From a virus, in the IMG/VR virus record IMGVR_UViG_3300042475_003740, positions 1-60,277 of that record: a DNA stretch of 60,277 nucleotides. One strand, 5' to 3'. Made by a program: the position numbers and the translations under genes. Within the stretch, counting starts at the first letter, position 1. Each line of letters begins with the position of its first letter. Positions 1 to 60,277 of the stretch are shown here, one piece after another. The notes beneath the pieces were generated by a model. The model had not been told where the DNA came from. It saw only the letters and a list, made by a program, of their open reading frames with translations, and searched no databases.

Positions 1-1
1 C

Positions 2-277
2 GCTCGATTGCTCGCCGTAGCCCGAGCTGCGCTGCAGCCGGGTGCACTGTACATGAACGACTGGCACACCTGCGAAACGACCCACTGCATAAGCGGCTGG
101 GCTGTTCATCTGGCCGGTGAAGTTGGCCGCGTGCTTGAAACAGCAGTTGGCGTTCACATGGCTGGTTTGTATCTGCTGGGGGTGGAGGCGGCTGGGCATT
201 TCTATGACACCAACAAGGAGGCTACGAAATACCTGCAAAGCGTGATTGATGCGGCTGGTGTGGAGGTGGGGCCGTGA
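2..277 (+). CDS. C-terminal part of a phage protein with HTCETTHC motif (5' partial)
   Basis: The reading frame is open from the first bases, so the start lies outside the window. The visible end carries a MNDWHTCETTHC..GW core and a FYDTN segment. From memory this tail is usual at the C terminus of cyanophage/bacterial phage proteins whose N-terminal part is a run of pentapeptide repeats. The protein starting at 60112 looks like the N terminus of the same type of protein. No enzymatic function is assigned. The three closely spaced Cys/His residues could bind metal, which is inference. Confidence 0.6.
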   Translation, partial: ARLLAVARAALQPGALYMNDWHTCETTHCISGWAVHLAGEVGRVLETAVGVHMAGLYLLGVEAAGHFYDTNKEATKYLQSVIDAAGVEVGP

Positions 278-318
278 GTTAGGCAGGCTGAAATCTCTCC
301 TAGTCCCAACAACTAATC

Positions 319-552
319 ATGTTTTCCTACAAAGAAACCCGCACTGGTCCTGACTACTCGCTGGCCTACTCAGCGCTGGCGCGACGCATGGCAGCGATTG
401 ATGCATTGCTCAACGGCTGCGTTCCGCCGAGCATTGCCCGCGCCAGAGATGAAGTCAAGGCGGCGATGAAGTCAATCAACGCCATGGAAACGACCCAGAT
501 TGTCATTCCCCTACAAGATGAGAACACCACCACGGAGATCAACCATGACTGA
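319..552 (+). CDS. small hypothetical phage protein
   Basis: A 77-residue protein of mixed charge with no membrane segment. It lies 41 nt after the previous gene and overlaps the next start by 8 nt, so it is probably co-translated in the early + strand operon. I do not recognise a family. The ATG follows AACTAATC and no strong ribosome binding site is visible. Confidence 0.55.
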   Translation: MFSYKETRTGPDYSLAYSALARRMAAIDALLNGCVPPSIARARDEVKAAMKSINAMETTQIVIPLQDENTTTEINHD

Positions 553-1648
553 CCCGATCCGCGCCGCGCTGGAGCGGCTGGTTGGACTGCACAATGATGA
601 TGGCGCCTGGGGCCTGCATTGGGACGACGCCATTGCCGATGCCCGCGCCGCCCTGGCCGATGAGGCGGATGGACCGGCTGTGCCCGAGGGCAGGGAACCG
701 GCCTCCGTCGCTGGGGAGCCTAGCGATGAGGATCTGTGGGGGTTGGATCAGTTGGAGGAGTCGTGGAACGCTCAGGCCGACGCGGCCAACAACTGGAACG
801 AGTTGGGCCTCGATGAAATCATTGTCTGGGCGCAGCGCCAGGCCCTTTCCCGCTGGGGACATCTCGCTACCCCGGCAGCGCCGGAGGTGAAGCCGGTGGC
901 ATACCTCAAGGAATGGCGCAGCCCCGACGTGAGGCGGCGCGTTGATTTGTCGGCTCAGTGTGAAGCTTGGTTGGAAAACTATCATCCAACTATCACTCCT
1001 TTGTTTGCCCACCCCGCCCCGCCCGCCGAGGGGGAGGTGGGGACGTTGGTGGCCTGGCTCGTAGGGCAGGCCATACGCGCCGCTGATGCCGATCAGTCGA
1101 AAGACGCCGGGATGCTGACCTGGGCTGCTCAGGTCATTGGCGAACGAGTGGATGAAGATGCCATCACCCCACCCCCTGAGGGGGAACGACGCTGGACCGA
1201 AGGCATCTGCGGTGATGGCGCAGCCATTCTTTTTGATGGAGCGATGGTTCCTGTCGATGAGGTTGTTCGAACGCTGAATCACCGCTGTTTGCAGCCTCCA
1301 GCCGAGGGGGAGGTGGGGGAGTTGGTGGAGTGGTTGCGCAAAAACGCCAAGGAATGGGGGGATCTTGGCGAATACTCCGAAGGTGCCAAATGCCACCGCA
1401 TCGCCGCCCTGCTCCAGCAGCTGTCCGCGTCCGCGCCGGCTGCTGTGCCGGTGGCGGTGAGTGAGCGGTTGCCGGACCTGTCGCCAAGTGCTGGCGATTT
1501 CAACACTTCAGGGCTGCTCTGGTGGTTTACGCCGCGACTTGGTTGGCGACTTGGATCAAGGGAATCGATTGACTGCATTCCGTTTCCGACCCACTGGCTC
1601 CCCTTCCACGCCCTGCCGTTCCCCGCGCCACAGGAGGCCCAGCCATGA
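545..1648 (+). CDS. modular early phage protein, C-terminal DUF551-like
   Basis: A 367-residue acidic, modular protein. I choose the ATG at 545 (MTDPIRAALERLV) over the in-frame one at 500 because it overlaps the previous gene by only 8 nt and begins like related phage proteins. Two copies of a PPAEGEVGxLVxWL module occur near residues 160 and 260. The C terminus, with SERLPDL and THWLPFHALPFP, resembles the DUF551 domain seen in Ea22-like phage proteins. Role unknown; proteins of this sort accumulate modules by recombination in early operons. It overlaps the next gene by 4 nt (ATGA). Confidence 0.6.
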   Translation: MTDPIRAALERLVGLHNDDGAWGLHWDDAIADARAALADEADGPAVPEGREPASVAGEPSDEDLWGLDQLEESWNAQADAANNWNELGLDEIIVWAQRQALSRWGHLATPAAPEVKPVAYLKEWRSPDVRRRVDLSAQCEAWLENYHPTITPLFAHPAPPAEGEVGTLVAWLVGQAIRAADADQSKDAGMLTWAAQVIGERVDEDAITPPPEGERRWTEGICGDGAAILFDGAMVPVDEVVRTLNHRCLQPPAEGEVGELVEWLRKNAKEWGDLGEYSEGAKCHRIAALLQQLSASAPAAVPVAVSERLPDLSPSAGDFNTSGLLWWFTPRLGWRLGSRESIDCIPFPTHWLPFHALPFPAPQEAQP

Positions 1649-1899
1649 CCTGCCCCCTTCAGCTCGACCCCACCACCCAGGCCGCCATGGAGCGGCTGCG
1701 CACGCAACCCCCTACCAGCGACCAGGGTCGCCTGATGCCGCGCCCGACCCATCGGGAACTATGGGAATTGTTTGATGCGTATTCAATTTTTTATGGAGAG
1801 GAAAAAGTAATGTTAAGCGGCAGCTTTATTGCTGCTGTGGAGAAGCTGCTGGCGGGGAGGGGCGGCAGCGTGAGCGTCCAACCCGGAAAGCTGCCGTAA
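1645..1899 (+). CDS. small hypothetical phage protein
   Basis: An 84-residue soluble protein that starts in an ATGA overlap with the preceding gene, the sign of translational coupling. It has an N-terminal PLQLDPTTQAAMERLR segment and a central helix. The second half is less GC-rich than its neighbours. No family recognised. Confidence 0.55.
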   Translation: MTCPLQLDPTTQAAMERLRTQPPTSDQGRLMPRPTHRELWELFDAYSIFYGEEKVMLSGSFIAAVEKLLAGRGGSVSVQPGKLP

Positions 1900-1914
1900 C
1901 GACGCGTCGCATCG

Positions 1915-2055
1915 ATGGCCACCAAGGCCAAAGCCGGATCCGCCGGCACCGTCCGCAAGGAGCCGGTGCCGAAGACCACCAGCCAGGGCCAGGGCACCCG
2001 CAGCCGGCCGGAGCGTCGCGGTCGGAAGCACCTCGTGGGGCAAGGCAAGGGATGA
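1915..2055 (+). CDS. short basic phage protein (SRPERRGRK motif)
   Basis: A 46-residue lysine/arginine-rich protein beginning MATKAKAG and ending RRGRKHLVGQGKG. From memory, short proteins with KTSQGQG..SRP....RK.L.GQGK composition recur in cyanophage and other siphovirus genomes, which supports calling it in spite of its size. The charge suggests nucleic acid contact (inference). Its stop overlaps the next ATG by 4 nt. Confidence 0.55.
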   Translation: MATKAKAGSAGTVRKEPVPKTTSQGQGTRSRPERRGRKHLVGQGKG

Positions 2056-2231
2056 GCCGCTGGATCGCCGATCGCCAGCCCACCGCCGAGGACGCCGACC
2101 TGCATGGCATGGTCCGGTGGGGCCCGCTGCGGCCCGGCCTGCTGATGCCTTGGATCGATGTGCGCCCCGGTGAGCAGTGGGCTCACACCACCGCCTGGCA
2201 ACCACCTGCGGAGGCACCGGAGCATGGATGA
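2052..2231 (+). CDS. small phage protein, Trp-rich (DUF551-like)
   Basis: A 59-residue protein starting in an ATGA overlap. It begins MSRWIADRQPTAEDADLHG and ends WAHTTAWQPP. The pattern of an N-terminal W.....PTAEDAD and a C-terminal W.P is that of small DUF551-like phage proteins. Function unknown. The tight overlaps on both sides make it very likely to be translated. Confidence 0.55.
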   Translation: MSRWIADRQPTAEDADLHGMVRWGPLRPGLLMPWIDVRPGEQWAHTTAWQPPAEAPEHG

Positions 2232-2625
2232 TCAGCCAATCAGTCTCATCAACCTGGTCGACCGCCTGGGGAAGCTCGATGGCCTGTTGATGGGCCTGCA
2301 GCTCAGCATCAACCAGGGCCAGGCGCAGACAAGCGCTTTCATGGCTCGCGTCGAACGGCTGGAGGCCCGGCAGGTGGAGCTGGAGCGAAACATGATCACC
2401 CGCGACGACATCAGCCAGCTGGTGGCGAAAGTCGACAAGCTGGGTAACAGCGACGCCAGGACGCAGGGTGGCCGGGCCGTCGCCACGTGGTCGGCGTCAG
2501 CGCTAGCAACGTGGGCGGCGATTGCCATCTCCGTGTTGGCCCTGTTGTCCACCGCCGTGCAGCGCGAACGGATCCAAGGCCTCCAGCCGCGACCGGCTCC
2601 TACGTCGGCGCCGTCTTCCCGCTGA
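2224..2625 (+). CDS. XhlA-like coiled-coil membrane protein
   Basis: A 133-residue protein starting at the ATG at 2224, inside the end of the preceding gene. Residues 10-80 form an amphipathic coiled coil and residues about 95-118 (ATWAAIAISVLALLS) form one membrane helix; a Pro-rich cytoplasmic or periplasmic tail follows. This architecture is that of the XhlA/hemolysin-type accessory proteins near phage holins. A lysis or membrane-anchoring role is inference. It converges on, and overlaps by 26 nt, the minus-strand gene ending at 2600. Confidence 0.55.
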   Translation: MDDQPISLINLVDRLGKLDGLLMGLQLSINQGQAQTSAFMARVERLEARQVELERNMITRDDISQLVAKVDKLGNSDARTQGGRAVATWSASALATWAAIAISVLALLSTAVQRERIQGLQPRPAPTSAPSSR

Positions 2626-2887
2626 ACGCCTCGCAAAGTTCATCCTGATACGGCTGCAGCAGCGCGGTCTCAGTTCCACGCGTGCCGTAGAGCTTCACCG
2701 GCGAGCCCGGCCTCACCTCGGCCTTGCCGCCACCCAGCGGCTTGGCATCGACACCGATCAGGCCGTGCAGCATCCCGGCAGCAGCAGCCATGGTGCCGGC
2801 TGGCAGGATCTGAAACTCTCGCCCCCAGACGTGGCCGCCGCCGGGCACCTCGTAGAGGCTCATTTGGCTCCAGGCGATTGAAGTCAT
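2600..2887 (-). CDS. hypothetical phage protein
   Basis: A 95-residue protein starting in an ATGA overlap with the gene upstream at 2884. Visible segments are SLYEVPGGGHVWGREFQILPAG and VDAKPLGGGKAEVRPGSPVKLYG, the latter looking like a small beta-rich domain. No family recognised. It forms a two-gene minus-strand unit with 2884-3111, convergent to the early + operon. Confidence 0.5.
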   Translation of the reverse strand: MTSIAWSQMSLYEVPGGGHVWGREFQILPAGTMAAAAGMLHGLIGVDAKPLGGGKAEVRPGSPVKLYGTRGTETALLQPYQDELCEAFSGKTAPT

Positions 2888-3111
2888 ACCCCTGGCTCGG
2901 TTGATTCCGACGGCCCCCGGCAAGGCACGTGGGGCCCACGGGTCGGCGGCTCGATGCCGCGGCTGACGCACAGGGCATGAAATGCAGCCATGGCCTTGGT
3001 GCCGCTGCGGTCCTCAACACACAGGCCGGCGCCGCAGACGCGCCAGATCGGCTGCCCCTCGCGGATGATCACCTCTTGGGTCGGCAAGGCGCGGAATTCA
3101 TCCATGCCCAT
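2884..3111 (-). CDS. hypothetical phage protein
   Basis: A 75-residue protein beginning MGMDEFRALPTQEVI with two internal cysteines. First gene of a two-gene minus-strand unit, translationally coupled to 2600-2887. No family recognised. Confidence 0.45.
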   Translation of the reverse strand: MGMDEFRALPTQEVIIREGQPIWRVCGAGLCVEDRSGTKAMAAFHALCVSRGIEPPTRGPHVPCRGPSESTEPGV

Positions 3112-3297
3112 AGCTTGCCAGCCGCCCCGGCATGCACGCCTGGTGCACTACCGCCGAAACCCGCCGCCACCACAGGGCTGAGAATACGACATCCGGGAGA
3201 TTAACGAGAATCTTTACGCTGCAGTCCTGGCCTGCCGTCTCGCCGAAAACGCCCGCCCTGACGCCGATCTGGCTTGAGCCACCGGAGCGCCCCAGGT

Positions 3298-3353
3298 GAC
3301 AGGAAGGGACAGGAAGGGACAGGGGATCGGCTAGAAATGCACGGCCCGTGCAT
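3298..3353. repeat. tandem and inverted repeats just before int (attP/arm-site candidate)
   Basis: A 10-bp unit, GACAGGAAGG, is repeated in tandem at 3298-3317 and begun a third time at 3318. Next comes an inverted repeat ATGCACGGCCCGTGCAT at 3337-3353, 39 nt before the integrase start. Phage attachment and integrase arm sites usually lie beside int and are repeat-rich, so this is the best attP candidate, but nothing here proves it. Confidence 0.35.
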
Positions 3354-3392
3354 CGGGCGCCACCACACCGCCCGCAGTTTTCGTATTCGCCC

Positions 3393-4427
3393 ATGGCCAG
3401 CGTCACCGCCCAGCGCGGCCGGCTGTACCTGCTCGCCAAGGCGCCGCGGCGCGACGGGCAGCCGGGCCTCCAGCAGACCCGCATCGCCCTGCGCCTCGAC
3501 GACACTCCGATCAACCGCCGCACCGCTGCCAAGCAGCTGCAGACCCTGGAGCGCCAGCTGGCCACCGGTGCGTTCGAGTGGGCCTACTGGCTGGATGAGC
3601 AGACCAGCGGCATCACCTGGCGCGAGGCGATAAACCGGCTGTACCGGGCGAAAGTGGTCCTGGGCCGCACCGGGGAGAGCACCTGGCAGGTCAACTACCT
3701 CGGCCGCCTGCGGCAGATCCCACCCACCAGCGCATGCACCACCGCATCGATGGCCGCCGCGCTGCAGCGCTACGACCGGGGCAGCTGCAGCTACAAGGAG
3801 CTCTTCTACCTGCTGCGGCACGTCGCCCGGCTGGCAGCGGTGCCGTTCCCTGAGGTGCCGCTACCCACCTACAACCAGGCCGCCCTGGTGGCGGTGCCCA
3901 CCGATGCGCAGATCATCGCCTGGGTGGAAACGGCGCCGAACCCATCGGCCTGGTACTGGGGGATGATGGCCACCTACGGGCTCAGGCCCCATGAGATCGA
4001 GGGCGCGGCGCTGATCGATCGGGACTACTGCCAGGTGCAGGAGGCCAGCAAGACCGGATTCCGCACGGTGGTACCACTGCCCCGTGAGTGGGTGGGCCGG
4101 TTCGCCCTGCACGATCGCCGCCTGCGGCCGGGCCTGGCGCAGCGGCCTGATGCAGTGTCGAAGTGGCTCTCGAAGGAGCTGCGCAAGCTGGCCCTGTCCT
4201 GGCGCCCCTACGCCCTGCGGCACGCCTACGCGGCTCGGCTGTGGAGCACCGGCGGCAGCCGGTTGGACATCTACACCGCGGCGCGGCTCATGGGCCACAG
4301 CCCGCTGCAGCACACGAGGACTTACCGGGCGCACATCCAGCCCCACCAGGTAGCAGAGGCGGCGGAGCGGGCGTTAGGGGGTGGGCACCACCGCCGCGAC
4401 ATTCACCCGCACCACCCGCCGACCTGA
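3393..4427 (+). CDS. int: tyrosine recombinase / phage integrase
   Basis: A 344-residue site-specific recombinase for integrating and excising the phage chromosome. The ATG at 3393 is preferred to one at 3348 because MASVTAQRGRLYLLAK is a usual SAM-like beginning. The catalytic domain is in the second half: Arg198 (GLRPHE), box II Arg276 with His277 (YALRHAYAARL), His302 (LMGHSPL) and the nucleophile Tyr311 (TRTYRAH). The usual HxxR histidine is replaced by Tyr (YALR). It converges with the regulatory operon and overlaps the end of the gene at 4374 by 54 nt. It shows that the phage is temperate. Confidence 0.92.
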   Translation: MASVTAQRGRLYLLAKAPRRDGQPGLQQTRIALRLDDTPINRRTAAKQLQTLERQLATGAFEWAYWLDEQTSGITWREAINRLYRAKVVLGRTGESTWQVNYLGRLRQIPPTSACTTASMAAALQRYDRGSCSYKELFYLLRHVARLAAVPFPEVPLPTYNQAALVAVPTDAQIIAWVETAPNPSAWYWGMMATYGLRPHEIEGAALIDRDYCQVQEASKTGFRTVVPLPREWVGRFALHDRRLRPGLAQRPDAVSKWLSKELRKLALSWRPYALRHAYAARLWSTGGSRLDIYTAARLMGHSPLQHTRTYRAHIQPHQVAEAAERALGGGHHRRDIHPHHPPT

Positions 4428-4577
4428 CCCCACTGGCGCCAGGTCAATCAGTTCCCGGCCCCAGCGCCAGCGGCTGCGGCGGTTCGCGTCAGCTTCAGCC
4501 ACCAGGCGCTTGATGTGCCGGTCGGACACCCCCAGCGCTTCGGCCGCCTCGGGGATCGTCAGCAGCATCCGGGTCAT
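4374..4577 (-). CDS. small HTH protein, excisionase-like
   Basis: A 67-residue protein beginning MTRMLLTIPEAAEALGVSDRH, a winged-helix/MerR-type HTH of the kind found in excisionases and small phage regulators. Its C terminus (LIDLAPVGSGRRVVRVN) is beta-strand-like, fitting a wing. The start overlaps the upstream stop (TGATG). Lying tail-to-tail against int, it is a good candidate for a recombination directionality factor, but no direct evidence separates that from a repressor role. Confidence 0.6.
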   Translation of the reverse strand: MTRMLLTIPEAAEALGVSDRHIKRLVAEADANRRSRWRWGRELIDLAPVGSGRRVVRVNVAAVVPTP

Positions 4578-5029
4578 CAGCTCCCCTCCTGATACATCGA
4601 GCAGTCCCGTGCGAAGAACGACCCCTCCTCGATCGGGTCGGGGAAGCCCATTCCGCAGTGATCTGCCCGCCAGTGCCAGCACCGCTCACACCGGGGCCCA
4701 TCGGCATCTGGTGGCAGGTGCCCGTAGGGCAGCAGGTTGCGGTAGGCCAGCCCTGCCCTGATCTGGCGGATCAGCTCCGGGCCGCATTCGCGCCGGCGAG
4801 CCTCTTCTGCGTTGGTGAGCCCTGAGCGGAGGATCTCGCGGACTTCGCTGGCATTAAACCGGGGCCGCTTCGGCTGCAGGTCCTGATAGATGTCACCAGC
4901 GCGGATCTGCCGGATCAGCTCACGGCTGCAGCCGTGCTCCCGCGCCAGCGCCGCATTGGTGGCCGGTGACCCCACGATCTCCTGCACCGTCTCTGCGTCG
5001 AATCGGCGGCCACATGGCGGTTTCCTCAT
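4577..5029 (-). CDS. tandem HTH protein with Cys/His-rich tail, putative regulator
   Basis: A 150-residue protein with two copies of a roughly 45-residue HTH unit. The first runs from FDAETVQEIV to IRAGDIYQDL, the second from FNASEVREIL to IRAGLAYRNL; both contain the signature ELIRQIRAG. The C-terminal third holds CERCW and later DHC and DC residues, a possible zinc site. Two linked HTHs suit a bipartite or palindromic DNA target, so it is one candidate for binding the 18-bp palindromes of this genome (inference). Coupled to dcd by an ATGA overlap. Confidence 0.6.
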   Translation of the reverse strand: MRKPPCGRRFDAETVQEIVGSPATNAALAREHGCSRELIRQIRAGDIYQDLQPKRPRFNASEVREILRSGLTNAEEARRRECGPELIRQIRAGLAYRNLLPYGHLPPDADGPRCERCWHWRADHCGMGFPDPIEEGSFFARDCSMYQEGS

Positions 5030-5535
5030 CCCAGGCTCTCCCGGACGCGCATGTCTCCCTGGTACCGGCCCGTTTCGGCGTAGGTGCGCAGCGGTCGCTC
5101 CTCCAGGCGGCTGAACACCAACTGGCCAATCCGCATCCCGGGCCAGATCGCCACGCCATGGAGTTGGCGGCTGTTGTGCAGCTCCAGGGTCAGGCGCCCC
5201 CGGTAGCCGGGGTCCACCCAGCCAGCCATCAGGTGCTCGATGCCCTCCCGCCCACGGCTGGACTTCAGCACAAACTGAGCCGTCAGATTGCCAGGGATGG
5301 TGATGACCTCCAGGGTGCAGCCGAGCACGAACTGCCCCGATCGCATCCAGTACGGATCTTCTTCTCCGTGCGCGTGAAACGGATACCGAACCATGTCGCG
5401 GCTTTCCGCGCCTTCAATCAGCAGCTCATCGCCTAGCCGAACGTCCAGGCTGGCGGGGTTGATCAGGGCCTCATCGAAGGGGTCGACCATGCCGCAGCGG
5501 CACAGCTCGGCAATCTGAAAATCAGCGAGGTTCAT
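5026..5535 (-). CDS. dcd: dCTP deaminase (dUTPase superfamily)
   Basis: A 169-residue enzyme of the dCTP deaminase/dUTPase fold, converting dCTP to dUTP for dTMP synthesis. Visible family motifs are INPASLDVRLGDELL near the N terminus, SSRGREGIEHLMAGWVDPGY (active site, with Glu as expected for deaminase) and RIGQLVF. Length fits the family. The ATG at 5535 is chosen because it overlaps the previous stop (ATGA). Phages carry such genes to raise nucleotide supply. A bifunctional deaminase/dUTPase cannot be excluded. Confidence 0.85.
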   Translation of the reverse strand: MNLADFQIAELCRCGMVDPFDEALINPASLDVRLGDELLIEGAESRDMVRYPFHAHGEEDPYWMRSGQFVLGCTLEVITIPGNLTAQFVLKSSRGREGIEHLMAGWVDPGYRGRLTLELHNSRQLHGVAIWPGMRIGQLVFSRLEERPLRTYAETGRYQGDMRVRESLG

Positions 5536-5855
5536 TGAAAAGAGCACTCCACCAGGCGGGCGCCCGGCTCTGCGGCGGCCAGCGCTTGCCGCACCGCTTC
5601 GTGGTGCGATCGAGCAGCCAGGAACACCCGCGTCAGCGGCCGCCCCGGTACCAGCATCGTCACCCGGTACTCTCGCCCCGCGGCATTGCCAGGGGGCTGC
5701 AGGATGCGGCTGATCCGCTCAAGGCCGAGCACCTCAACACCCGGCCGCTGGCGCCGAATCGCTGCCCGGTAGTCGCGCTTGCCCCAGTCGGAGGGGCCCA
5801 CCAGGTCTTCGGTGTGCTCTTCCCCGAGAGCGTTGCGGTAAGTGAAACGCATCAT
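5532..5855 (-). CDS. hypothetical phage protein
   Basis: A 107-residue soluble, Arg-rich protein with start codons at 5855 or 5852. It overlaps both neighbours, so it is certainly part of the operon leading to dcd. No family recognised. Confidence 0.5.
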   Translation of the reverse strand: MMRFTYRNALGEEHTEDLVGPSDWGKRDYRAAIRRQRPGVEVLGLERISRILQPPGNAAGREYRVTMLVPGRPLTRVFLAARSHHEAVRQALAAAEPGARLVECSFQ

Positions 5856-6076
5856 CCCCGTGCCCCCACCATCACGCCGAGGGCCTGGGGGTGGCGAGCT
5901 CGAAGAAACCGCTCCGCCTGCCGCCTTGATGCGGCCCGGATCGAGCCGCGCATGGGCCGGTTGCCGGGGAACACCACCCGATAGGGCCAGAGCTTGGCGC
6001 CGGGCTCCGTGGTCATCGTGATCCCTTCGCCTGTTTCGACGAGGGTTTCATCTCTGGTGAGCAGTCCGTAATTCAT
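5852..6076 (-). CDS. hypothetical phage protein
   Basis: A 74-residue protein beginning MNYGLLTRDETLVETGEG with an Arg-rich C-terminal helix (ASRRQAERFLRARHPQALG). I start it at the ATG at 6076, preceded by GGAACC; a longer frame upstream has no family character. The stretch 6077-6201 shows no gene I can support, only a TGCCGC/GCGGCA hairpin near 6188. Confidence 0.5.
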   Translation of the reverse strand: MNYGLLTRDETLVETGEGITMTTEPGAKLWPYRVVFPGNRPMRGSIRAASRRQAERFLRARHPQALGVMVGARG

Positions 6077-6201
6077 GGGAAGGTTCCTGTGGTTGATTTG
6101 CTTGCCATTCACTACACCAGCTCCAGCTGTTGACGGTGGGCCAGGGCGGCGGCATGCGATGGCACGACATCCGCTCATCGTCTTTGCCGCAAAAGCGGCA
6201 G

Positions 6202-6432
6202 CTAGCGCAAGTGGTGAACATTCCGCTCTAGTTGATGTAACTGTTGCTCCCTGTGCAGCGTGTAACCGCACAGCGCCCCGGCGCAAAACAGGAACACGGT
6301 GATCAGTGCTCCGCGACGGGCATCGGCCTTGGCAGCAGCTGCAGCACGTCGCTTTTTCGCTCGATGCGCTGCAAGAGAAATAACAGCAACATAATCATCA
6401 CTGTGCTTCGGATTGTTGTAGTTTTCCCGCAT
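6202..6432 (-). CDS. single-span membrane protein
   Basis: A 76-residue protein with a basic N-terminal half (AHRAKKRRAAAAAKADARR), one membrane helix (ALITVFLFCAGALCGYTL) and a short helical tail. The basic side should be cytoplasmic. It starts in a TGATG overlap with the gene upstream. Function unknown. Confidence 0.5.
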   Translation of the reverse strand: MRENYNNPKHSDDYVAVISLAAHRAKKRRAAAAAKADARRGALITVFLFCAGALCGYTLHREQQLHQLERNVHHLR

Positions 6433-6791
6433 CACACCAGCTCCTTGCCGCTCATCGACGGCAGGCCCCACCCGCCGGTCAGGTCACCCGCATCGGCGGC
6501 ATTGCGGAGCACGGCGGCGACCAGCTCAGCCTGGCGGGCCAGTTCGAGGGCGAACTGACGGGGCAGGGGCTGGCCTTCGTCGTGAGCGTTGTCGTTCACT
6601 GCGCTGGCGATCGCCTGTGTGGCGTCAAGCAGGCCCACCAGGAGGGGAACCAGCGGCTCATTCCTGGCCCCAGCCGGCAGGATCACCCACGGGCCGGGGT
6701 TGCGGGGCAGAGCCGCCCGGGCGGCCTGGAGGATCGTGTCGGACAGGGCGCCTTCGCACTGGAGGGCGGGGGCGGGGATGGTGGCGGTCAT
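6432..6791 (-). CDS. hypothetical phage protein
   Basis: A 119-residue, mostly helical soluble protein (MTATIPAPALQCEG...). It begins 8 nt after a degenerate copy of the genome-wide palindrome (6800-6817) and its leader contains ACACCACC, as for other operon-leading genes here. No family recognised. Confidence 0.5.
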   Translation of the reverse strand: MTATIPAPALQCEGALSDTILQAARAALPRNPGPWVILPAGARNEPLVPLLVGLLDATQAIASAVNDNAHDEGQPLPRQFALELARQAELVAAVLRNAADAGDLTGGWGLPSMSGKELV

Positions 6792-6799
6792 GGTGGTGT

Positions 6800-6817
6800 T
6801 GTGATTGTGAAAGCGGA
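6800..6817 (-). promoter_or_regulatory. degenerate palindrome at a start codon
   Basis: Minus-strand sequence TCCGCTTTCACAATCACA lies 8 nt before the ATG at 6791. It differs at only two positions from the element just before ssb (57418-57435). No -10-like hexamer stands at the conserved distance, so it may be an operator rather than a promoter. Confidence 0.35.
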
Positions 6818-6827
6818 ATGGAGGTGG

Positions 6828-7904
6828 TCAGTGGATCTTGCCCCAGTCGACCTGAATGGCCGGGTGCAGGGTGCCGTTGGCGATGGCGGCAGCAACCGAC
6901 GCGGGCGTCATGCCGTTCATTGCGATCGTCAGCTCGCGCTGCAGTTTTCTGGCAAGAGCCTTGCGGGCTTGCTGCACCTTTGCTTCGGCGTCGGCTCGCG
7001 CCCGTCCGGATCGCATCTGCTCGGCTAACCGCTCCGCTTCCCGGCGCTCGGCCTCGGCTGCGCGTCGCTCTGCGTCCTCCTGCGCGTGGCGAGCCGCTTC
7101 GGCCTCCGCCAGTGCCAGCGCCTCACGAGCGGCCGCAGCTTCACGCTCGATCCGTGCCTGTTGCTCAGATGCACGCTGGCGCTCTTCGGCTTCCCGGCGA
7201 ATCCGAGCTTCTTGCTCGATCGCTTGGGCAGCGGCTCGCCGGCGCTCCTGCTCGATCGCTTCCTGGCGGATGCGCTCTTGCCTTTCCTCTTCTTCCCGCC
7301 GGGCCTTTTCGGCTCGCAGGGCCTCCAGCTCGGCACGTTCGGCCTCCTGGGCCCGCAGGGTGTCCCGTAGCCCCAGCAGATGCTCGATCGCTTCCTGCAG
7401 GCGGTTGGCGCCCGCTACAGCGAACTCCTCAAGTGCAGTGGCGTCGATCGCCTCCAACTCCGCCAGCCGTGCTTCCGCCTCGTCGGCGGTGGCGACGCTT
7501 TCGGCTAGCTGAGCGATGCGGTCCAGCACTGCGCGGTGAGCATCGACGCGGGCCTGCTCCTCCGCCTCGATCGCTTTGATCGCGGTTTCGTGAGGCTCGA
7601 TCAATCCCGCCACGGATGCCTCAAGGGTTTTCGCCGCTTCGTCAACGGCGCGACCGCGTTCCAGGTGAATGGCTTTCGCGTCCTTCCTGGCCCGCTCAAT
7701 GCCGCCCTTCAGTCGCCGCAACTGGGCAACCCAGGAGCGAGCGGCCTTGTTGTCGTGCGTGTCGCGGTAGTTAAAGGCCTTGCTTTCCGCATCCTGCGAT
7801 GCGATGGCGATGTCTGCCGCCAGCGCTTCCCATCGGGTGAGCGCCGTGGTCTCGGCAACGGGAGCGATAAGGCTTTCGGTCGACATGGTGGTAGTTCCGG
7901 TCAT
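6828..7904 (-). CDS. long coiled-coil phage protein, recombination-region type
   Basis: A 358-residue protein starting at the ATG at 7904 behind a strong GGAGG. Residues 20-110 contain a conserved-looking segment (KAFNYRDTHDNKAARSWV, LKGGIERARKDAKAIH, RGRAVDEAAK). Residues about 190-320 are a very long Glu/Arg/Ala coiled coil. The C-terminal 30 residues (MNGMTPASVAAAIANGTLHP) form a small separate motif. From memory this layout is that of a phage protein often found near recT/exonuclease genes, with no proven function. First long gene of the operon ending at dcd. Confidence 0.6.
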   Translation of the reverse strand: MTGTTTMSTESLIAPVAETTALTRWEALAADIAIASQDAESKAFNYRDTHDNKAARSWVAQLRRLKGGIERARKDAKAIHLERGRAVDEAAKTLEASVAGLIEPHETAIKAIEAEEQARVDAHRAVLDRIAQLAESVATADEAEARLAELEAIDATALEEFAVAGANRLQEAIEHLLGLRDTLRAQEAERAELEALRAEKARREEEERQERIRQEAIEQERRRAAAQAIEQEARIRREAEERQRASEQQARIEREAAAAREALALAEAEAARHAQEDAERRAAEAERREAERLAEQMRSGRARADAEAKVQQARKALARKLQRELTIAMNGMTPASVAAAIANGTLHPAIQVDWGKIH

Positions 7905-8101
7905 GATTCCTCCAGTGGTGGACCCCAGAGCCAGCACGGCGGCTCTGAGCAGAACAGATGGTCGGGGCTGGGCTTGCGGCCGGGGGAGCGGCCGCGGATC
8001 GGCTTCACCCAGGCAGTCAAGCGGCTGCTCCAGATGTGCCCCCGGGGCCCGGTGGGCGGCTCGGGGGCTTGGATGCCGGCGGGGTCGTAGAAGTCGCCCA
8101 T
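7901..8101 (-). CDS. hypothetical phage protein
   Basis: A 66-residue protein, MGDFYDPAGIQAPEPPTGPR..., overlapping the following gene by 4 nt. The Trp-rich second half (HIWSSRLTAWVKPI) is the only notable feature. No family recognised. Confidence 0.45.
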   Translation of the reverse strand: MGDFYDPAGIQAPEPPTGPRGHIWSSRLTAWVKPIRGRSPGRKPSPDHLFCSEPPCWLWGPPLEES

Positions 8102-8241
8102 CAGCGCCCTCGCAGCATCGATGGGTTGCGCTCGGCAGCCGTGAGGCACTCCTCGCCAGGGTCGGGCTCGTCGTCGCCCTCGAGCGGGTCTTCATCCCAG
8201 AGCGACTCGAAGTAGCTCGGCTCGTCGTCGTCGAAAGGCAT
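8101..8241 (-). CDS. small acidic protein, first gene of the early minus operon
   Basis: A 46-residue acidic protein beginning MPFDDDEPSYFESLWDEDPL. I choose the ATG at 8241 rather than one at 8271 because the promoter's -10 (8275-8270) lies over the upstream ATG. Its leader is CCACCACCACACCACCACCC with no Shine-Dalgarno. Confidence 0.5.
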   Translation of the reverse strand: MPFDDDEPSYFESLWDEDPLEGDDEPDPGEECLTAAERNPSMLRGR

Positions 8242-8269
8242 GGGTGGTGGTGTGGTGGTGGACTTCTGC

Positions 8270-8297
8270 ATCCTACCGGATCGATTGCGAAACTGCA
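8270..8297 (-). promoter_or_regulatory. palindrome promoter driving the early minus-strand operon
   Basis: Minus strand: palindrome copy TGCAGTTTCGCAATCGAT (8297-8280), spacer CCGG, then -10-like TAGGAT (8275-8270). It has the same geometry as the copies at 31.4, 31.65, 37.2, 37.7, 47.3, 54.8 and 56.3 kb. Confidence 0.6.
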
Positions 8298-8349
8298 CCG
8301 CCCCCCGACGGCTTGCCGATTCCCGGCAGCCTGGATCGGTGGGTTGCTG

Positions 8350-8379
8350 CCCCTGCCGCACTGCGGTGGCAGGGGTTTT
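8350..8379 (+). terminator. intrinsic terminator reading rightward, no upstream + gene
   Basis: CCCCTGCC (8350-8357) pairs with GGCAGGGG (8368-8375) and is followed by TTTT (8376-8379). The direction is +, while all genes nearby are on the minus strand. The gap 8242-8497 otherwise contains only the promoter at 8270-8297 and a GGGGGC-TTCG-GCCCCC hairpin at 8471-8486. Confidence 0.5.
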
Positions 8380-8497
8380 CCTTCCTGTTGCGAAGGGTTA
8401 CACTGATCTCAGCTCACAGGGGTGGTTCCCTGCGGGCCGACACAGCACCTTCGTGTCCTGTGTGGTGGCCGGGGGCTTCGGCCCCCCAACCGCCGCA

Positions 8498-8854
8498 TCA
8501 TCCCTTCGCCCACGGCACCGCATGACCGGCTGCCACCAGGGCATCCGCCAGTAGGACTCCGTCGGCACGACGGATGATCGCCACCCAGCGGCCGAAGCTG
8601 TCCTGGAGCAGCGTTTCGGCGGCGACCGGCTCAGCGGTCAGCCACGCTTCGGCGAATTCCCTGGCGGCCTGGCCGAGCACACGGGAGGCACCCCTCATCT
8701 CCGGGCAGTCGATCCCGGAAACCCGCAGGCGCCAGCGCCAGGTGGGGCGGCAGTTGAAACCAACGTCCCGACTCAAGTTGGCCACAAAAGTATCACCATC
8801 AATCATGCGCTCCATTGCGCAGTCATAGGTAAAAACTGGAACAATTATGCTCAT
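8498..8854 (-). CDS. thermonuclease (SNase) family nuclease
   Basis: A 118-residue protein of the staphylococcal-nuclease fold. Visible motifs are MIDGDTFVAN (residues 17-26), RLRVSGIDCPEMRG (42-55), GQAAREFAEAWL and FGRWVAIIRRADG followed by LADALVAAGHAVPW, all in family order. The catalytic Asp and Arg positions appear intact. SNases cut DNA or RNA using calcium. No signal peptide is seen. It is the last gene of the structural operon; a role in host nucleic acid degradation or superinfection exclusion is inference. Confidence 0.8.
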   Translation of the reverse strand: MSIIVPVFTYDCAMERMIDGDTFVANLSRDVGFNCRPTWRWRLRVSGIDCPEMRGASRVLGQAAREFAEAWLTAEPVAAETLLQDSFGRWVAIIRRADGVLLADALVAAGHAVPWAKG

Positions 8855-8902
8855 GCCATTAACGCCAGCAACGATTCGGCTCGATCTGTTCAGTAATGCT
8901 GC

Positions 8903-9259
8903 TCATGTGGGCAAACCAAGTGGGGAAGAAGGCAGCAGCGATATGAACTCTTCCCACGGCACTACCAGCACCGTTGCCGCCAACTCGTTTGGAAGGTGAC
9001 CAAAAACATGTCGCATGATCCCATAGGGCGGCAGAGCCTCAGTCAAAATATCTGCGCCAATCCCCCAGTGAATTTCGCCTTCCACGGAGACCGGCTGAAG
9101 GCAATGCTGCCAGCCGGGTGGCTTGAAAGTGTCTTGCGCCGCCATGGCTGCTTCGTATGTTGGCTGTGGCACAAGCAACGCGAATGCCTTAGGATTGAAC
9201 TCCTCTACCGGCGGCAGCGCTCCACCACCAGCCGCCAAGATGTCAGCTAGCGTAGTCAT
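8903..9259 (-). CDS. hypothetical protein after the tail fibre
   Basis: A 118-residue protein overlapping the end of the fibre gene by 4 nt. The N terminus (MTTLADILAAGGGALPPVEEFNP) resembles the short helical/Pro linkers of virion-associated proteins. Less GC-rich than the surrounding genome. It could be a fibre chaperone or a small tip protein; no family recognised. Confidence 0.5.
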   Translation of the reverse strand: MTTLADILAAGGGALPPVEEFNPKAFALLVPQPTYEAAMAAQDTFKPPGWQHCLQPVSVEGEIHWGIGADILTEALPPYGIMRHVFGHLPNELAATVLVVPWEEFISLLPSSPLGLPT

Positions 9260-10140
9260 GGAATCACCGCCGCGAAGGCTGTAAATAAATCTGCTCTGCG
9301 TCCATTGAGAGCGGAGACTTGAGAAGCCGTTAAGCCGTCTCCAATATGATAAAATGCAATTCTTGCCGAACTGAACCCAAAGGTTTCAGTAGTTTCTGCG
9401 GAAGCGCCAGTTGCGCTTCCTAGCGCACAAAAAACACCAACCGGATGATCTGAAGGTGTTGAATTGTCTGTATCTAAATTGACATCAAAACTTCCATTGA
9501 TATATCTTGCAGGAGTTTGTCCTGTAACTCTAGTGGCAATATAATGCCCAGAGCCTAAAATGTTAGCTGCAGTAGGACTACCCCAGCCTGCGCCATTGAT
9601 ATAATCGTCACAGGGTAGATAGTGCCGTGTATAAATGCCTGCTCTAAACACACCCATGGGACGACCACTATTCAAATTTGATGTGCCAAACAATCCCAAA
9701 TGTAGATTTTCGCCTGTGGTATATTGGGAGATTTTATAATTAGTGTTAAGGTACTTGCTAAGGCCATCTCCCACCAGCCCAGTCTTGCGGTCGTAATCAC
9801 CGCTGACGAAGTTGTAGTTGGTCGGCGCAGGCATATCTGCTGCGATTGGCGTCAGAGCCCCTGAAAGCGTCCGCGCCCCTGCCATGAGACATCCCGCCTT
9901 GACTGTGCTTGCCGCTTGCGCCAGCACGTTGCTGCTCACCCCTAAACTGCCATCGGCAACCATGCCTTGCAGGCAGATATTGAAGCCATCGGTGACGCCG
10001 CGCTCCAGGCCTTGAGTATTTCCGGCAGTTACATCCGCAGCGGTTACACGATCAAGATAGTCTTGCACATAACTAGGATATAGCAATCGACTGCCGCCTG
10101 ACAGTCCTAAATATCCAATGCGGCCAACGGCGCCGATCAT
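9256..10140 (-). CDS. putative tail fibre / receptor-binding protein
   Basis: A 294-residue protein, beta-rich and Gly/Ser/Thr/Asn-rich in residues 90-260 (NFVSGDYDRKTGLVGDG, LGLFGTSNLNSGRPMG), ending in a helical tail (LTASQVSALNGRRADLFTAF). The middle has the character of a concanavalin/LamG-like binding domain with its usual YHIGDGLTASQV end. DNA between about 9280 and 9760 is clearly AT-richer than its neighbours, typical of recently exchanged receptor-binding genes. Coupled by overlaps to both neighbours. Confidence 0.6.
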   Translation of the reverse strand: MIGAVGRIGYLGLSGGSRLLYPSYVQDYLDRVTAADVTAGNTQGLERGVTDGFNICLQGMVADGSLGVSSNVLAQAASTVKAGCLMAGARTLSGALTPIAADMPAPTNYNFVSGDYDRKTGLVGDGLSKYLNTNYKISQYTTGENLHLGLFGTSNLNSGRPMGVFRAGIYTRHYLPCDDYINGAGWGSPTAANILGSGHYIATRVTGQTPARYINGSFDVNLDTDNSTPSDHPVGVFCALGSATGASAETTETFGFSSARIAFYHIGDGLTASQVSALNGRRADLFTAFAAVIP

Positions 10141-10865
10141 CAGAGCACCGCCGTCACGTTCAAATGGCCATCCGTGGTGTCACGAATCACCCGAAAATGC
10201 GTCACCCCGGCAGGAATCCGCATATGGAATCGCTCACCGGCTTCTAATGCAAGCTGCCCAGCTGCAACGCTAGCCGCGATAACATCGCTAGCTCCAAACC
10301 TTATGAAACACCGACCCGCTGACGAAGCATGAAACATCACCTCTCGGCTGGCGCCAAGCGTTGGCAGCGCCACGGCTGCGGAGCTAGTTGATGTAAATGC
10401 TTGGCGAAGGCTGCTGGCCGTGTCGTAGGCCCTTGTATTGTTGCCGAAGGAATCAGTTGCTGACGCTGTGCTCAGCACCGGCACAGCCCCGCCGCTCAGG
10501 GCCGGCAGCTTGCTATCGATCGACTCCAGCTCCGCCAGCTGCAGCGCCTGGTTGGCGGCCGTCGCGTCGCCACCACCCCCACCACCCCCACCGCCGCCTT
10601 GCCCGTCGTCGTACTCGATGAACAGCCTGTCGCTGTCAGCCATCCCTGCGGTGCTGACCACCAGCGTGAGCACCGGCGAGGCGTAGGTCGCGCTGCTGAG
10701 GTAGCCGTCGCCGCTCTCAGCCGTCGGGTCGAACAGCACCACCCCACGGGTCAGGTTGGTCACCTTGAGGATGTGGCTGATGCTCGCAGGCACCGTGGTG
10801 GCGAACGAGATCGTCCGGTTCACGGCCGAGAACGTCGCGTGAGCTGGTGTGAGTACTCTGCGCAT
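10140..10865 (-). CDS. virion fibre/tip protein with polyglycine linker
   Basis: A 241-residue protein. Residues 1-90 are beta-rich (FSAVNRTISFATTVPASISH, VVLFDPTAESGDGYLSS), followed by a run of ten glycines, a short helix (LQLAELESIDSKLPAL) and a second beta-rich domain. The glycine run is a flexible hinge between two domains. Its place between the decoration and fibre genes suggests a virion surface part. No exact family recognised. Confidence 0.5.
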   Translation of the reverse strand: MRRVLTPAHATFSAVNRTISFATTVPASISHILKVTNLTRGVVLFDPTAESGDGYLSSATYASPVLTLVVSTAGMADSDRLFIEYDDGQGGGGGGGGGGDATAANQALQLAELESIDSKLPALSGGAVPVLSTASATDSFGNNTRAYDTASSLRQAFTSTSSAAVALPTLGASREVMFHASSAGRCFIRFGASDVIAASVAAGQLALEAGERFHMRIPAGVTHFRVIRDTTDGHLNVTAVL

Positions 10866-10885
10866 GGCCGCTACCGTCTACAGGT

Positions 10886-11023
10886 TCAGCTTTCCGGCTT
10901 CGGCGCCACCCGGCGCTTCGGCTCAGGTTTCGGCTCAGGTTTCGGCTCAGTCGCCACAGGCGCACCCATCGCGGCCTGCATCTCCTCAACCGTCACGCCC
11001 TGGGGCATCGCAAACGAGGTCAT
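10886..11023 (-). CDS. short Pro/Lys/Glu-repeat protein
   Basis: A 45-residue protein: a short helical head (MTSFAMPQGVTVEEMQAAMG) followed by a KPEPKPEPK repeat. At DNA level this is a 12-bp direct repeat near 10918-10950. It ends within a copy of the junction motif CCGGAAAGCTGA. A linker or scaffold-like peptide; function unknown. Confidence 0.45.
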   Translation of the reverse strand: MTSFAMPQGVTVEEMQAAMGAPVATEPKPEPKPEPKRRVAPKPES

Positions 11024-11046
11024 TGCTCGATCCTCAGAAATGTTGA

Positions 11047-11064
11047 GGGGCCCCGAAGGGCCCC
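11047..11064 (-). terminator. GC hairpin after the decoration gene
   Basis: GGGGCCC and GGGCCCC form a 7-bp stem with a TTCG loop on the minus strand, just after the stop of 11073-11531. There is only a weak T tract behind it, so it may slow transcription or protect the 3' end rather than terminate strongly. Confidence 0.4.
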
Positions 11065-11072
11065 GGTGGTGA

Positions 11073-11531
11073 TCAGTTCGCAACCTGCAGGCTGATCGTG
11101 TTCACGCCGGCAGGGGCGTTGGCATCGGCGCCAGCGTTGGCGCGGATCGCCACCACGCGCACGTCACCCGAGGTGATCGAGGCGCCGGTGGCAGCCAGCG
11201 CACGTACCTGCGCACCGCTCAGCGCGATCTCCTGGATGCCGGGGGCACAGGTGACCAGGGCGATGGTGGCGTAGTGGCTGTTGTTCACGGTCCCCCCTTC
11301 GGGGACGTGAGCCACCTGGACGGTGTACTGGCCGGCAGCGCTGGCATTGCCGTGCGCGACCAGCTTGAAGGTGTCCTGAGCCTCAAGGCGAGTGTTCAGG
11401 ATCTGGGCAGCACCCGTACGGGTGCCAGCGGCGCGGCCTCGAGCGCCAGCAGCGACAGCACCCACCAGGACGGTGGCTGCGTCGATCAGGTAGCCCCTGC
11501 GGGGGGCGAGGCCGGTGGAGCGAGCTCCCAT
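11073..11531 (-). CDS. putative capsid decoration protein
   Basis: A 152-residue Ala/Gly/Val-rich, low-charge protein with beta-strand-like segments (AGQYTVQVAHVPEGGTV, GASITSGDVRVVAIRANAG). It sits directly downstream of the major capsid gene, as decoration or capsid-stabilising proteins usually do. Assignment is by position and composition. Confidence 0.5.
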   Translation of the reverse strand: MGARSTGLAPRRGYLIDAATVLVGAVAAGARGRAAGTRTGAAQILNTRLEAQDTFKLVAHGNASAAGQYTVQVAHVPEGGTVNNSHYATIALVTCAPGIQEIALSGAQVRALAATGASITSGDVRVVAIRANAGADANAPAGVNTISLQVAN

Positions 11532-11561
11532 GGTTTGGTCCTCAGAGAATCAGGGGATAGA

Positions 11562-12503
11562 TCAGGCGACGACAGCCGCGTCGGTGATGTTGTAGAGGCG
11601 GGCAGCGGAGCGGCCGTTCATCACGGCGAGGGCGGTATAGAACTCGATCCGGGTGCGATCGACCGGCGCATCCGGCACCTCGCCCAGGGCGCGAACCGAC
11701 ACGCCGAACTGGCCGCGGGCACGACCCTGGATGGCGGTGGTGAGCAGGTCACCAAACGACACGCAGTAGATCGAGGTGGTGGCGCCACCAGTAGGCGCAC
11801 CGCCGGCCGTCTCGGTGAACGGCATGATCTGCTGGTTCTGGGCGTTGGCGTCAACCACCACGATCGGCGTGTCGCCGTAAGTGGTGACGCGGCGGCCGAA
11901 CTCGCTCTGTTCGTAGTTGATGAAGCCGCCGATCGAGGAGTTGCGGCTGGCAGCGTTGAGGCGCCGGCGCATCTTCTTGTTCATGATCAGCACCTTGCTG
12001 CCGCCCTGCGCGTCACAGGCATCGATCAGCTCATCAAGCACGGTCAGCGACAGGGCGCCGCCGGCGTTGACGGCCTGCGAGCTGCCAACCTGCACGCGAC
12101 GGCGGAGGCCGTCGAACGCACGGGGGTTGGTGCTCTCATCGCCGTTGATCACATGGTCCTCGAAGGTCATCCGCATCGAGCGGACCTTCATCTGCACCTG
12201 GTCGGCAATGGCCTGTTCGCCGCGCATGTCGATCACGGCGGTGTCTACATCGACCTCGGCCCCCATGATCTTGAGGCGCTCAGCCTGAGGGTTGAGCACG
12301 CCATAGGTGGCGTCGAGGGTTTCGTTGATGCCACGAAAGCCAACTGCAGGCAGTTCGCCTTCCTGGTCGTAGAAGATGCCTTCTCCCTCCACATCGCGGA
12401 AGGGAATAATGCTCATGAGCTCGCCTTCGCTCAGCTCACGGATAACGGCGAGGCGGGCCGGATCGCGTTCGGATTTGGCCGCCTCCAGAAGGGTAAGGCC
12501 CAT
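11562..12503 (-). CDS. major capsid protein (HK97-fold type)
   Basis: A 313-residue protein forming the head shell. Residues 1-100 contain the extended N-arm and an E-loop-like acidic region (DVEGEGIFYDQEGELP). Residues 105-130 have the spine-helix character (QVQMKVRSMRMTFEDHVING), and residues 170-260 give a P-domain/A-domain pattern (LIMNKKMRRRLNAASR, YGDTPIVVVDAN, IYCVSFGD). The end (VDRTRIEFYTALAVMNGRSAARLYNI) is typical of capsid proteins. The scaffold gene upstream supports the call. The position after the tail genes is unusual. Confidence 0.8.
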   Translation of the reverse strand: MGLTLLEAAKSERDPARLAVIRELSEGELMSIIPFRDVEGEGIFYDQEGELPAVGFRGINETLDATYGVLNPQAERLKIMGAEVDVDTAVIDMRGEQAIADQVQMKVRSMRMTFEDHVINGDESTNPRAFDGLRRRVQVGSSQAVNAGGALSLTVLDELIDACDAQGGSKVLIMNKKMRRRLNAASRNSSIGGFINYEQSEFGRRVTTYGDTPIVVVDANAQNQQIMPFTETAGGAPTGGATTSIYCVSFGDLLTTAIQGRARGQFGVSVRALGEVPDAPVDRTRIEFYTALAVMNGRSAARLYNITDAAVVA

Positions 12504-12548
12504 CGGGATACCTGGGAATAGGGGTCTGCTGGTGGCGTCACGCCGGGG

Positions 12549-12569
12549 CGGACCACATCACGTGGTCCG
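12549..12569 (-). repeat. hairpin between scaffold and capsid genes
   Basis: CGGACCAC and GTGGTCCG form a perfect 8-bp stem around a 5-nt loop in the 100-bp gap between scaffold and capsid genes. No T tract follows, so it is more likely an mRNA processing or stability element favouring capsid expression than a terminator (inference). Confidence 0.4.
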
Positions 12570-12603
12570 TGTCGCAGTCAGCAGACCCGTTCCCTTTAAG
12601 CCG

Positions 12604-13395
12604 TTACCGGCGCCGTGCGAAGGCGTCCTTGAACAGCTGGCCCGTGGGCACCTTCGAGAGGTCCGCGGTGTTGTTCACCCGCCCATCACGGCCGCCACGG
12701 GCACCGCCTCCGGAGCCGTATTCCGGCTGGAAGTGCATACCGTGCACGGGATCCTTGCGGAGCTTGGCGAAGTGCTCGCGCAGGGTGATCCGCTTGCCGG
12801 TCTCGGGATCCAGTGCCGGGCTGCCGTCGGCGTCGAGCAGGTAGAGGCCGTTTTTGTCCTCGGCGTAGCTGGTGCCGAAGACTTTCCAGATGTAGTCGAA
12901 CGGCGTGCAGCCGTCGATCTCGCTGGCGTCGGTGGAGCCCTTGCTGGCGAGGAACTCCCGCTCCGCCTTCACCCGCAGCGCCTCCCGCTCGGCGGCGGTG
13001 GCCTTGCTCTGCAGCTCACCGGTGAGCCGGGCCAGCTGCTCCTGATACTTCCGCTCCTGGTCAGCCAGGCGGGAGTTGATCTGCTGCTCCAGTAGCTGCC
13101 GCTGGTGCTCGGCAGCGTCAGCCTTGGCCTGGGCCTCGGCCAGCAGCTGAGGGTTGACCTGCCCCACCTCCTTGAGCTGAGCCTCCAGCTGGGCGGCGCG
13201 GGCGGCGTTCTGCCGGTTCAGCTTCCGCTCGGCCTTTAGGGCACGCAGGAGGCCGTCGGCATCGGTGAGCTGTTGATCGTCGCCGGTGGGGTCGGCGTCA
13301 CCGGAGCCGCCGCCTCCATCGGGTTCGTTGTCGGGGTCGGGGGTGACGGTGTTGAAGATCTCCCGCAGCAGCTGGCGGTACAGGTTGGTGGGCAT
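12604..13395 (-). CDS. capsid scaffolding protein
   Basis: A 263-residue protein with an acidic low-complexity head (DPDNEPDGGGGSGDADPTGDD), a long coiled coil from about residue 45 to 150 (LRALKAERKLNRQNAARAAQ ... REALRVKAEREF) and a C-terminal capsid-contact-like region (TPFDYIWKVFGTSYAEDKNG). This layout and the position just upstream of the capsid gene fit GP20-like scaffolds. The scaffold should direct procapsid assembly and then leave. Confidence 0.7.
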   Translation of the reverse strand: MPTNLYRQLLREIFNTVTPDPDNEPDGGGGSGDADPTGDDQQLTDADGLLRALKAERKLNRQNAARAAQLEAQLKEVGQVNPQLLAEAQAKADAAEHQRQLLEQQINSRLADQERKYQEQLARLTGELQSKATAAEREALRVKAEREFLASKGSTDASEIDGCTPFDYIWKVFGTSYAEDKNGLYLLDADGSPALDPETGKRITLREHFAKLRKDPVHGMHFQPEYGSGGGARGGRDGRVNNTADLSKVPTGQLFKDAFARRR

Positions 13396-13442
13396 GGCAT
13401 CACGCCGAATTGCCCCGTAGTTTTCCGATCGCTTCTCGGTGG

Positions 13443-13604
13443 TCAGCGCCGCCGCGCATCATTCAGCGCCTGTCGGATCACCCGCGCTCGTGCCTCCCGA
13501 TCCTGCAGCCGCTGGCGATTGGCCAGGGCCACCAGGGCGGAGAGCTCCACGGCGGCAGGGCGATCAGGAACGACGACGAACTGATCGGGGCGATCGGCGG
13601 TCAT
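13443..13604 (-). CDS. small hypothetical virion-region protein
   Basis: A 53-residue protein, MTADRPDQFVVVPDRPAAVE..., with a helical Arg-rich second half. It starts in a 4-nt overlap with the preceding tail gene. No family recognised. Confidence 0.45.
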   Translation of the reverse strand: MTADRPDQFVVVPDRPAAVELSALVALANRQRLQDREARARVIRQALNDARRR

Positions 13605-15040
13605 GGTGGAGGTGCGAAGGTGAGGTCTTGCTCCGTGAAGCCCAGCGCCAGGCACATGGCGCGGCAGTAAGCATGATCAAACCAGTCCCAGGTGGGGTGA
13701 ACGTTGAATCTGTAGTTAATTGTGTATCCTCCTAGCTCATCAGGATCGTAGTTTGCGTTGCTTTCGTCAAGTTCATCTCTGATGACAGGAGCAGCCGGAT
13801 CAACCCTGAAGCGAAGCGCAGGTGATGCTTTGAATTGATCTACTATATCTGTTTCATACATATAATACAATAAACGCTGCTGATTTCCGTTTTCGTAAAA
13901 CCCTTTTACGGTAGAGTTTGCGCCTACTGTGTCTGTGCGTAGTTTTTTCCTCGCAGGATCAAACGTCTTAAGTTCGTTTTCGGTGACGAATGGCGTTATG
14001 TCATTAGCTACGCAATATCCATAAAGCGACTCGAAAGCATCTGGAGCGGTGGGTAGTTCAATATAAGAAGTAACATAGTCACCATTGAAGCGTGTAGGTC
14101 CTGGGGTGAAAGTTCTGTCTGCTCCCGGTCCGTCAAATTCAAATAAGTAATCCTGAAGACCAGTGCCTTCAGCGTCTTCCTTCCATGATTCCATAATGTC
14201 CAGCAGTGTCCCTTGAACGGTTATCTCCTTGATCTCAGCAGGAGAGCATAGAAACGCAACAGGTTCGTGCTCAGTTCTAATTGGTGTGTAATTTATGAAG
14301 GTGTCTGTGTCTTCAAGCACTTGAGTGTATAGGCTCTCGATGTCGTCTTCTTGGTAAAAAGATTGCCACACTCCAGTCTCCTCATTGTAGGCTTGTATAA
14401 CACGAAACCGACTCTGTTCATTAGTGCCGCTTGAAGTGCCAACAAAACCTATCACGACAATAGATTTATCTTTGCCTGCGGGAAGTGTAAAGACGATGTC
14501 ATCAAAATTGTTTTCAACCACAACAGTATCGGAGTAATTCTTGTATTCTCTAAGCTGAATAACTCTTTGCGTTTGCGGATCTGTTACCGTGTAGGGCTCG
14601 CCTTCCACCTGTTCGCTGCTTATCCTGTCTTCCGTAGCAAAAAGCAGCCCATATGTTTTTGTTAATGAAGCATTGCGCTTCCCTGTCCATATCTTTATTT
14701 TGCGTTCAACAGGAGTCTCCTTGTCATACCCAAAGCTGTAGCTCAGCTCATACTTTGTCTCATACGACACTGTGGCATGGGCAAGCTGCTTGCCAAAGCG
14801 CCTGGCGAACGTCGGCGGGATCGGCTCGAACTCCGGCACCGCTCCCTTCCACGGATCTCGGCCACCAGCCGCCCGGCTGATCTGCGACTCCGCAAACCGC
14901 AGCGCATTGCGGGCAACGCGGGCCGCGCTGCGTTGCGCCGTTCCGTCCTGATTCCTGGCATCAAGCGCCGCTCGATTCGCTGCCTGCAGCGCCCTGGAGG
15001 CCTCCAGCACATCCGCTGGCGTTCGGATGCGGATCTCCAT
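13601..15040 (-). CDS. virion protein with an AT-rich, probably acquired core
   Basis: A 479-residue protein starting at the ATG at 15040 (MEIRIRTPADVLEASRALQA). The first ~90 residues are helical and GC-rich (a virion-anchoring head), while the rest is beta-rich, polar and low in Ala (YELSYSFGYDKETPVERKIK, NFDDIVFTLPAGKDKSIVVI). DNA 13740-14740 is markedly AT-richer than the flanks. This is the pattern of a tail-tip or fibre protein whose distal part was swapped in. No specific family recognised. Confidence 0.5.
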   Translation of the reverse strand: MEIRIRTPADVLEASRALQAANRAALDARNQDGTAQRSAARVARNALRFAESQISRAAGGRDPWKGAVPEFEPIPPTFARRFGKQLAHATVSYETKYELSYSFGYDKETPVERKIKIWTGKRNASLTKTYGLLFATEDRISSEQVEGEPYTVTDPQTQRVIQLREYKNYSDTVVVENNFDDIVFTLPAGKDKSIVVIGFVGTSSGTNEQSRFRVIQAYNEETGVWQSFYQEDDIESLYTQVLEDTDTFINYTPIRTEHEPVAFLCSPAEIKEITVQGTLLDIMESWKEDAEGTGLQDYLFEFDGPGADRTFTPGPTRFNGDYVTSYIELPTAPDAFESLYGYCVANDITPFVTENELKTFDPARKKLRTDTVGANSTVKGFYENGNQQRLLYYMYETDIVDQFKASPALRFRVDPAAPVIRDELDESNANYDPDELGGYTINYRFNVHPTWDWFDHAYCRAMCLALGFTEQDLTFAPPP

Positions 15041-15042
15041 GA

Positions 15043-15489
15043 TCAGCCCGGGAAGCTCACGATGTCGTCGGTATGCAGGCTGACCCGGTAGATCCGTGGC
15101 TGCCCCGGCGACAGCGCGACGTTCGGCGTTTCCGTGAAGATCCCGGCCACGTGAGTGTCCCAGGTAGTGGTGCCGCTCACGGTGGTGCCCAGCACCAGGT
15201 AGGCGGTGTTCCACGTCAGGCCCACACCTCCAGAGCTGGCCGTGATGGTTGCCACCTGCTCAGGTGACCGCCAGTCGCCGGTGTCGCTGCTGTAGCCACC
15301 AGCCGGAACCGTCCAGATCACCCGCGCATAGCCGTTGCCGCTGATCTCCACCGCATCCCATGCCGCCGTAGTGCTGGCCTTGGTGAGGCTGCCAGGGTTC
15401 TGAGCGCAGCAAAGCCTGGCGGTGCGCCCCTGGTAGGCAGCGGTGTAGACGCGTCCGAGCTCGGCGTTGCTCCACTCAAAAGCGGCCAT
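15043..15489 (-). CDS. putative small tail-tip protein
   Basis: A 148-residue beta-rich protein (WSNAELGRVYTAAYQGRTAR, AVEISGNGYARVIWTVPAG). Located between the large tail protein and the fibre-like gene, with 2 nt to the next start. Probably a structural tip component; family not recognised. Confidence 0.5.
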   Translation of the reverse strand: MAAFEWSNAELGRVYTAAYQGRTARLCCAQNPGSLTKASTTAAWDAVEISGNGYARVIWTVPAGGYSSDTGDWRSPEQVATITASSGGVGLTWNTAYLVLGTTVSGTTTWDTHVAGIFTETPNVALSPGQPRIYRVSLHTDDIVSFPG

Positions 15490-15529
15490 GTTTCCTGCTG
15501 CTCTGCTTGTCGCCTAGCTTTCCGTGCGC

Positions 15530-18274
15530 CTATCCGTAGAGCAGCTGCAGCACCGGCCTGCCATCGGCTTCACCGGATGATTCAGTGGCGCTGCTGGTGA
15601 TCGTGTAGCAACCGGCGGCATCAGTGCGGCTGAAGTAGAACGACCCATCGCCGGCACCATTGAAGAGGGTTCCGATCTCCGGGTACGGCGGCGGATCTTC
15701 ATCCTCCTCGTCGGGGAACACCAGCGCATCGGCCTGGCACCAGGCCCACACCAGAGCGAAGTTGCCACCAGTCCACTCGATCGGAGTGTCAAAGATGAAC
15801 TCATTAAATGGTCCGCTATTTGAACCTGTGAATGTCTGCGAAGCCGACGAATACACCTCTGTGAAGGTTCCGCCGTTCGTGCCGCTACTATTCACTCCCA
15901 CCGCGTTGGTGGTGTTCTTGGCTCCGATCTTGTAATTAGGGAATGGCTGATTATCTGGTGCTCTGAACACACGGAACCGGATTCCGTAGATCGTTGCATT
16001 TTCAGCCCCATCACATGCCAGCGACATCTCAGCAGCGCTGTAGGTTGCTTGCATGATCGTGCGTCTATACAGACCGCTAATCGGGTTCACGTCGTAGACA
16101 TACTCTCCAATCGAATCAATGATGTAATCTTCACCCCACACTCCTTCGGAATCAATCTCACCGGGCACATCATCGCCAGCGCCAACTCGCACGCCACCGC
16201 CGATCTCCACCACTGGCAGGAAGGTTTCTACGCTGATCATCCCGCCGCATCGAACGCCACCACGCAGCGGAATGGCCTCATTCCAAGGCTGCACGATCAC
16301 CGAGGGGTTGATCGTCGCCCGTGGTGTTGTCGCCGTGGTGGTCGGCAGGCTGGCGAACAGTGCGGTCTGATCCGGCGCCAGCGGGTTGAAGCCGCCGGGA
16401 ATGTTGATGGCGTTGGCGGGCCTCGGGTTGGCATTCGTGGTCACGGCGACAGTGGCAGGCAGGCTGCTCAACCCCGGCGGCAGGGGAAACCATGCGCTGC
16501 CCACCGTGCCATCGATCGCACCCCAGAACAGCGTGTCGGTGCTGCAGACGATGCCATCGGCGCCGATCGTCCAGGTAGTGCCGTTGACGCGCAGGGCGGC
16601 GGTGCAGCCGTTGAGGCGCAGATACAGCAGGCTGAACGGAGCGGCCGGCGTGTCGAGCGGCGCCAGCTGCAGGCCGAACCCATTGCGATGGGCCAGTAGC
16701 AGGCGGTTTTCCAGGCGGGCGTAGCTCAGGGCCTGCTGCTCCGCGTTGGCTGCCACCACCGAGTAGGTGGGTGAGCCGCCGCCGCTGACCTGGATTCGGT
16801 CGTCGCTCACGTAGGGCGGCGAGAGCTCGATCGCCGCTTCTGCCGCCGGAGAGCCCAGTGCCCAGGTGGTCTTGGTGGTCTGTTCGGTCGTCGGCTCCCT
16901 GAGCAGCGCCTCGCGGTTGCGCTCCTGCTGGCCTGGTCGTCTCTGCAGACCGAACTCCCGCTCTGTTCTGATCCTGGTGTTGCTGCCGTAGGGCACCAGG
17001 CGGCTGGCGTAGCCGATCAGATCCTGCAGCGGCTCCTCTGCTTCGCGCAGGCGGGAGATGGCGTCAGCACCGAACGGAGTATTAATGTAGGCGGTGGCGG
17101 CAATCGTCTTGGTCAGGGTGATGCCGGATGCGCTGTTTTTGTCGTAGTTGACGACTCGCCAGGCGGTGGTCTGGTTGCCGCCGCGAAACTCTGCGTGAGG
17201 TCCGTTCTTGCCGCATGCGGCGGCGATGTCACCGCTTGGCGTCCATTCGGTGGTGGATTCGCGCACTACACGGCTGTAGTCTTCGCTGTTGCGATCAACG
17301 AAACCGCTGACATAGGAGAACGTTGTTTCGGTGTAGCGGGTGCCATTGAGCTGGTTTGTTGTTTCAGTTCTGCGCCGCACACGATCGCCCCCGTCGTATG
17401 ACGTTTCGGTGATGCTCACGTCGTTGTAGATAATGAACTCCTTCACCGTGTTTCCGCCTGCATCGGTGTAGGTGTGGATCGACTGCACACCGCCGCCGAT
17501 CACAACCTCCCGCTCCCAGTTGCGCCGCCTCACCTCGTCGTCGCTCAGGTTGCTGGCCGGTGCCACCAGCTTGTGGCTGATGTAGCGAGCGAACACCGCC
17601 TCGCCTGGCAGGTCGCCCACGCTGCTGGGGGTGAGGTCGATAATCTGTCCCCTTGTCACCAGCGGGCCGATGCCCACCTCCTGCTCGAGGGGGATGAACT
17701 CCACCTGCTCCGCGCCATTGATCCAGCAGCGGTATCGCTCCGATGCGGCGATCCGCCCCAGCTCCTCGACATAGCCAGCCGATAGGTCCCACTCATCCTC
17801 CAGTCGAGCGATCGTGAGCGGGATCGCTCCCGCGGCGGTAAGGCCCAGGGCGTCGAGGATCTTCTGCGTCACCCAGGCAGCTGTGATCGGCAGGGCTGCC
17901 ACGCGCCGCACCGACTCAGCCACGGCGGCGTTCTGCTCGGCCTCCTGCAGGTTGCTGGCTGGCGGCTTGCGGTTCTCGTAGAGGGCGAACAGACATCCCA
18001 CGCTGACGGTGGTGATGTTGCGCAGCGGATCAGCGGTGGAGCTCAGCACTCGCAGCCGCCGCGGCACCCGGGCGATCCATGCCTGCCCGTCGCTGTAGGC
18101 GAAGCTCACCGGCGTGCCGACCGTCGGCCGGTAGATGCCAGCGAGCGTCACGGTCCCCCTGGTGGTGATGACCCCGGCGGCGCCCTGGATGTAGCTGTCG
18201 GCGATGGTGGCGGGGCTGTCCGGGGCCAGCGGGCCGAGGTTGCACCATGCCCAGTGGCGGGTCTCAATGCTCAC
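15530..18274 (-). CDS. large tail-tip / central fibre protein
   Basis: A 914-residue protein, the second largest of the tail module. The first ~250 residues (GTPVSFAYSDGQAWIARVPR, GYVEELGRIAASERYRCWIN) resemble a baseplate-hub-type domain. The rest is beta-rich and repeats aromatic/Gly patterns up to the end (FYFSRTDAAGCYTITSS). The 4-nt overlap with 18271-19041 and the place two genes after the tape measure support a hub or tail-tip role by synteny with siphophages. No catalytic motif seen. Confidence 0.6.
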   Translation of the reverse strand: MSIETRHWAWCNLGPLAPDSPATIADSYIQGAAGVITTRGTVTLAGIYRPTVGTPVSFAYSDGQAWIARVPRRLRVLSSTADPLRNITTVSVGCLFALYENRKPPASNLQEAEQNAAVAESVRRVAALPITAAWVTQKILDALGLTAAGAIPLTIARLEDEWDLSAGYVEELGRIAASERYRCWINGAEQVEFIPLEQEVGIGPLVTRGQIIDLTPSSVGDLPGEAVFARYISHKLVAPASNLSDDEVRRRNWEREVVIGGGVQSIHTYTDAGGNTVKEFIIYNDVSITETSYDGGDRVRRRTETTNQLNGTRYTETTFSYVSGFVDRNSEDYSRVVRESTTEWTPSGDIAAACGKNGPHAEFRGGNQTTAWRVVNYDKNSASGITLTKTIAATAYINTPFGADAISRLREAEEPLQDLIGYASRLVPYGSNTRIRTEREFGLQRRPGQQERNREALLREPTTEQTTKTTWALGSPAAEAAIELSPPYVSDDRIQVSGGGSPTYSVVAANAEQQALSYARLENRLLLAHRNGFGLQLAPLDTPAAPFSLLYLRLNGCTAALRVNGTTWTIGADGIVCSTDTLFWGAIDGTVGSAWFPLPPGLSSLPATVAVTTNANPRPANAINIPGGFNPLAPDQTALFASLPTTTATTPRATINPSVIVQPWNEAIPLRGGVRCGGMISVETFLPVVEIGGGVRVGAGDDVPGEIDSEGVWGEDYIIDSIGEYVYDVNPISGLYRRTIMQATYSAAEMSLACDGAENATIYGIRFRVFRAPDNQPFPNYKIGAKNTTNAVGVNSSGTNGGTFTEVYSSASQTFTGSNSGPFNEFIFDTPIEWTGGNFALVWAWCQADALVFPDEEDEDPPPYPEIGTLFNGAGDGSFYFSRTDAAGCYTITSSATESSGEADGRPVLQLLYG

Positions 18275-19041
18275 GCCGCCCCCCGGATCTTCAAAAGGGA
18301 CAGGCTTACGTCGTAGACGATGCTCACCACCCCGCCGTTGCGTTTCTGCCTGGCCTCAGGCTGCAGGCCCCCGGTGGGGAACCAGATCCCGGCAGCTGGC
18401 GTGGCGGCCACGGTGGTGCTGAACCACGTCCTGAGGTTGGCAAGGTTTGCCGCCGTCACCCAGCCCCGCACCTCCCGCCGCTCGATTGCCACCAGCGGGC
18501 CGGTGATCACATGGGCGCCAGCAGGTGAGAGGTTCGGTGCTGGGGGCGGCTCCAGCACATCAGGCTGAGCTGTGAGATTGATCACAGCGGTCCCCAGGGT
18601 GATGGTGCCCAGCGACAGGGCCTCGTACTCCTCCTCCGCTTCCTCCAGGTCGCGCAGCAGGATCGCAAGCGCTTGGCTGGCATCCACCAGGGCGATGGTG
18701 GTGCGCAGGTAGCCGCCGGCCGCCGGGGAGCTCACCACGTCGTTGAACCACGCCGCCCGGTTCGTCCATGCGAACCCTGGCCCGGTGGCATTGACGGTGG
18801 CGGTGGCCCCCACCACCCCGGTGCGCTCTGGTGGCTCCTGCACCAGCCGGGCGGCATTCCAGGCCGCGTACAGCGTCTTGACGGTCGCCAGCTGCGATGG
18901 CCGCAGCAGGGTGGAGAAGGTCAGCGTCTCGGCCACCTTCCCCCGCCTGGCGTCGGTGGCGTCGTAGCCATGCGGGTACTCGAGCAGCTCGGGCACGGTG
19001 AAGGTGGTGCCCCCGTAGGCGATCGTCGGGGCGGCCGGCAT
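18271..19041 (-). CDS. putative distal tail protein
   Basis: A 256-residue protein (MPAAPTIAYGGTTFTVPELL...) immediately following the tape measure gene (1-nt overlap). In siphophages the gene after the tape measure is usually the distal tail or minor tail protein. It contains beta-rich regions (GYLRTTIALVDASQALAILL, GGVVSIVYDVSLSLLKI). Assignment mainly by synteny. Confidence 0.55.
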   Translation of the reverse strand: MPAAPTIAYGGTTFTVPELLEYPHGYDATDARRGKVAETLTFSTLLRPSQLATVKTLYAAWNAARLVQEPPERTGVVGATATVNATGPGFAWTNRAAWFNDVVSSPAAGGYLRTTIALVDASQALAILLRDLEEAEEEYEALSLGTITLGTAVINLTAQPDVLEPPPAPNLSPAGAHVITGPLVAIERREVRGWVTAANLANLRTWFSTTVAATPAAGIWFPTGGLQPEARQKRNGGVVSIVYDVSLSLLKIRGAA

Positions 19042-22000
19042 CAGATCCCCTGCACGCTGCGCAACAGGCCGGCGTTGCTGGGCATCACCACCTGCAGGCT
19101 CATGTCCTTCCGCCGCAGGGCCGAGATTTCCATGCGCAGCGCCGCGATCTCCCGCTCCAGGTTTCCGGTGCGGATGCTGCCGGCTGCCATGGGCCGATCG
19201 AAGGCGCCGGCATCCTTGAGGCGACCGGTCAGGCCAGCCGGTAGCACGGTGCCGCGAGCCGGGGGACGCCAGAGGCCACGGGTGGGGGCATTGATGAGCG
19301 ACAGCCGGCCACCAGAGAGGAGGGCCTCCTGCCCCAGCTCGTTCACCCGGTAGGCGGTGCCGGGCTCCACCGGACCACCAGACCAGCGAGCCTGGGGCGT
19401 GGCAGCGATGCGCTGCAGGGTGTCGAGCAGGGCCTGGGCGTTGGTGTTGGCATTGGCGTAGCCGGTGGCAAGGTCTGCGCTGGCCTGCGCGGCAGACGCG
19501 CTGGCGGATCCGATTTCCTCGACGGTGGTGAGGATCTGCACCGTCTGGCCTGCAGCGGAAACAAACCCGGCGCTTACCTGCTGGACGCTGGCGGCCACGT
19601 TGCTGGTCGCCCGGGCGGATTCGTCGAGGCTGTTGAGCGAACCACTCACGGACTGCTCAAACCCCTGCGCTGCCGCCTGTGCCCTGAACCCATTGGCGGT
19701 GGTCTGCTGCTGGGCCAGCAGGGCCTGATTCTGCAGGCCGAACACCGCGCCGAGGGTCTGCAGGCGGCCCGCTTCGGCCTGCTGCTGCTGCTGAGCGAGG
19801 GCGAGGGTTTGGCGCTGCAGCTGAACCTGCTGCTGCACATTGGCCCGCTCGCTGGCCGTGAGGCTCGGATCGAGGGCCTGCCCCTGCAGCCCCAGTAGCC
19901 CCTTCCTGGCCTCCAGCACAGCACCCGCCGCTGCCCGCTGCGCTGATTGCGCGTCGAGCAGCTCCTGGGCCTGCTTGAGCTGCAGCACCTTCCGCTCCAG
20001 CTCGAACCGCTGAGCGGCGGCATTGATCTGGGCCTCCAGGGCCCGGCGGTCGAGGTCTGAGGCGCCGCGCTTCAGGCCAGCGATGTTCTCCTCCTGCCGG
20101 CGGATGGCATCAGCCCCGGCGCCGCGCTGCTGCAGCCGCTGCAGCTCAGCCTCTGCGCCCTGGATGGCGAACTGCTGCCGGGCGCGATCGACGCCGAACA
20201 GCGACTCAGCCAGCCCCTGCTGCGCCTGCTGCAGCGCCAGCTGGGCGTCAAGCACCTGCTGCTGTGCCCGCAACCTGGTGGTGGCCACCTGATCAGCGCG
20301 ACCTTCGATGTCGAGGGCGGCCTGAGCCACCTGCAGGCGACCCTGCGCCAGCGTCAGCGCCTGCTGCCGGCGCTCCACCTCTACCTTGGCCCCCTCGGCT
20401 TCGAGCTTGGCGATCTCCAGTACCTTCTGAGCGCGGGCGGATTGGGCGGTGAGGATCTCTTTCTGGTTGTTGGCGCCGCTGCCCCTGGCTGCTTCCAGCT
20501 TGCCGATCAGGTCGTCCAGCCCGCTGATCTCCTCCCGCAGTCCCCGCGTCCGCGCCTGCCTGAGCCTGGCATCGGCGTCGACCTGGGCGAGCTTCCCATC
20601 GGTGATGCGACCGGTGAGTGCAGCCTCAGTCCGCAACAGGTTGATCTGCTCCTGCTGGCTGGAGGTGGCGTTGAGCTTTTGCTGGGCCTGAGCCTGTTCC
20701 TCCAGGCGTTGGGTGATGGCTTGGGCGGCGGCGGCTCGTTGCAGTTCCTCGCTCTTAAGATCTCTATTCTGCCTCCTGTAGGCAATTGCGAGCTGCTCAA
20801 ATATCCCCAGGACTCGCTCGTACCCTTCGCCATCGATCTTAAATGCACCGCTTATAGGATCTTGCGGTAGACGTGCGAGCCTTGCTGCATTCTCGAAGGT
20901 CTTTTTGTAGACTTCATCACCTAAACTGTATTCTTTCCGGATATTGCGCAAGTTCCCGATAAGGCCAGCCGCGTCATTGCCGAGAGACCCTATACTGCTT
21001 GACAGGCCAAGCTGTACGCCTTCCTGTTGAAGTTTCAGCTCATCAATCGCCAGCGTGAGCTGCTTGACCGTGGCCGTGACGAGCGGCAGCAGGTTCTGGC
21101 CGAACGAAACCTGCAACTCTTCCCATGCGTTGGTGAACCGCTGCAGGTTCTGCGCCGCCGTTGGCATCCCCGCCGAGCCCTCCGTCAGCTCGTTCAGCCC
21201 CTTGGTGAACGCGGGGAAGAACTTGTTGGCCGACAGCTGACCGGTCTCCACCAGCTTGATCAGCTCCTTGGTGCTCAGCCCCAGGCCGCGGGCGGTGGCG
21301 GACAGGGCGATCGGCAGGCGTTCCCCGAGCTGCTGACGGAGCTCCTCCATGCTGACGGTGCCTTTCGAGGCGATCTGCTGCAGCGCCAGGAACGCGCCGT
21401 TCACCTCATCGTTCGACAGGCCCAGTGCCATCCCCGCCCGTGAGACGGACTTGAACAGCTCCTGCTGCTGATCGAGTGGCACGTTCGCCGCGGTGGCGGC
21501 AGCCGTGAACCGCCCATAGCTGCCCACCAGGTCGCGGAACGACAGGCCTAGCTCATCACTCACCCCCCGCACAAACCCCAGCGCCGCGCCGGCACCCTGG
21601 GCGCCGAGGGTGTTGGTGAGCCGGCGGGTTGCGGTCTCCAGCTGGATCGCCTGCTGAATCGAGCTGCGGAAGAACTGCGTCACCGTCAGCCCGACGCCGG
21701 CCACCCCCAGCGCACCCAGCGCACCCTGCACCAGGCCGACCCCCCGGGCCGCCAGACCGCCAGCATCCCCGGCCTTTCGCAGCTCCCGTTCAACGCCCCG
21801 GATCTCTCGTTGCAGCTCGCGGAACCGGCGGGAGCCGATCGCTACCTCGCCGATCTGATTGTTGAGCTCCGCCAGCCGAGAGCGGAGCGCCACCACGCTG
21901 CTGGGATCAGCGTTGATCAGCAGGCGGCGGCGGTTCAGTGAGTCGAGCTGCCCCTGTACCTCCAGGATGCGGCGCTGGATGACCTCCACCCCCTCGCCGC

Positions 22001-22532
22001 TGGTGGTGCGCGACTGAATCCGCTGCAGCCGGCTCAGCTCCTGGCTCAGTCCCTGAGCGGTGCCGAGGTTGGGGCGGAATGCTCTGGCGGCCTGCGCCGC
22101 ACGGCCGAGGGCCTGCTCGACGCCCCGGATCTCCCGCTGCAGCTGCTTGAAGCGCTCGCCGCCGATGGCCACGCGGTTCAGTTCGCCGTTCAGCTCATCA
22201 AGCCGGGAGCTGAGGGCCAGCACGCTGTTGGGATCGGCATTCAGGATGATGCGGCGGCGGTTGATGCCTTCGATCAGCTGGCTGATCTCTCTGATCCTGA
22301 CGCCCGCCTTCTCGAATGCGGTGCTGTCCACTGCCACACGGGTCTGCCGGCGCTCCAGGCGGGCCAGCTCCTGCTGCAGTGCTGCGAGGCTTCTGTTGCT
22401 GAACCCCCGGACCCCCTCGTCGATTCCCTTCCCGATCGCCTGGCCCGACTGCTGTGCCCGGCGGTCCAGCTGGTCGAATCCCCGGAGCAGGTCCTGGAAG
22501 TCGCCCCCGACCCGGAACTCGTATGCGCTCAT
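19041..22532 (-). CDS. tail tape measure protein
   Basis: An 1163-residue protein that sets tail length and passes into the cell with DNA. Residues 1-250 contain two copies of a roughly 70-residue coiled module (RRxILNADPNSVLALSSRLDE and RRLLINADPSSVVALRSRL). Residues 255-300 are hydrophobic (GLVQGALGALGVAGVGLTVT). Residues 310-430 form the tape-measure domain (SFRDLVGSYGRFTAAATAAN, GTVSMEELRQQLGERLPIAL, NKFFPAFTKGL). From about 600 to 950 it is a long Gln/Ala coiled coil. At 3 nt per residue this predicts a tail somewhat longer than lambda's. Confidence 0.9.
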   Translation of the reverse strand: MSAYEFRVGGDFQDLLRGFDQLDRRAQQSGQAIGKGIDEGVRGFSNRSLAALQQELARLERRQTRVAVDSTAFEKAGVRIREISQLIEGINRRRIILNADPNSVLALSSRLDELNGELNRVAIGGERFKQLQREIRGVEQALGRAAQAARAFRPNLGTAQGLSQELSRLQRIQSRTTSGEGVEVIQRRILEVQGQLDSLNRRRLLINADPSSVVALRSRLAELNNQIGEVAIGSRRFRELQREIRGVERELRKAGDAGGLAARGVGLVQGALGALGVAGVGLTVTQFFRSSIQQAIQLETATRRLTNTLGAQGAGAALGFVRGVSDELGLSFRDLVGSYGRFTAAATAANVPLDQQQELFKSVSRAGMALGLSNDEVNGAFLALQQIASKGTVSMEELRQQLGERLPIALSATARGLGLSTKELIKLVETGQLSANKFFPAFTKGLNELTEGSAGMPTAAQNLQRFTNAWEELQVSFGQNLLPLVTATVKQLTLAIDELKLQQEGVQLGLSSSIGSLGNDAAGLIGNLRNIRKEYSLGDEVYKKTFENAARLARLPQDPISGAFKIDGEGYERVLGIFEQLAIAYRRQNRDLKSEELQRAAAAQAITQRLEEQAQAQQKLNATSSQQEQINLLRTEAALTGRITDGKLAQVDADARLRQARTRGLREEISGLDDLIGKLEAARGSGANNQKEILTAQSARAQKVLEIAKLEAEGAKVEVERRQQALTLAQGRLQVAQAALDIEGRADQVATTRLRAQQQVLDAQLALQQAQQGLAESLFGVDRARQQFAIQGAEAELQRLQQRGAGADAIRRQEENIAGLKRGASDLDRRALEAQINAAAQRFELERKVLQLKQAQELLDAQSAQRAAAGAVLEARKGLLGLQGQALDPSLTASERANVQQQVQLQRQTLALAQQQQQAEAGRLQTLGAVFGLQNQALLAQQQTTANGFRAQAAAQGFEQSVSGSLNSLDESARATSNVAASVQQVSAGFVSAAGQTVQILTTVEEIGSASASAAQASADLATGYANANTNAQALLDTLQRIAATPQARWSGGPVEPGTAYRVNELGQEALLSGGRLSLINAPTRGLWRPPARGTVLPAGLTGRLKDAGAFDRPMAAGSIRTGNLEREIAALRMEISALRRKDMSLQVVMPSNAGLLRSVQGI

Positions 22533-22951
22533 AGCACCTCCGCATAGGTCGGGTTCGACCAGGTGACGACCGTCTGATCCATCACGCCGATCCCGCTACC
22601 GGGTGCGTCACCCTGCTGTGAGGCGGTGGCCCCGGGCAGCAGCAGCAGCACCCGCTGCGTCAGGGCCTGCAGGGTGGCTGCAGCGCCCCAGCCCACCAGG
22701 TAGATGCGCCAGGTCGGGTTCGGCGAGACGCCATCCTGCATGGTCTGCGGGGCGAACCCAGGCACCCGGGTGATGGCCACCTCGATCCCGTTGCTGACGG
22801 TGCCCTCCGGCAGCTTCTCGTTGGCTGCGAACGCCCCGATTGCCGCCCGGACGGTGCCGTTGGGCAGGGTGTAGGTGCCCAGACCGGCGCTGATCACCGG
22901 ATCAGCCGCCAGCAGGTCGTAGATCGCTTCAGCGGTGGCGGGGAGGGGCAT
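22529..22951 (-). CDS. tail-region protein upstream of tape measure
   Basis: A 140-residue protein beginning MPLPATAEAIYDLLAADPVI, overlapping the tape-measure start by 4 nt. A short helical head is followed by beta strands (WRIYLVGWGAAATLQAL), a composition like tail terminator or completion proteins. In this phage the slot between tail tube and tape measure, normally the chaperone's, is filled by this gene. Its start is preceded by a junction motif (22952-22967). Confidence 0.5.
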   Translation of the reverse strand: MPLPATAEAIYDLLAADPVISAGLGTYTLPNGTVRAAIGAFAANEKLPEGTVSNGIEVAITRVPGFAPQTMQDGVSPNPTWRIYLVGWGAAATLQALTQRVLLLLPGATASQQGDAPGSGIGVMDQTVVTWSNPTYAEVL

Positions 22952-22967
22952 GCCTCAGCTTTCCGCC
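22952..22967 (-). repeat. junction motif copy
   Basis: GGCGGAAAGCTGAGGC on the minus strand just before the ATG at 22951; one of about ten copies of CCGGAAASCTNAGSC found at gene ends. Confidence 0.5.
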
Positions 22968-23003
22968 CCACCCCCGGCAAACTTCCCCAACCGCCGCGAG
23001 GCC

Positions 23004-23204
23004 ATGCCTGAGGAACTCCCGCTGCATGAGCAGCTCCGCAACCACCAGTGGCGGCAGATGATCGAGACGGCTGGCCCCGGCGACACCGACAACCTCAAGC
23101 GCATCGCCCTGGCGATCCTCGACTACTCCGTCACATCCCGCCTGTTCGCCCTGCAGGCTGCCGCCGCTGGGCTGCCCAGGCAGCAGAAAGCCCCGACCGC
23201 CTGA
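23004..23204 (+). CDS. small + strand gene inside the tail operon (moron candidate)
   Basis: A 66-residue helical protein (MPEELPLHEQLRNHQWRQMI...) encoded against the direction of the tail genes, between tail tube and tape-measure units. An upstream in-frame ATG at 22950 would lengthen it. Opposite orientation, a junction motif at one side and a compact helical fold are features of morons expressed from the prophage. Its function is unknown. Confidence 0.5.
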   Translation: MPEELPLHEQLRNHQWRQMIETAGPGDTDNLKRIALAILDYSVTSRLFALQAAAAGLPRQQKAPTA

Positions 23205-23231
23205 GCAGCCGGGGCCCTGCCTACCCGGTGA

Positions 23232-24071
23232 TCACTTCTCGATCTGGTAGGGGCCGTAGCCGGCGATCGAGCTGTTGTACTTGATCACCGAGCCGGCCTC
23301 GCTGGGCTCCTCAAACGAGGGGAAGCGCCCGTAGCCGTAGCAGACCTGGTTCACGCCCTGGGGGCCAGAGCGGGCGTATTTGAGCATCAGGCCCTGGTCC
23401 ACCTTGTGCTTGGAGCCGAACCGCATCAGCCAGTAGGCCGCGTCGCTGAAGTTGGTCTGACCGGCAACGCTCCAGCTCACGCTCTGGCTGGTGGAGGCCG
23501 ACTTGTCGAAGCCGGCGGCCTCATCGTCGTAGACCACCAGGCTGTCGGTGTTCTCGCCCTCGTTCGGGCTGCAGTTCTGCAGGCCCAGCAGGCGTACCGG
23601 GGCGTCGGTCCCGTCGAGCTTCAGCGCGCCCGACATGGCGGTGCCGGCGGTGACAGCGGCGCTGGTGATGCTGCCGGCGTGCGCGAACGTGAGGGTGAAC
23701 GGCGTTGAGGTTGTCACCGCCGTCACGGTCTTCACGCCGTTCAGCGGGGCAGCGGTGCCGGTGAGGCCCTCCACCACGATCACCGAGCTGTTGGCGATGC
23801 CGTGGGCCGCCGCGAAGGTCAGCGTCGCGGTGCCGGTGGCTGCCTCCACGTTGGTGATGGCCTTGGGCACACCGGAGAACAGCTTGAAGTCGGTGCCGGT
23901 GCCGTACTGCACCACCCGGTTGGTGTTGGGCATCAGGGTGGTGTTGTCGATGAACTTGCTTGCACCCAGACCGCTCTGCGGCACCAGGGTGGCAAGGTCA
24001 ACCACGTCCTTTTTGATCACCTGGAAGAACAGCTTGAAGCCAAAGCCAAGGTGATAATTCTCGACAGCCAT
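23232..24071 (-). CDS. major tail tube protein
   Basis: A 279-residue protein. The N terminus (MAVENYHLGFGFKLFFQVIK) and the C-terminal part (SAYWLMRFGSKHK-like aromatic stretch, YGYGRFPSFEEPSEAGSVIK) flank a Thr/Ala-rich beta domain at residues 70-150 (TATLTFAAAHGIANSSVIVV), probably an Ig-like insertion on the tube surface. Placement by the tape measure and high beta content support the tail tube call. Confidence 0.65.
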   Translation of the reverse strand: MAVENYHLGFGFKLFFQVIKKDVVDLATLVPQSGLGASKFIDNTTLMPNTNRVVQYGTGTDFKLFSGVPKAITNVEAATGTATLTFAAAHGIANSSVIVVEGLTGTAAPLNGVKTVTAVTTSTPFTLTFAHAGSITSAAVTAGTAMSGALKLDGTDAPVRLLGLQNCSPNEGENTDSLVVYDDEAAGFDKSASTSQSVSWSVAGQTNFSDAAYWLMRFGSKHKVDQGLMLKYARSGPQGVNQVCYGYGRFPSFEEPSEAGSVIKYNSSIAGYGPYQIEK

Positions 24072-24198
24072 GGAATGCAGGAAGATCCGTCATTCCCAGC
24101 AGGCCCGGAGCGGGTAAGCCGCCCCCACGGCTTAGGAAACCTTGGGGCATCCCCACCAGATCCGGCCTGTGCCCTGCTATCCCCGCGGTGTCTGCCAC

Positions 24199-24489
24199 GT
24201 GCCGCAGAACAAGCGCAAGCCGTGGCAGGCCCGCGTCTGGTATCGCGGCCGGTACTGGAGCCTGGGCTACTTCGACAGCGTGATCGCCGCAGAGATCAGG
24301 GTGAATCGGGTGTATCGGGAGATTCAGCAATGGTCAGCTGAGCAGCTGCCGCCGCCCACACTGCACTCGAGGATTCGTCGGTGGGAACAACAAAACGCCC
24401 CACCACCAGCGGATCCCCCGGCCAGCGAAACTCCCGCACCTGACCCGATGCCGTGTCCTCTGCCACCAGGAAACCCCGCCAGCCGGTAG
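24199..24489 (+). CDS. AP2-like DNA-binding domain protein on the + strand
   Basis: A 96-residue protein starting at a GTG (24199). Residues 5-40 (KPWQARVWYRGRYWSLGYFD) match the AP2-type three-strand domain found in phage HNH endonucleases and in free-standing form, followed by a helix (AAEIRVNRVYREIQQW) and a Pro-rich tail. Its second half overlaps the 3' end of the GT chaperone gene on the other strand by 194 nt. It could be a remnant of a homing endonuclease or a moron regulator. Hairpins TAAGCCG/CGGCTTA and TGGGG/CCCCA lie just upstream at 24116-24155. Confidence 0.5.
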   Translation: MPQNKRKPWQARVWYRGRYWSLGYFDSVIAAEIRVNRVYREIQQWSAEQLPPPTLHSRIRRWEQQNAPPPADPPASETPAPDPMPCPLPPGNPASR

Positions 24490-25548
24490 CGGTGGGGCTG
24501 GGCGCCAGCAGGATGGCATCGTCAGCGACCAGGGCCAGCCGTACCGGCGGCGGATGATCGCGGCCGACGGGCTCCAGTACATCGAAGAACGCCATGGCGA
24601 ACGGCGGGAACCGCTCAACGTCGAGCAGCGCGAGCATGGCGGCACCGGCGGCCGGCGGCGGGCCCTGGCTGGCCTGCTGCTGGCGGAACAGATACAGGTC
24701 GTCCAGTGACGGGATCTGCCCGGCGTTGGTGGCGTTGACGGCCACCAGGCGTTGATGGAGGAAGGCGATCGGCTGCTCCTGGAGGTGCAGCAGGTTCAGC
24801 CGGTCCTCTTCGCCCCGGCGGATCGCTTCGAAGGTGTAGTCGATCGGCGTGAACGCGAACCGCTCGGGGCTGAAGGCAGGGTCGGCGGGCCAGAGGGTGC
24901 GGGCTCGCCAGAAGATGTCGGCCCAGTCGATGCCTCCACCGTCACCTCCATCGGCGGGGGCGGCTCCGCGGCGGGCGGCGGCGCGAGCTTTCCCAGGTCG
25001 GCGATCATCCCCTCCACGATCTCCTCGGTGCTGCGCTGCGGGATGCCGTGGTCGCGCTCATCATCAAGGAAGGTGGCGAGCGCCGCGATGATCGGCTGCG
25101 GCAGCTGGGCCTCGGTGTCGGCATCGCACCAGCCGCTCTGGCCTGCGACGCGGAAGCGGACGGCAGCGGTGGCCTTGCGGATCTGCTGTTCCTGCAGCTC
25201 AGCGGTGAGGCTGCATTCAGCGGCGGCGATCAGGCGGCCATGGCGGAGCATGGCCCGGCGCTCAGCAGCGGTGAGCGTCGCGGTGCCCGGCAGCATCCGG
25301 GAAGTGAGGATGCGCACGGCAGAGGATTCGGCCTGAACGTCCTCGAAGCCGTCACCGATCAGCGCATCAGCCAGCAGGCCCGCTTCAGCGTTGAAGGCGT
25401 GCTGGTACCGGTGGGCGGCGATGTGGATCACCTCCCCGGCCAGCAGGGCGCCGCGGATCGGTAGCTCGATGGTCACCGGCTGATCGCCGACCGTCGTCTC
25501 GATGACACGGGTCTGCGGATCGCCCTGGGCGAAGGGGAACGGCGGCAT
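24296..25548 (-). CDS. tail assembly chaperone GT (made by -1 frameshift)
   Basis: If ribosomes shift by -1 at GGGAAAG (24994-24988), translation that began at 25548 continues through the second frame to 24296, giving about 417 residues. The second frame encodes IDWADIFWRARTLWPADPAF, EEDRLNLLHLQEQPIAFLHQ, then VNATNAGQIPSLDDLYLFRQ and has no convincing start of its own (a GTG at 24745 is internal). G and GT proteins chaperone the tape measure and tube during tail assembly. This gene lies before the tail tube gene, whereas G/GT usually lies after it. Confidence 0.65.
24796..25548 (-). CDS. tail assembly chaperone G
   Basis: A 250-residue zero-frame product. Residues 1-185 form the shared domain (VTIELPIRGALLAGEVIHIA, RHGRLIAAAECSLTAELQEQ, LDDERDHGIPQRSTEEIVEG); after the slippery site the zero frame runs into a low-complexity Pro/Ser/Arg tail, as expected when the conserved sequence moves to the other frame. 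Confidence 0.65.
   Translation of the reverse strand: MPPFPFAQGDPQTRVIETTVGDQPVTIELPIRGALLAGEVIHIAAHRYQHAFNAEAGLLADALIGDGFEDVQAESSAVRILTSRMLPGTATLTAAERRAMLRHGRLIAAAECSLTAELQEQQIRKATAAVRFRVAGQSGWCDADTEAQLPQPIIAALATFLDDERDHGIPQRSTEEIVEGMIADLGKLAPPPAAEPPPPMEVTVEASTGPTSSGEPAPSGPPTLPSAPSGSRSRRSTTPSKRSAGAKRTG
24988..24994 (-). promoter_or_regulatory. slippery heptamer GGGAAAG for -1 frameshift
   Basis: In the zero frame the codons read CTG GGA AAG, so G-GGA-AAG is in the exact phase for -1 slippage. It is the same heptamer as in the lambda G/GT genes. The -1 frame is open from here to 24296. Confidence 0.7.
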
Positions 25549-25769
25549 GGTGCCGGAGGTGGTGGGGGTGCCTCAGGTTTCCGGCTGTCAGCGGTGGGCC
25601 CGCATGTACCCCAACCATCAGCCGCCGCGACGGTCTCCCCCCGCGCGAACGCCTCGATCACCCAGCTACCGGTGCCGATCGGCACACCGGTGCGGAAGTT
25701 TGCGGGCGCCGCCACCGGCTGGGGGATCAGCAGCCGCAGGTTGGCGTAGGGGGCGAAGTCGGTGGGCAT
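25473..25769 (-). pseudogene. truncated duplicate of the 27233-27721 / 26724-27236 gene pair
   Basis: The first 45 codons (MPTDFAPYANLRLLIPQPVA...) are almost identical in DNA to the start of the gene at 27721. The sequence then jumps to the last nine codons of the neighbouring gp10-like gene (WLGYMRAHR plus stop at 25590-25617, in another frame) and to the same junction motif that follows the intact copy. The frame therefore runs on into unrelated residues and into the chaperone start. It is the scar of a duplication with an internal deletion; the AUG is still coupled to the stop at 25769. Confidence 0.7.
25570..25584 (-). repeat. junction motif copy
   Basis: CCGGAAACCTGAGGC (minus strand), identical to the copy at 26706-26720; together they bracket the basic-protein gene 25769-26686 and the truncated duplicate. 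Confidence 0.55.
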
Positions 25770-26686
25770 CAGCGGCGGCGGCGGCGAGGAGTCGGATTCC
25801 TGCTGTAAAAGTCCTCAGCCTTTCTTAGTGTTCGGATGCTCTTTTCCATTTTTGCTACTTTTTTCATCGCAGGGCTGTTGCGACGAAGATCCTTGCCGCT
25901 CAAATTGCCAATGGCTTCAGTACGTCTTGCGCCAAGCGCCGTCGCTTTTGTTGCCGCTCTGTCGGCTCTTGTAAATTGCTTTCTTGCGCCGCGTGACGGA
26001 CCGAGCCTTGATTGTCCGCTGAAATTAAATTTTGAGCCGCTTCTAACCTTATCGACTCCGTCAAACAAGTTTCTTTGTTGAGAAGTTCGATACCTGATCT
26101 TCAGGGAGCCCTGCTTAAGCATCGGGCCATACGAGCCAGGGGCTTCTCTCCCTGTTTCGATCAGTTTCCGAGCCCTTTCCCTTTGTGCTGCCGTCGCCTG
26201 CTTCCGAGTCCGCCCTGTGGCGGCGATAGAAGTCGCCCCCGCCTTCGTCCCCACCGGCTTCCGCTTCTGCCCGGCAATCCGTTTCTGAGCCCTCTCCAGC
26301 CGTTTTTGCGCGTTCTCGGCCGGCGCCGGCTTGCCGTCCCAACTGCGAGCCCCTTTGTTCAGCCCGGCCTTCTGACGACGCTCGATGTTCTTGCTTGTGG
26401 CGTTCTGGAGTCTCGCCGTCTCCACGTCGCTCTTGCGGATCATCCCCGCCCCTGCCAGCCGCACCGGGCCCTTGGCCACCACCTTCCCCCGCCGCTTCCC
26501 ACTGGCCGTCCTGAGCCGTCCCCCGCGAGCGGTAGCACCGTCACCACCAACGCTGGTGATCCTGCCGGAGTTGTCCCTGGTCAGGCGGTTCTTGCCGCGC
26601 TTCACCATCCTGGTGGCGGGCCTGCCGCTGCCACCACCACCAGAGGCGAACCGACCTCTGTTGTCCCTCTTGTAGGTGCGAGCCAC
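25769..26686 (-). CDS. highly basic protein with MARTYKRDNRGRF head
   Basis: A 305-residue protein extremely rich in Arg/Lys with no hydrophobic core. The first 15 residues (MARTYKRDNRGRFAS) match those of the + strand gene at 28296 (MARTYRRDGRGRFSS), although the rest differs. The last residues are PTPRRRRR. It looks like a DNA- or capsid-interacting basic protein or a tagged cargo protein. Its second half is AT-richer than the neighbours. It is inserted between an intact gene pair and a truncated duplicate of that pair, with the same junction motif at both sides, as expected of a late arrival. Confidence 0.55.
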   Translation of the reverse strand: MARTYKRDNRGRFASGGGGSGRPATRMVKRGKNRLTRDNSGRITSVGGDGATARGGRLRTASGKRRGKVVAKGPVRLAGAGMIRKSDVETARLQNATSKNIERRQKAGLNKGARSWDGKPAPAENAQKRLERAQKRIAGQKRKPVGTKAGATSIAATGRTRKQATAAQRERARKLIETGREAPGSYGPMLKQGSLKIRYRTSQQRNLFDGVDKVRSGSKFNFSGQSRLGPSRGARKQFTRADRAATKATALGARRTEAIGNLSGKDLRRNSPAMKKVAKMEKSIRTLRKAEDFYSRNPTPRRRRR

Positions 26687-26705
26687 GGCGAAGCGTCAGT
26701 GCGTT

Positions 26706-26720
26706 GCCTCAGGTTTCCGG
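26706..26720 (-). repeat. junction motif copy
   Basis: CCGGAAACCTGAGGC (minus strand) between the gp10-like gene and the basic-protein gene. Confidence 0.55.
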
Positions 26721-26723
26721 CTG

Positions 26724-27236
26724 TCAGCGGCGAGCCCGCATGTAGCCGAGCCAGACGTTTTGGAGCCGCTCGCCGAGGTTGTAGACCTGCACGCCGGGGA
26801 CGTTCTCCTGCCCCATCACGGCGCGGGTCCAGGGGCGGGCGGGGAGGTGCACGCGGCGGGCTTTCCTGTTGCCCCAGGGATAGATCATCGCCCCCTCATG
26901 CACGGCGGTGGCATAGTCAGCCGACCAGGCGAAGGTGGCCTCGTACGGGCCGCTCATCCGCCAACTGCCGGTCTGGCGCAGGTTGCCCGAGTCGATGATG
27001 TTGCGGGGGCTGCCGCCACGGATGCCCTCGCCCCTGTTGTAGCTGGCGATCTTCTCCGCCAGCGTGGCGCCGTTCAGCTTCCGGGTCGGCAGGTCGCGGG
27101 GCCACTGCCAGGCCTTGGCCGTGAAGCTCTGCTGAAACGCCCCGTTCAGCTCTGCCATCACCACCCTGGTGGCTGCCCGTGCCGCCTGCTCAGCCTGTAC
27201 CCGGAGGCTGCCGGTGACGGTGACGCGGGTGCTCAT
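26724..27236 (-). CDS. head-tail connector / HK97 gp10-like protein
   Basis: A 170-residue protein. The segment NIIDSGNLRQTGSWRMSG, then YEATFAWSADYATAVHEG and RPWTRAVMG is the pattern of the HK97-gp10-like/neck protein family: an S/T-G-x-L turn, then a Y-A-x-x-x-x-H-E-G motif and a final R-P-W. It joins head to tail. Overlaps the preceding gene by 4 nt. Confidence 0.7.
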   Translation of the reverse strand: MSTRVTVTGSLRVQAEQAARAATRVVMAELNGAFQQSFTAKAWQWPRDLPTRKLNGATLAEKIASYNRGEGIRGGSPRNIIDSGNLRQTGSWRMSGPYEATFAWSADYATAVHEGAMIYPWGNRKARRVHLPARPWTRAVMGQENVPGVQVYNLGERLQNVWLGYMRARR

Positions 27237-27721
27237 GCTGCTACCTGCAGCTCGACGGTGATCGCATCGCCGAGCACCTCGCGCAGCTCTGCGCCGATCC
27301 CACCAGGGCCGTAGCTGCCGGCCAGGCCCAGGATGGTGGCCTCCCCCTGCTGACCACTGGCCGCGATCGTCGGCAGGCTGGGCAGCACCCCGAGGAACCC
27401 CCGGCCGCCCATCCCGGTGAGCAGCCCCGCGGGGGCCAGGCCGGTGTCAGTCCAGGTGAATGCCGAGCGGGCCGCCAGCCAGGAGGTGTTTGCCGGCAGG
27501 GTGGCCCAGGCGGTGATGTAGCCGGCGAGGGTGCGCACGCTCGGGTCGATGCTGGGCAGGGGAGCGCCGGGCGTGCCGGCAGCCTGCTGGGCCCGGGCGA
27601 AGCACTCGATCACCCAGCTACCGGTGCCGATCGGCACACCGGTGCGGAAGTTCGCGGGCGCCGCCGCCGGCTGGGGGATCAGCAGCCGCAGGTTGGCGTA
27701 GGGGGCGAAGTCGGTGGGCAT
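27233..27721 (-). CDS. connector-region protein
   Basis: A 162-residue protein (MPTDFAPYANLRLLIPQPAA...). Ala/Gly/Pro-rich with beta segments; the 4-nt overlap with the gp10-like gene and 3-nt gap from the previous gene mark it as a tail-completion or connector component. A nearly identical N-terminal fragment lies at 25769. No family recognised with certainty. Confidence 0.5.
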   Translation of the reverse strand: MPTDFAPYANLRLLIPQPAAAPANFRTGVPIGTGSWVIECFARAQQAAGTPGAPLPSIDPSVRTLAGYITAWATLPANTSWLAARSAFTWTDTGLAPAGLLTGMGGRGFLGVLPSLPTIAASGQQGEATILGLAGSYGPGGIGAELREVLGDAITVELQVAA

Positions 27722-27724
27722 GGC

Positions 27725-28225
27725 TCAGCTCCGCAGCAGCCGTGCATCCCCGCCATCCCCGTCGTAGGGCTTGATGCCGAGGGTCTGGAAAATCTTCCGC
27801 TTCAGATCCGCCACCCGGGCGTGGAGCACCCCACCTGCGGTGGAGTCGCCGCGGGTGCCGGCCTGGTAGGCGACCTTCAACAGCGAGCTGTCCCACTCGA
27901 GCACGTCCGCCTTGGTCTGCCGGTCCTGGCGGGTGAGGGTGACGCCCGGCGTGGGGCCTTCGTAGCTCTGGACGTTGCCGAGGTGGGCGGTGCCGTTTGA
28001 CACCTTCGTCGCCCAGCTGGCCTCCAGGGTTTCCACCTCATCGATCCAGGCCTGCACCTGGGTGACGGTGACGGCCGACACCTCCGCAACGCGATTCATG
28101 ATCGCGGTCAGCTGCGTCAGGTTGTAGGCCGACAGGGGCCAGAGCGCATACCCCCGGATTAGCTCCCGGTCGTTCTTCGGGCTGGTGCGCCAGGCGGCAT
28201 TGAGGGCAGGGATGGTGGCCGGCAT
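27725..28225 (-). CDS. head-tail connector region protein
   Basis: A 166-residue mainly helical protein (LNAAWRTSPKNDRELIRGYA, VTVTQVQAWIDEVETLEASW). Helical proteins at this position between portal and tail genes are often adaptor proteins. The assignment is by position only. Its start lies 24 nt from an inverted repeat made of two junction motifs. Confidence 0.45.
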   Translation of the reverse strand: MPATIPALNAAWRTSPKNDRELIRGYALWPLSAYNLTQLTAIMNRVAEVSAVTVTQVQAWIDEVETLEASWATKVSNGTAHLGNVQSYEGPTPGVTLTRQDRQTKADVLEWDSSLLKVAYQAGTRGDSTAGGVLHARVADLKRKIFQTLGIKPYDGDGGDARLLRS

Positions 28226-28248
28226 CGTCTGGCGCGGGGCGTTGGCTC

Positions 28249-28274
28249 AGGTTTCCGGCCCTCACCGGAAACCT
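28249..28274. repeat. inverted pair of junction motifs between divergent genes
   Basis: AGGTTTCCGG and CCGGAAACCT form a perfect 10-bp inverted repeat with a CCCTCA loop, between the divergent genes starting at 28225 and 28296. Each arm is a core of the CCGGAAASCTNAGSC motif. Confidence 0.65.
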
Positions 28275-28295
28275 CACCACAGCAGCACCCTGGGG

Positions 28296-28706
28296 ATGGC
28301 CCGAACCTACCGACGCGACGGCAGAGGCCGTTTCAGCTCCACCGGCGGATCGCTGAAAGCCCGCTCCAGTGCCAGGGCCAGCCGCCAGAAGCTCGCCGCG
28401 GCACAGGCTGCCGGGAAGCCCGCCGCCTCGATCCGGGCGCAGAAGGGTGCCGTCACTCGCACCACCAAGGCGGCGAAGGCTGCGAGGGTTGAGAACCGCC
28501 GGACGCTGGGGGCGAAGCGCTCCGGGGTGGTGGCGAAACCGAAGGGCCTGAAGCCCGGCGCACTGGCCGCCAGCCAGGCACGGAAAGCCGCACGTCGGCA
28601 GCCTCCTGCTGCAGTTCGTGCGCTGGCCAGGGCCGGTGCCGCCACGTTCGTCGCCGGGCAGATGGCGCGGGCGCGGGTTGACCGGATGCTGCGGCGCCGC
28701 CGCTGA
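28296..28706 (+). CDS. basic protein with MARTYRRDGRGRF head, + strand cassette
   Basis: A 136-residue Arg/Lys/Ala-rich protein on the + strand within a minus-strand structural operon. Its head (MARTYRRDGRGRFSSTGG) matches that of 25769-26686. The end is RARVDRMLRRRR. The gene is bracketed by directly repeated junction motifs (28265 and 28708). It may bind DNA, or the shared head may be a targeting or packaging tag; both ideas are inference. Confidence 0.55.
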   Translation: MARTYRRDGRGRFSSTGGSLKARSSARASRQKLAAAQAAGKPAASIRAQKGAVTRTTKAAKAARVENRRTLGAKRSGVVAKPKGLKPGALAASQARKAARRQPPAAVRALARAGAATFVAGQMARARVDRMLRRRR

Positions 28707-28707
28707 C

Positions 28708-28722
28708 CCGGAAACCTAAGCC
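28708..28722 (+). repeat. junction motif copy
   Basis: CCGGAAACCTAAGCC directly after the stop of the 28296-28706 cassette, in the same orientation as the copy before it. Confidence 0.55.
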
Positions 28723-28742
28723 GCCCCCCACCCACCAATCCC

Positions 28743-28955
28743 ATGCCCTCCCCCGTCACCGCCGTCGGCCGCCTGCTCCAGCCCCGTAACGGCGAGCCGC
28801 GCCGCCATCGAGTGATCGCTGTGGCACCCAGCGGCAAGGTCCGCACCGTGATCGATCGGGAGGTTCAGGCGCCGGTCGGATGCCCACCAGAGGCGTGCGG
28901 TCAGCCATTGCCATCGCCCCCCGCCCACTGCTCAATCCACACGTCCGGCTGGTAG
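28743..28955 (+). CDS. small hypothetical + strand protein
   Basis: A 70-residue basic protein (MPSPVTAVGRLLQPRNGEPR...). The first half looks like a small beta domain (HRVIAVAPSGKVRTVIDREV). Its end overlaps the minus-strand gene ending at 28901 by 55 nt. Weakly supported; follows a CCACCCACCAATCCC leader typical of this genome. Confidence 0.35.
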   Translation: MPSPVTAVGRLLQPRNGEPRRHRVIAVAPSGKVRTVIDREVQAPVGCPPEACGQPLPSPPAHCSIHTSGW

Positions 28956-29578
28956 CGGTTGCCCTCCAGCCACAGCTCCTTCAGCTCCGATGGGCTGTAG
29001 GCCGCGCCACCCGCCAAGACACGGAACAGGGAGCCGCCGCCACGTCGGTGCAGGTCGGCAAACTCCCGTTCCGGGTCGAGGCCCTCGCGCTCGATCCGCT
29101 CCCACACCTCGCGGCGCCAACGGGTAGAGAGGGCCGCCGCCTGGCGGGTGGACATCTGCGGCGGGCGCTGGATCGTGAACAGCAGCGGCACGGGGCGCAC
29201 GCCGGTGTAGCAGGCCCAGAGTTCCAGCGGGCCCCACGCCGGGCAGTCGTTGTCGCCGATCGGTCGGCCCAGCTCCAACTGACGCAGCAGGGTTGGATCA
29301 CCAGGGTGGCCCCAGTCCTGTTCGGCGGTGCGGCGGTTCAGCTCTGCCAGCTGGAAGAACGCCCGCTGCCGCAGCTCGCCCGCCTTGCCTTGCTCGATCA
29401 CCGAGAGGTTCCCGTAGGAGATCGCCAGCTCTGGCATCCCCACGGCCTTGGCCCAACTGCAGAGGGTGTACTGGGTCCAGTTGTTCCGCTTCCGCCAGTT
29501 CAGCAGCATGGCGCCGAACGCCAGGCGGGCTTCCGGCTGGCGGGCGATGAAGTCGTGGTAGGCGGTGGGGCTAGGCAT
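28901..29578 (-). CDS. phage protein with HTH-like N-terminal half
   Basis: A 225-residue protein starting at the ATG at 29578. Residues 20-70 (FGAMLLNWRKRNNWTQYTLC, ISYGNLSVIEQGKAGELRQR) have the spacing of an XRE-type HTH. The second half (WGPLELWACYTGVRPVPLLF, REVWERIEREGLDPEREFAD) is helical and unknown. It could be a regulator or a morphogenesis protein adopted from one. Confidence 0.5.
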   Translation of the reverse strand: MPSPTAYHDFIARQPEARLAFGAMLLNWRKRNNWTQYTLCSWAKAVGMPELAISYGNLSVIEQGKAGELRQRAFFQLAELNRRTAEQDWGHPGDPTLLRQLELGRPIGDNDCPAWGPLELWACYTGVRPVPLLFTIQRPPQMSTRQAAALSTRWRREVWERIEREGLDPEREFADLHRRGGGSLFRVLAGGAAYSPSELKELWLEGNRYQPDVWIEQWAGGDGNG

Positions 29579-29885
29579 CTTCGCCCCCCTGCTGAAACTG
29601 CGGCAGCCACTCCCCCTGCTCATCAGTGAACCCCGCCTCGCGCAGGAACTGCCGGGCGGCTGCGGCATCCCCCGCCAAGGCGCGGTCGAGCAGGGTGGGG
29701 GCGGTGAGGTCGGCGGCCAGCTGCTCCAGCCGGTCTTGGGGGATGGCGTAGAAGCTCTCTGCGTCTTGCTCGGTGGCTTTGATGTGCAGCAGCACCTGGG
29801 CCAGGCCGTGGCGGATGGAGAAGCCGCCGTCCCACTTCGTGGCGCCCTCGTTGAACTCATCGATGAGGCGTTGGGCACGGGTCAT
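29571..29885 (-). CDS. small phage protein
   Basis: A 104-residue acidic helical protein (MTRAQRLIDEFNEGATKWDG...). Overlaps its neighbours by 8 and 4 nt. No family recognised. Confidence 0.5.
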   Translation of the reverse strand: MTRAQRLIDEFNEGATKWDGGFSIRHGLAQVLLHIKATEQDAESFYAIPQDRLEQLAADLTAPTLLDRALAGDAAAARQFLREAGFTDEQGEWLPQFQQGGEDA

Positions 29886-30172
29886 GGGGCGGCCCATAGC
29901 TCGGCGGCGATGGCGAAGAATTTATTTCGCGCAACTTCTAGCGCTAGATCGGCTTCAAACTTGCTGGGCTTCAAAAACAATTCATCTTCCAGCACTACCT
30001 GATCCGCAGCAGCACGCAAAGCGGCGGCGGCGATGTCGCGGGTCAGCGGTTCACGGAAGGGGTCGAACGCCAGGCTTGTTGCCTCACGATCGATCGCGCG
30101 GTTACAGGCATCCAGCACCGCCTGAGCAGCGGGGGACAGCGGCGGGCGGTTAGGAGTGGTGGGGTCAGGCAT
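29882..30172 (-). CDS. small phage protein
   Basis: A 96-residue protein (MPDPTTPNRPPLSPAAQAVL...): Pro-rich head, then helices rich in Ala. A typical accessory early-type protein in a chain of overlapping small genes. No family recognised. Confidence 0.5.
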   Translation of the reverse strand: MPDPTTPNRPPLSPAAQAVLDACNRAIDREATSLAFDPFREPLTRDIAAAALRAAADQVVLEDELFLKPSKFEADLALEVARNKFFAIAAELWAAP

Positions 30173-30383
30173 GGGGTGCCTCGGGGTTGACGTGGGCGGG
30201 CAGGCAGCAAACTGTATTTACTACTGATCCTGGGTGATCAAGTATCCATTTTCCGTACTGTTGAAACCAGCAGCGGCCGTCCTCATCGCAATAACCCTCC
30301 CGTTCCCATGGGGAGTATTTAACCCAGCTCAGTCCAGGAGTATCAAGCAACTGTTTGAGCGTGAGTGGCTTGCTGCTGGTCAT
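30165..30383 (-). CDS. small phage protein
   Basis: A 72-residue aromatic- and Cys-rich protein (YSPWEREGYCDEDGRCWFQQ). Overlaps the next gene by 8 nt. The DNA is less GC-rich than average here. No family recognised. Confidence 0.45.
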   Translation of the reverse strand: MTSSKPLTLKQLLDTPGLSWVKYSPWEREGYCDEDGRCWFQQYGKWILDHPGSVVNTVCCLPAHVNPEAPHA

Positions 30384-30592
30384 TTGGCCTCCGGCGAAAG
30401 CTGCCGCAGCTTGACGGCCGTGATCTTGTCCCCGTCGCTGGCAAAAGCGACGGCCTGCTCTCTGGTGTCAAACACGGGAATGAAGCGCTGTGGCCCCCCT
30501 GGTGGTGCTGCCATCGGAATCCCGCCGGCCTCTATACCTTCCCAGGCAATCGCACGCATTACGGCGTAACCAATGGCGGGGTCACGCGACAT
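30380..30592 (-). CDS. small phage protein
   Basis: A 70-residue protein (MSRDPAIGYAVMRAIAWEGI...). The segment FIPVFDTREQAVAFASDGDKI is like small phage proteins that pair with KilA-type genes, but I cannot name a family. Starts within the end of the preceding gene. Confidence 0.45.
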   Translation of the reverse strand: MSRDPAIGYAVMRAIAWEGIEAGGIPMAAPPGGPQRFIPVFDTREQAVAFASDGDKITAVKLRQLSPEAK

Positions 30593-30800
30593 GCCAGCCC
30601 CCGTCACAGTCGTAACTGATCAGGCTCAGCCAGTCCGGCATGAACGGATCGTAGGCCTGCTCGAGGATGGGGCGGAGTTCAGAGGATGAAACCTCAATCG
30701 CTCCGCTTTCGGTGCGCCACTGGTGAAGCGTCTCACCGGCGCCCCAAAGTATGCCACTGAGGGTTCGCTGAAGAATGTCGTCAACAGTTGGAGCGGTCAT
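30582..30800 (-). CDS. small phage protein
   Basis: A 72-residue acidic protein starting at the ATG at 30800 (MTAPTVDDILQRTLSGILWG). No family recognised. Confidence 0.45.
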   Translation of the reverse strand: MTAPTVDDILQRTLSGILWGAGETLHQWRTESGAIEVSSSELRPILEQAYDPFMPDWLSLISYDCDGGWHVA

Positions 30801-30855
30801 TGATGGTGATGGCAATGGGACAGTTGCCGCGATCGGCTCGCGGCGGGCCAGGGGG

Positions 30856-31002
30856 TCAGCGCTTCGGAGCCGACCACGTTTCATGGATCTTGGGATCGCT
30901 GGATCCGGTGATGGCTAGCAACCGGGCATCGAGCTCGCGGTTGGCGCGTGCGCCAAGGGCCTTCATCTGAACCTCGATCTTGCGGAGTTCTGCGGTGGTC
31001 AT
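30856..31002 (-). CDS. small helical protein
   Basis: A 48-residue helical protein (MTTAELRKIEVQMKALGARA...). Short but its codon use and C-rich leader match its neighbours. Confidence 0.4.
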   Translation of the reverse strand: MTTAELRKIEVQMKALGARANRELDARLLAITGSSDPKIHETWSAPKR

Positions 31003-31060
31003 CGGGCTGGTGGTGTGCGGTGGGACGGTGCCGCGATGGGCTCGCGGCGGGCTGTGACGC

Positions 31061-31372
31061 TCAGGCCAGCGCCAGCGCAATCAGCTCCCGCTTCGGGAGG
31101 TTCCGGCGCACGCCGGTGAGCTGCTGCAGCTGCCGACGGGTGAGGGCCTGCAGGTCTGCGGGAACCGGACGCGGCGCGACCGGGGCGGACCCCACCAGCA
31201 GGTGGGCGTAGGCGCGGCCCAGTCGCTCACTGAGCCCCGGCAAGGCATCCCAGCCCCGGCGGGTCAGCCGGCCTGCCAGCAGGGTGAGCACGATGGCGAC
31301 CTGAAGGGCATGCCAGGCGGTGGCGCGGACCTCGGCCCAGTCGATCTGCCGGGTGATGGCGGTGAATTCCAT
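31061..31372 (-). CDS. small membrane-associated protein with C-terminal helix domain
   Basis: A 103-residue protein. A hydrophobic/amphipathic stretch (WHALQVAIVLTLLAGRL) at about residues 20-37 is followed by a basic linker and a C-terminal SAP/HeH-like segment (DLQALTRRQLQQLTGVRRNL, PKRELIALALA) that may bind DNA. First gene after palindrome promoter 31426-31453; leader CCACCACCACGCCACCACC. It may tether nucleic acid to the membrane (inference). Confidence 0.55.
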   Translation of the reverse strand: MEFTAITRQIDWAEVRATAWHALQVAIVLTLLAGRLTRRGWDALPGLSERLGRAYAHLLVGSAPVAPRPVPADLQALTRRQLQQLTGVRRNLPKRELIALALA

Positions 31373-31425
31373 GGTGGTGGCGTGGTGGTGGCATCAGGCC
31401 TGCGCCTGATGGGATTAAGCATAGC

Positions 31426-31453
31426 ACTTATCCGGTCCGGTTGCGCAACCGCA
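31426..31453 (-). promoter_or_regulatory. palindrome promoter for the 31372 operon
   Basis: Minus strand: TGCGGTTGCGCAACCGGA (31453-31436), almost the perfect palindrome, spacer CCGG, hexamer ATAAGT (31431-31426). A TATGCT follows 4 nt later. The leader then forms an ATCAGGC/GCCTGAT hairpin before the CCACC tract. Confidence 0.6.
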
Positions 31454-31648
31454 TCACGCCAGCCGGCTCAGCCACAGCCTTCCCCCGCCGCTGATCGAGG
31501 CGTGGAGGGACAGGGCCACCTTGTGCGCCTGCGCCTCCGGCAGCTCGATTGCCGCATGGCGCAGCGCCTGCCTGGTGGCGTCCTCGTCGCGGGCTGAAAC
31601 ACAGGCATGCGCCAGCAGGAAAGCGGCCAGGTCGTCGGGTAGTTCCAT
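31454..31648 (-). CDS. small helical protein starting at the palindrome
   Basis: A 64-residue protein (MELPDDLAAFLLAHACVSAR...). Its ATG directly abuts the palindrome 31650-31667 and its stop abuts palindrome 31436-31453, so it occupies the whole space between two operators. The leader would be nearly absent. No family recognised. Confidence 0.45.
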   Translation of the reverse strand: MELPDDLAAFLLAHACVSARDEDATRQALRHAAIELPEAQAHKVALSLHASISGGGRLWLSRLA

Positions 31649-31649
31649 T

Positions 31650-31677
31650 GCAGATGCGCAACTGCATGCCTATTGTG
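31650..31677 (+). promoter_or_regulatory. palindrome promoter for the cyAbrB gene
   Basis: Plus strand: TGCAGATGCGCAACTGCA (31650-31667), spacer TGCC, -10-like TATTGT (31672-31677), 20 nt before the ATG at 31698. Confidence 0.6.
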
Positions 31678-31697
31678 GCGGTTCCCACCAGGATTTC

Positions 31698-32123
31698 ATG
31701 TCTGAAACCACCCCGCTCACCGGCGCCGCGCTGCTTGCTCGTGTCGAGGAGCTGAAGCCTGCGCCCGAATCCGAGGTCGCCATCGCCTGCGGCTACGTGA
31801 GTGAAGCCAGCAAGGCCCGCCTGTCGGCGTTCAAGGATGCCCTGCTCGATGCCCATGGCCTCGGCTTCGGCAAGGCGCCGAAGGCCGCCCGCCGCGGCAA
31901 GCCGTTGTCGTTCTGTGTCACCACCAACGCCAAGTCGGGGAACATCCTCCTCGCCGGTGGCTATGCGGCGCTGATCGGCATCGAGCCCGGCGGTCAGGTA
32001 GTGATCGCCCACCAGGGCAACAGCCTGGTGATCACCCCGGCCGGTGTGGCCGTAGCCGATGAGGCGCCCCTGGTGTGCCCCGCGCCGGCAGCGACCTACG
32101 ACGCGGTGCCGGTGGCGGCTTGA
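31698..32123 (+). CDS. cyAbrB-type transcription regulator
   Basis: A 141-residue member of the cyanobacterial AbrB family, in which the swapped-hairpin AbrB domain is at the C terminus. Visible family features in order: PLTGAALLARVEEL (5-18), EVAIACGYVS (26-35), RLSAFKDALLDAHGL (41-55), then FCVTTNAKSGNILLAGGYAA and IGIEPGGQVVIAHQGNSLVI. In hosts, cyAbrB proteins govern carbon/nitrogen balance and other global programmes. A phage copy could reset host metabolism or control lysogeny (inference). It is on the + strand with its own palindrome promoter. Confidence 0.78.
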   Translation: MSETTPLTGAALLARVEELKPAPESEVAIACGYVSEASKARLSAFKDALLDAHGLGFGKAPKAARRGKPLSFCVTTNAKSGNILLAGGYAALIGIEPGGQVVIAHQGNSLVITPAGVAVADEAPLVCPAPAATYDAVPVAA

Positions 32124-32185
32124 GGCATGCAGGCCCGCCCGGAGCCTTGATCCGGGCAATCAATCCACTGCACCCCCAGCCACAC

Positions 32186-32407
32186 GTGAAACTTCCTCCT
32201 CTTTCCGAGTCTGATTTCGATGCCATTATCAACATCAATTCTTGGCTAGCTACCGGAGTCCAGGTCACTGCAGTCGCGCTTAAGTTTGCGCACATCATTG
32301 ACTGGTCCTGGTGGCTTGTGATGCTGCCCACCATTGGCGCACTGTGGGTTGTAATGCTGCTAACCATTGCTATTGCTATATGGCTTGCGACTGCTGAGCA
32401 GTCCTGA
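32186..32407 (+). CDS. small membrane protein (Fragile-X-F-like)
   Basis: A 73-residue protein starting at GTG (32186; VKLPPLSESDFDAIININSW). It has a polar first half and a strong membrane helix near the end (WWLVMLPTIGALWVVMLLTI). Composition and the IDWSWWLVMLP core resemble the small proteins annotated as transmembrane Fragile-X-F proteins. AT-richer than its surroundings. Follows cyAbrB on the same strand and may be co-transcribed. Confidence 0.5.
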   Translation: MKLPPLSESDFDAIININSWLATGVQVTAVALKFAHIIDWSWWLVMLPTIGALWVVMLLTIAIAIWLATAEQS

Positions 32408-33595
32408 TCAGTCAAACAACGGCACGCTTTCCTCCAGCGGTTTCGGGTTCTGCGGATACAGCCGCTTCTCTGATGCCGTAGGCGTGCGCAGGGCTCGGGC
32501 CAGATCGGCTCGGGCCTTCTCCATGTCCGGCCCCCGCTCGATCAGCCGCTCCAGCTGAGCACCGAGCGCATCCTTCTGGTCGCCGTCCTTCGCCCGGTCC
32601 ACCTGCCCCCGCAGCACCTTCACCCGCTCCTGGTGCTGACCCTCCGCGTAGGCCTCCACGCCCCGCTCGTGCTCAGCCTGCCAGCGGTCGGCATCGAGGA
32701 GGGTGCGGCGCAGCTCCGGGTCGCGCTCCTGCACGGCTTCATCGGGGACGGGAGTAGCTACGCATCGGCATCTCGGATGCCAGGGGATTGGCACCCGATC
32801 CACCGGGTACACCCGCCCATTCCTGCTCGCACACGTCGGGCACACCCGCTCATCGTTGCTGGCCAACACCCGCACGTAGGCGAAGCCCTCCTCCCTTGCA
32901 CGCATCAGAGCGCCCTGGCTGTAGGCGGTCGCCAGCTCGGTGCGGGCGATCAGCGCCGCACGCTGCTCCAGCCCCAACCGGCGGGTGATGCCGTTCGGAT
33001 CCCTTGCCCCGCGCAGCGCCTGCCGGATCGACACCTCCAGCCGCTTCGGGCCCCACCCCCTGGTGGCACCCTCGCCGACGATCTGCGCCAACTGGTCGCG
33101 GAATCGTGCCGCCTCGCCCTGGATGAATGCCGAGGTGTTGAGCGTTGCGGCGCGAATCGCCAGCGGATCAGCACCGGTGAACGGCACCGCAGCATCGGGC
33201 CGGCCCACCAGGCGGAGCAGGTCGGTGCCGAGCTGCCCGCCGAGCCGGGAGGCCTCCCGCAGATCTCGCTCATAGCCAGACGACCAGACGCGGATTTCCT
33301 CCTCCGTCAGGAACTGCTGCGCATCGCGCAGGATGGCCCTGTACTTCGCCGTGGCCTCAGCTGCCGAGTAGCTGCCAGGCCGGCGGATCGACTGGCCCGC
33401 GGGGTCGAAACCCTGCGGGCCGAGGTCTTCGAGGTAGAGGGCGTAGCTGCGCCGAAGCGACCGCAGTACCCCCTGCATCGATCGCCGGATGGTGGCGATG
33501 ATGTTCGCGCTGGCGCGGCGCTCCAGGCCATCCAGGGCATGGCTGTAGTCGTCCGCGACCCCGACGAGACGCCGGGGCCCTGGGGCCTGGGTCAT
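32408..33595 (-). CDS. MuF-type head morphogenesis protein
   Basis: A 395-residue minor head protein. The SPP1 gp7/Mu F domain is at residues about 215-280: RTELATAYSQGALMRAREEG, then DERVCPTCASRNGRVY and VPIPWHPRCRCVA, with the characteristic C-x2-C and C-x-C cysteines. The N-terminal half is helical; the C-terminal 110 residues are a charged coiled coil, not a recognisable toxin. It follows the portal gene as in most phages of this class. Confidence 0.82.
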   Translation of the reverse strand: MTQAPGPRRLVGVADDYSHALDGLERRASANIIATIRRSMQGVLRSLRRSYALYLEDLGPQGFDPAGQSIRRPGSYSAAEATAKYRAILRDAQQFLTEEEIRVWSSGYERDLREASRLGGQLGTDLLRLVGRPDAAVPFTGADPLAIRAATLNTSAFIQGEAARFRDQLAQIVGEGATRGWGPKRLEVSIRQALRGARDPNGITRRLGLEQRAALIARTELATAYSQGALMRAREEGFAYVRVLASNDERVCPTCASRNGRVYPVDRVPIPWHPRCRCVATPVPDEAVQERDPELRRTLLDADRWQAEHERGVEAYAEGQHQERVKVLRGQVDRAKDGDQKDALGAQLERLIERGPDMEKARADLARALRTPTASEKRLYPQNPKPLEESVPLFD

Positions 33596-33750
33596 TCGTC
33601 GTCGCCTTCGTCCTCATCACCGGCGGCGAGCACGTCGGCCTTGACCTGCTCGATCACACCCAGCAGCTCGAAGGTGCTGAGCGGATCATCGAGGGCCACC
33701 TGCTCGGCGATGGTCTCGTGGATGGCTTCGTAGAGGGTTTCGGCGGACAT
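33592..33750 (-). CDS. short acidic protein between portal and MuF
   Basis: A 52-residue protein (MSAETLYEAIHETIAEQVAL...) ending in an acidic tail DEDEGDDE. It starts 24 nt after the portal stop and overlaps the MuF start by 4 nt. No family recognised; position suggests a small head accessory. Confidence 0.55.
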   Translation of the reverse strand: MSAETLYEAIHETIAEQVALDDPLSTFELLGVIEQVKADVLAAGDEDEGDDE

Positions 33751-33771
33751 GGTGGGGGGTCGGTGGGGGAC

Positions 33772-33786
33772 GGCTCAGCTTTCCGG
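33772..33786 (-). repeat. junction motif copy at portal stop
   Basis: CCGGAAAGCTGAGCC; the TGA in it is the portal stop codon. Confidence 0.55.
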
Positions 33787-35262
33787 CTCCTCCAGCTCCT
33801 CCCCCTCCTCCGGCGGCAGGCCGCCCAGGTCATTCAGCCCCACCTCCTCCGCCGGCTCCGGCACCTCCTCCGCCAGGCGCTCCAGCTCCTCCTCCACGCT
33901 GGTGGTGACCTTCAGCCTGCCGGCACGCTGCAGCTCCTCGATCGCGCTGCGCTGGCTGATCAGCTCGACGCCGCCGGCCAGTTTCTGCAGCTGATCCACG
34001 TCCGCCGCCTCCATCGGCCGCTCGTAGATCGAAGCGCTCATCGCCAGGCCCGCGTCAGGGTCGAGGGTCTCGCCGGTGAACAGCACCCACAGGGCCATGA
34101 GCGACTGCATCACCGAGGATTTCCGCTCCGCGATGCGGGTGATTGCCGATTCGGTCTGCGCCCCCTCCATCCCGGCCTGCGTGGCCGTCTTCGTCCCGCC
34201 GGAGTCGCCGTAGAGAAACCCGAGGGTCTGCCGAGCGATCAGCTTCTCGGTCTCGGCGATCTGCGCCCGCTGCTCCGCCAGGCTGGTGGCGCTGGGTTCG
34301 GCGAAGGCAAACGAGCCGCCGGGCTCCAGGTCGATGATCGTATTTGGCCCGATCACCGCGTCACGGCGGTTCTGCCCTGGCGCCGGCGGCACTGCTCCAA
34401 TTCGCACCGGCACCGGCATGGCGCACTTGTGAGTCTTCTCGCGCAGGTCCGACGACTCGCGGAAATGGGAAAGGCAATGCTCCACCACCTGCCGCAGCGG
34501 CAGCTCCCCCCCGCCGAAGTCCGCCTCGTCACTCGGGTACCAGACCACCGGCACCACCGGCAGCGGCTGGCGGTTCGCGCCGAGGATCGGCACGTCCTCA
34601 CCCACTCGGGTGGCCACGAGGTCATTAGAGGCGTTCCGCTCGATCAGGTAGATCCGCTGAAACCCCCGGCCCACCATCCGGTAGCGGGGGACGGTCTTGA
34701 CGCCAAAGTCGCCGTCGGGTTCCTCCTCCATCTCCAGGAAGATCACCCACTCCAGTTTCCCGTCGCCGGTAGTGCGCCAGTTGAGCATTTTCGAGCGGCG
34801 GCGATTCACCAGGTAGGGCCGCACGCCGGTGGCCACCTCCACCCCGGCGTTGCCGGACTCGTTCGGCGGCATCTCCACCTGCAGCGCCACGCCGCCGTCG
34901 CGGAGCATCGCGGCGTCCACCTCCATCCACCAGGCCTTGAGGGAGTTGCCCTCCCCGTCGATGCTCGACGAGGCGGCCTCCATCGTGGCCGGCGGGTTGG
35001 CGAGGCTGAACTTGGACAGCACGCCCGCGAAGGCATGGATCGATGAGCGGAAGAAGTCGGTGAATACCGCCCGATCAAGCCGGGCCTTGTAGGCGTCGTC
35101 AGGCTCAGCAGGTTCCTGCGGCAGGTAGGAGGCCTTCACCCCGCGCAGGCACTGGAAGGCGTCGTAGGCCCGCCGCAGATCCTCCGCCAGATCCCGCAGT
35201 GCCGGGTGCTGGTAGCTGGGAAGGCTCGGGTCATCTACGGGGTGGTCGAGATCGGTCTGCAC
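33775..35262 (-). CDS. portal protein (DUF4055-like)
   Basis: A 495-residue protein of the ring through which DNA enters the head. The N-terminal wing (YQHPALRDLAEDLRRAYDAF, FTDFFRSSIHAFAGVLSKFS), a central beta domain (YRMVGRGFQRIYLIER, LPVVPVVWYPSDEADFGGGE) and the later clip/stem helices (SLAEQRAQIAETEKLIARQT, GTKTATQAGMEGAQTESAIT) follow the DUF4055 portal pattern. The last 50 residues are strongly acidic and Pro/Glu-rich. Located one small gene upstream of MuF. Confidence 0.75.
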   Translation of the reverse strand: MQTDLDHPVDDPSLPSYQHPALRDLAEDLRRAYDAFQCLRGVKASYLPQEPAEPDDAYKARLDRAVFTDFFRSSIHAFAGVLSKFSLANPPATMEAASSSIDGEGNSLKAWWMEVDAAMLRDGGVALQVEMPPNESGNAGVEVATGVRPYLVNRRRSKMLNWRTTGDGKLEWVIFLEMEEEPDGDFGVKTVPRYRMVGRGFQRIYLIERNASNDLVATRVGEDVPILGANRQPLPVVPVVWYPSDEADFGGGELPLRQVVEHCLSHFRESSDLREKTHKCAMPVPVRIGAVPPAPGQNRRDAVIGPNTIIDLEPGGSFAFAEPSATSLAEQRAQIAETEKLIARQTLGFLYGDSGGTKTATQAGMEGAQTESAITRIAERKSSVMQSLMALWVLFTGETLDPDAGLAMSASIYERPMEAADVDQLQKLAGGVELISQRSAIEELQRAGRLKVTTSVEEELERLAEEVPEPAEEVGLNDLGGLPPEEGEELEEPES

Positions 35263-35286
35263 ACGCTGCGCCGGGACTGGGCCTGT

Positions 35287-35301
35287 GGCTCAGCTTTCCG
35301 G
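35287..35301 (-). repeat. junction motif copy before portal
   Basis: CCGGAAAGCTGAGCC, identical to the copy at the portal stop, so the portal gene is bracketed by two direct copies. Confidence 0.55.
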
Positions 35302-35372
35302 TCGCAGAAGGCCCGGCCGTGAACCGCCTCAGGGACGGACAGGGGACCGGGATCTGTCGCTGTTGAGTGCAA

Positions 35373-35447
35373 TCACCAGGGCAGGGCTCGAACCTGCATC
35401 GGCCTGCAGCGGCAGACCCGTCCTATCCAGTTGGCTCGGACCTGGTG
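35373..35447 (-). tRNA. tRNA-like sequence, degenerate or unusual
   Basis: On the minus strand a 7-bp acceptor stem (CACCAGG with CCTGGTG) and a perfect T arm (GCAGG-TTCGAGC-CCTGC) are in correct register, 74 nt plus discriminator A. The D arm is abnormal: GTCC/GGAC would pair with no usual two-base linker. The anticodon arm pairs GGTCT with AGGCC around an 8-nt loop (GCCGCTGC), one base too many, so no identity can be given. CCA is not encoded. It lies alone in the 190-bp gap between the portal gene and 35452. Confidence 0.45.
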
Positions 35448-35451
35448 GGGG

Positions 35452-35745
35452 TCACCACTTCACCCGATCCGCCCAGTAGGCGGCGCTGAGCTTCCCCTTG
35501 GCGATGTTCGCGGCATGCCTGGCCTTGAACGCTGCCCGCCGGGCCTTGGCCGCCTTGCCCTCGCCCTCCCGCCTGGGGCTGCCCTGGATGCCCTGCTGGC
35601 CGAAGCGGATCACCTGGTAGCGGCCACCATCGGCAGCGAGCACCACGTGGCTCTTGGTCGGGTGCTTCGGTGTGCGCTTCGGCTTGTTGACGCCCTCCAG
35701 CCCGAGGCGCTGCAGGTTGGCTTTGACACGTGCGGGGATGGCCAT
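35452..35745 (-). CDS. conserved phage head-module protein (KSHVV..RFGQQG family)
   Basis: A 97-residue basic protein. KSHVVLAADGGRYQVIRFGQ followed by GIQGSP and ARHAANIAKGKLSAAYWADR is a pattern I recall from many marine and freshwater phages near portal/terminase genes; its exact role is not known to me. Basic residues in AKARRAAFKARHAANIAKGK suggest nucleic acid contact. Confidence 0.6.
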   Translation of the reverse strand: MAIPARVKANLQRLGLEGVNKPKRTPKHPTKSHVVLAADGGRYQVIRFGQQGIQGSPRREGEGKAAKARRAAFKARHAANIAKGKLSAAYWADRVKW

Positions 35746-35798
35746 GCCACAGGTTGCCGACCCACCAGGGAATGGCAGGCCGGTGGTGGCGGCGGGGG

Positions 35799-36554
35799 TC
35801 AGGCGATCGGGGTGAAGGTGTAGCGGTAGGACCGCGGCAGGGCATGCTCATGCCGGTGGTTGGGGCTGAGGTCGCCCAGCACCCCCATCACCTCTGCGGT
35901 GATCACCTCATGCCAGATCATGGCCGCGCCACGCTGGCTGGCGGCGACCACGTGCACCCCCTTCGAGAGCCGTGGGGCGGGCCCGGCCACCGACTCGAGG
36001 AACCAGCCATCCATCCACACCGCGAACGCGGGTGAGATCCACCGGGCGAGGTCGATGGCAAGGCGGGGGTGAATCCAGGTGCCGCGTAGGTGGTTGGGGC
36101 CGGCGGTGGTGGCGTGGATGAGCGTGGCGGGATTCTGCGGTGACCCGTCGATGGGTGACCGCAGATCTGCGGTGACCCCCAGATGCGAGGCCAGCGCAGT
36201 GATGTACTCCTGCGTCCGGGCCGAGCGGGCATAGGTGAACCACTCCCGGGCGTTCGCCTTGCACATCGCCGTGGCATTCACGAACCCATCCGCCTCGCGC
36301 CGCTGGATCGCCGTGCCCTGCCAGAAGCGCTCCTCGGTGCCGGGGGCGGGCGGCAGGGTCCAGGCTGCGGGGAGGTCATCCTCCTCGAGGATGGTGGCCT
36401 GCACCACGGCCAGGCCAGGGTCAGCCTCGGGGGCGCCACGACGGCGGCGCTGGTAGGCACGCATGGAGCAGCGGCTGCTGCACCACCTGGCAGACGGGTT
36501 GCCGGCCCAGAACTCAGTGCCGCAGCACTGGCATGTCTTGTGGATGCTGCGCAT
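35799..36554 (-). CDS. KilA-N domain protein with N-terminal zinc ribbon
   Basis: A 251-residue protein. Residues 8-30 (CQCCGTEFWAGNPSARWCSS) form a Cys4-type zinc ribbon. Residues 80-200 match the KilA-N DNA-binding domain: GFVNATAMCKANAREW, then the TWIHPRLAIDLARWISPAFA core and MDGWFLESVAG. KilA-N proteins are phage regulators, some host-toxic. A following acidic-free tail is unassigned. It belongs to the minus-strand middle operon. Confidence 0.75.
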   Translation of the reverse strand: MRSIHKTCQCCGTEFWAGNPSARWCSSRCSMRAYQRRRRGAPEADPGLAVVQATILEEDDLPAAWTLPPAPGTEERFWQGTAIQRREADGFVNATAMCKANAREWFTYARSARTQEYITALASHLGVTADLRSPIDGSPQNPATLIHATTAGPNHLRGTWIHPRLAIDLARWISPAFAVWMDGWFLESVAGPAPRLSKGVHVVAASQRGAAMIWHEVITAEVMGVLGDLSPNHRHEHALPRSYRYTFTPIA

Positions 36555-36557
36555 GGC

Positions 36558-36743
36558 TCAGGCCTCCACGAACGCGAGGGTCAGCTCAGCCAGCTCCGGC
36601 CGGTGGCGGAGCACTTCGGCCACAGCGGCCTGTGCCTCGGCCGTGGTGTCGAAGTCGTTGGGGTAGCCCAGCTCCCAGAGGGCGCGATCAATCGCGTCCG
36701 CGAAGGGGCCGCCGTCCCACGCGGGGGAGACGAGGGTCTTCAT
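36558..36743 (-). CDS. small acidic protein
   Basis: A 61-residue helical protein starting at the ATG at 36743 (MKTLVSPAWDGGPFADAIDR). Followed with 3 nt spacing by the KilA-N gene. No family recognised. Confidence 0.5.
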   Translation of the reverse strand: MKTLVSPAWDGGPFADAIDRALWELGYPNDFDTTAEAQAAVAEVLRHRPELAELTLAFVEA

Positions 36744-36800
36744 TGTGATTTCAGTCAGAGAACCGCCCGGCACCTCTGCCGGACATGCGGATCATAGCCC

Positions 36801-36832
36801 AACGGAAAGGGGCCAGCCAGTGGCCAGCCCCT
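36801..36832 (-). terminator. intrinsic terminator after the 36947 gene
   Basis: AGGGGC and GCCCCT plus inner GGC/GCC pairs form a hairpin followed on the minus strand by TTTCCGTT. It would end transcripts from the promoter at 37207-37234 after the gene 36947-37183. The remaining gap 36833-36946 shows nothing else clear. Confidence 0.5.
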
Positions 36833-36946
36833 CGCCGGTGAAACCGGGCCTTCGGTACGGTTTCAGGCCAGCGTCTCTGGGGCGCCAGCCACCGCGCCCG
36901 CCCTTACGGGTAGGGCCGACCCGGCGGGGTCAGGCTACCGGCCGAC

Positions 36947-37183
36947 TCAGCCAGGCAGCCTCTCCAGCCGATCGTCCAGCACCAGGGACCGCTCACCGCT
37001 GGTGACCTTGGCGATGGTGACGACAAGGCTGATGAGGGCGCCCTCGCTGATCGCTGCGAATGCTTCGCGGGACTCAGGGCTGCGGCACTCGCAGCGGATC
37101 GACACTGGCCCAACCGTGATGGTGAACTCCTGCTCTGCGGTGCCGACGTTGCTGGCGCGGCCCACCAGGGTGATGCTGTCCAT
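36947..37183 (-). CDS. small OB-fold-like protein
   Basis: A 78-residue protein (MDSITLVGRASNVGTAEQEF...) with a strand-rich pattern (FTITVGPVSIRCECRSPES, GALISLVVTIAKVTSGERSL) reminiscent of a minimal OB fold such as SSB-like proteins, but lacking convincing DNA-binding aromatics. Single-gene unit between a palindrome promoter and a terminator. Confidence 0.5.
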   Translation of the reverse strand: MDSITLVGRASNVGTAEQEFTITVGPVSIRCECRSPESREAFAAISEGALISLVVTIAKVTSGERSLVLDDRLERLPG

Positions 37184-37206
37184 GGTGATGGGTGGTGGCT
37201 CCCGGC

Positions 37207-37234
37207 ACTCTACCGCTGCGGTTGTGAAACCGCA
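37207..37234 (-). promoter_or_regulatory. palindrome promoter for 36947-37183
   Basis: Minus strand: TGCGGTTTCACAACCGCA (37234-37217), spacer GCGG, -10-like TAGAGT (37212-37207), then a CCACCACCCATCACC leader before the ATG at 37183. Confidence 0.6.
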
Positions 37235-37713
37235 CCTGCTCCTTCCGAACACTGCGCCACCAGCCCGGCCTCCAGGTAGCGGTACTGCACGTTATGGCTC
37301 AGGGTATTGGTGCGGGTGTCGTAGGTGATCAGCACGTTCCGGCAGTGGCGCTCGGCCGTGGTGCTCCGCCGCACGTACTCCCCGCCGCTGCAGGTGATCA
37401 TCCCGGCATCGCTCACGGTCGGCCGCTGGGCCTCGAACCCGGAGAACCGCAGCAGCTCGGGCAGGCGGCCGGCCTGGTAGCCGCGGGCGTGCTCGTAGTT
37501 GGCGAACCGCTGCAGCCCGGCGCAGGTCGCCGCAGCAGCCAGCGGCGCCGGGGCGCTGCTGGAGGGCGGCAGCTCAACCGACAGGAGCTCAGCCGGGCGT
37601 GGCACGGGCTGGAACTGAAACTCCGCTGGCGGAGGGGGCTCGGGCGTCAGAGCTCGATGGCCGAGCAGTAGCAGCAGGGCTCCGCCGGCGGCCAGGAGGA
37701 TGGAATGGCGCAT
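37210..37713 (-). CDS. secreted or membrane-anchored protein
   Basis: A 167-residue protein with an N-terminal hydrophobic segment (ILLAAGGALLLLLGHRAL), then a Pro-rich linker and a soluble domain with four cysteines (TCAGLQRF, MITCSGGEY, ERHCRNVLI, LVAQCSEGA), consistent with disulphides outside the cytoplasm. A single-gene unit under its own palindrome promoter, typical of a lysogeny-expressed moron acting at the envelope (inference). Confidence 0.5.
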   Translation of the reverse strand: MRHSILLAAGGALLLLLGHRALTPEPPPPAEFQFQPVPRPAELLSVELPPSSSAPAPLAAAATCAGLQRFANYEHARGYQAGRLPELLRFSGFEAQRPTVSDAGMITCSGGEYVRRSTTAERHCRNVLITYDTRTNTLSHNVQYRYLEAGLVAQCSEGAGAVSQPQR

Positions 37714-37734
37714 GGTGTGGTGGTGGCTATTTGC

Positions 37735-37762
37735 AGCATACCGATACGGTTGCGAAACTGCA
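37735..37762 (-). promoter_or_regulatory. palindrome promoter for 37210-37713
   Basis: Minus strand: TGCAGTTTCGCAACCGTA (37762-37745), spacer TCGG, -10-like TATGCT (37740-37735), leader CCACCACCACACC before the ATG. It lies within 6 nt of the end of the sigma-factor gene. Confidence 0.65.
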
Positions 37763-37767
37763 CCGGT

Positions 37768-38619
37768 TCAGGCCACCAGCAGACCCAGCTGCAGCGCTGC
37801 CGCATCCAGTGCCTTCCGGCTGCGACCGCGGGGGCGGCGGGGCTCCAGGCCCTTGCGATCGAGGAACTCCTGCTCCAGCCGCTCACGGTCGGCCTTTCGC
37901 TCAGCGGCGCTCACATCCCGCACGCGCACCGCCAACGGACCCACAGCCACCAGCACCTCCGATGGCCGACGGCCCTGCAGGTGATGCTGCAAGCACCGGT
38001 GAAACTGCTGCATCGGCCCGGCGGGGTAGGCGCGGCGGCGGGGGGCCTCCCACCAGGCCAGCAGGGTGATGCGGTCGCCGTGGTGGATGCCGGCCCAGGC
38101 CTGCCGCACCATGGCCTGCAGCGGCGCCAGGCGGTTCACCTCCGGGTCAGCCTGTTTGTAGCCATCGGCGCCGTGGATGTCGTCGAGGTTGGAGGTGCCG
38201 CACATGGCGGCCAGCATCTCCTGCAGCTCACCGGGGCTCAGCCCGCACTGCTCCGCAACGTCCTGGGCGCTGCAGTCGGGATCAGCCATCAGCCGCTGCA
38301 CCTTCCCCCACTGCTCCCGCCAGCGACTGGGGAACTTGATGGCGTGGCCCCGGTCGCGGAACCAGTGGAGGATTTCCCCCGCGATGAACGGCACCACGAA
38401 GGTGGATAGCCGGTAGGGGCGACCGTTGGCGGGTTTGAGCCGATCGGGGTCGTACCGGCGGCAGCCGCGGATGAGCCCCACATAGGCGATGGCCTCGAGG
38501 TCGTCGTAGGGCTGGCCGGTGCGACGGTGAAACTTCCACGCCTGCTGCCGCGCCAGGCCCAGGTTGGCGGTGACCAGGGCCTCGCTGTGTTCGGTGGGGG
38601 CGGGGAAGGTGGCGGTCAT
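37768..38619 (-). CDS. phage-encoded sigma-70 family factor lacking a clear region 4
   Basis: A 283-residue RNA polymerase sigma factor. Region 2 is clear at residues about 12-95: LVTANLGLARQQAWKFHRRT, DLEAIAYVGLIRGCRRYDPD, YRLSTFVVPFIAGEILHWFR. A region-3-like HTH follows at about 100-150 (REQWGKVQRLMADPDCSAQD, GLSPGELQEMLAAM). The remaining 130 residues are basic and show no region-4 HTH, the part that reads the -35 box. Such a factor would recognise mainly the -10 side. It is encoded in the middle of the minus-strand operon and could direct late or lysogenic genes. Confidence 0.75.
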   Translation of the reverse strand: MTATFPAPTEHSEALVTANLGLARQQAWKFHRRTGQPYDDLEAIAYVGLIRGCRRYDPDRLKPANGRPYRLSTFVVPFIAGEILHWFRDRGHAIKFPSRWREQWGKVQRLMADPDCSAQDVAEQCGLSPGELQEMLAAMCGTSNLDDIHGADGYKQADPEVNRLAPLQAMVRQAWAGIHHGDRITLLAWWEAPRRRAYPAGPMQQFHRCLQHHLQGRRPSEVLVAVGPLAVRVRDVSAAERKADRERLEQEFLDRKGLEPRRPRGRSRKALDAAALQLGLLVA

Positions 38620-38626
38620 GGGTGGG

Positions 38627-38944
38627 TTAGGGTCTCAGTGGCCGAATGACCCACGGCCCGAACCGCAGGCAGCTCTTGCCGTGACGCTCGCTGAACAGCA
38701 GGCGATGGCACCTGGAGTCCTTCCACATCAGTCCAAAGCCGAACAGGCGGAACCATCGCCAACCTGGCTCGCCCTCAAAGCAGAACCATGGGAATCGCTG
38801 CCGCATCGGCATGCGGTCCCTCAGGGATCGCTCGACCTCGGGTGGTGCCCACCAGAGGCGAGTTCGTTCGGTGCCGGAGGCACTGGGGAGGTCGTCGATC
38901 TCGGCCAGGGTGAGCGGGCGGGATGGAGTGTCGTGGTCGAGCAT
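38627..38944 (-). CDS. Trp/Arg-rich hypothetical protein
   Basis: A 105-residue protein (LWWAPPEVERSLRDRMPMRQ, GWRWFRLFGFGLMWKDSRCH). Related in overall pattern to the next gene upstream (RWFR, RHG, RPL/RP end). Ends 7 nt before the sigma start. Function unknown. Confidence 0.5.
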   Translation of the reverse strand: MLDHDTPSRPLTLAEIDDLPSASGTERTRLWWAPPEVERSLRDRMPMRQRFPWFCFEGEPGWRWFRLFGFGLMWKDSRCHRLLFSERHGKSCLRFGPWVIRPLRP

Positions 38945-38974
38945 GGGTTCAGGTGGGGGCGAGGAAGGTGGCGG

Positions 38975-39349
38975 TCATGGCAGCTGCTCCCGCTCAGCAG
39001 CAGAGCGACGCGGCAACTGCTCGAGGTCGCCGTTCCAGACAGGCCTGGGCACCACCCGCAGCGGTGCTGGCCAGAAGCCGTGGCGAAGAGGAAAGGCTAT
39101 TTCGTAGTGGTAGGACGTTGAGATCCTGAACCACCGAATACCAAGGAACAAGTAACTGTCACTGCATGGGTCCGGCCGCCAATAAAAACCGCCGAACCAG
39201 AACCACGACGATAGATGCCTATTTCTGATCACTTCGCCGGTCTTCGGGTTGCAGGAGCTCACGTGCAGGATCCGGCGGCCGGTCGCGTCGTAGACCTTGG
39301 CGCCGAAATCAAAGGTGCCCCAGGACTCCTTGGGGTAGAGCATGGTCAT
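38975..39349 (-). CDS. aromatic-rich hypothetical protein
   Basis: A 124-residue protein with many Trp/Phe/Tyr residues (SSWFWFGGFYWRPDPCSDSY). ATG at 39349 overlaps the upstream stop (TGATG). It shares a RWFR...RHG core with 38627-38944, suggesting distant paralogues. Confidence 0.5.
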   Translation of the reverse strand: MTMLYPKESWGTFDFGAKVYDATGRRILHVSSCNPKTGEVIRNRHLSSWFWFGGFYWRPDPCSDSYLFLGIRWFRISTSYHYEIAFPLRHGFWPAPLRVVPRPVWNGDLEQLPRRSAAEREQLP

Positions 39350-39669
39350 CACTCCACCTCTTTGTCCGGATAGATGCTCGCAGGCAGCACCTGGACGCTG
39401 CCGGGGAGCCAGTGGGTTTCACCCCGCACCGGTTCGCTGCCCCAGGTCCAGAGCCAGTGATGGTCTTGCCAGCGGCCCCACCAGCAGCAGTCGCTGTGGT
39501 AACCGCGGAGGTCGGCGCCGCTCGGCTGGAGCTCGGACAGGGGGATGGGCCTTTCGATGTTGGTAGGACGAAACGGCCTCGGCGACCAAGGCGTAAAGTC
39601 TTCGTCTGTCGCAGCGGTGGCCGCGTCTCTACCACGGAACGGCCAGAAGCGGCGGAGGATGGTGTTCAT
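39349..39669 (-). CDS. Trp-rich hypothetical protein
   Basis: A 106-residue protein (MNTILRRFWPFRGRDAATAA...), with HSDCCWWGRWQDHHWLWTWG near the end. Coupled by overlaps to both neighbours. Function unknown. Confidence 0.5.
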   Translation of the reverse strand: MNTILRRFWPFRGRDAATAATDEDFTPWSPRPFRPTNIERPIPLSELQPSGADLRGYHSDCCWWGRWQDHHWLWTWGSEPVRGETHWLPGSVQVLPASIYPDKEVE

Positions 39670-39887
39670 TGTGCGCATGACTCCTTGACGCGGTGGGCGG
39701 CGGTCTTGGCAATAGCTTTCATCTGCTGTCGAGTGACCGGGTTCACGTCGGACGCGATCTCCAGCAGGGCTGTATAGGCCTCGCCAAGCGCATCCCATCG
39801 ACGCAGCTCGCGCTCGGTGGCAGGCAGCCACACTGGCACCAGGCGCTGGGCCTGCAGGTATCGACGGAAGCGGCGGAGGGGGTTCAT
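39666..39887 (-). CDS. small basic helical protein
   Basis: A 73-residue protein (MNPLRRFRRYLQAQRLVPVW...). No family recognised; coupled to the upstream gene by a 4-nt overlap. Confidence 0.5.
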   Translation of the reverse strand: MNPLRRFRRYLQAQRLVPVWLPATERELRRWDALGEAYTALLEIASDVNPVTRQQMKAIAKTAAHRVKESCAQ

Positions 39888-40291
39888 GACATCACCTCCC
39901 CATCTTGCTCCATCCCGATGTCATACACCTGGCTGGTGAGGCGGAGGGTTGCCATGGTCAACACACCAACGGCAGCCGTCGCGGACACGTCGGCCAACCT
40001 GAGCAGCTCGCTCAGGTCGACCATCAGCCGCTGCTCCGGTGTCAGCCCGTTGGCCTCGTAGGCGTCAGCCTGGCGGGCCACAACGTCTTCCCGGAGAATC
40101 TGCAGCCCAAGCAACGGCAGCAGCAGGTCGATGATTTCATTCCTGCCGATAGCTGCGCTGGCCTCGCAGCAGTCGTAGGTTTCGCTCTCTTGGCGATCAC
40201 TGCTGACCTTCACGGTGTCAGGCTCTGACCACTCCTGGCTCAGCAGCCAGTCGCAGACTTCAGGGTGTGGAAGGTGTGGGTCGCGTTTCAT
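39884..40291 (-). CDS. hypothetical protein, paralogue of the next gene
   Basis: A 135-residue protein beginning MKRDPHLPHPEVCDWLLSQE. The same head (RDPHLPxPEVCDWLL) and a later YD-C/E-A-AIGxNEI pattern recur in 40288-40671. They are tandem paralogues of unknown function. Confidence 0.5.
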   Translation of the reverse strand: MKRDPHLPHPEVCDWLLSQEWSEPDTVKVSSDRQESETYDCCEASAAIGRNEIIDLLLPLLGLQILREDVVARQADAYEANGLTPEQRLMVDLSELLRLADVSATAAVGVLTMATLRLTSQVYDIGMEQDGEVMS

Positions 40292-40671
40292 GGTGACGGG
40301 TGGGTGGTGAGTGAGTGTGGGACATGCTCTGACATCTCGCACACCCGCGCGTGCTCGTGTTCGCGCTTGCGACTCAGCGTGTCGTCCAGCGATGCAGCAC
40401 GCTTTTGATCCAGGGCGATACGTCGCGCCGTCCGATCCTCATGCAGCAATGTCAGCGCCTCGTCGCTCAGGAAGACACGGGCGATCTCGTCCGCGCCGAT
40501 TGCCGTGTGTGCCGTCTCATAGTCGAACAGCTCGGACTGAGTGATCCCGTGAGGGGCGCCATCTGGGTAGAGGATCAGTGTCTTCGGGATGCAGCCAGAC
40601 CACCGATGTTCAAGTAGCCAGTCGCAAACCTCAGGCGGCGGAAGATGGGGATCTCTGGAATAGGTCATCAT
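40288..40671 (-). CDS. hypothetical protein, paralogue of the previous gene
   Basis: A 127-residue protein beginning MMTYSRDPHLPPPEVCDWLL. Overlaps its paralogue by 4 nt. Located just after the large terminase gene. Function unknown. Confidence 0.5.
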   Translation of the reverse strand: MMTYSRDPHLPPPEVCDWLLEHRWSGCIPKTLILYPDGAPHGITQSELFDYETAHTAIGADEIARVFLSDEALTLLHEDRTARRIALDQKRAASLDDTLSRKREHEHARVCEMSEHVPHSLTTHPSP

Positions 40672-40685
40672 GGTGGGTAGGTGAA

Positions 40686-42254
40686 TCACCGAAACCCCGG
40701 CGTCGTGGACAACCGGCGCTGGCGTGGTTTGAACGTGTCGCTGTCAGCGAACGGATCCGGCGGCGGTGCACCGGAACCGTGGCCGTAGTGAACGGTGCTG
40801 ACGCGCATGGGGCCGGTGCCCTGGGCGTAGTTGACGGCCTGGGTGAGTGAATCCACCAGGTCGTCGTAGGTGTCGCCGGGGAACTTCACCAGCTGGCTGG
40901 TGAGCACCGGCGTAAGGGGGTGGTTGCGGGGGAACCACACGCGGCCTTGATTGAACTCCGGCGTCGCAGCATTGGCCCTGGCCACCTTCCCGCCGATGGG
41001 GTTAACGGCATGCACGATGAAGCCGGCGGCAGCTCGCTTGAGCGTGGAGATCACGGCGCTGCCGTTGGCCTTGTCCTCGATCAGCAGCTCACCAAAGGCC
41101 CACGGCTTCCACTTGCCGGCGATCAGGTCCATGGTGCCGGAGAAGTCCAGGCGCTCGTTCACCAGGTCCAGCAGCCACAGGCCTGAGGCGTCCTGGCCCC
41201 AGTTGGTGAACCCCACCATGTCGGAACCGGCGGTGTCCTTGAAGGTGCAGTCGATCGAGGCGATGATCCGGGTGAACTGCCTGGGTAGTGCGGGGTCGCC
41301 TTCGCCTCCGTAGAACCGGAACATGTTCCGGCTGAAAACCGTCCCCTTGTCCGGCGTCGGCCGCTGCTGATACAGCGCCGCCCAGTCCCGGGTCGGGGTG
41401 TTGAGCTGCTTCCGGCGTGCCCAGTCCGCATCGAACCGATCGGGGTCGAGGGCCTCACCAGGCTGGCGGTCGTCCGGCTCGCGGGTGCAGAGCGCCGGCA
41501 GTGCCACCTGGATCGGTTCGGCAATGATCGGCATGTTGATCACGTGCCAGGGTTCGGCAGCATCGCCGTGGCCATCGCGCTCAAGCTCCTCGACCTGCTG
41601 CAGCAACCAGCCGATCAGGTCGGCCTCGGTCCAGCGGGTGTGGGTGATGAGCTTGCCGGCGCCGGGTTCTTCCCGGGTGTTGAGCACCGTGCTCCACCAG
41701 TCGTAGAGCTGGCGGCGGTAGGCGGCAGATTCCGCCTCGGCCCGGTTCTTGATCGGGTCGTCAACGTTGAGGAAGTCCGCCGGCAGTCCGGTGCCCTTAC
41801 CGACGCCTGCACCCCAGAACCCACCAAGGGAACCTGCAACCTTCCAGCGGCCCTTGCCTGCTGAGCTGGGGTCGAGGGCACCACCTGAGGCGACGAAGTA
41901 ATCCCTGGCCGCCTGGCCGAACTCCTCGGCGAGGGTCTGGGTGTGGGCGCCCTGGCCCCAGGTGCGGTGGGGGAAGCGGCGGAGGAAGTAGCTGGGGAGG
42001 AACCGGCTGAAGATGGTGGACTTGTAGTGCCGCGGCGGCAGCATCAGCAGCAGCCGGGGGAGGTCACCATCGGCAACACGCTGGCCGATCTCCACCAGGC
42101 GGGTGGTGTGCCGGGTGAAGGGGAACGCGGGGTAGACGGCGGCGATGTGGTCGCCGAAGGAGCGGGTGTAGGGGTCTGCAGCGGCGGGAGAGGCAACGCG
42201 GGCGGCGAGCTCCAGTGCCGCCATGCGTGATTCGAGCGTGGCGGCGGTGCTCAC
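40686..42254 (-). CDS. terL: terminase large subunit
   Basis: A 522-residue DNA-packaging motor. The GTG at 42254 is used because it overlaps the methylase stop (GTGA). The Walker A region is LLLMLPPRHYKST (residues 68-80): the usual PPRHGKS has Tyr in place of Gly. Walker B region: LPADFLNVDDPIKNR. A coupling-type segment (ITHTRWTEADLIGWLLQQVE) follows. The nuclease half starts at IIASIDCTFKDT and continues with LIEDKANGSAVI and FPGDTYDDLVDSLTQAV. Headful or cos packaging cannot be told from this. Confidence 0.88.
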   Translation of the reverse strand: MSTAATLESRMAALELAARVASPAAADPYTRSFGDHIAAVYPAFPFTRHTTRLVEIGQRVADGDLPRLLLMLPPRHYKSTIFSRFLPSYFLRRFPHRTWGQGAHTQTLAEEFGQAARDYFVASGGALDPSSAGKGRWKVAGSLGGFWGAGVGKGTGLPADFLNVDDPIKNRAEAESAAYRRQLYDWWSTVLNTREEPGAGKLITHTRWTEADLIGWLLQQVEELERDGHGDAAEPWHVINMPIIAEPIQVALPALCTREPDDRQPGEALDPDRFDADWARRKQLNTPTRDWAALYQQRPTPDKGTVFSRNMFRFYGGEGDPALPRQFTRIIASIDCTFKDTAGSDMVGFTNWGQDASGLWLLDLVNERLDFSGTMDLIAGKWKPWAFGELLIEDKANGSAVISTLKRAAAGFIVHAVNPIGGKVARANAATPEFNQGRVWFPRNHPLTPVLTSQLVKFPGDTYDDLVDSLTQAVNYAQGTGPMRVSTVHYGHGSGAPPPDPFADSDTFKPRQRRLSTTPGFR

Positions 42255-43156
42255 GCGACGGCCTCCAGCAGGCTGGGTTGGCTGCTGCCAATGCACGCGG
42301 GCGACAACCACAGCCGCTCCCGGCGCCCATTGGTGGGGTTGACGCTGTAGCCAGCCCCCCCGCCTGCCTTGCCCTCGGTGACGCTCCACCCGTGGGCCAG
42401 CAGGGCATCGTGTTCAGTGTCGTAGCCGCAGAGGATCACGCGCAGCTCACGCGGGGCGGTCAGGCACCAGGCCCGCACGGCTTCGGCCACGCCCTCGGAC
42501 GATTCGGCGTAGAGATCACCAGAGGTGGCGTAGGGCGGATCCAGGAAGATGGCCCGCGTGCCATCGCCGCCGGTGCCGCTGCGGGTGACTGATGGCTTGA
42601 CCACCCGCTCCCATGGCCCGCAAGTGATGCGCACCCGGCGGAGTCGATCGGCAAGCTGCCGCATGTAGCCCTCAAGCTGGCCTTTCCCCGCGTCCCCCAG
42701 GTGCGGCAGCTTGCGGAGGTGGCCATCGACCACCCGCCATGGACCCGGCCCAAATGGGTCGCCGATGCCGCAGGCCAGCACATACAGCCACCAGCCAGCC
42801 GCCTTGGCGTCGTGCGCTTCGGGATCACCCTCCAGCCATGCCACCAGGTCGGGCGTGCGGCGCTGCTGCAGCCAGGCCAGCCGGGCGTGATAGTCGATCT
42901 CGGCCACAGGCCCCCAGGCCGCTGCAGCTACGGCGTCAGGGCTGAGCTGGATGGCCCGCCAAGCATTGACCAGCCAGCCGTCAGCATCGTTCAGTGTCTC
43001 AACCCGCCGGCCGGTAAACGGCGGCCGGGCCAGCAGCACGGCAGCCGATCCGGCAAACGGCTCGACATAGCCGGCGGGATCACCCAGCGCCTGCCGGATA
43101 CGCGGCGCGGCGCGACGCTTGCCACCGAAGTAGGGGAAGGGAGCGGCGAGGGTCAT
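42251..43156 (-). CDS. DNA adenine methylase (Dam/D12 class)
   Basis: A 301-residue N6-adenine methyltransferase of the alpha group. The N terminus FPYFGGKRRAAP (7-18) is the D12 signature, VEPFAGSAA (31-39) is the AdoMet motif I and DPPYA (206-210) is motif IV. The enzyme probably protects phage DNA against host restriction. It sits between the small and large terminase genes and just after the remnant of another methyltransferase. Confidence 0.88.
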   Translation of the reverse strand: MTLAAPFPYFGGKRRAAPRIRQALGDPAGYVEPFAGSAAVLLARPPFTGRRVETLNDADGWLVNAWRAIQLSPDAVAAAAWGPVAEIDYHARLAWLQQRRTPDLVAWLEGDPEAHDAKAAGWWLYVLACGIGDPFGPGPWRVVDGHLRKLPHLGDAGKGQLEGYMRQLADRLRRVRITCGPWERVVKPSVTRSGTGGDGTRAIFLDPPYATSGDLYAESSEGVAEAVRAWCLTAPRELRVILCGYDTEHDALLAHGWSVTEGKAGGGAGYSVNPTNGRRERLWLSPACIGSSQPSLLEAVA

Positions 43157-43230
43157 GGACGGCGCTCCACCGATGCATCCGCCAGGGTGCGCATCACCTC
43201 CAGGCAGTCGCCGTGGTGGAGGTCAGGCAT
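43153..43230 (-). pseudogene. 25-codon remnant of an N4/N6 methyltransferase N terminus
   Basis: The frame encodes MPDLHHGDCLEVMRTLADAS then VERRP and stop. LxHGDCLEVMRTLPDASVD is the start of many beta-class DNA methyltransferases and normally leads into VxxDPPY, which is missing here. The frame overlaps the upstream gene by 8 nt and the Dam start by 4 nt (ATGA), so it may survive only as a translational coupler. Confidence 0.6.
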
Positions 43231-43807
43231 CGGCTGCCTGCGCCCCCAGCCCCCTGGCCTGCATCTGCAGCAGCAGGGTGTGTTCGAGGTCAGCCGGGAG
43301 CCCTGCAGCGGCGACGGCCTCCAGGACAGTGGCGACGGTCTTGCGCTCGGTCTTGCGCTCAGCGGCGGCGTCGCTGAAGTGGTCGCGGAGCCGTGGGTGA
43401 TGGGTTAGGAGCCAGGTGGCGGCCCAGATACTTGGGGATTCAGCCGTAGCGAGCTTGTCCAAACCGGATAGTAATTGTTGACATTTTTCGGCATCCGCTA
43501 AAGAGATGGCTTCCCGAAATTGATACTCCAAGCTGTCTTCACCTAATTGCTCGGCATTCTTGATCCAATAGCTTGCGGTTGATCTGCCAACGCCAAGACG
43601 AGCCGCCATCAACGCAACCGGCAGACCTTCGGCTGCGATCTCGCGGGCCTTTGCCACCAGCTCTGGTGTCAGCTTCGAGGGCCTGCCAGCCGGCACGGGG
43701 ATCAGCGCAGCGATCGGGTACAGCTTAGGACCAAACCGGTGCGATTGCACAAGCGGATCAACCAGGATGCCAGGGAGTGCCGGGGTAGACGGACGCCCAT
43801 TGGACAT
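43223..43807 (-). CDS. terminase small subunit-like protein
   Basis: A 194-residue protein with an N-terminal HTH (residues about 40-85: GRPSKLTPELVAKAREIAAE, LMAARLGVGRSTASYWIKNA), then helices (EYQFREAISLADAEKCQQLL, SPSIWAATWLLTHHPRLRDH). This is the layout of small terminases, which bind the packaging site and feed DNA to TerL. Only the methylase separates it from terL. The DNA around 43460-43560 is AT-richer. Confidence 0.65.
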   Translation of the reverse strand: MSNGRPSTPALPGILVDPLVQSHRFGPKLYPIAALIPVPAGRPSKLTPELVAKAREIAAEGLPVALMAARLGVGRSTASYWIKNAEQLGEDSLEYQFREAISLADAEKCQQLLSGLDKLATAESPSIWAATWLLTHHPRLRDHFSDAAAERKTERKTVATVLEAVAAAGLPADLEHTLLLQMQARGLGAQAADA

Positions 43808-44102
43808 GGATGGGTTGGCGACGTTCGCCTGGCACCGGGGGCGTCAGTATCTGCACCTCGCCGTCTTCATCCGCATCCTCGTACGTCGGCACCCTGTGCG
43901 TGATCCAGTCGGGCCCAGGAGCCACCTTCGGCGCTGCAGGGGTGGCTGAGGGCTGTGGCGGCCCCTGCATGCCCCCGCCAGCCTCCAGTGCGTCAGCGAT
44001 GCGATCGAGGGCCTGGGCGATGAAGAGAGCGCCGATGTCGAGATTTGTGAATCCTGCGTTGCGGAAGTGTTGAGCGGTGGCGGTCAGATCTTCGAGTGCC
44101 AT
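43758..44102 (-). CDS. hypothetical protein upstream of terminase small subunit
   Basis: A 114-residue protein starting at the ATG at 44102 (MALEDLTATAQHFRNAGFTN...), with a helical head and a Pro-rich tail overlapping the terminase start by 50 nt. Its promoter region at 44115-44150 has TATCCT and a weak palindrome relative, then GTGGTGGCCACCGCACC. No family recognised. Confidence 0.5.
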   Translation of the reverse strand: MALEDLTATAQHFRNAGFTNLDIGALFIAQALDRIADALEAGGGMQGPPQPSATPAAPKVAPGPDWITHRVPTYEDADEDGEVQILTPPVPGERRQPIHVQWASVYPGTPWHPG

Positions 44103-44169
44103 GGCTAGCGATGGGGTGCGGTGGCCACCACAGGATAACCGATCGGTGCGGATGGGCATCTGAACCGGG

Positions 44170-44459
44170 GTAACGCCTGTTACGCAAGCGTAACGGGGGG
44201 CGTAACACCCGAAACCCCGCGCCACCGCTACGTTCTTGGGTGCACTGTTACAGTAGTTACACCTAATTTCAGATATAGATAGAAGGGGGGGTAGTAAGAG
44301 CGCAACACCACAGCACAACACTTTCCCTTTCTCTTAGGGGCTATTCCCCCGCAAAACCGTAACGGGTAACGCATTCCACCAGATCGCAGTCAGGCACAGC
44401 GATCTGACCCGTTACCGGCGCGTTACAGCACCCTGTTTTCGTTACGCCTGAGGCGTTAC
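44170..44459. repeat. cluster of twelve GTTAC/GTAAC repeats (origin or operator candidate)
   Basis: The pentamer GTTAC or its complement occurs at 44170, 44179, 44190, 44202, 44247, 44256, 44359, 44366, 44411, 44422, 44441 and 44455, many extended to CGTTAC/GTAACG. The centre (44261-44350) is the most AT-rich part, with ATATAGAT and a TTTCCCTTTCTC tract. The cluster lies directly behind the primase-helicase gene; its last repeat contains that gene's TAA. This arrangement suits iterons plus an unwinding region. Confidence 0.55.
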
Positions 44460-47074
44460 AGGCCCCGGATTGGCAGCGAGACGGCCCGCGACACATCACC
44501 CAGCCCGCGGAACCGCACGACACCTGCCTTGGCGGCTCCAGGCAGCCGACTGAGCACCGTGCTCCAGCTATGGGCCCATGGCGTTTCAGCCAGCACCCGT
44601 CCGATCCCGGTGGCGGTATTGCTGATCAGCAGCCGATCGCCATCCACCCGAATCCCGATCCGGCCAAGGTGCGCAGCTGCCTGGGTGCTGCTGATCTCCA
44701 GTGATGTCGCGCCGGCGGCCGGATTCGCCAGCTCGACAAGCTCCCCGATCGTCCGCTGGTAGCCGTTGCCTCGATCCCCTTCAACGCGGATCTGATGCTG
44801 GAGTAGCACCTGAATGCAGCGCTGCTCATCAGGGGTTTCCGCAGCCTCGCGGTAGGGCTCCCAGTCGTTGCCGTCGATCAGGCTGTAGGCGTCGTCGATG
44901 GTGGCCGGGTGGCTGTTCATCAGTGACCAGGCGCCGGCCAGGAGGGTGCCGTACTGATCGCCCTGTCGCTGGCTGTCGAAGCGATCAGCAGCAGCCCGGC
45001 GGAACACCGCGACCGACTCGCGGATCACGGGGATCAGCTGCACGGAGCGAAGCAGGAGCCGATGGCCGGCCTCGGTGGTGATCGTCTCGGTCAGATCTCG
45101 GTCGAGGGCGTTCCAGTGAGCGATGCGGTCAGCCTTCGGCATGTGGCTGGGGTTCCGCAGGGTGAGCTGCGCAAAGCGGCTCTGATCGGCGCCTTGCTTG
45201 AGGGCGGTGCTGATCGAGCAGAGCAGGAACATTGAGCGGATGGTGAACCGCTGCGCGGCGCCGTCAGCCCCGCCCTTGCCGATCACCCCCCGGCCGGAGC
45301 TCGAGGCGACGCGAGCAAGCGCGAGGATGTTCTGAATCCGTTCGCGGTCGCTGCGCTCGTTTGATTCTGCCTCGTCGAAGACCACCGGCAGAGCATCAGC
45401 ACGGAGCTCTTGGCGGATGAACGCCTCGGTGGTGTTGCCCTCCGGCCAGATCGCCAGCGAGTCGAGGAGGGTGCCGAGGAATCGATCGAGGATGGCTGAT
45501 TTCCCGCTGCCAGCGGACGCGGTAAGCCAGGCGTGGGGCCGCCAGGTCAGTGCGCCGCAGATCGGCGCCAAGGCAGCCCATCCGCCAAGCAGCAGACCGG
45601 AGGCGGGTACCTCCCAGTGGAAGCGCGACGCGATGTCAAGGATCTCGGCGCCCTCCTGATCCGTGAGCGGCGACAGGTCGCTCGGCACATCGATCGAAGC
45701 GAGGCGCTGGTAGTTGAAGCGGGATGGCGGCGGGGTCATCACCGAGTAGGTGTCACCGTCGACGATCAGCCGATCACCGAGATGCAACACGGAGCGACCC
45801 TGATCCCACCAGGCACCGCGGCCACGGATCCGATCGGGGGAGTAGACGCCTACCGCGGCCTGCTGAGCGAAAAGAGAGGAGATAGCCGATTGCCAATCGG
45901 CGCCGGTTTTGCTGGGGTAGACGGCCTGCCAATACTGAATGAGGGCAATCCGCAGCAGGTTGGTGGACGTGTGCCCAGGGCCGGTGAGTCTCATGACCTG
46001 ACCGGTGTTGTGGGGCTGGTAGTAGTAGGAGTCCCCGTCGAACCCCAGGCAAGCAAACGGCGCCCCGGGCAGGCTGACGGGCGGATCGGCGGGCGGTGCG
46101 GCCGGCGGGTCAGGTTCGGGCTCTGGTGGTAGCGGCGGGAGCTCTACCAGGCCATCAGCCAGCACCTTGGCGGCCTGCTTCGGGGTCCAGCCGAACGCTG
46201 CGGCATCAGCGAGGTCGAACTTCGGCGGCGCCTCGGCCGGCGGCTTGAAGATCGAGACGGTGCAGCCAAGCTGCAGGAGCTTCGGGCCGAGCTTGGCCAT
46301 GCAGTTCCGACCGGGGTCGTCGTTGTCCGGCCAGAGCACCACGGTGCGGCCGGCGAGGGGCGACCAGTCGGTGTGGCGGACGCCGCCGGTGCCACCGCAC
46401 CAGGCAGTGACCACGTGGCCGGGGAAGAGATCGGCGCCGGCATCAGCGACCTTCTCCCCCTCGGTGATGAGCACCGGGTCGTCCGTGCGCTCCGCCAGAT
46501 CAGGGAGGCGGTAGAGGGGTCTGGGTGCAGGCCACTCGGAGGTGAAGGGATCGCTCTTGCTGGGGAAGTGCCAGCCACCGTCGAGCCAGGTGCGATGGAT
46601 GAACAGCTTGCCCTTCGGGGTCTCGATCCGCTGAATCCAGAACAGCTGCCGCCCATCGGTGTCGCGGTAGCACCACTGCGCCACGGCGCGGCCAAGGTCT
46701 GGCGCGGCAGCATCAGCCGGTGGGGTATCGGGTATGCGGTGGGGCTTGCCGGCGGGCTTGACCCGGGGCGGAGCTGCATCAGATGGCAGGCCGAGCTGCT
46801 GCTCCACCCTCCGCAGCGCCTGCTTCAGATCCCAGCCGGTGCAGCGCATGAGCAGGTCGAGGCCGGACATGGCGCCGCCCTGGCGGTCCTTGCCGCCGCA
46901 CTGGTTGCAGTAGCAGCCGCCGGGGCCGTCGTCGCGGTCCCACCGGTAGCGATCGGTGCCACCACAGGCCGGGCAGGGTTGGTGCTGATCAGTGAGCTGC
47001 TCTGCCGTCAGGCCAGCAAGGGACTGCAGCAGCTCTGGCCAGCGGCCGGCTGCCTGCTCAAGAGTTGTGGCCAT
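44456..47074 (-). CDS. primase-helicase (zinc ribbon, TOPRIM, SF3/D5-like ATPase)
   Basis: An 872-residue replication protein. N-terminal zinc ribbon Cys34/37/54/56/59 (PCPACGGTDRY, CYCNQCG). TOPRIM-like domain with LITEGEKVADA (203-213) and VVLWPDNDDPG (245-255), the acidic residues expected for primer synthesis. A Pro-rich linker at 311-335. ATPase domain with Walker A ASAGSGKS (519-526) and Walker B PVVFDEAE (563-570). The layout is that of phage P4-type/DUF927-type enzymes combining priming and unwinding. The GTTAC cluster at its 3' end may be its origin. Confidence 0.82.
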   Translation of the reverse strand: MATTLEQAAGRWPELLQSLAGLTAEQLTDQHQPCPACGGTDRYRWDRDDGPGGCYCNQCGGKDRQGGAMSGLDLLMRCTGWDLKQALRRVEQQLGLPSDAAPPRVKPAGKPHRIPDTPPADAAAPDLGRAVAQWCYRDTDGRQLFWIQRIETPKGKLFIHRTWLDGGWHFPSKSDPFTSEWPAPRPLYRLPDLAERTDDPVLITEGEKVADAGADLFPGHVVTAWCGGTGGVRHTDWSPLAGRTVVLWPDNDDPGRNCMAKLGPKLLQLGCTVSIFKPPAEAPPKFDLADAAAFGWTPKQAAKVLADGLVELPPLPPEPEPDPPAAPPADPPVSLPGAPFACLGFDGDSYYYQPHNTGQVMRLTGPGHTSTNLLRIALIQYWQAVYPSKTGADWQSAISSLFAQQAAVGVYSPDRIRGRGAWWDQGRSVLHLGDRLIVDGDTYSVMTPPPSRFNYQRLASIDVPSDLSPLTDQEGAEILDIASRFHWEVPASGLLLGGWAALAPICGALTWRPHAWLTASAGSGKSAILDRFLGTLLDSLAIWPEGNTTEAFIRQELRADALPVVFDEAESNERSDRERIQNILALARVASSSGRGVIGKGGADGAAQRFTIRSMFLLCSISTALKQGADQSRFAQLTLRNPSHMPKADRIAHWNALDRDLTETITTEAGHRLLLRSVQLIPVIRESVAVFRRAAADRFDSQRQGDQYGTLLAGAWSLMNSHPATIDDAYSLIDGNDWEPYREAAETPDEQRCIQVLLQHQIRVEGDRGNGYQRTIGELVELANPAAGATSLEISSTQAAAHLGRIGIRVDGDRLLISNTATGIGRVLAETPWAHSWSTVLSRLPGAAKAGVVRFRGLGDVSRAVSLPIRGL

Positions 47075-47078
47075 GCCG

Positions 47079-47267
47079 TCAGGCCGTGGCCGCTGCGGTG
47101 CTGCGTGTGGGCCCCTGCCGCTCCATATCGCGGCGGATCAGCTGCCGGACATAGGCGGCCCTGCTGCAGCCCTCGTAGCTGGCCTGGGCGTCGAGGTGGC
47201 TGACGTGCTCCAGGGGCAGCTCAAGGGTGATGGTGGTCTTGCCGTCAGGTGTGGGCCAGCTGGGCAT
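47079..47267 (-). CDS. ribbon-helix-helix protein
   Basis: A 62-residue protein: a strand (KTTITLELPLEHVSHLDAQA) followed by two helices (CSRAAYVRQLIRRDMERQG), the CopG/Arc pattern with GCSRAAYVRQL as the turn and second helix. Probably a small repressor. It lies directly in front of the primase gene and behind the shared palindrome, so it might bind its own promoter. Confidence 0.65.
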   Translation of the reverse strand: MPSWPTPDGKTTITLELPLEHVSHLDAQASYEGCSRAAYVRQLIRRDMERQGPTRSTAAATA

Positions 47268-47291
47268 GGTGCGGTGGCGGTTCAGGTTCGC

Positions 47292-47329
47292 AGTGTAGCG
47301 GTGCAGATGCGGATGCGAAACGCTATGAT
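47292..47329. promoter_or_regulatory. bidirectional promoter sharing one palindrome
   Basis: The 18-mer TGCAGATGCGGATGCGAA (47302-47319) has a 4-nt spacer and a -10-like hexamer on each side: ACGC then TATGAT (47324-47329) rightward, and CCGC then TACACT (47297-47292) leftward. Leaders are CCACCACCACCCCC rightward and CCGCCACCGCACC leftward. Confidence 0.65.
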
Positions 47330-47357
47330 TCGCTGGCCACCACCACCCCCCTGCTCC

Positions 47358-47528
47358 ATGCCGATGCCAGCCACTGCCCGGACCAGGTGGTGGGTGCCCT
47401 GCCCCTGGAAGGCGGGGAGTGGCCTCTCGGCTGATCACGGTCCCGTTGAGGACTGCCGCTGGCTCCAGGCTCGTGCTGTGCCGTCAAGGGCGGCAGTAAG
47501 CCGGGGCGGTGCGGGGTGGCAGCTATGA
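47358..47528 (+). CDS. small hypothetical protein
   Basis: A 56-residue Trp/Arg/Cys-containing protein (MPMPATARTRWWVPCPWKAG...), first gene rightward of the shared palindrome. I infer it to be real from the promoter and leader, and from the tight junction to the next gene. Confidence 0.45.
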   Translation: MPMPATARTRWWVPCPWKAGSGLSADHGPVEDCRWLQARAVPSRAAVSRGGAGWQL

Positions 47529-47544
47529 AGCCACCACACCACCC

Positions 47545-47811
47545 ATGACCCCCACCCTCCCCACCCCAGCCGAGGAGCTGGAGATCCGCCAGTACTCAGA
47601 AGAAGCCTGGCGGTTTACCTGGGCGAACTGCACCGAGCTGTCGCCGAAGCAGGCATTCATCGAAGGGCACTACCTGGCGTTCTGGTGCGGAATCATGGCG
47701 TGCCGCAAGACGCGGCTGGAGGTGAAGGACAGGATCGAGCGGCTGGAAACAGCCCTGAGCCTGTCGCTGCTGGCCCTGGTGGCGGCGATCGCATGGGGGC
47801 TGGCGCGATGA
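47545..47811 (+). CDS. small protein with C-terminal membrane helix
   Basis: An 88-residue protein (MTPTLPTPAEELEIRQYSEE...). Soluble helical region with WRFTWANCTELSPKQAFIEG, then a short coil and a membrane helix (LSLSLLALVAAIAWGLAR). Function unknown. Confidence 0.5.
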   Translation: MTPTLPTPAEELEIRQYSEEAWRFTWANCTELSPKQAFIEGHYLAFWCGIMACRKTRLEVKDRIERLETALSLSLLALVAAIAWGLAR

Positions 47812-48005
47812 CCCCCACCCTCCGCCCGTACCAGGCACAAGGCGTTGCGCTCACGACAAAGGGGGCCGAAGCCCCCTCTGCTGACAAGCCATGCCCAGGC
47901 GTGCCCAACCTAACCAATCTAAGCGGTACCGGGCCCCGTCCCGCCAGGCCTAACCACGACCGCCAGCAGGCGACCCATTCAGTATATCGCACCACAAGAC
48001 ATTGA
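47808..48005 (+). pseudogene. possible helicase N-terminal remnant
   Basis: The frame begins MTPTLRPYQAQGVALTT, echoing the start of the helicase at 48002 (MTTILRPRQVQALADL), but then breaks into unrelated sequence with a GGGGGC-CGAA-GCCCCC hairpin at 47861-47876. It may be the trace of a replaced or duplicated helicase start, or a short leader gene. Confidence 0.35.
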
Positions 48006-49387
48006 CCACAATCCTTCGCCCCCGCCAAGTTCAAGCCTTGGCTGATCTGCGACTGGCCTATGCGCAAGGCGCCAGGGCACCAATTCTGGTGGCGCCTACC
48101 GGATTCGGCAAAACCGCAACGGCCGCTGAAATCGTCCGCCAAGCCGTCGCTAAGGGCCGAAAGGTGTGGTTCCTGGCTCACCTGCGGGAGATCCTTGACG
48201 ACACGTCCGCCCGGTTGACTGCTGCGGGCATCAGCCACGGGCAGATCCGTGCGGGCCGATCGTCGGACTACTCAGCGGCGGTGCAGATTGTTGCCGTTCA
48301 AACTGCTGTACGTCGCCCGCGGCTGCCGAGGCCGGATCTGGTGATCATCGATGAATGCCATCTGGCGGTAGCCACCAGCTACCAGAAGGTGATGGCCGCC
48401 ACCGGCTGGCCGTTGCTGCTGGGTCTGACCGGCACTCCGCAACGGCTGGATGGCCGGGGCCTGGGGGAGGTGTTCGACCGGCTGGTGCTGACCTGCGGCA
48501 GCGCGGAACTGATCGAGGAGGGCCTGCTGGCACCGGTGCGGCTATTCGAGCCACCGGGGCTGGACCTGTCGGGCCTGCGCAGCCGTGCGGGAGAGTTTGA
48601 TCAGGGCCAGGCGGGCGACTTGCTGTCGAAGCCGGCGGTGGTTGGTGATGCGCTGAGCCACTGGAAGCGGTTGTGCATCGGCCGGCGCGGCGTGGCGTTC
48701 TGCACCACCGTTGCGCATGCCCATGCGGTGGCCGAGCAGTGGCAGCAGGCCGGATTCCGCGCGATGGCGGTGCATGGCGGCAGCGATGACGCGGAGCGTC
48801 GCGAGGCGATCGTTGGGCTGCGGGCCGGGCGCCTGGATCTTGTTGCTTGCGCTCAGCTCTGGATCGCCGGTGTTGACGTGCCGGAGATCGACGCGGTGAT
48901 CTGGCTGCGGCCGACGCAGAGTCTGACGGCATGGCTGCAGGGGATCGGGCGTGGGCTGCGGATTGCTCCGGGGAAGCGCGACCTGATCATCCTGGATCAC
49001 GTCGGCAACCGCGCCAGGCTGGGTCACCCGCTGGAGGTGCATGACTGGACGCTGGAGGGCCGGCAAAAGCGACAGCGCGAGGCGACGCTATCGGTGAAGA
49101 TTTGCCCCTCCTGTTTCAGCAGCGTGGCGAGCCGGTTGCCCGAGTGCCCGGAATGCGGCCATCGCTTCGTGGCGGAACGCCGTGCGCTTGAGCATGTGGA
49201 TGGTGAGCTTGTGGAAGTGGATCCGCTGCAGCTGCAGCGCGAGCAGCGCCGCGAGCAGGGCGAGGCCACCACCCTGGAGGCCCTGATCGATGTGGGCAAG
49301 CGTCGGGGGATGAAGAACCCCCGCGGCTGGGCCCGGCATGTCCTGGCTGCCCGGCAGGCGAAGGGTCACTGGGCGGGGGTGGCGTGA
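48002..49387 (+). CDS. SF2 DEAD/DEAH-type helicase
   Basis: A 461-residue ATP-dependent helicase starting at TTG (48002). Motif I ILVAPTGFGKTATAAE, motif II VIIDECHLA, motif III LGLTGTPQRLDG, then motifs IV-VI in the second domain (GVAFCTTVAHAHAVAEQWQQ, RLDLVACAQLWIAGVDVPEI, LQGIGRGLRIAPGK). A C-terminal zinc ribbon (CPSCFSSVASRLPECPECGH) follows. This is the phage UvsW-like/RIG-type DNA helicase arrangement; it should act in replication or recombination. Overlaps the Dcm gene by 4 nt. Confidence 0.88.
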   Translation: MTTILRPRQVQALADLRLAYAQGARAPILVAPTGFGKTATAAEIVRQAVAKGRKVWFLAHLREILDDTSARLTAAGISHGQIRAGRSSDYSAAVQIVAVQTAVRRPRLPRPDLVIIDECHLAVATSYQKVMAATGWPLLLGLTGTPQRLDGRGLGEVFDRLVLTCGSAELIEEGLLAPVRLFEPPGLDLSGLRSRAGEFDQGQAGDLLSKPAVVGDALSHWKRLCIGRRGVAFCTTVAHAHAVAEQWQQAGFRAMAVHGGSDDAERREAIVGLRAGRLDLVACAQLWIAGVDVPEIDAVIWLRPTQSLTAWLQGIGRGLRIAPGKRDLIILDHVGNRARLGHPLEVHDWTLEGRQKRQREATLSVKICPSCFSSVASRLPECPECGHRFVAERRALEHVDGELVEVDPLQLQREQRREQGEATTLEALIDVGKRRGMKNPRGWARHVLAARQAKGHWAGVA

Positions 49388-50127
49388 CTCTCCGCATGAT
49401 CGACACCTTCAGCGGCATCGGCGGCTTCTCGCTGGCGGCACGCTGGCTAGGCGAGATCGAGACGGTTCAGTTCGTGGAGCGCGAGCCGTACTGCCAGCGG
49501 ATCCTTCGTAAGCACTGGCCCACTGTCCCTATTCACGATGACATCTGCACCTATGAACCCGAGCCCGGTTCAGCCGACATTGTTTGCGGTGGATTTCCCT
49601 GCCAGGACTTATCGATCGCAGGGCAACGTCGTGGCCTTGGACATGACACCCGTTCCGGCCTGTTCTATCAGCTGCTCCGAATCGTTCGCGTGGTACGACC
49701 ACAGTTCGTCGTCATGGAAAACGTGGCGGCAATACTTGACGGGCACCTGGGAGCCGTGGTCGGAGCGCTGGCCGCGAATGGGTATGACTGTGAATGGGCA
49801 TGCGTATCAGCTGCCGATCTTGGAGCTTGGCACGTACGTGATCGGTGGTGGGCAGTTGCCTACCCCGAGTGCTACCGAATACAAGGGCACCTGCCGGACG
49901 CGATTTCGTGGCAGCGAGGACTCACGGATGTCACGTTTAGTGGAAGGGTTGAGAGTCTGCTCTACGGACCCCCAAGTGGCTCACCCCGATTCCGTGGAGA
50001 TCCTGATGGGGTTCCCGACTGGATGGACCGCCTGAAGGCCTTGGGCAATGCGGTGGTGCCGCAGGTGGCGATGGTGCCGCTGGCCAGGGTGCTGGAGCTG
50101 GACCGGCAGTTGGGGGCGGGGCCATGA
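49384..50127 (+). CDS. dcm: C5-cytosine DNA methyltransferase
   Basis: A 247-residue Dcm-type enzyme. Motif I DTFSGIGGFSLA (7-18), motif IV VCGGFPCQDLS with catalytic Cys73, motif VI VVMENVA (109-115), motif VIII-like VRDRWWAVAYP, motif X DRLKALGNAVVPQ. It is short: the target-recognition region is about 60 residues. Residues 52-217 are encoded by DNA that also carries the gene 49538-50035 in the +1 frame. Probably protects phage DNA. Confidence 0.88.
   Translation: MTLRMIDTFSGIGGFSLAARWLGEIETVQFVEREPYCQRILRKHWPTVPIHDDICTYEPEPGSADIVCGGFPCQDLSIAGQRRGLGHDTRSGLFYQLLRIVRVVRPQFVVMENVAAILDGHLGAVVGALAANGYDCEWACVSAADLGAWHVRDRWWAVAYPECYRIQGHLPDAISWQRGLTDVTFSGRVESLLYGPPSGSPRFRGDPDGVPDWMDRLKALGNAVVPQVAMVPLARVLELDRQLGAGP
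49538..50035 (+). CDS. overlapping +1-frame gene inside dcm (WKTW / MGFPTGWT family)
   Basis: A 165-residue frame fully inside dcm. It carries features I recall from proteins annotated beside many Dcm genes: QPTLFAVDFPA near the N terminus, SSSSWKTWRQYLTGTWEPWS (56-75), RWPRMGMTVNGHAYQLP, LPTPSATEYKG and a terminal LMGFPTGWTA. The WKTW codons are the +1 reading of MENVA and TVNG that of YDCEW, so the second frame is tied to conserved Dcm motifs. Either a genuine overprinted gene or a conserved shadow; I favour the former only moderately. Confidence 0.5.
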   Translation: MTSAPMNPSPVQPTLFAVDFPARTYRSQGNVVALDMTPVPACSISCSESFAWYDHSSSSWKTWRQYLTGTWEPWSERWPRMGMTVNGHAYQLPILELGTYVIGGGQLPTPSATEYKGTCRTRFRGSEDSRMSRLVEGLRVCSTDPQVAHPDSVEILMGFPTGWTA

Positions 50128-50185
50128 TCAGACCCCCACCAACTCCAAGCCATCTTCAAATTTTCTCCAAATTAGGAGTTAACCG

Positions 50186-50266
50186 ATGAACGACTGGTCT
50201 GTCACCGTTTTCTGCTGCACCGTCGTTATCTGCCTAACCCTCATCGCAATTTTTGGCAATGGCTAG
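50186..50266 (+). CDS. 26-residue membrane peptide
   Basis: ATG at 50186 behind a good site (AGGAGTTAACCG) encodes MNDWSVTVFCCTVVICLTLI then AIFGNG and stop. Almost all of it is one membrane helix with two adjacent cysteines. The upstream 58 bp are AT-rich. The next gene starts inside its last codons, supporting coupling. Confidence 0.5.
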   Translation: MNDWSVTVFCCTVVICLTLIAIFGNG

Positions 50267-50888
50267 CCCATCTACGACCATGCAGGTGGTCATCACACCG
50301 CCAAACTTCCAACGCCTTGCCATCAACATCAAGGGCACCACTCCGCTGGTGATCAACCGCTTCAGCGCGAAAGCCATGCAGATGATGCGCAAGGCCCAGG
50401 AAACCGGTAGTGCTTCAAGGTCGCGCAAGACACGTGAAGCTAAGGATTTTGATGCGTTGTTCGAGGGCGCCAAGCACATCAGCGACGACGGATGGGAGGG
50501 CATCCATGCCGCCGCGTTTCGCAACGGTGCCATCAGTGCATGTCGCGCCTGCGGGTTCAAGATGACCCACGCCAAGCTGGCCTTCACGGTTGAGCAGGAT
50601 GGCTTCGACCGTGTAGACGGAGCCCCGCTGGTCAGGCTGACAGAGGGCGAGGCTGAGCAGTGGGTAGCTCCTACCAGAAATGCCACCGGCGTGATCGATC
50701 TACGGTGCCGGCCGATGTATCGAGAATGGGGTGCAACACTCAGGATTCGCTATGACGCCGGCATGCTCACCGGCGATGATGTCGTGAACCTGGTGGCGCG
50801 GGTCGGGCTGCAGGTTGGCATCGGCGAAGGTCGGCCGGACTCGAAGATGAGCGCCGGGCTTGGCTTTGGCTTGTTTGAGATCGTGTGA
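50259..50888 (+). CDS. conserved phage protein of recombination modules
   Basis: A 209-residue protein. GTTPLVINRFSAKAMQMMRK, RKTREAKDFDALFEGAKHIS, HAAAFRNGAISACRACGFKM and the end VARVGLQVGIGEGRPDSKMS plus GLGFGLFEI match a family I know from temperate phages near RecT/ERF/SSB genes, of unproven function. An in-frame ATG at 50280 (MQVVITPPNF) is an alternative start. Followed by the Gly/His/Arg repeat frame that often accompanies it. Confidence 0.6.
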   Translation: MASPSTTMQVVITPPNFQRLAINIKGTTPLVINRFSAKAMQMMRKAQETGSASRSRKTREAKDFDALFEGAKHISDDGWEGIHAAAFRNGAISACRACGFKMTHAKLAFTVEQDGFDRVDGAPLVRLTEGEAEQWVAPTRNATGVIDLRCRPMYREWGATLRIRYDAGMLTGDDVVNLVARVGLQVGIGEGRPDSKMSAGLGFGLFEIV

Positions 50889-51085
50889 TGGAGATAATCA
50901 GGCACGGCTGGCTAGGTAAGGCGGCGCACGGGGACGCGAGGTGCGCCATCGCAGGCAAGGCTAGGCGAGGCACTGCCGGACCTGGTGAGGCCAGCCATCG
51001 CTGGCACGTCAAGGCGCGGATTGGCCGGGTAAGGCCATGCAGCGTCGGCAGACTAAGGGGACGGAAGCGTCCCCTTCCCACTTAA
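50888..51085 (+). CDS. low-complexity RHG/GKA-type frame after the recombination gene
   Basis: A 65-residue frame (MEIIRHGWLGKAAHGDARCA...) encoded by degenerate GGCAAGG/GGCACGG repeats. Similar frames stand behind homologous genes in other temperate phages. It may not be a protein at all: the DNA pattern itself, G-rich on one strand, may be the function. Ends at the hairpin 51055-51076. Confidence 0.35.
   Translation: MEIIRHGWLGKAAHGDARCAIAGKARRGTAGPGEASHRWHVKARIGRVRPCSVGRLRGRKRPLPT
51055..51076 (+). terminator. hairpin, probable terminator
   Basis: AAGGGGACG and CGTCCCCTT form a perfect 9-bp stem with GAAG loop, followed by a weak pyrimidine tract. It is near-symmetrical, so it could work in both directions. 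It separates the recombination unit from the gene at 51098. Confidence 0.5.
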
Positions 51086-51097
51086 CCCCAAATCACC

Positions 51098-51616
51098 ATG
51101 GCCAATTATCGATTCACCAACGATTACAAAGAGTTCGATGATGAGGCGATTGACGCACAGACCGCCGGCGAGGAGCTGAAGCGCATTCATGCCGAGCGTG
51201 GCAAGTTGACCGCCAAAGATGTTGTCGATGAATCGCGGCCTGATGATGCGCCTTTGCATCCTGCATTTGAATGGAGGGATCAGGTTGCCGCCGAGGAGTA
51301 CCGGCAGATTCAGGCGTTGAACCTGATCAAAGTTGTAGAGGTGATCCAGCCCGCCGCCGACGAGCAAAAGCCGGAGCCTGCTTACGTGAAGGTGGCCAGC
51401 AAGCCGGCGCTCTACGAGCCGCCTGCCAAGGTGGTGAAGACGCCACAGTTATTCGAGTCGGCCTTTCTGCAAGCATGCGAGCGCCTCAGGGCCGCAGAGC
51501 GAGCGATGGAGCAGCTTCAGGAGATTGCCAAGCGTGAGCGGCCTGGCGCGTTCAGGCAGTGCGGCAAGGCCGTCTACGTGCTGCGCCAGCTGCAAACGAT
51601 GCTGCCGAGCCGGTGA
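51098..51616 (+). CDS. conserved phage protein of recombination modules
   Basis: A 172-residue acidic protein (MANYRFTNDYKEFDDEAIDA...). Middle section ELKRIHAERGKLTAKDVVDE, RPDDAPLHPAFEWRDQVAAE and EYRQIQALNLIKVV fits a family seen in phage replication/recombination clusters. The C-terminal half is helical (FLQACERLRAAERAMEQLQE). Leader AACCCCAAATCACC, no Shine-Dalgarno. Confidence 0.6.
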   Translation: MANYRFTNDYKEFDDEAIDAQTAGEELKRIHAERGKLTAKDVVDESRPDDAPLHPAFEWRDQVAAEEYRQIQALNLIKVVEVIQPAADEQKPEPAYVKVASKPALYEPPAKVVKTPQLFESAFLQACERLRAAERAMEQLQEIAKRERPGAFRQCGKAVYVLRQLQTMLPSR

Positions 51617-51630
51617 GCGCCCGCGCCCTC

Positions 51631-51646
51631 CCGGAAACCTCCAGCC
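51631..51646 (+). repeat. junction motif copy before the haloperoxidase gene
   Basis: CCGGAAACCTCCAGCC, 37 nt before the haloperoxidase ATG; a further partial copy (CCGGAAAGCTGG, minus strand 54796-54785) lies at the far side of the neighbouring lysis cassette. Confidence 0.45.
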
Positions 51647-51682
51647 ACAGGGCTCGCCCTGACCCACCGGCAACCCACCACC

Positions 51683-52960
51683 ATGCCTCTCAAGCCCTTT
51701 GCCAAAGGCCACGACCCCGTAGCGCTGGCGGCAGCGCTGGCGATCACCGACCGTGTTGCCAGGCAGGCTGCCATGGACGCCTTGCCTCGACCCGGCGCCA
51801 GGAAGTTGATCGATCCCCAGGCCGGTATCGGCGCCTTTCCGGCCCCGCGCCTGCGCATTGCTGTGCCTGAGGATGAGAGCGCCGAAACCGCCGCCGAACT
51901 GCTCGAAGTGGCTGGCGCCGCGTTGCTTAGGGATGTTCCGCTTGAGGCGATCAATATCCACCCCCTTGCTAATCGGCTGGCGCAGATCCTGGCGGAATTT
52001 GCCGTCGAGGGAACCTTTAGCACTAGCGCCAACCTGACGGCACAGCTTTGCCGGCAGCATGGTGCAGACGGCTTATTTCGAATCCATGCAGGCAGGCGGG
52101 GCCCGCGACTTGGCGCCCTGTTGGCGGCCAACGTCCCGTCAGGCTGGGGTGCGCCGCTGAGCTTTGCCTCCCGTCGGCGGTTGGGCTCGTATGGAGCGAC
52201 GGCTGACGAATGGGCTGCGCTGCAGCGGGGCAACGTGCCGCGACCTCAGTCGCTGAGTCCGCATCCCGAGCCAATCGCCACCGGCCGCGATATTGCCAGC
52301 CTCGCTGATCAGGATCCGCCGATCGAGATCCCTGATCTGATTGCCCGCCTGCTGCTGGCGGCCGGTGCGTCGTATTCCAGCCGGTTTGCCACCAGGCCAA
52401 ACGAGGTGCCGTTCGTCAGGAATGGCGGCGCTGTCGATCTGCAGTGCTCGATAGCAGAAGCGGCCGCCCCTGCGATGCGTTGCGCGTGGAAGTTGAAGTT
52501 CTTCGGCGCCCGCCGTCAGCGGCCGGAGGAGCTGTGGCCCCGCGCCATTGCTGGTGAGCTCCACCCGTCATTTCGTGAGCGGGGGCAATGGATCATCGAT
52601 CAGATTGGCGACTTCCTGCCGATGGCCTACGCCCCAGGGAGCCCCCTGCACAGCGATGATCCAAGCGGGCATGCCGTTTTGGCGGGTGTGGGCTTCACGT
52701 TGCTTAAGGCTTGGTTTGCTGATGGCCCCGTGCCATCGCTGGGCCTCGTTCGCCTCCATGAGGAGTTGGATTTGATGGCCAGCCATATGAGCTGGGGCCG
52801 AATCTGGGCTGGGATCCATAGCCCGTCATCCGTGCGTCGTGGCCTGGAGCTGGGGCAGCACTTTGCAATTCAGTTGCTCAATCGCCAGAAAGCCGAGAGC
52901 CCGACAGTGCTGGGCAATACAAGTTTCCTGAGCTATAGCGGGCAGATGCTTACTGTTTAG
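51683..52960 (+). CDS. vanadium-dependent haloperoxidase
   Basis: A 425-residue enzyme that would use vanadate and hydrogen peroxide to oxidise halide to hypohalous acid. All vanadate-site residues are visible in family order: Lys272 and Arg280 (KFFGARRQRP, 8 apart as in algal bromoperoxidases), Ser328-Gly329-His330 (DDPSGHAV), Arg373 and His379 (GRIWAGIH). Earlier, LLRDVPLEAI and a DEWAALQRG segment match the N-terminal half. Shorter than algal enzymes and without a signal peptide. It stands among recombination and lysis genes, with a junction motif upstream, as an acquired cassette. Halide preference cannot be judged. Confidence 0.88.
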   Translation: MPLKPFAKGHDPVALAAALAITDRVARQAAMDALPRPGARKLIDPQAGIGAFPAPRLRIAVPEDESAETAAELLEVAGAALLRDVPLEAINIHPLANRLAQILAEFAVEGTFSTSANLTAQLCRQHGADGLFRIHAGRRGPRLGALLAANVPSGWGAPLSFASRRRLGSYGATADEWAALQRGNVPRPQSLSPHPEPIATGRDIASLADQDPPIEIPDLIARLLLAAGASYSSRFATRPNEVPFVRNGGAVDLQCSIAEAAAPAMRCAWKLKFFGARRQRPEELWPRAIAGELHPSFRERGQWIIDQIGDFLPMAYAPGSPLHSDDPSGHAVLAGVGFTLLKAWFADGPVPSLGLVRLHEELDLMASHMSWGRIWAGIHSPSSVRRGLELGQHFAIQLLNRQKAESPTVLGNTSFLSYSGQMLTV

Positions 52961-53214
52961 CGGATGCGATTTCTTTCTAGCTTAAGTCGCAGTTCTTCAA
53001 GTTCGGCATCTTGCCGCTTGTCAACTGCGTCTTTTTCTTCTTGCTGCTTGCATAATATGGCTAGGATTTCGTTAGTTTTTGCCTGTTCAATAGCTACTTG
53101 AACCAGTTTAGCCCTGATTTCATTGCCGCCGTTGATATAGTTCCCGGCGATGGCCACCGCGATTCCTGCGCCTACACCAGCGGCCCACGGTCCGAGGCGC
53201 ATGGAATCGTTCAT
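52957..53214 (-). CDS. membrane-anchored coiled-coil protein of the lysis cassette
   Basis: An 85-residue protein: N-terminal membrane helix (LGPWAAGVGAGIAVAIAGNY) followed by a charged coiled coil (QQEEKDAVDKRQDAELEELR). Last gene of the lysis unit; a spanin-like or holin-accessory role is likely by position. Overlaps the haloperoxidase stop by 4 nt, tail to tail. AT-rich for this genome. Confidence 0.55.
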   Translation of the reverse strand: MNDSMRLGPWAAGVGAGIAVAIAGNYINGGNEIRAKLVQVAIEQAKTNEILAILCKQQEEKDAVDKRQDAELEELRLKLERNRIR

Positions 53215-54488
53215 CGCTGCACCACGATCGCCCAGCCGCTGCCGGGGCCTTCGATCATCCACCGGCGGCCGAAGTTCTTGCGGCTGTAGCGGCAGAATCT
53301 GGCGGGCTTTGGCAGCGTGGCACCCGTCACCAGGTCAGCCTCTCCAAGGGGATCGTGAACAATGACGTGGGTAGCGTCGTAGCCGACAACGATCAGCCAG
53401 TGGCCATCACCAGCCGGCGCGTCAACCGGCCCGCGGTGCAGGTAGCCGCAGGGCACCGGAAAGCCGGCGTCGATGCTGCGCTCCAGTGTGGAGAAGTCGG
53501 CCCGTTTCGTGAAGTCCGCTTGCACCTCATACGACCCCAACGCCTGCACCTGGGCAATCGCGCTGGTGGTATCGCCGAACTGCCTGACCCTGGCCAGGTA
53601 CTGGTCGTCGCCGTTGGGTCCGTGAAGGATGCCGGGCCTGAGGCACGCCAACAGCATGGCGCAGGAGCTGCTGAAGCACATCCGCCGCGCCTGGTCGGTG
53701 GCGCTGTCGAGCTGCGCGAAGTACGGCACCGGCAGGGGGTTACGGCTCCCTGCCGCTGGCGGCACCACCAGCACCGGCTGTTGCACCTGCATGCCCATGG
53801 GGATCGCCGCCACGGCCCGCTGGTAGCAGGCCTCTCGATCGGCCAGGCCGTTGGCCGGATCGCGGCCGTTCACCCTGGCCGACACCTTTCGCACCGTGGC
53901 CCCCGCATCCACCAGGGCATTGATGCCGTTCTGCTGCCACCACAGCCCCGCGGATGTGAACGGATACCTGGCTGCGACGTAGGCGGCACCGGTCATCACG
54001 CCGGGATCTCCCACGGCATCAGCCAGCCGCTGGTAGTTGAAGCGGCCGGTGATCTGCAGCACCCCGGCCCCCTTGAACCGCGGCCCATCACCACGCTGGG
54101 TGTTGCCCAGGTCCGCCCGACCGTTGTAGGCGTCACCGGAAGCGAGCTCCAGCATCCACCGGAGTCCACCGCTTTCGTGCGCCACCTGCGCGAGGAAGTG
54201 CCGGATGCGGGCGGTGGTGGTGATGTCGAACCGCCGGAGGCAAGCGTTCAGATCGACCAGCTGCTCAGCCGTGGGCGCCCGACCGAACACGGCGGTAGCC
54301 TGGGCCATGCTCACCATGTCGTCGGTGCCCGGCTTCGGTGGCACTGCTGAGATCCAGATGCTGCCCAGCTCGCCATCGTTCGCCAGCGCCCCGGGCGGCA
54401 GGTGGGCCTCCACCGCCTCCCAGAACGCCCGGTGATGGGAGAGCTGCAGATCGCTGTGTCGTACGCAGTCCAGTAGGCGGCGAGTCAT
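53211..54488 (-). CDS. endolysin: GH19-like lysozyme fused to C39-like peptidase
   Basis: A 425-residue two-domain cell-wall lytic protein. Residues about 60-230: MAQATAVFGRAPTAEQLVDL, HFLAQVAHESGGLRWMLELA with catalytic-type Glu105, FKGAGVLQITGRFNYQ, the glycoside hydrolase 19/lysozyme pattern. Residues 250-425: papain-like C39 peptidase, with CFSSSCAMLL (Cys271/276), GHWLIVVGYD (His363) and VIVHDPLG. Residues 1-55 are an extra head of unknown role. Overlaps holin-like and spanin-like genes on either side. Confidence 0.8.
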   Translation of the reverse strand: MTRRLLDCVRHSDLQLSHHRAFWEAVEAHLPPGALANDGELGSIWISAVPPKPGTDDMVSMAQATAVFGRAPTAEQLVDLNACLRRFDITTTARIRHFLAQVAHESGGLRWMLELASGDAYNGRADLGNTQRGDGPRFKGAGVLQITGRFNYQRLADAVGDPGVMTGAAYVAARYPFTSAGLWWQQNGINALVDAGATVRKVSARVNGRDPANGLADREACYQRAVAAIPMGMQVQQPVLVVPPAAGSRNPLPVPYFAQLDSATDQARRMCFSSSCAMLLACLRPGILHGPNGDDQYLARVRQFGDTTSAIAQVQALGSYEVQADFTKRADFSTLERSIDAGFPVPCGYLHRGPVDAPAGDGHWLIVVGYDATHVIVHDPLGEADLVTGATLPKPARFCRYSRKNFGRRWMIEGPGSGWAIVVQR

Positions 54489-54766
54489 GGCAGATCAGGC
54501 CCGGTGCGCCACCGGTCGGCGCCGTCGGTGGCGGGTGCGTTGTCCTCGGGGCGGCGCAGGGCAGGGTTGAGGGTGTTGAAGCCGGCCTTCCAGCCGACAG
54601 CGGCACCACCTCCTGCGCCAAACCCGATGCCCATCAGGCTGCCGCCGGTCATCCAGCAGCCATCAAAGGTGGCGCCCTTGTTGAACCGGCAGTCAGCGAT
54701 GTAGGCCGCACCGACGACCACGCTCAGCGATGCAGCGGTCATCACGGGGGCGAGGGCAGCCTTCAT
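54485..54766 (-). CDS. holin-like membrane protein
   Basis: A 93-residue protein with hydrophobic segments at about residues 5-25 (LAPVMTAASLSVVVGAAYIA) and 42-60 (SLMGIGFGAGGGAAVGWKAG) and a polar tail. It precedes the endolysin with a 4-nt overlap. Holin is the natural call from position; the sequence itself is not diagnostic. Confidence 0.5.
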   Translation of the reverse strand: MKAALAPVMTAASLSVVVGAAYIADCRFNKGATFDGCWMTGGSLMGIGFGAGGGAAVGWKAGFNTLNPALRRPEDNAPATDGADRWRTGPDLP

Positions 54767-54802
54767 GGGTTCGCGGCGTGTTCCCCCAGCTTTCCGGTCG
54801 GC

Positions 54803-54830
54803 ATGATGGCGGTGCAGATCCGCAACCGCA
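54803..54830 (-). promoter_or_regulatory. palindrome element between lysis cassette and VRR nuclease gene
   Basis: Minus strand: TGCGGTTGCGGATCTGCA (54830-54813), spacer CCGC, weak -10-like CATCAT (54808-54803) toward the lysis genes. On the + strand its edge is 3 nt from the ATG at 54834, so occupancy could block that gene. The lysis leader lacks the CCACC tract. Confidence 0.5.
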
Positions 54831-54833
54831 CTG

Positions 54834-55184
54834 ATGGCTACTGAGCAGCAGATTCAGCAGCAGATCCGCCTGGCATGCAGCACCGGTCCCGCCAGGCTGT
54901 GGCGCAACAACGTCGGCCGCCTGCTCGACCAGCACGGCCGAATGGTGACGTTCGGCCTGTGCCCCGGCAGCAGCGATCTGATCGGCTACCGGACGGTCAC
55001 CGTCACTCCTGAGATGGTGGGCCAGGAGCTAGCGGTTTTCACCGCGGTGGAGGTGAAGTCGGCCACTGGCAGGGCCACCAAGGAGCAGACGGCCTTCATC
55101 GAGCACGTGCAGCAGGCCGGCGGCAGGGCGGGAATCGCCCGATCAGTGACGGAAGCTGTAGCGATTGTTACCGGGCACCATTGA
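54834..55184 (+). CDS. VRR-NUC domain nuclease
   Basis: A 116-residue nuclease of the PD-(D/E)xK superfamily. The start EQQIQQQIRLACS, then LCPGSSDLIGY (catalytic Asp), AVFTAVEVKSATGR (ExK) and TKEQTAFIEHVQQAGGRAGI follow the VRR-NUC pattern. Phage examples are stand-alone and may resolve recombination or packaging intermediates. Confidence 0.85.
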   Translation: MATEQQIQQQIRLACSTGPARLWRNNVGRLLDQHGRMVTFGLCPGSSDLIGYRTVTVTPEMVGQELAVFTAVEVKSATGRATKEQTAFIEHVQQAGGRAGIARSVTEAVAIVTGHH

Positions 55185-55206
55185 AAGGCAATCAATACGG
55201 TTCAGA

Positions 55207-56052
55207 ATGAAAATCACAGCAGGCGCCCACCCGGGTATTCCGATGCCGTTCAGCAATAGCCCGGAGGAACCACCGCCACCGATCCGAGGCCGCTCTGAGC
55301 CGTTGCGGCTGGCCACTGAGCGGCATGAGCATGGCACCGAACACCTGGCGGCCATGCTGAACCACTGGCTGGGGCGCAGTGGCCTCAGCCATGACCAGCT
55401 GGTGGCCATCGCGGCCTGGGCCCTGGGTGAGCAGGGCCTCCTTGACTCCACGGTGATCAGCCGGATTCGCAACGGCAGGCAGGTGCGCGGCGCCAACTGG
55501 CGGCACGTCGACGCCCTTTCGGCAGCGAACGAGGCGATCTGGGTCTGGCAGACAGGCGGTGAGCGCAAGGCGTGGGCGAAGTTCGGCCCGCACAGCGGCT
55601 GGGGCATCCGTGACCAGTGGCTCACCGATGCCTGCTGGCTGGAGGATCCTGACCAGCCCGACCAGCCGTTGCGCTTCAACCGAGCGATGGAGGTGCTCGC
55701 TGGCTACCTGGAGCTGCCCTACCTCAGCGCCGCATCCCTGAGCCCTGCTGAGGCTCGCCGGCTGAGCGATGGCCTTTCAGCCCTGCTGGAGGAACTCATT
55801 GTCGAGCGAGGCTGGGGCCCGAAGCGCGGCAGCGATGAGCTGATCGATGCCTACCCGGTGGAGGACAAGGCCCGCCAGCGCCGGCTGAAGGCCCTGATCG
55901 TCGGTGACACCACGCTCAGCCGGGAGGAGCTCGAGAGCGAGATGCACGCGATCGCCGAGGTGATTCGAGTGGTGCGGGGCCTCAAGCAGGGCAGCTACGG
56001 CCCGGAGCAGCTGCGGGCGGAGTTGCGGACTGATCGCCGGCCTCTGTCCTGA
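55207..56052 (+). CDS. putative regulator with HTH-like segment
   Basis: A 281-residue protein from the ATG at 55207 (another at 55243). Residues about 60-110 (LNHWLGRSGLSHDQLVAIAA, LLDSTVISRIRNGRQVRGAN) have HTH character, with a following helical region and a C-terminal charged coil (RQRRLKALIVGDTTLSREEL). It is between operator-bearing regions and is a second candidate for the palindrome-binding regulator. Family not recognised with certainty. Confidence 0.5.
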   Translation: MKITAGAHPGIPMPFSNSPEEPPPPIRGRSEPLRLATERHEHGTEHLAAMLNHWLGRSGLSHDQLVAIAAWALGEQGLLDSTVISRIRNGRQVRGANWRHVDALSAANEAIWVWQTGGERKAWAKFGPHSGWGIRDQWLTDACWLEDPDQPDQPLRFNRAMEVLAGYLELPYLSAASLSPAEARRLSDGLSALLEELIVERGWGPKRGSDELIDAYPVEDKARQRRLKALIVGDTTLSREELESEMHAIAEVIRVVRGLKQGSYGPEQLRAELRTDRRPLS

Positions 56053-56182
56053 TCGCCTGGTAGAGGGGGCCGTGGCCGTCGAGGTAGAGCTCGATCGGCT
56101 GCCAGTCGCGGTCCGGCACGTGGGTGAGCATGCGCCAGGCGGCGTCGGCCTCGGCGTGGTTGGCAACGTGGATCCGGATCAT
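55982..56182 (-). CDS. small hypothetical protein
   Basis: A 66-residue protein (MIRIHVANHAEADAAWRMLT...) with a WQPIELYLDGHGPLYQAI segment. Divergent from the ATPase operon and overlapping the 3' end of 55207-56052 by 71 nt. Weak -10-like TACTAA precedes it. Confidence 0.45.
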   Translation of the reverse strand: MIRIHVANHAEADAAWRMLTHVPDRDWQPIELYLDGHGPLYQAIRTEAGDQSATPPAAAPGRSCPA

Positions 56183-56268
56183 GCTCAGGCAAGCCAGTGG
56201 GGAGGTTTTAGTACGCCCGTACCACAAGCTGGCGGCAAATTGCACGTATTGCAAGTGGCGGAACGCGA

Positions 56269-56296
56269 TGCGGTTTTGCAACCGCTACGGTATGAT
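56269..56296 (+). promoter_or_regulatory. palindrome promoter for the ATPase-SSB-methylase operon
   Basis: Plus strand: TGCGGTTTTGCAACCGCT (56269-56286), spacer ACGG, -10 TATGAT (56291-56296), leader CCACCACCCACCACCACC to the ATG at 56323. A direct TTGCA repeat lies just upstream (56240-56254). Confidence 0.7.
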
Positions 56297-56322
56297 GCGA
56301 CAAGCCACCACCCACCACCACC

Positions 56323-57417
56323 ATGGCATTCATCAAGGCCACCAAGGAGGCGGCCAAGCTCCGAGCGGCGATCTTTGGCCCGTCTGGAGCCGGCAAGACC
56401 TTCACCAGCCTGCGCCTTGCTACCGGCATCGGCGGCAAGATCGCTCTGATCGACAGCGAGCGCCGCACCGCCAGCAAGTACGCCGATCGATTCGACTTTG
56501 ACGTATGCAACCTGGAATCAGGCGAGCACCGCGTTGCTGACTACGTGAAGGCGATCCGTGAAGCCGGGCAAGCCGGCTACGACGTGCTCATCATCGACAG
56601 CCTCACCCACGCCTGGCAGCAGCTGCTGGCCGAGGTTGACGCCCTGGCCAAGGCCAAGTATCGGGGCAACACCTGGTCGGCCTGGAGCGACGGCACCCCG
56701 CTGCAGCGCTCACTGGTCGACGCAATCCTCGACTTTCCCGGCCACGTGATCGCCACCATGCGATCGAAGACCGAATGGACGACCGAGGCCAGTGGAAACG
56801 GCAAGTCGGCGCCGAAGCGAGTCGGCCTCACCCCGGAACAAGGCAAGGGCATCGAGTACGAGTTCGACATGCTGTTCGAGCTGTCGACCGAGCACATCCT
56901 CACCGTGATCAAAGATCGATCCGGGAAGTTTCAGGATCGCTGCATCACTGATCCGTCCGAGGCCCTTGGCTCTGAGATGGCCGCCTGGCTTGACGATGGC
57001 GCCAAGCCGATGCCCGTGACCGAGCAGATCCGCGCCAAGGCCCGCGCCGTGGGGCTGACCGCATTCGGCATGCAGGCCCTGCTGGTGCAGTGCAACAGCG
57101 CTCAACCCCTGGAGGCCATGGCCGCCAAGCTCCAGGCCCAGATCCTGAACCAGGCACTGAACAGCCCCGCCGCTATCCAGGCCTGGAATGCAGGGCAAGA
57201 CAGCCGCACCGGGGAGGCCCTGGGGGTGCAGGCTGAGGAGGCTGTCGACATGCCTGAGCGGGCGCCGGCGGCAGCGCTGGCCGTGAACTCCACGCAGGAA
57301 GCACTTGGGGACGACCTGCACGACAACGGCTTCCTGCCTGACGACCCCGACGAGCAGGACGACCCCGACGACCTACCGGCAGCCTGGTCCCTACCGGCTG
57401 ACGCTGCCGCTGCCTGA
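56323..57417 (+). CDS. RecA-like AAA ATPase (Sak4-type recombination protein)
   Basis: A 364-residue P-loop ATPase. Walker A FGPSGAGKTF (18-27), Walker B-like YDVLIIDSLTHAW, and later VIATMRSKTEW and FDMLFELSTEH, the order of phage Sak4/RecA-core proteins that promote strand annealing with SSB. The C-terminal 100 residues are acidic and low in complexity (DDPDEQDDPDDLP) and probably contact partners. First gene of an operon with ssb next. Confidence 0.8.
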   Translation: MAFIKATKEAAKLRAAIFGPSGAGKTFTSLRLATGIGGKIALIDSERRTASKYADRFDFDVCNLESGEHRVADYVKAIREAGQAGYDVLIIDSLTHAWQQLLAEVDALAKAKYRGNTWSAWSDGTPLQRSLVDAILDFPGHVIATMRSKTEWTTEASGNGKSAPKRVGLTPEQGKGIEYEFDMLFELSTEHILTVIKDRSGKFQDRCITDPSEALGSEMAAWLDDGAKPMPVTEQIRAKARAVGLTAFGMQALLVQCNSAQPLEAMAAKLQAQILNQALNSPAAIQAWNAGQDSRTGEALGVQAEEAVDMPERAPAAALAVNSTQEALGDDLHDNGFLPDDPDEQDDPDDLPAAWSLPADAAAA

Positions 57418-57435
57418 TCCGCTTTCACAACCGCA
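57418..57435 (+). promoter_or_regulatory. palindrome variant just before ssb
   Basis: TCCGCTTTCACAACCGCA lies 8 nt before the ssb ATG. There is no convincing -10 at the usual distance, so it is more likely an operator or RNA-level element. Closest relative is 6800-6817. Confidence 0.4.
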
Positions 57436-57443
57436 CTATTCCG

Positions 57444-57905
57444 ATGAACCTCGTTTCCCTAATTGGCCGCGCAGGCCGTGATCCTGAACTTCGTTATTTT
57501 GAAAGCGGCACGATGGTCGCCAATCTTTCCCTAGCGGTCAACGCTTACAAGCGTGACGAAGCTCCGGATTGGTTCAACCTGGAAATCTGGGGCAAGCAGG
57601 CCCAGATTGCGGCCGACTACGTGCGCAAGGGCAGTCAGTTGGCTGTCTACGGACGGATCAACCAGCAAAAATGGACCGATCGCGCCAGCGGCGAAGAGAA
57701 GTCAAAATGGGTTGTGACCGTTGATCGGCTGGAGCTGCTGAGCAGCAAGCGCGACAACGAAGGCGGGGAACATCAGTCGCAACCGCAAGGCCAGGGCCGG
57801 CCTGCCCCGAAGCCCGCCCCCACCAAGCCCGCCGCTGCCGCCACCCCCGGCGGCTCAGCGTGGGAGTCAAGTGGCCCCATCAGCGAAGAGGAGGTGCCCT
57901 TCTGA
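57444..57905 (+). CDS. ssb: single-stranded DNA-binding protein
   Basis: A 153-residue SSB. OB fold at residues 1-105 (MNLVSLIGRAGRDPELRYFE, WFNLEIWGKQAQIAADYVRK, GSQLAVYGRINQQKW), a Gln/Pro/Ala linker and the acidic tip EEEVPF that binds partner proteins. Acts in phage replication and with the Sak4-like ATPase upstream. Confidence 0.92.
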   Translation: MNLVSLIGRAGRDPELRYFESGTMVANLSLAVNAYKRDEAPDWFNLEIWGKQAQIAADYVRKGSQLAVYGRINQQKWTDRASGEEKSKWVVTVDRLELLSSKRDNEGGEHQSQPQGQGRPAPKPAPTKPAAAATPGGSAWESSGPISEEEVPF

Positions 57906-58204
57906 TGGACAACCTCACCGCCCTGCGGGAGATGCTCGATCGGATCCTGGCCGAAGCATCCCACGACCTCGACGCCCAGACGGCTGCCCGTGCGGCGGCC
58001 CTGGACGTGCGGGAGCGGGAGCTCGCAGCAGCGATGGAGCTGATCACCGTCGACAGCGCTACGCGCACCGGCTGGCGCCAGTCGGCGGAGCATCGCAGCC
58101 AGCAGGTGCTGACGCTGATTGACGCGCAGCTGGAGTATTTCAGCCCCAAGTCCGTTACCGCCACCGTGCTGCAGACCTTGCGGCGGCAGGTGGCCGAGCT
58201 GTGA
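57905..58204 (+). CDS. small helical protein
   Basis: A 99-residue helical protein (MDNLTALREMLDRILAEASH...), starting in a TGATG overlap with ssb. Function unknown. Confidence 0.5.
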   Translation: MDNLTALREMLDRILAEASHDLDAQTAARAAALDVRERELAAAMELITVDSATRTGWRQSAEHRSQQVLTLIDAQLEYFSPKSVTATVLQTLRRQVAEL

Positions 58205-58401
58205 CCCATCGCCCTGATCCCATGACCCTGAACCTGCCGAACTTCCGCCAGCCCCCTACACCCGCCGCCTACCGGCTGGTGCCACTGGGCTATCTGCAGC
58301 AGCTCGATCGGCGGCTGGCCACCATGCGCATCCTGCTGTGGGCGGTGCTGGCGTCTGTTGCCTTTGTTGCCTTGCTCACCTTGGTGGTGGGGGTGAAATG
58401 A
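58201..58401 (+). CDS. small protein with C-terminal membrane helix
   Basis: A 66-residue protein with a GTG start in a GTGA overlap; an ATG at 58222 is possible. C-terminal membrane helix ILLWAVLASVAFVALLTLVV. A third small membrane protein of this genome. Function unknown. Confidence 0.45.
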   Translation: MTHRPDPMTLNLPNFRQPPTPAAYRLVPLGYLQQLDRRLATMRILLWAVLASVAFVALLTLVVGVK

Positions 58402-58664
58402 CAGCCATCCGAATCCCCATTCGTCGTTTCGTTGCCCTGCGGCCTGCGGTTCGTGATCGCACCCTGCTCGACTACCTCGATTTGGCAGTGCTGGCGCCTG
58501 AGCCTGGCCGCCTGCGCACTGACGAACTGTGCAAGCGCTGGCGCTGTAGCCAGCCCACCGTCAGCCGCCGGCTGGCAGCGGTCAACGCGGCGGGCCTTGC
58601 TGAGATCAGCAATGGCCACGGCGCCTACGCCGTCCACTGGCTCGATCGGTTGGAGGTGGCGTGA
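58398..58664 (+). CDS. small winged-helix DNA-binding protein
   Basis: An 88-residue protein: LDYLDLAVLAPEPGRLRTDE then LCKRWRCSQPTVSRRLAAVN is a clear HTH with recognition helix, followed by a strand pair (GLAEISNGHGAYAVHW) as wing. A regulator or replication-associated DNA-binding protein. Coupled to both neighbours. Confidence 0.6.
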   Translation: MTAIRIPIRRFVALRPAVRDRTLLDYLDLAVLAPEPGRLRTDELCKRWRCSQPTVSRRLAAVNAAGLAEISNGHGAYAVHWLDRLEVA

Positions 58665-60115
58665 TGTTCAACCCCGACTTCTACCCCACCCCGCCGGAAG
58701 TAGCGGCCGAGATGCTGGACCCGCTCGACCTGCGGGGCAAGACGGTGCTGGAGCCCAGCGCTGGCAGCGGGAACCTGGTGCGCGAGTGCCTGGATCGTGG
58801 CGCGGCGGAGGTGCTGTGGTGCGAGAAGGAACCGCGGCTGCGGAACATGCTCACCAGCCTGCGAGGCGGTTACTACCTGGGGCACGACTTCCTGCAGGTA
58901 GAGGCCCACCAGGTCAGCCACGTGGATCTGATCGTGATGAACCCGCCGTTCTCGGCGGATGAGGCCCACATCCTGCACGCCTGGGAGATCGCCCCGCCGG
59001 GGTGCGAGATCGTGGCCCTGTGCAACTGGGCCACGGTCAGCGACTGGCGCGGCAACCCGTATACCAGCAGGCCCGGCACCCGGCTGCAGCAGCAGCTGAG
59101 CCATCTGATCGAGGCCTACGGATCGAAGGAGCCTCTCGGGGAGTGCTTCACCACCGCCGAGCGGCCCACCAAGGTAGCCGTGGGGCTGGTGCGGCTGACG
59201 AAGCCAGGCAGCCGGCCTGGTGGTGATGAGTTCGAGGGGTTCTACCTCGGGCCAGATGAGATCGAAGCGCAAGGCGAAGGGCTGATCCCCTATCGCCGCA
59301 GCCGGGACATTGTGAACCGCTACGTGGAGGCCTGCCGCATCTACGACCAGCAGGTGGAGGCCGGCACCCGTCTGCGGGGTGTGCTGGATGGCTTCTTCGG
59401 CCAGGAGCTGGGCCTGCAGGTCACGATCGAGGGTGCACCGGTGACACGCAACCGGTTCAGGAAGGATCTGCAGAAGGCCGCTTGGAAGCACGTCTTTGCT
59501 GAGTTCCTACCGGCGCAGCTGGCCACGTCACAGCTGGCCAAGGACATCAACGCCTTCGTAGAGAAGCAGAGCCGGATTCCGTTCACCGAACGGAACATCT
59601 ACCGGATGCTGCAGATCGTCGCCGGCACGCAGGAGCAGCGGGTGGACCGTGCGGTAGAGCAGGCGATCGACACGCTGACCCGCCACACGGCCGAGAACCG
59701 CTACGGCGTGGAGGGCTGGGTGACGAACTCGGGCTACATGCTGAACCGCCGGTTCATTCGGGCCTACATGGCTGAGGTCTGCTGGTCGGGCAAGGGTGTG
59801 AACGTGAAGAGCTACGGCAGCCAGGCGGATGAGATCCAGGATCTGATCAAGGCGCTGTGTTTTATCACCGGCCGGAACTACGCCGAGGTGGGCCAACCCA
59901 CTAAACCTGCCGATGGTGTGTTCTGGCCGGGTCAGTGGTACGAGTGGGGCTTCTTCCGGTTTCGTGCCTACAAGAAAGGCACCGTCCACTTTGAGTTCAA
60001 GGACGAAGAAGTCTGGGCCGCCGTGAATGCCCGCTACGCCCGCATTAAGGGCCAGGTGCTGCCGGAGCAACACCGCCGGCCGAAGCAGCGCAGGCGGCAT
60101 GAGGTGGCGGCATGA
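58664..60115 (+). CDS. N6-adenine methyltransferase with DUF4942 domain
   Basis: A 483-residue protein. The methylase part: FYPTPPEVAAEMLDPL (start), VLEPSAGSGNLVRECL (AdoMet motif I, about 30-45), DLIVMNPPF (catalytic NPPF, about 89-97). From about residue 190 the DUF4942 region (RSRDIVNRYVEACRIYDQQV, VTRNRFRKDLQKAAWKHVFA, FFRFRAYKKGTVHFEF) follows, a fusion widespread on phages and plasmids. ATG at 58664 overlaps the previous stop. Third DNA methylase of the genome. Confidence 0.8.
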   Translation: MFNPDFYPTPPEVAAEMLDPLDLRGKTVLEPSAGSGNLVRECLDRGAAEVLWCEKEPRLRNMLTSLRGGYYLGHDFLQVEAHQVSHVDLIVMNPPFSADEAHILHAWEIAPPGCEIVALCNWATVSDWRGNPYTSRPGTRLQQQLSHLIEAYGSKEPLGECFTTAERPTKVAVGLVRLTKPGSRPGGDEFEGFYLGPDEIEAQGEGLIPYRRSRDIVNRYVEACRIYDQQVEAGTRLRGVLDGFFGQELGLQVTIEGAPVTRNRFRKDLQKAAWKHVFAEFLPAQLATSQLAKDINAFVEKQSRIPFTERNIYRMLQIVAGTQEQRVDRAVEQAIDTLTRHTAENRYGVEGWVTNSGYMLNRRFIRAYMAEVCWSGKGVNVKSYGSQADEIQDLIKALCFITGRNYAEVGQPTKPADGVFWPGQWYEWGFFRFRAYKKGTVHFEFKDEEVWAAVNARYARIKGQVLPEQHRRPKQRRRHEVAA

Positions 60116-60277
60116 CCACCATCACCGGCACCTGGTATCCGCCCAGCTTCGGCACCGGCGGATTCCTGCATGAAGGCCAACTGTTCATCAACCCACCCTT
60201 TCGCACCATGAGCACCGACACAATCACAGCCGATGACCTGGCACTGCACGCGCAGTGGCTGAGTGATTCGAGCACGG
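60112..60277 (+). CDS. start of a protein likely to be the pentapeptide-repeat type (3' partial)
   Basis: Starts in an ATGA overlap and runs off the window. The later in-frame start gives MSTDTITADDLALHAQWLSD, a head I recall from phage proteins in which pentapeptide repeats follow and a HTCETTHC-type end closes. The window's first gene has exactly such an end. Confidence 0.5.
   Translation, partial: MTTITGTWYPPSFGTGGFLHEGQLFINPPFRTMSTDTITADDLALHAQWLSDSST

Follow-up and report, generated by a model that had tools for sequence, protein, structure and literature searches.

How does a phage sigma factor contact its promoters if no region 4, the part which reads the -35 box, can be recognised in it? 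The question is raised by a gene in an IMG/VR virus record of 60,277 bases (G000); this entire record is called the window below. The sequence-only reading of the locus had seen a sigma factor with regions 2 and 3 but without visible region 4. It had proposed a two-component promoter system in which the sigma recognises the -10 together with its leading CGG, and the -35 contacts are taken over by a protein that binds the palindrome. The gene (P0001) is located on the minus strand (Table 1); the plus strand of 37768-38619 has an in-frame stop.

PHROG and Pfam scans of part of the window ORFs identified structural and packaging genes (large terminase, portal, head, scaffold, tail), an integrase and a set of replication and nucleotide genes (primase, helicase, Sak4-like protein, RusA, SSB, dCTP deaminase). 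Most of the small ORFs submitted got no assignment. The simple gene caller missed some genes and set some starts too short, e.g. the gene at 6828 was begun at 7904, not at 8195. The sigma gene sits downstream of the terminase with a few small ORFs in between; in S-CRES1, S-CBS2 and P-SS2 it directly follows the large terminase. Forty-six related loci were collected, 25 of which constitute alignment A1. Because the nearest annotated relatives are in the cyanophages P-SS2, S-CBS2 and S-CRES1-3, the host of the window phage is probably a cyanobacterium.

Table 1. Coordinates in the window of the sigma gene, its parts, putative late promoters and palindromes.
Feature	Position	Strand	Basis
Sigma factor gene, 283 aa (P0001)	37768..38619	-	Pfam, PHROG, 46 relatives
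Sigma region 2, residues 13-93	38341..38583	-	Pfam Sigma70_r2 15-91; structural matches to sigma domain 2
Region 3-like helices, residues 94-145	38185..38340	-	AF2 helices; weak generic HTH matches; Sigma70_r3 in 2/25 relatives
Conserved helical domain at the position of region 4, residues 164-225	37945..38130	-	Predicted models; no sequence match
Variable linker, residues 226-276, with an insertion specific to the window phage	37792..37944	-	Alignment A1, conservation profile
Putative beta-clamp-binding motif QLGLL, residues 277-281, 2 residues before the C-terminus	37777..37791	-	Conservation
Putative late promoter, 21 nt before start 10865	10887..10895	-	
Weaker putative late promoter GGAAAACTA, before scaffold gene start 13395 (script: 13403)	13418..13426	-	Scaffold by PHROG
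Putative late promoter, 25 nt before start 15489	15515..15523	-	
Putative late promoter GGAAACCTG (in CCGGAAACCTGAGGC), 25 nt before start 25548	25574..25582	-	
Putative late promoter, 23 nt before start 26686	26710..26718	-	
Putative late promoter, 22 nt before start 28225	28248..28256	-	
Putative late promoter, 24 nt before ORF start 28743	28710..28718	+	
Putative late promoter, 25 nt before start 33750	33776..33784	-	
Putative late promoter, 28 nt before portal gene start 35262	35291..35299	-	Portal by PHROG
Putative late promoter, 20 nt before start 54766, adjoining a palindrome	54787..54795	-	
Palindrome before AbrB-like gene 31698-32123; second palindrome 31436-31453	31649..31666	+	
Palindrome promoter before gene starting 37713; its -10 (GGTATGCTG) also fits the late motif	37745..37762	-	
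Palindrome at the 56.3 kb promoter, which is of a separate class; TATGAT at 56291-56296	56269..56286	+	

The sigma factor and the domain in the place of region 4

Pfam Sigma70_r2 matched residues 15-91 of the window sigma with 25.5 bits (cut-off 24) and was found in 23 of the 25 aligned relatives at E up to 1. PHROG sigma families matched residues 14-174, and structure comparison returned sigma domain 2, e.g. 8b3z_D (Z 13.3, rmsd 1.7, 77 aligned). Region 3 is weak. Pfam gave only generic HTH families at residues 107-142, and Sigma70_r3 was detected in 2 of the 25 relatives at the same threshold. The AF2 model (25 sequences; mean pLDDT 77.5, pTM 0.37) places helices at 98-111, 118-124 and 129-149. 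Of the two regions, it is region 2 that is clear. Several host genomes (Cyanobium, Synechococcus, Vulcanococcus and related ones; L146-L160) carry sigma-like ORFs of their own with regions 2-3 only; most of them end in a conserved peptide of the DACSVRVVAF type and leave no room for a region 4.

Sigma70_r4 was found neither in the window sigma nor in any of the 25 relatives (Pfam, E up to 1). Because of this result the absence of a recognisable region 4 is family-wide, and here the earlier observation holds for the sigma family. In its place the predicted models have a helical domain with helices at 165-177, 180-191, 200-214 and 219-225, followed by a poorly ordered stretch and a last helix at 268-277. 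Residues 156-230 modelled alone reached a pLDDT of 85.0. In the predicted model there is no helix at 192-199, the place expected for the first HTH helix. Could this be a cryptic region 4? Structure searches with the full model were dominated by domain 2; with the isolated domain, Foldseek yielded no match at E up to 0.001, and 3 of 7 weak matches hold a sigma region 4. In VIA-align the top match was the -35-binding domain of SigL (3hug_C, Z 5.8, rmsd 4.0, 62 aligned), followed by region 4 of E. coli sigma-70 (Z 3.8 and 3.6), values which may mean merely a common helix arrangement. Alignment of the domain with four phage region-4 sequences by hhalign gave a probability of 0.4%, and a PDB sequence profile search gave no sigma match. 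On these grounds an intact cryptic region 4 appears improbable. In the predicted models the resemblance of residues 156-230 to the sigma-4 fold is at best weak, and the first HTH helix is missing; residues 164-225 probably are an eroded region 4 without this helix.

Palindrome promoters

The palindrome promoters consist of a palindrome, 4 nt and TANNNT. Nine sites in the window have at most 2 mismatches to TGCRGWTNCGNAWCYGCA, compared to about 0.3 expected from a second-order Markov model; the consensus was itself drawn from some of these nine sites. A similar pattern was searched in 25 records and gave 65 strand-hits versus 2 for the reversed pattern. A count made before dereplication gave 65 palindromes versus 5.3 expected. 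Dereplication left 51 palindromes with 102 sides. TANNNT was located exactly 4 nt outside on 26 sides (about 0.5 expected for each offset), 5 nt outside on 6 sides and at 9-13 nt on 8 sides. The offset-4 elements were preceded by GG in 15 and by GC in 9 cases. Some palindromes have TANNNT on both sides (window 47302, L009 3865, L013 2280). The palindromic promoters described in the sequence-only reading are thus real, and its claim of a -10-type element preceded by CGG is supported. With at most 1 mismatch, palindromes occurred in 10 of the 25 sigma-bearing records and were absent from 15; none was found in G003, G006, G007, G016, G017, S-CRES1, S-CBS2 and P-SS2. G003 carries a sigma of the window clade; when a looser consensus was used, a single palindrome appeared in L033, a part of this record.

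Which polymerase may use these promoters? TANNNT together with a partial -35 located 17 nt upstream suggests the host primary sigma and an overlapping operator. We consider it rather probable that the palindromes are operators of a phage regulator over host SigA promoters, composed of a -35 like NTGCAG, a 17-bp spacer and TANNNT as -10. The spacing of TANNNT is fixed, the left palindrome edge is 17 nt away from it (by eye), and some palindromes have the element on both sides. The -35 match is partial, and the palindrome-binding protein is a candidate only. The best candidate is the AbrB-like protein encoded at 31698-32123 on the plus strand (PF14250, 28.8 bits, cut-off 25), with its gene flanked by two palindromes (31436 and 31649). 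A winged-HTH protein of 88 aa (58398-58661, plus strand; MarR_2-like below the cut-off) is another possible regulator in the window. The arrangement resembles operator/promoter regions of temperate phages: the phage has an integrase, and its palindromes overlap intergenic promoters between -35 and -10. It differs in the regulator, here an AbrB-like candidate. The operator reading covers the palindromes only and is compatible with a clamp-tethered sigma as proposed below. In this reading the palindrome promoters are a class separate from those of the sigma, probably early or repressible.

The C-terminal tail and sliding clamps

The most conserved residue in the tail of the sigma is Q277 (conservation profile). 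The protein ends in QLGLL followed by VA. According to the available portions of a 2024 review, the canonical beta-clamp-binding motif is Q-phi-x-[LM]-[FL], QLDLF is the strongest clamp-binding pentapeptide, and polymerases II and IV carry such motifs C-terminally (PMC11139829). As a sequence motif, QLGLL at residues 277-281 fits this definition, with the preferred Phe missing. In the sister clade L100-L106, which is 37-40% identical to the window sigma where the C-terminal domain is present, complete members have QLDLF as their very last residues. In the S-CRES clade the ending is Q[GPAS][SNCL]LF, with QGSLF, QPSLF, QASLF and QSSLF as examples.

The tails were counted in 81 complete sigma ORFs, dereplicated to 49; this set excludes ORFs truncated at a contig end as well as the gene of S-CBS2, the frame of which is broken as annotated. 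Qxx[LMI][FLIMV] was present within the last 12 residues in 40 of the 49 ORFs; shuffled tails averaged 1.49 and never exceeded 7 over 2000 trials. Fifteen fit the canonical motif, 25 the relaxed form and nine neither. Among these nine, L010, L025, L026 and L089 have degenerate or displaced forms, and in L040, L118, L120, L124 and P-SS2 no form of the motif is present. In S-CBS2 the annotated sigma gene lacks the QGSLF end; these letters are present in another frame just downstream (L050 3500-3760).

Among ORFs of at least 60 aa in six-frame translations, the sigma was the sole one with a clamp-like tail in S-CRES1 (1 of 237) and in G006 (1 of 195). G003 had two such ORFs, the sigma among them; in the window the only further one is a methyltransferase ORF. 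A 1192-aa ORF of G003 (7853-11431, in the join of L033 and L138) ends in QSSLFG, another clamp-like tail. P-SS2 had no such ORF among 289 in 100 of its 107.5 kb; this ruled out a gp33-like clamp-tailed partner in the part covered.

Which clamp might be bound? We searched 31 of the records behind the sigma loci, selected on record length, for the beta clamp (PF02767) and found it in 8 (4 of 13 and 4 of 18). Some of these eight are near-duplicates, as L103, L104 and L106 have nearly the same sigma. The clamp of G003, the sole one checked in full, is encoded next to SSB; all three beta domains are present, and solved beta clamps were matched at E about 1e-51. The PF02767 search detected no phage-encoded clamp in the window. 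PolA, PolIII-alpha and PolB families were absent from the 13 records searched, four of which bear a clamp. Since DnaN is present where no DNA polymerase family was found, the clamp may be a transcription activator; in some relatives DnaN may serve in this role rather than for an own polymerase. In a phage collection, 127 records contained beta-clamp relatives; Arthrobacter phages made up 53 of these records, and in some cases an HTH gene lay alongside the clamp gene.

From these endings we infer that the C-terminal peptide of the sigma binds the beta clamp. Alternatively, the peptide may bind a different partner, such as RNA polymerase, an anti-sigma or a co-activator, or simply end a helix, and the late sigma would be clamp-free. 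In line with this, the gene persists without the peptide in P-SS2 and in the L118/L120/L124 group, and the AF2 helix 268-277 runs up to the motif. We regard this as unlikely, considering that three clades converge on QLDLF, QGSLF and QLGLL where a variable linker ends and that DnaN occurs in 8 of 31 records with none of the polymerase families in the 13 records searched.

A putative promoter motif that tracks with the sigma

In the window, CCGGAAA[CG]CTGAG is repeated ahead of several late genes; it was found by eye and then counted. The core CCGGAAA[CG]CTG has nine sites versus 0.05 expected. Of the 54 non-redundant CGGAAA[CG]CT sites in the window and its clade, 44 precede a start codon by 12-32 nt, 40 of them by 20-26 nt. 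All upstream columns between -50 and -2 stayed at or below 0.28 bits; no -35 element is conserved. Across clades the form is GGWANNCT[A/G]. GGWANNCTR sites at 14-30 nt before starts numbered 13 in the window (shuffle mean 2.8, maximum 7), 21 in S-CRES1 (3.0, 7), 18 in P-SS2 (2.9, 6) and 7 in G006 (1.3, 3). The motif is thus enriched in four sigma-bearing phage lineages, with many of the sites before late genes. G004 with 8 sites was only just above the shuffles (2.7, 7), and G003 with 7 was within their range (2.8, 10). Two cyanophages served as controls: S-LBS1, in which the annotated sigma is RpoD-like, had no site (shuffle mean 1.2), and the first 50 kb of S-CBS4, with no sigma annotated there, had one (2.2).

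An unsupervised search for k-mers enriched 15-45 nt before starts returned GNANCCTA in S-CRES1 (14 genes versus 0.9 expected), GGAAAANT and CGGGAAAA in G006, and GGAAANCT in G003 and G004. In P-SS2, GGAANNCT was enriched before starts (18 genes versus 1.6 expected). S-LBS1 had no such k-mer, and in the window itself this test did not recover the motif. In S-CRES1, 17 of the 23 sites at 14-40 nt before a start are in the late part of the genome (p = 0.04), among them sites preceding gp70 and the tape measure, spike, endosialidase-chaperone and lysozyme genes; the motif is not confined to late genes.

These positions suggest GGWANNCTR as a putative promoter read by this sigma. It could instead be an operator or an mRNA element, since the evidence for the motif is its position. 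We consider this improbable: it is mostly 20-26 nt away from the start codon, too far for a ribosome-binding site, and it is enriched in the sigma-bearing lineages, not in the two control phages.

Does the sigma share its promoters with a palindrome-binding protein, as the sequence-only reading had it? The protein would provide the upstream contacts at the same promoters at which the sigma reads a -10 preceded by CGG. The fixed 4-nt offset of TANNNT on 26 of 102 sides, 15 of the 26 with GG in front, and the window site at 37742, which fits both motifs, agree with such a partnership. However, palindromes are absent from 15 of 25 records, including the motif-bearing S-CRES1, P-SS2 and G006 (at most 1 mismatch). 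GGWANNCT is in register with a palindrome in only 2 cases, and TANNNT also occurs 9-13 nt away on 8 sides. Further, this TANNNT resembles the -10 of the primary sigma, GGWANNCTR sites keep a constant distance to start codons and have neither palindrome nor -35, and the sigma possesses a candidate substitute for -35 contacts of its own, the conserved clamp-binding-like C-terminus. Because co-occurrence with the sigma is inconsistent and the motif is rarely in register, the palindrome was set aside as a -35 substitute. We think it very unlikely that a palindrome-binding protein is the partner of this sigma. Of the two-component proposal, a sigma without a working -35-reading domain is retained; a palindrome-binding protein in place of the -35 contacts is not.

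We consider it likely that the gene encodes a late sigma which is tethered to the replication sliding clamp instead of contacting a -35 element, similar to T4 gp55, yet with a clamp of the bacterial type. A group-3-type sigma would serve the late genes of the phage. Through regions 2 and 3 it would be loaded on the core RNA polymerase of the host and would recognise promoters that have only a -10 element, (C)GGWANNCT[A/G] (CGGAAA[C/G]CTGAG in the window clade), about 20-26 nt upstream of the start codon. The domain that reads the -35 would have decayed, with no -35 element conserved. The flexible linker would present QLGLL and thus tether the holoenzyme to a beta sliding clamp on the phage DNA. 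The clamp would be that of the host in the window phage and the phage's own DnaN in several relatives. These promoters would fire efficiently only where replication has left clamps. With such a clamp-hook-like tail, late genes may be switched on by replication itself; as judged from the sequences, clamp binding would be the activating step. A counterexample to a general need for the tail is P-SS2, which has 18 motif sites and a sigma without a clamp-like tail. In some lineages -35-less recognition thus does without the tail, and recognition and tethering are separable. That the peptide titrates or blocks the host replication clamp or brings the sigma to forks would fit the same sequences, and clamp-binding peptides are studied as inhibitors according to the accessible part of the review (PMC11139829), but we give this little credence because several phages encode a clamp with no polymerase of their own found in those searched, and the peptide sits on a sigma without recognisable region 4 beside -35-less promoters.

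In T4, late promoters have no -35 element. In the available parts of two papers, T4 gp55 is described as a region-2 domain with a C-terminal clamp-binding motif on a divergent linker, T4 late promoters as short, and the gp45 clamp as speeding promoter opening (PMC7892883, PMC2988020). The cyanophage system resembles that of T4 (gp55, gp33, gp45) in a region-2 sigma, no -35 recognition and short -10-only promoters, here putative; the likeness in region 2 is judged from Pfam Sigma70_r2 matches. As in gp55, a clamp motif is placed C-terminally on a variable linker, here as a sequence motif in 40 of 49 relatives. In contrast to T4, these cyanophages are siphovirus-like, with no DNA polymerase family found in 13 records, and their sigma has retained region 3-like helices along with a probable remnant domain. 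Its peptide fits the motif for bacterial beta clamps. The clamp itself would be the host's or DnaN, with none encoded in the window by the PF02767 search and DnaN in 8 of 31 records. The motif is GGWANNCTR, not the T4 late sequence. We give an even chance to the proposition that replication-coupled late transcription arose here independently of T4, from a group-3-derived sigma which traded its -35 domain for a tail fitting a cellular-type clamp.

Region 2 of the window sigma resembles solved group 3 factors (SigF/SigB/sigma-28-like), and the relatives in S-CBS2, S-CRES1 and P-SS2 are annotated as SigF or type III RpoS. The -10 of the late motif presumably recalls the sigma-28/SigF types. Unlike group 3 members, the window sigma has no recognisable region 4 or -35 element and has a C-terminal clamp-like peptide. 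On sequence grounds we filed the clade as derived from group 3, not as a full member. ORF003 of P-SS2, annotated as 'type III RNAP sigma factor', is homologous (35.8% over residues 19-183), short and located beside terminase genes in a genome with the same promoter motif; it differs in being shorter than the window sigma and in lacking the clamp-like tail. In its available portions, the P-SS2 paper of 2009 states that the group 3 sigma likely reads regulon-specific sequences and proposes nothing further (PMC2784084). A search of the open-licence literature, with subscription papers and preprints outside its range, returned no report of a sigma with a bacterial beta-clamp motif or of this promoter code. 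If the proposal is true, siphovirus-like phages would show that replication-coupled late transcription can be built from host components around a clamp of the bacterial type. The presence of a clamp in phages in which no polymerase was detected would have a possible explanation, and a widespread cyanophage group would have a testable promoter code.

Two repeats were also observed in the window. Near-identical stretches surround the start codons of unrelated genes including that of the sigma (6770-6794, 38598-38622 and 38957-38981), and the late region contains a 130-nt direct repeat, 95% identical, at 25640-25769 and 27592-27721.

Follow-up and report, generated by a model that had tools for sequence, protein, structure and literature searches.

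The beta polypeptide of the C5-methyltransferase M.EcoHK31I is encoded in a second reading frame within the gene of its alpha polypeptide. Bacteria and phages rarely have long overlaps on the same strand with conservation of both frames, and gene finders usually drop them. M.EcoHK31I and M.AquI are C5-methyltransferases that consist of two polypeptides (PMC3404938). The larger polypeptide of M.EcoHK31I contains motifs I-VIII and X as well as the predicted recognition domain, and the small one holds only motif IX of the motifs (PMC3404938); the enzyme appears in a list of E. coli Type II R-M systems (PMC6456624). In M.AquI, motifs I-VIII lie in one subunit and the distal variable region together with motifs IX-X in the other (PMC3404938). 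A second protein in another frame is also known from mycobacteriophage methylases, which carry an out-of-frame HNH, the 'ShiLan domain' (PMC11855218). Our literature searches yielded no paper describing the overlap reported here for phage dcm genes, in which the +1 frame of dcm is almost certainly a real and conserved overlapping gene.

Results

The locus was found in a window of 60,277 nucleotides, which is the whole stretch of DNA that was analysed (IMG/VR record IMGVR_UViG_3300042475_003740, positions 1 to 60,277). It is the record of a tailed phage and includes terminase, tape measure, primase and endolysin genes. An ORF near the endolysin gene (51683-52957) gave a weak match to the PAP2 superfamily (7e-5, under the Pfam cut-off). 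The dcm locus consists of the following genes:

48002-49387, plus strand: DNA helicase gene upstream of dcm (phrog_16 DNA helicase, 9e-86)
49384-50127, plus strand: dcm frame (frame 0) encoding alpha; GTG start, 247 aa (PF00145, E = 1e-34; phrog_363, E = 4e-66)
49451-49537, plus strand: open +1 frame 5′ of the first start codon, itself containing no start codon
49538-50035, plus strand: +1 ORF encoding beta, 165 aa from an ATG start to a TGA stop (phrog_1008, E = 1e-14)

The stop codon of the helicase gene and the GTG start of dcm overlap by 4 nt. Alpha is a C5-cytosine methyltransferase. It has motifs I-VIII and X; PCQ (IV), ENV (VI), RxR (VIII) and GN..P (X) were all found. After motif VIII, the pattern of motif IX is absent from frame 0 of the window, and between motifs VIII and X this frame exhibits a short unconserved stretch where the recognition domain would be expected. 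From 49451 on, 194 codons of the +1 frame are open; the earliest start codon among them is at 49538. The original prediction, made from the letters of the sequence, had described dcm together with this +1 ORF; both are present, QPTLF, SSSSWKTW, RWPRMGM, LPTPSATEYKG and MGFPTGWT occur in the +1 frame as quoted, and WKTW is indeed what MENVA gives when read in +1. The protein family to which the original prediction had pointed, from proteins annotated near Dcm genes, exists as phrog_1008. Its profile match covers residues 14-129 of beta from the window, and 132 of the 133 proteins in the beta alignment (the +1 proteins of the window and its relatives) match it as well. Both Streptococcus +1 proteins that were scanned match phrog_16143 (E = 6e-61 and 2e-64). 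In PHROGs the two families are labelled 'DNA methyltransferase', although these proteins are without motifs I-VIII, and the label is silent on the overlap. Comparison of beta with solved structures, Pfam and NCBIfam gave no match at a meaningful level, and the AlphaFold model of beta alone was of low confidence (pLDDT 63.6, pTM 0.30).

The nearest known enzyme, as judged by motif layout, is M.EcoHK31I (YGGCCR). As in M.EcoHK31I, alpha of the window carries motifs I-VIII and X, a second, putative polypeptide carries motif IX (an assignment that is partly inferred), and the beta gene is nested in the alpha gene in another frame. Unlike M.EcoHK31I, with its recognition domain in alpha, the window shows a dominant +1 frame in the corresponding region, and whereas M.EcoHK31I is listed as part of a Type II R-M system, no endonuclease was matched among the window genes that were scanned. 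M.AquI (CYCGRG) represents a plainer split, which is resembled by Streptomyces phage Heather (L017) and by the loci L244, L245, L247, L294 and L297. In window-type loci, unlike in M.AquI, frame 0 retains motif X, and the beta ORF starts and ends well within alpha. The ShiLan domain is a mobile insertion element; the overlap in the window instead involves the methylase core itself.

The length of the +1 ORF alone is weak evidence for a gene, because long spurious ORFs are common in the window, which holds 200 ORFs of at least 100 aa at its G+C content. Openness was compared with shuffles in which synonymous codons were permuted within each dcm, so that protein and codon usage were kept. The open +1 stretch of the window (195 codons) exceeded the shuffle mean of 84 codons (p = 0.003), and the +2 frame was unremarkable (40 versus 84 codons). 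Among 178 dcm relatives, which represent the clade carrying the overlap and not all dcm genes, as most were gathered with a frame-0 protein query whose alignment (A1) itself comprised loci initially detected through a +1 match, the +1 open stretch reached p ≤ 0.01 in 132 and p ≤ 0.05 in 159. For the relatives with a GC content of at most 0.52, the respective counts were 74 and 81 of 87. The identical test on flanking ORFs gave p ≤ 0.01 in one and p ≤ 0.05 in four of 100, with a ratio of observed to expected +1 stops of 0.99. Common +1 stops in relatives and undepleted synonymous change, which the original prediction had named as speaking against a second gene, are not what these shuffles and the conservation and codon-position results below show.

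Residue conservation pointed in the same direction. In 52 dcm genes with less than 55% identity in frame 0, conservation in +1 exceeded the shuffle null with z = 55.9, for which the +2 value of 17.5 is the fairer baseline, because the shuffle null removes shared ancestry. The excess was restricted to dcm residues about 62-214 and faded on either side, and +1 stops clustered just past residue ~214, at motif X. Several +1 positions of this set that are near-invariant (M in 50 and P in 51 of 52) sit where frame 0 varies.

Which of the two frames dominates was read from 48 disjoint dcm pairs, in which differences at frame-0 codon position 3 were compared with those at position 1 for each region (position 3/position 1 ratio). 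The locus is accordingly subdivided as follows:

49567-49860, plus strand: double-coding region with the N-terminal half of beta (TLFAVDFPARTY) opposite dcm motifs IV-VIII, by +1 conservation and position 3/position 1 ratio
49703-49726, plus strand: SSSSWKTW in the N-terminal half of beta
49769-49798, plus strand: WPRMGMTVNG in the N-terminal half of beta
49856-49888, plus strand: LPTPSATEYKG, with which the conserved beta block begins (P 41, T 45, P 40 and A 30 of about 50 +1 sequences)
49861-50022, plus strand: +1-dominant region, in which beta would carry the recognition region and motif IX (ratios 0.79 and 0.57)
49979-50029, plus strand: AHPDSVEILMGFPTGWT, motif IX-like end of beta (M 50 and P 51 of 52 in +1)
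50032-50064, plus strand: LKALGNAVVPQ, motif X, in frame 0 only (ratio 2.43, +1 signal absent)

The ratio was 2.52 in the N-terminal region, 1.73 opposite motifs IV-VIII and 2.43 in the motif X region. Between motifs VIII and X it was 0.79 and 0.57, i.e., the differences there are mostly at position 1. Position 1 exceeded position 3 in 41 of the 45 decided pairs in the TRD+IX region, compared to one of 48 pairs in the N-terminal region and one of 47 in the X region. Compared with L100, its nearest distinct relative, the window had an amino acid identity of 83% in the +1 frame of TRD+IX, against 72% in frame 0. The switch in codon-position pattern between VIII and X indicates that beta is the gene in this part and frame 0 its passenger, and the +1 dominance where a recognition domain is expected argues for this domain being located in beta. 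In other members of the beta family, LPTPTA-type repeats are present in several copies.

A +1 start codon with a Shine-Dalgarno sequence at dcm residues 30-66 was present in about 53-56 genes versus about 27-28 in shuffles, according to two slightly different counts on the same genes (56 versus 27.3 ± 3.5 and 53 versus 28.4 ± 4.2); frames 0 and +2 showed no enrichment. As a +1 stop lies at or past dcm residue 30 in 69 of 135 genes, a +1 start further upstream is excluded for these. Before the beta start of the window (49538) no clear Shine-Dalgarno sequence was found.

The end of beta, HPDSVEILMGFPTGW, resembles the methyltransferase motif IX that is missing from frame 0 of the window. When the tail of beta was compared with canonical Dcm, the top profile-profile alignment fell exactly on motif IX, yet was weak (P = 0.068), and a phmmer alignment to residues 272-291 of M.HhaI was not significant by itself. 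The main basis for tentatively assigning motif IX to beta is its position together with the single chains of mycobacteriophages. In most mycobacteriophage Dcms examined, the beta block is located in frame 0 of a single chain, immediately 5′ of motif X, and matches positions 120-186 of the A4 profile with i-Evalues down to 6e-12. At the level of sequence, these matches show that related phages have the C-terminal block of beta in frame within Dcm itself. When the mycobacteriophage Dcm alignment was compared with canonical Dcm by profile, only motifs I-VIII aligned. For one single-chain relative (L236), the predicted structure is similar to M.HhaI (E = 1e-13, TM 0.64), with a poorly modelled recognition region. 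Other loci of actinobacteria and actinophages have the block in +1. In phage Heather, L244, L245 and L247, frame 0 ends after motif VIII or without the C-terminal part, and the +1 ORF bears the block plus, where seen, motif X; L294 and L297 from a Pilimelia genome exhibit the same +1 layout. In two mycobacteriophage-type loci, L241 and L249, the beta-family match falls into frame +2 of the dcm ORF, perhaps due to indels, and these loci conform to neither the single-chain nor the split form. At L005 (3983-4741), the +1 ORF itself continues into RVDRLKALGNAVVPQ, with indels after motif VIII that are unlike those of the window.

The double-coding dcm arrangement recurs in phages and prophages of many bacterial phyla, which by record title include Pseudomonadota, Bacteroidota, Bacillota, Actinomycetota, Cyanobacteriota and others. 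All strong +1-family matches that were examined overlap a dcm gene, with few exceptions in its +1 frame. A free-standing beta was not found at any locus whose frame was analysed, including the matches from two phyla (150 and 199 genomes, respectively), so that the family members at loci lacking dcm for which the original prediction had proposed a search did not turn up. The A4 score was at least 40 bits in 160 of 160 relatives collected by frame 0, a result which is partly circular, as many of them are A4 members. Three contigs of one Lihuaxuella genome (C14, C31 and C38 of G001; L290, L292 and L293) carry three dcm/beta pairs with identical match scores. In three GenBank records (L013, L014 and L018), annotators called the +1 ORF in place of dcm, and that of L018 is named DNA-cytosine methyltransferase.

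A query with a +1 protein of the Gram-positive type (type B) brought in 39 further loci (L251-L289), a set selected by the +1 protein, in which the +1 frame of the dcm ORF was open at p ≤ 0.005 in 39 of 39. Frame 0 reaches motif X in most of them, and in L162, L170 and most of L251-L280 the +1 ORF stands alongside such a frame 0. The +1 ORF of L162 and L170 is phrog_16143 with the C-terminus CSLSDILEENVPEEFFLS or one close to it. The Streptococcus type B dcm genes that were read even have their own motif IX in frame 0. In the type B alignment, the position 3/position 1 ratio is 1.6-2.2 in the overlap and 0.76 after motif VIII, where +1 is again dominant. The N-terminal half of beta is also kept in mycobacteriophages with the block in frame 0 (most of L219-L243). 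Beta thus occurs even next to an apparently complete alpha, and its N-terminal half may serve a separate role. At L289 (737-1084) the query match is in frame 0 of the called dcm ORF and +1 is also open, for 213 codons; in the other 38 loci of this search the match is in +1. The frame-0 ORF is short (149-188 codons) in L281, L282, L285 and L288, with that of L281 running into the contig end. Frame 0 of L285 ends in KKYFLSREKTEQLL; this resembles the +1 tail of other loci and suggests that the frame has switched.

Discussion

Judged by its pattern of sequence change, beta evolves under purifying selection as a protein. The idea of the original prediction that one stretch of DNA encodes two proteins is supported by this selection on the +1 frame, as seen in shuffles, residue conservation and codon positions. 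That a second protein is absent and the +1 similarity a mere by-product of dcm conservation and codon usage appears extremely unlikely. Canonical dcm genes in these searches do give weak +1 matches of about 20-37 bits, so some of the similarity is forced by frame 0; however, these matches carry stops in nearly all cases, and such an origin is contradicted by the synonymous shuffles, by the controls with flanking genes and with frame +2, and by the change in codon-position pattern. A spurious ORF was rejected.

With moderate confidence, we favour a nested two-subunit C5-methyltransferase which is completed by beta. Alpha, read from frame 0, would supply the cofactor and catalytic motifs I-VIII plus motif X. 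Beta, started inside dcm in the +1 frame, would supply with its C-terminal half the recognition region and the motif IX that alpha is missing, and both would assemble into the active phage enzyme. We infer that beta would be translated from its own start, bind alpha, be needed for methylation and set the specificity. The N-terminal half of beta may dock it on alpha. The original prediction had also suggested that the +1 family arose by overprinting of dcm. This probably applies to the N-terminal half, which lies opposite motifs IV-VIII, and to this half only; the C-terminal half seems to carry, shifted in frame, the recognition region and motif IX of the methyltransferase itself. Of the proposed roles as partner or inhibitor of the methylase, the partner fits best, and the inhibitor is without support.

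A beta that merely supplies a missing part does not explain why its N-terminal half is found next to complete enzymes. It is possible, and we put this forward tentatively, that beta is an old and widespread overlapping gene whose N-terminal half has its own function and is kept in whichever frame the recognition region lies. The same persistence, in Gram-positive type B dcm genes with an in-frame motif X (and motif IX in Streptococcus) and in mycobacteriophage single chains, would also fit a real but accessory beta, i.e., a regulator, activity modulator or anti-restriction factor with a Dcm-like end that is no part of the enzyme. We regard this as rather unlikely, since it leaves unexplained both the missing motif IX in frame 0 of window-type loci and the fact that the block belongs to Dcm in related phages. 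Programmed ribosomal frameshifting, which would join frame 0 to +1 into one alternative Dcm polypeptide, is disfavoured and appears improbable. The +1 frame does directly follow motif VIII, and a single shift would yield a complete enzyme in Heather-type loci, but conservation opposite motifs IV-VIII already sets in 5′ of any site at which a shift would be useful, start codons with Shine-Dalgarno sequences are enriched in +1, and in the window type a shift into +1 would cost motif X.

If the nested two-subunit enzyme is right, many phage 'Dcm' annotations would denote half an enzyme, with the other half being unannotated or labelled as the methyltransferase itself, and the way in which orphan phage methylases are cloned and tested would change. 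Nested, split and single-chain forms would then provide a series for studying the origin of overlapping genes and the evolution of split enzymes. If instead the N-terminal half of beta has a function of its own, one stretch of DNA would encode a methyltransferase and a separate conserved partner in phages of many bacterial phyla.

Follow-up and report, generated by a model that had tools for sequence, protein, structure and literature searches.

The window analyzed here (60,277 bases, the full length of its IMG/VR record) contains a gene whose product belongs, by sequence and predicted fold, to the bromoperoxidase-type vanadium haloperoxidase (VHPO) family, with halide oxidation as its putative activity. 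VHPOs use peroxide and halide to generate hypohalites and organohalogens and are found in algae, fungi, and bacteria. Taking all lines of evidence together, we consider it probable that a phage, probably one with a picocyanobacterial host, encodes a genuine bromoperoxidase-type VHPO that selection has maintained in the viral lineage to which it belongs. The gene is an intact open reading frame of 425 codons that runs from ATG to TAG with no internal stop; the gene and its site residues are as follows.

51683 to 52960, plus strand: VHPO gene, bromoperoxidase type, 425 aa
52487 to 52489, plus strand: Trp269, the i-3 residue ahead of the catalytic Lys, Trp in 14 of 14 viral rows of the alignment
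52496 to 52498, plus strand: Lys272, predicted vanadate site, Lys in 50 of 50 rows
52520 to 52522, plus strand: Arg280, predicted vanadate site, Arg in 50 of 50 rows
52649 to 52651, plus strand: His323, His in 49 of 50 rows, among them all 14 viral rows
52664 to 52672, plus strand: Ser328-Gly329-His330, motif 2, SGH in 6 of 6 short and AGH in 8 of 8 long viral rows
52799 to 52801, plus strand: Arg373, predicted vanadate site, Arg in 49 of 50 rows
52817 to 52819, plus strand: His379, predicted vanadium ligand position, His in 50 of 50 rows
52829 to 52831, plus strand: Ser383, which replaces the motif-3 Asp (His+4)

As a lone phmmer query against PDB sequences, the window VHPO retrieved vanadium bromoperoxidases (VBPOs) at an E value of 5e-12. 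A profile built from 50 family rows, consisting of the window protein itself and its relatives, matched the VBPOs of Acaryochloris marina (6.2e-136) and Corallina (1.8e-135) across the greater part of their last 500 residues, and every one of the 18 PDB sequences with an E value under 0.01 was a haloperoxidase. Iodo- and chloroperoxidase entries scored no better than 6e-5 with this profile, and Curvularia ∼1e-4. These scores bear out the original prediction that the gene encodes a VHPO, and the residues it had named (Lys272, Arg280, Ser328-Gly329-His330, Arg373, and His379) lie at the positions it gave and all fall in the catalytic columns of the family. The Lys, the two Arg, the Gly and His of motif 2, and the His of motif 3 were conserved in all 14 viral rows of the alignment.

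Structure prediction, which had been suggested as a check, put the VBPO fold far above that of the acid phosphatases. An AlphaFold model of the window VHPO (pLDDT 88.8, pTM 0.91) aligned with the Ascophyllum VBPO (VIA) with a Z score of 34.3 and an rmsd of 2.5 over 404 residues; Z was at least 29.2 among the ten VBPO entries listed and at most 16.2 in the class that followed. Enzymes of the chloroperoxidase/NapH type (Curvularia and Streptomyces) aligned with Z scores of 11.5 to 15.9 and are thus not the closest, and this type was rejected as the class, as the Curvularia profile score had also indicated. Bacterial acid phosphatase (PAP2) was likewise rejected as the class, since the acid phosphatases reached a Z of 14.0 at most and the Pfam PAP2 match of the window VHPO (7.3e-5, 23 bits) fell below the gathering score of 27.2. 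Among four other viral VHPO proteins scanned, only that of record L204 passed this score (43 bits), and the window VHPO matched no PHROG family at E ≤ 1.

The window VHPO resembles the VBPOs of Ascophyllum nodosum, Corallina, and A. marina (AmVHPO) in predicted fold (Z 29 to 34), in a profile match of nearly full length, in the catalytic residues, and in the position of His323, which we take to be that of the second-sphere His of the bromoperoxidase type. It differs from them in length, with 425 residues compared to 556 to 666 in the solved chains, and the structural identity is 22 to 26%. AmVHPO is described as a dodecamer in a passage of PMC11871015. Trp269 of the window protein is the Ascophyllum-like residue at a position where AmVHPO and the Corallina enzyme have Arg. 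According to the same passages of PMC11871015, this i-3 residue affects chloride use; it is Trp in the enzymes of Ascophyllum and Curvularia, which chlorinate, and Arg in those of A. marina and Corallina, but the A. marina R425W substitution changed little. By hydropathy, the one measure used, the window protein has no clear signal peptide (top 19-residue value within residues 1 to 60, 1.06), as had been predicted.

We then asked how the gene is distributed among viruses. A search of 50,697 phage records gave no match at E ≤ 0.01 for either the window VHPO or the long-form protein of L211, and the lone window VHPO retrieved no relatives from viral contigs or genome contigs, nor did a first profile from viral contigs. 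Relatives were instead reached through a related phage gene, which led to record L158. In IMG/VR, a short form of 402 to 449 aa is present in 8 records (the window, L203, L204 [the same as L158], L205, L206, L207, L209, and G421), and a long form, 512 to 532 aa in those measured, in 13 (L208, L210 to L216, L333 to L336, and L341, the last partial). Because L206 and L207 are identical and the L204 and L205 proteins are 95% alike, the eight short-form records represent six distinct lineages. These record counts are lower bounds because the scans look for short peptide patterns. An AlphaFold model of the long-form L211 protein, made from a 5-row alignment, was discarded (pLDDT 37.4); by sequence, the viral group as a whole is a member of the bromoperoxidase-type VHPOs.

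The viral VHPO branch occurs in phages of different types. Phage genes found near the VHPO encode DnaB, capsid, and endolysin in L203, terminase in L204, L205, and L208 (the last also with RecT and a virion protein), an endolysin part in L206, L207, and L209 (the last also with a tail gene), a T4-type RNA ligase/tail-fiber protein and a helicase in L210, and a portal in L215. The neighbors in L212 to L214 fell mainly in PHROGs with no assigned function, and the single L211 protein tried gave no match. Few relatives of the window phage have the short form: in 50 related records, picked mainly by length from 198 loci (75 were picked, of which these are 50), it was present in 2, one of which (G002) was known beforehand, so that 1 of the 49 records without prior knowledge (G421) had the gene. 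Likewise, of 36 loci with 2.5 kb or more of sequence past the conserved upstream gene, 1 had the short form, at a place other than that site.

In a 41-row tree of chosen rows, the 11 viral rows lay on one side and the 30 cellular rows opposite, with support of 100/99, and in a 70-row tree the 14 viral rows were grouped with an SH-aLRT of 99; both trees are unrooted, and the algal and A. marina enzymes and the acid phosphatases are absent from them. For the 70-row tree, 60 of 77 cellular loci were extracted, and near-duplicates, fragments, and frame-broken matches were omitted. On these sequences, the viral VHPOs are a branch apart from the sampled cellular ones and so far consist of viruses only, although a closer cellular lineage may have been missed because the cellular rows came via L204 and three plasmid protein patterns. 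Close viral VHPO pairs are under purifying selection: in the four that differ, the NG86 dN/dS ratio was 0.10 to 0.17 (dN and dS, 0.042 and 0.351 for L204/L205, 0.031 and 0.303 for L215/L216, 0.110 and 0.776 for L212/L214, and 0.166 and 0.959 for L213/L214).

Three side observations concern the wider family. A third match of the short-form profile to the 50 related records, in G444 (only E 2.9e-9; L344, positions 385 to 2022, on a contig related to L176), is a different, PAP2/VHPO-like protein of 545 aa with SGH and R-G-H motifs; it was left out of the 21 records and may represent another type of haloperoxidase or belong to flanking host DNA. On a Rhizobium phaseoli plasmid typed as mobilizable (L002, positions 7398 to 8867), a VHPO relative annotated as hypothetical has AbiGi-family and Shedu genes within ∼1.5 kb and so is surrounded by defense genes. 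The motif-2 His, in the column of window His330, is absent from 6 of 36 cellular VHPO-like rows (Bradyrhizobium L238, Mesorhizobium L239, Microvirga L246, cyanobacteria L243 and L280, and Armatimonadetes L283), and some cellular members of the family may therefore not be haloperoxidases.

The window also carries phage genes for terminase, portal, major head, scaffold, tape-measure, sigma factor, methyltransferase, single-stranded DNA-binding protein (SSB), and endolysin. Those that bear on the setting of the VHPO gene are listed here.

3348 to 4427, plus strand: integrase-like gene (PHROG E 5e-13; Pfam match below threshold)
40686 to 42389, minus strand: terminase large subunit, top named relatives in Synechococcus phages
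50253 to 50888, plus strand: conserved upstream neighbor, phrog_4652, function unassigned
51098 to 51616, plus strand: conserved upstream neighbor, phrog_15946, function unassigned
52957 to 53214, minus strand: partner gene, 85 aa from the ATG at 53214 (101 aa if translation began at the GTG at 53262)
53211 to 54488, minus strand: endolysin with a C39-like C-terminal part
54485 to 54766, minus strand: small protein upstream of the endolysin, possible holin by position only
56323 to 57417: AAA gene, top PHROG with function unassigned, weaker match (8e-9) to Sak4-like annealing proteins
57444 to 57905: SSB gene

The VHPO had been placed in the recombination/lysis region of a temperate phage. The AAA gene, the SSB gene, and the endolysin all lie near the VHPO, in support of this reading of the region, and a homologue of the small protein at 54485 to 54766 adjoins the endolysin in G421 as well. 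A temperate life style is likely because of the integrase-like gene, which is its sole basis. No sigma-70-like promoter was found between 51000 and 53600, and the promoter and terminator scan was uninformative.

The host is probably a picocyanobacterium, to judge from the relatives of the terminase and endolysin genes. The terminase is 38% identical to those of Synechococcus phages S-CRES3 and S-CBS2, followed by those of Staphylococcus phages at 35%, and Synechococcus phages accounted for 12 of 12 endolysin matches among those listed (of 1,044 records). Terminase relatives at E ≤ 1e-20 were present in 18 of 386 cyanobacterial genomes, the top one with 41% identity over residues 73 to 522. The 35% identity to Staphylococcus phage terminases tempers this Synechococcus signal, and two other genes disagree with it: the AAA gene is nearest to Myxococcus phages and the DUF4942 gene to flavobacterial phages, and the latter had no match in the 386 cyanobacterial genomes in a search run without a positive control. 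psbA was found in none of the 19 VHPO-bearing viral records, many of them fragments, and photosynthesis genes thus lend no support to the host assignment.

Two further genes recur in these phages. The DUF4942 protein (window positions 58661 to 60115), which has a methyltransferase-like N-terminal part, is 42% identical to a flavobacterial phage protein and 72 to 79% identical to the proteins of the window's viral relatives; in L206 its gene lies directly upstream of the VHPO. Relatives of dCTP deaminase are located at 5026 to 5547 in the window, at about 7676 to 7939 in L204, at about 1644 to 1907 in L205, and at 9864 to 10379 in L209; in 3 of the 8 short-form records such a relative lies within about 1 kb of the VHPO, and in the window it is distant.

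In all eight short-form records, the VHPO is adjoined by the partner gene, which lies tail to tail on the opposite strand within 37 bp. The two genes overlap by 4 bp in the window, by 11 bp in L204 and L205, and by 20 bp in L209; they abut in L206 and L207 and are separated by 10 bp in L203 and 37 bp in G421. Because they are convergent, they do not form one transcript. The partner proteins (73 to 111 aa) have a hydrophobic N-terminal segment and a C-terminal part with an invariant Cys and a QD motif, and from the sequence we read the partner as a small membrane protein whose C-terminal part is coiled-coil-like. For the L204/L205 pair, NG86 dN and dS of the partner gene were 0.012 and 0.425. 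No family claims the partner, as PHROG and Pfam gave chance-level matches only, and the L209 copy matched none of the phage records. Over 342 sequences, in which all long-form loci were included, a partner profile found only VHPO-bearing records and the cut end of L059; over the 50 related records it found only the 2 with a short VHPO (G421 and G002), sequences of both of which are contained in the profile. In the 386 cyanobacterial genomes, the same profile gave four chance-like matches (E 0.004 to 0.01). The L059 homologue occupies positions 1 to 258 on the minus strand at a contig end where the VHPO side is missing, and the genes that follow it (VRR, AAA, SSB, and methyltransferase) match those of the window.

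Vanadate would be held by K272, R280, S328, G329, and R373, with H379 as the vanadium ligand and H330 as the acid/base, if the roles known from the family apply. H2O2 would convert the bound vanadate to peroxovanadate, which would oxidize bromide or iodide, and perhaps chloride, to hypohalous acid. For the use of the enzyme, we tentatively offer as one possibility that photosynthetic H2O2 is consumed late in infection or during lysis of a phototroph, with hypohalite formed near the envelope and the membrane partner assisting or guarding. It is more doubtful that the short VHPO and a membrane-anchored, one-Cys coiled-coil partner constitute a dedicated two-part phage system that makes reactive hypohalite at the cell envelope of a phototroph during infection or lysogeny. 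In such a system the hypohalite might time or spread lysis, bar superinfection, or kill neighbors, and the invariant Cys of the partner would sense or quench the oxidant. The uses first suggested, removal of peroxide, killing of competitors, and interference with quorum sensing, are further candidates.

Several features of the window copy itself bear on whether it is active. It is altered at 24 of the 65 columns with 90% or higher conservation across 44 other rows and is the most diverged of the 14 viral rows, with L206 next at 21 columns. It has Asp for Tyr326, Pro for Arg381, and Ser383 for the motif-3 Asp; Lys364 and Asn368 are also replaced, and the segment before motif 3 that L203 to L206 carry is missing. 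The His+4 residue is Ser in the window, L203, L209, and G421 and Asp in L204, L205, L206, and 8 of 8 long rows. Because the Asp of R-G-H-D is Ser383, we grade the window copy only as a diverged relative that may work like a bromoperoxidase-type VHPO. These replacements, more numerous than in any of the 13 other viral rows, would suit a decaying or repurposed pseudo-enzyme among otherwise active viral copies, as would the Arg that its nearest relative, G421, has instead of the Gly of R-G-H. We nevertheless think this reading unlikely, since the open reading frame is intact and all first-shell residues are kept. Moreover, G421, a separate record with a VHPO of 50% identity, has the same short loop, HSDDPSGH motif, and Ser at His+4, so the changes belong to an older lineage rather than to fresh decay; L209 likewise has the short loop and the Ser. 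Misassembly or sequencing error of the window copy was ruled out by the same independent record. It is less likely again that the phage protein is mainly a phosphatase, in which the oxyanion site common to VHPO and PAP2 proteins would be filled by phosphate when cell vanadate is low, an activity from which a phage of P-limited cyanobacteria might profit. The two classes have the core fold and residues in common, which accounts for the acid phosphatase alignments; a vanadium chloroperoxidase phosphate-intermediate entry (3bb0) was among the structures matched, and PAP2 was the sole Pfam match of the VHPO proteins scanned. However, both the fold (Z 34 versus 14) and the profile matches (18 of 18 haloperoxidases) are of the VBPO type, and the window, L203, and L209 proteins are without the Asp of the R-G-H-D motif, which is given in a passage of PMC4859513 as common to VHPOs and acid phosphatases.

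The position of the partner raises the alternative, which overlaps the explanation we prefer, that the VHPO and its partner are mainly a device for lysis or antagonism, with a spanin- or holin-like partner and a peroxidase freed at lysis against competitors or superinfection. In the window the ATG of the partner overlaps the endolysin end by 4 bases, as its 3′ end does that of the VHPO; the partner also adjoins the endolysin in L203 and is ∼0.7 kb from it in L206, and Rz-like spanin profiles matched it weakly (E 0.017 to 0.15). We hold this to be rather unlikely. The spanin matches are chance-level, Pfam gave no match to a spanin family, and spanin was dropped as a name for the partner. The distance between partner and endolysin varies, reaching 3 kb in L209 and 6 kb in G421, and in L204 and L205 it is the large terminase gene that follows within ∼1 kb. 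This variable spacing makes a role in lysis alone less likely; set apart from any endolysin gene found in these four records, the partner is more than just another component of the lysis cassette. The VHPO-free relative L146 retains the upstream gene and an endolysin part with neither partner nor VHPO, and the VHPO was absent from 12 of 12 endolysin-homologue loci of the first survey. PADLOC defense models matched none of five proteins at E ≤ 0.1. That the gene is ordinary host cargo, a cyanobacterial VHPO acquired recently by chance, appears very improbable. Relatives of the L204 protein do occur at E ≤ 0.001 in 25 of the 386 cyanobacterial genomes, but the best-scoring of these are only 35 to 36% identical over their length, and the viral rows group on their own and come from phages of different types.

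Several known proteins come close to the preferred reading, a genuine phage-borne VHPO kept by selection. A table in PMC10427571 includes a native vBPO of marine Synechococcus sp. CC9311; this enzyme is of the same type and comes from the probable host group, but it is the bacterium's own. VirX1 of cyanophage Syn10 is called the first viral halogenase in passages of PMC8407142 and PMC6864650; it too is a halogenating enzyme encoded by a cyanophage, but it is flavin dependent, belongs to another family, and uses no vanadium. In a structural search of BFVD, giant viruses gave matches with E values of 3e-20 to 2e-18, namely PAP2 superfamily proteins of Hokovirus HKV1 and Yasminevirus and an uncharacterized Sylvanvirus protein. 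These VBPO-like proteins are 20 to 23% identical to the window VHPO and come from viruses of eukaryotes; the four BFVD matches at E ≤ 0.001 included no phage protein. Mycobacteriophage TM4 is said in a passage of a review (PMC9317374) to make proteins resembling haloperoxidases. Our search of the literature on haloperoxidases and bromoperoxidases in phages, prophages, and giant viruses, which did not extend to preprints and most subscription journals, yielded no report of a phage VHPO. The TM4 protein is presumably an alpha/beta-hydrolase of the cofactor-free kind and unrelated. The original prediction that no phage copy had been characterized agrees with this result and with the absence of matches in the phage records searched, and has to be qualified by the cyanophage halogenase of another class and the giant-virus structural homologues. 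Our analysis goes beyond that prediction in showing that the viral VHPOs form a branch, that a partner gene is conserved beside the short form, and that the window copy has diverged.

With a viral VHPO branch, phages would have a second halogenating chemistry, based on vanadium, besides that of VirX1, and viral infection would be tied to halogen cycling. The pairing of the short form with its partner is a direct handle on the purpose of the enzyme, and viral VHPOs, at about 425 aa, would offer compact enzymes for biocatalysis.
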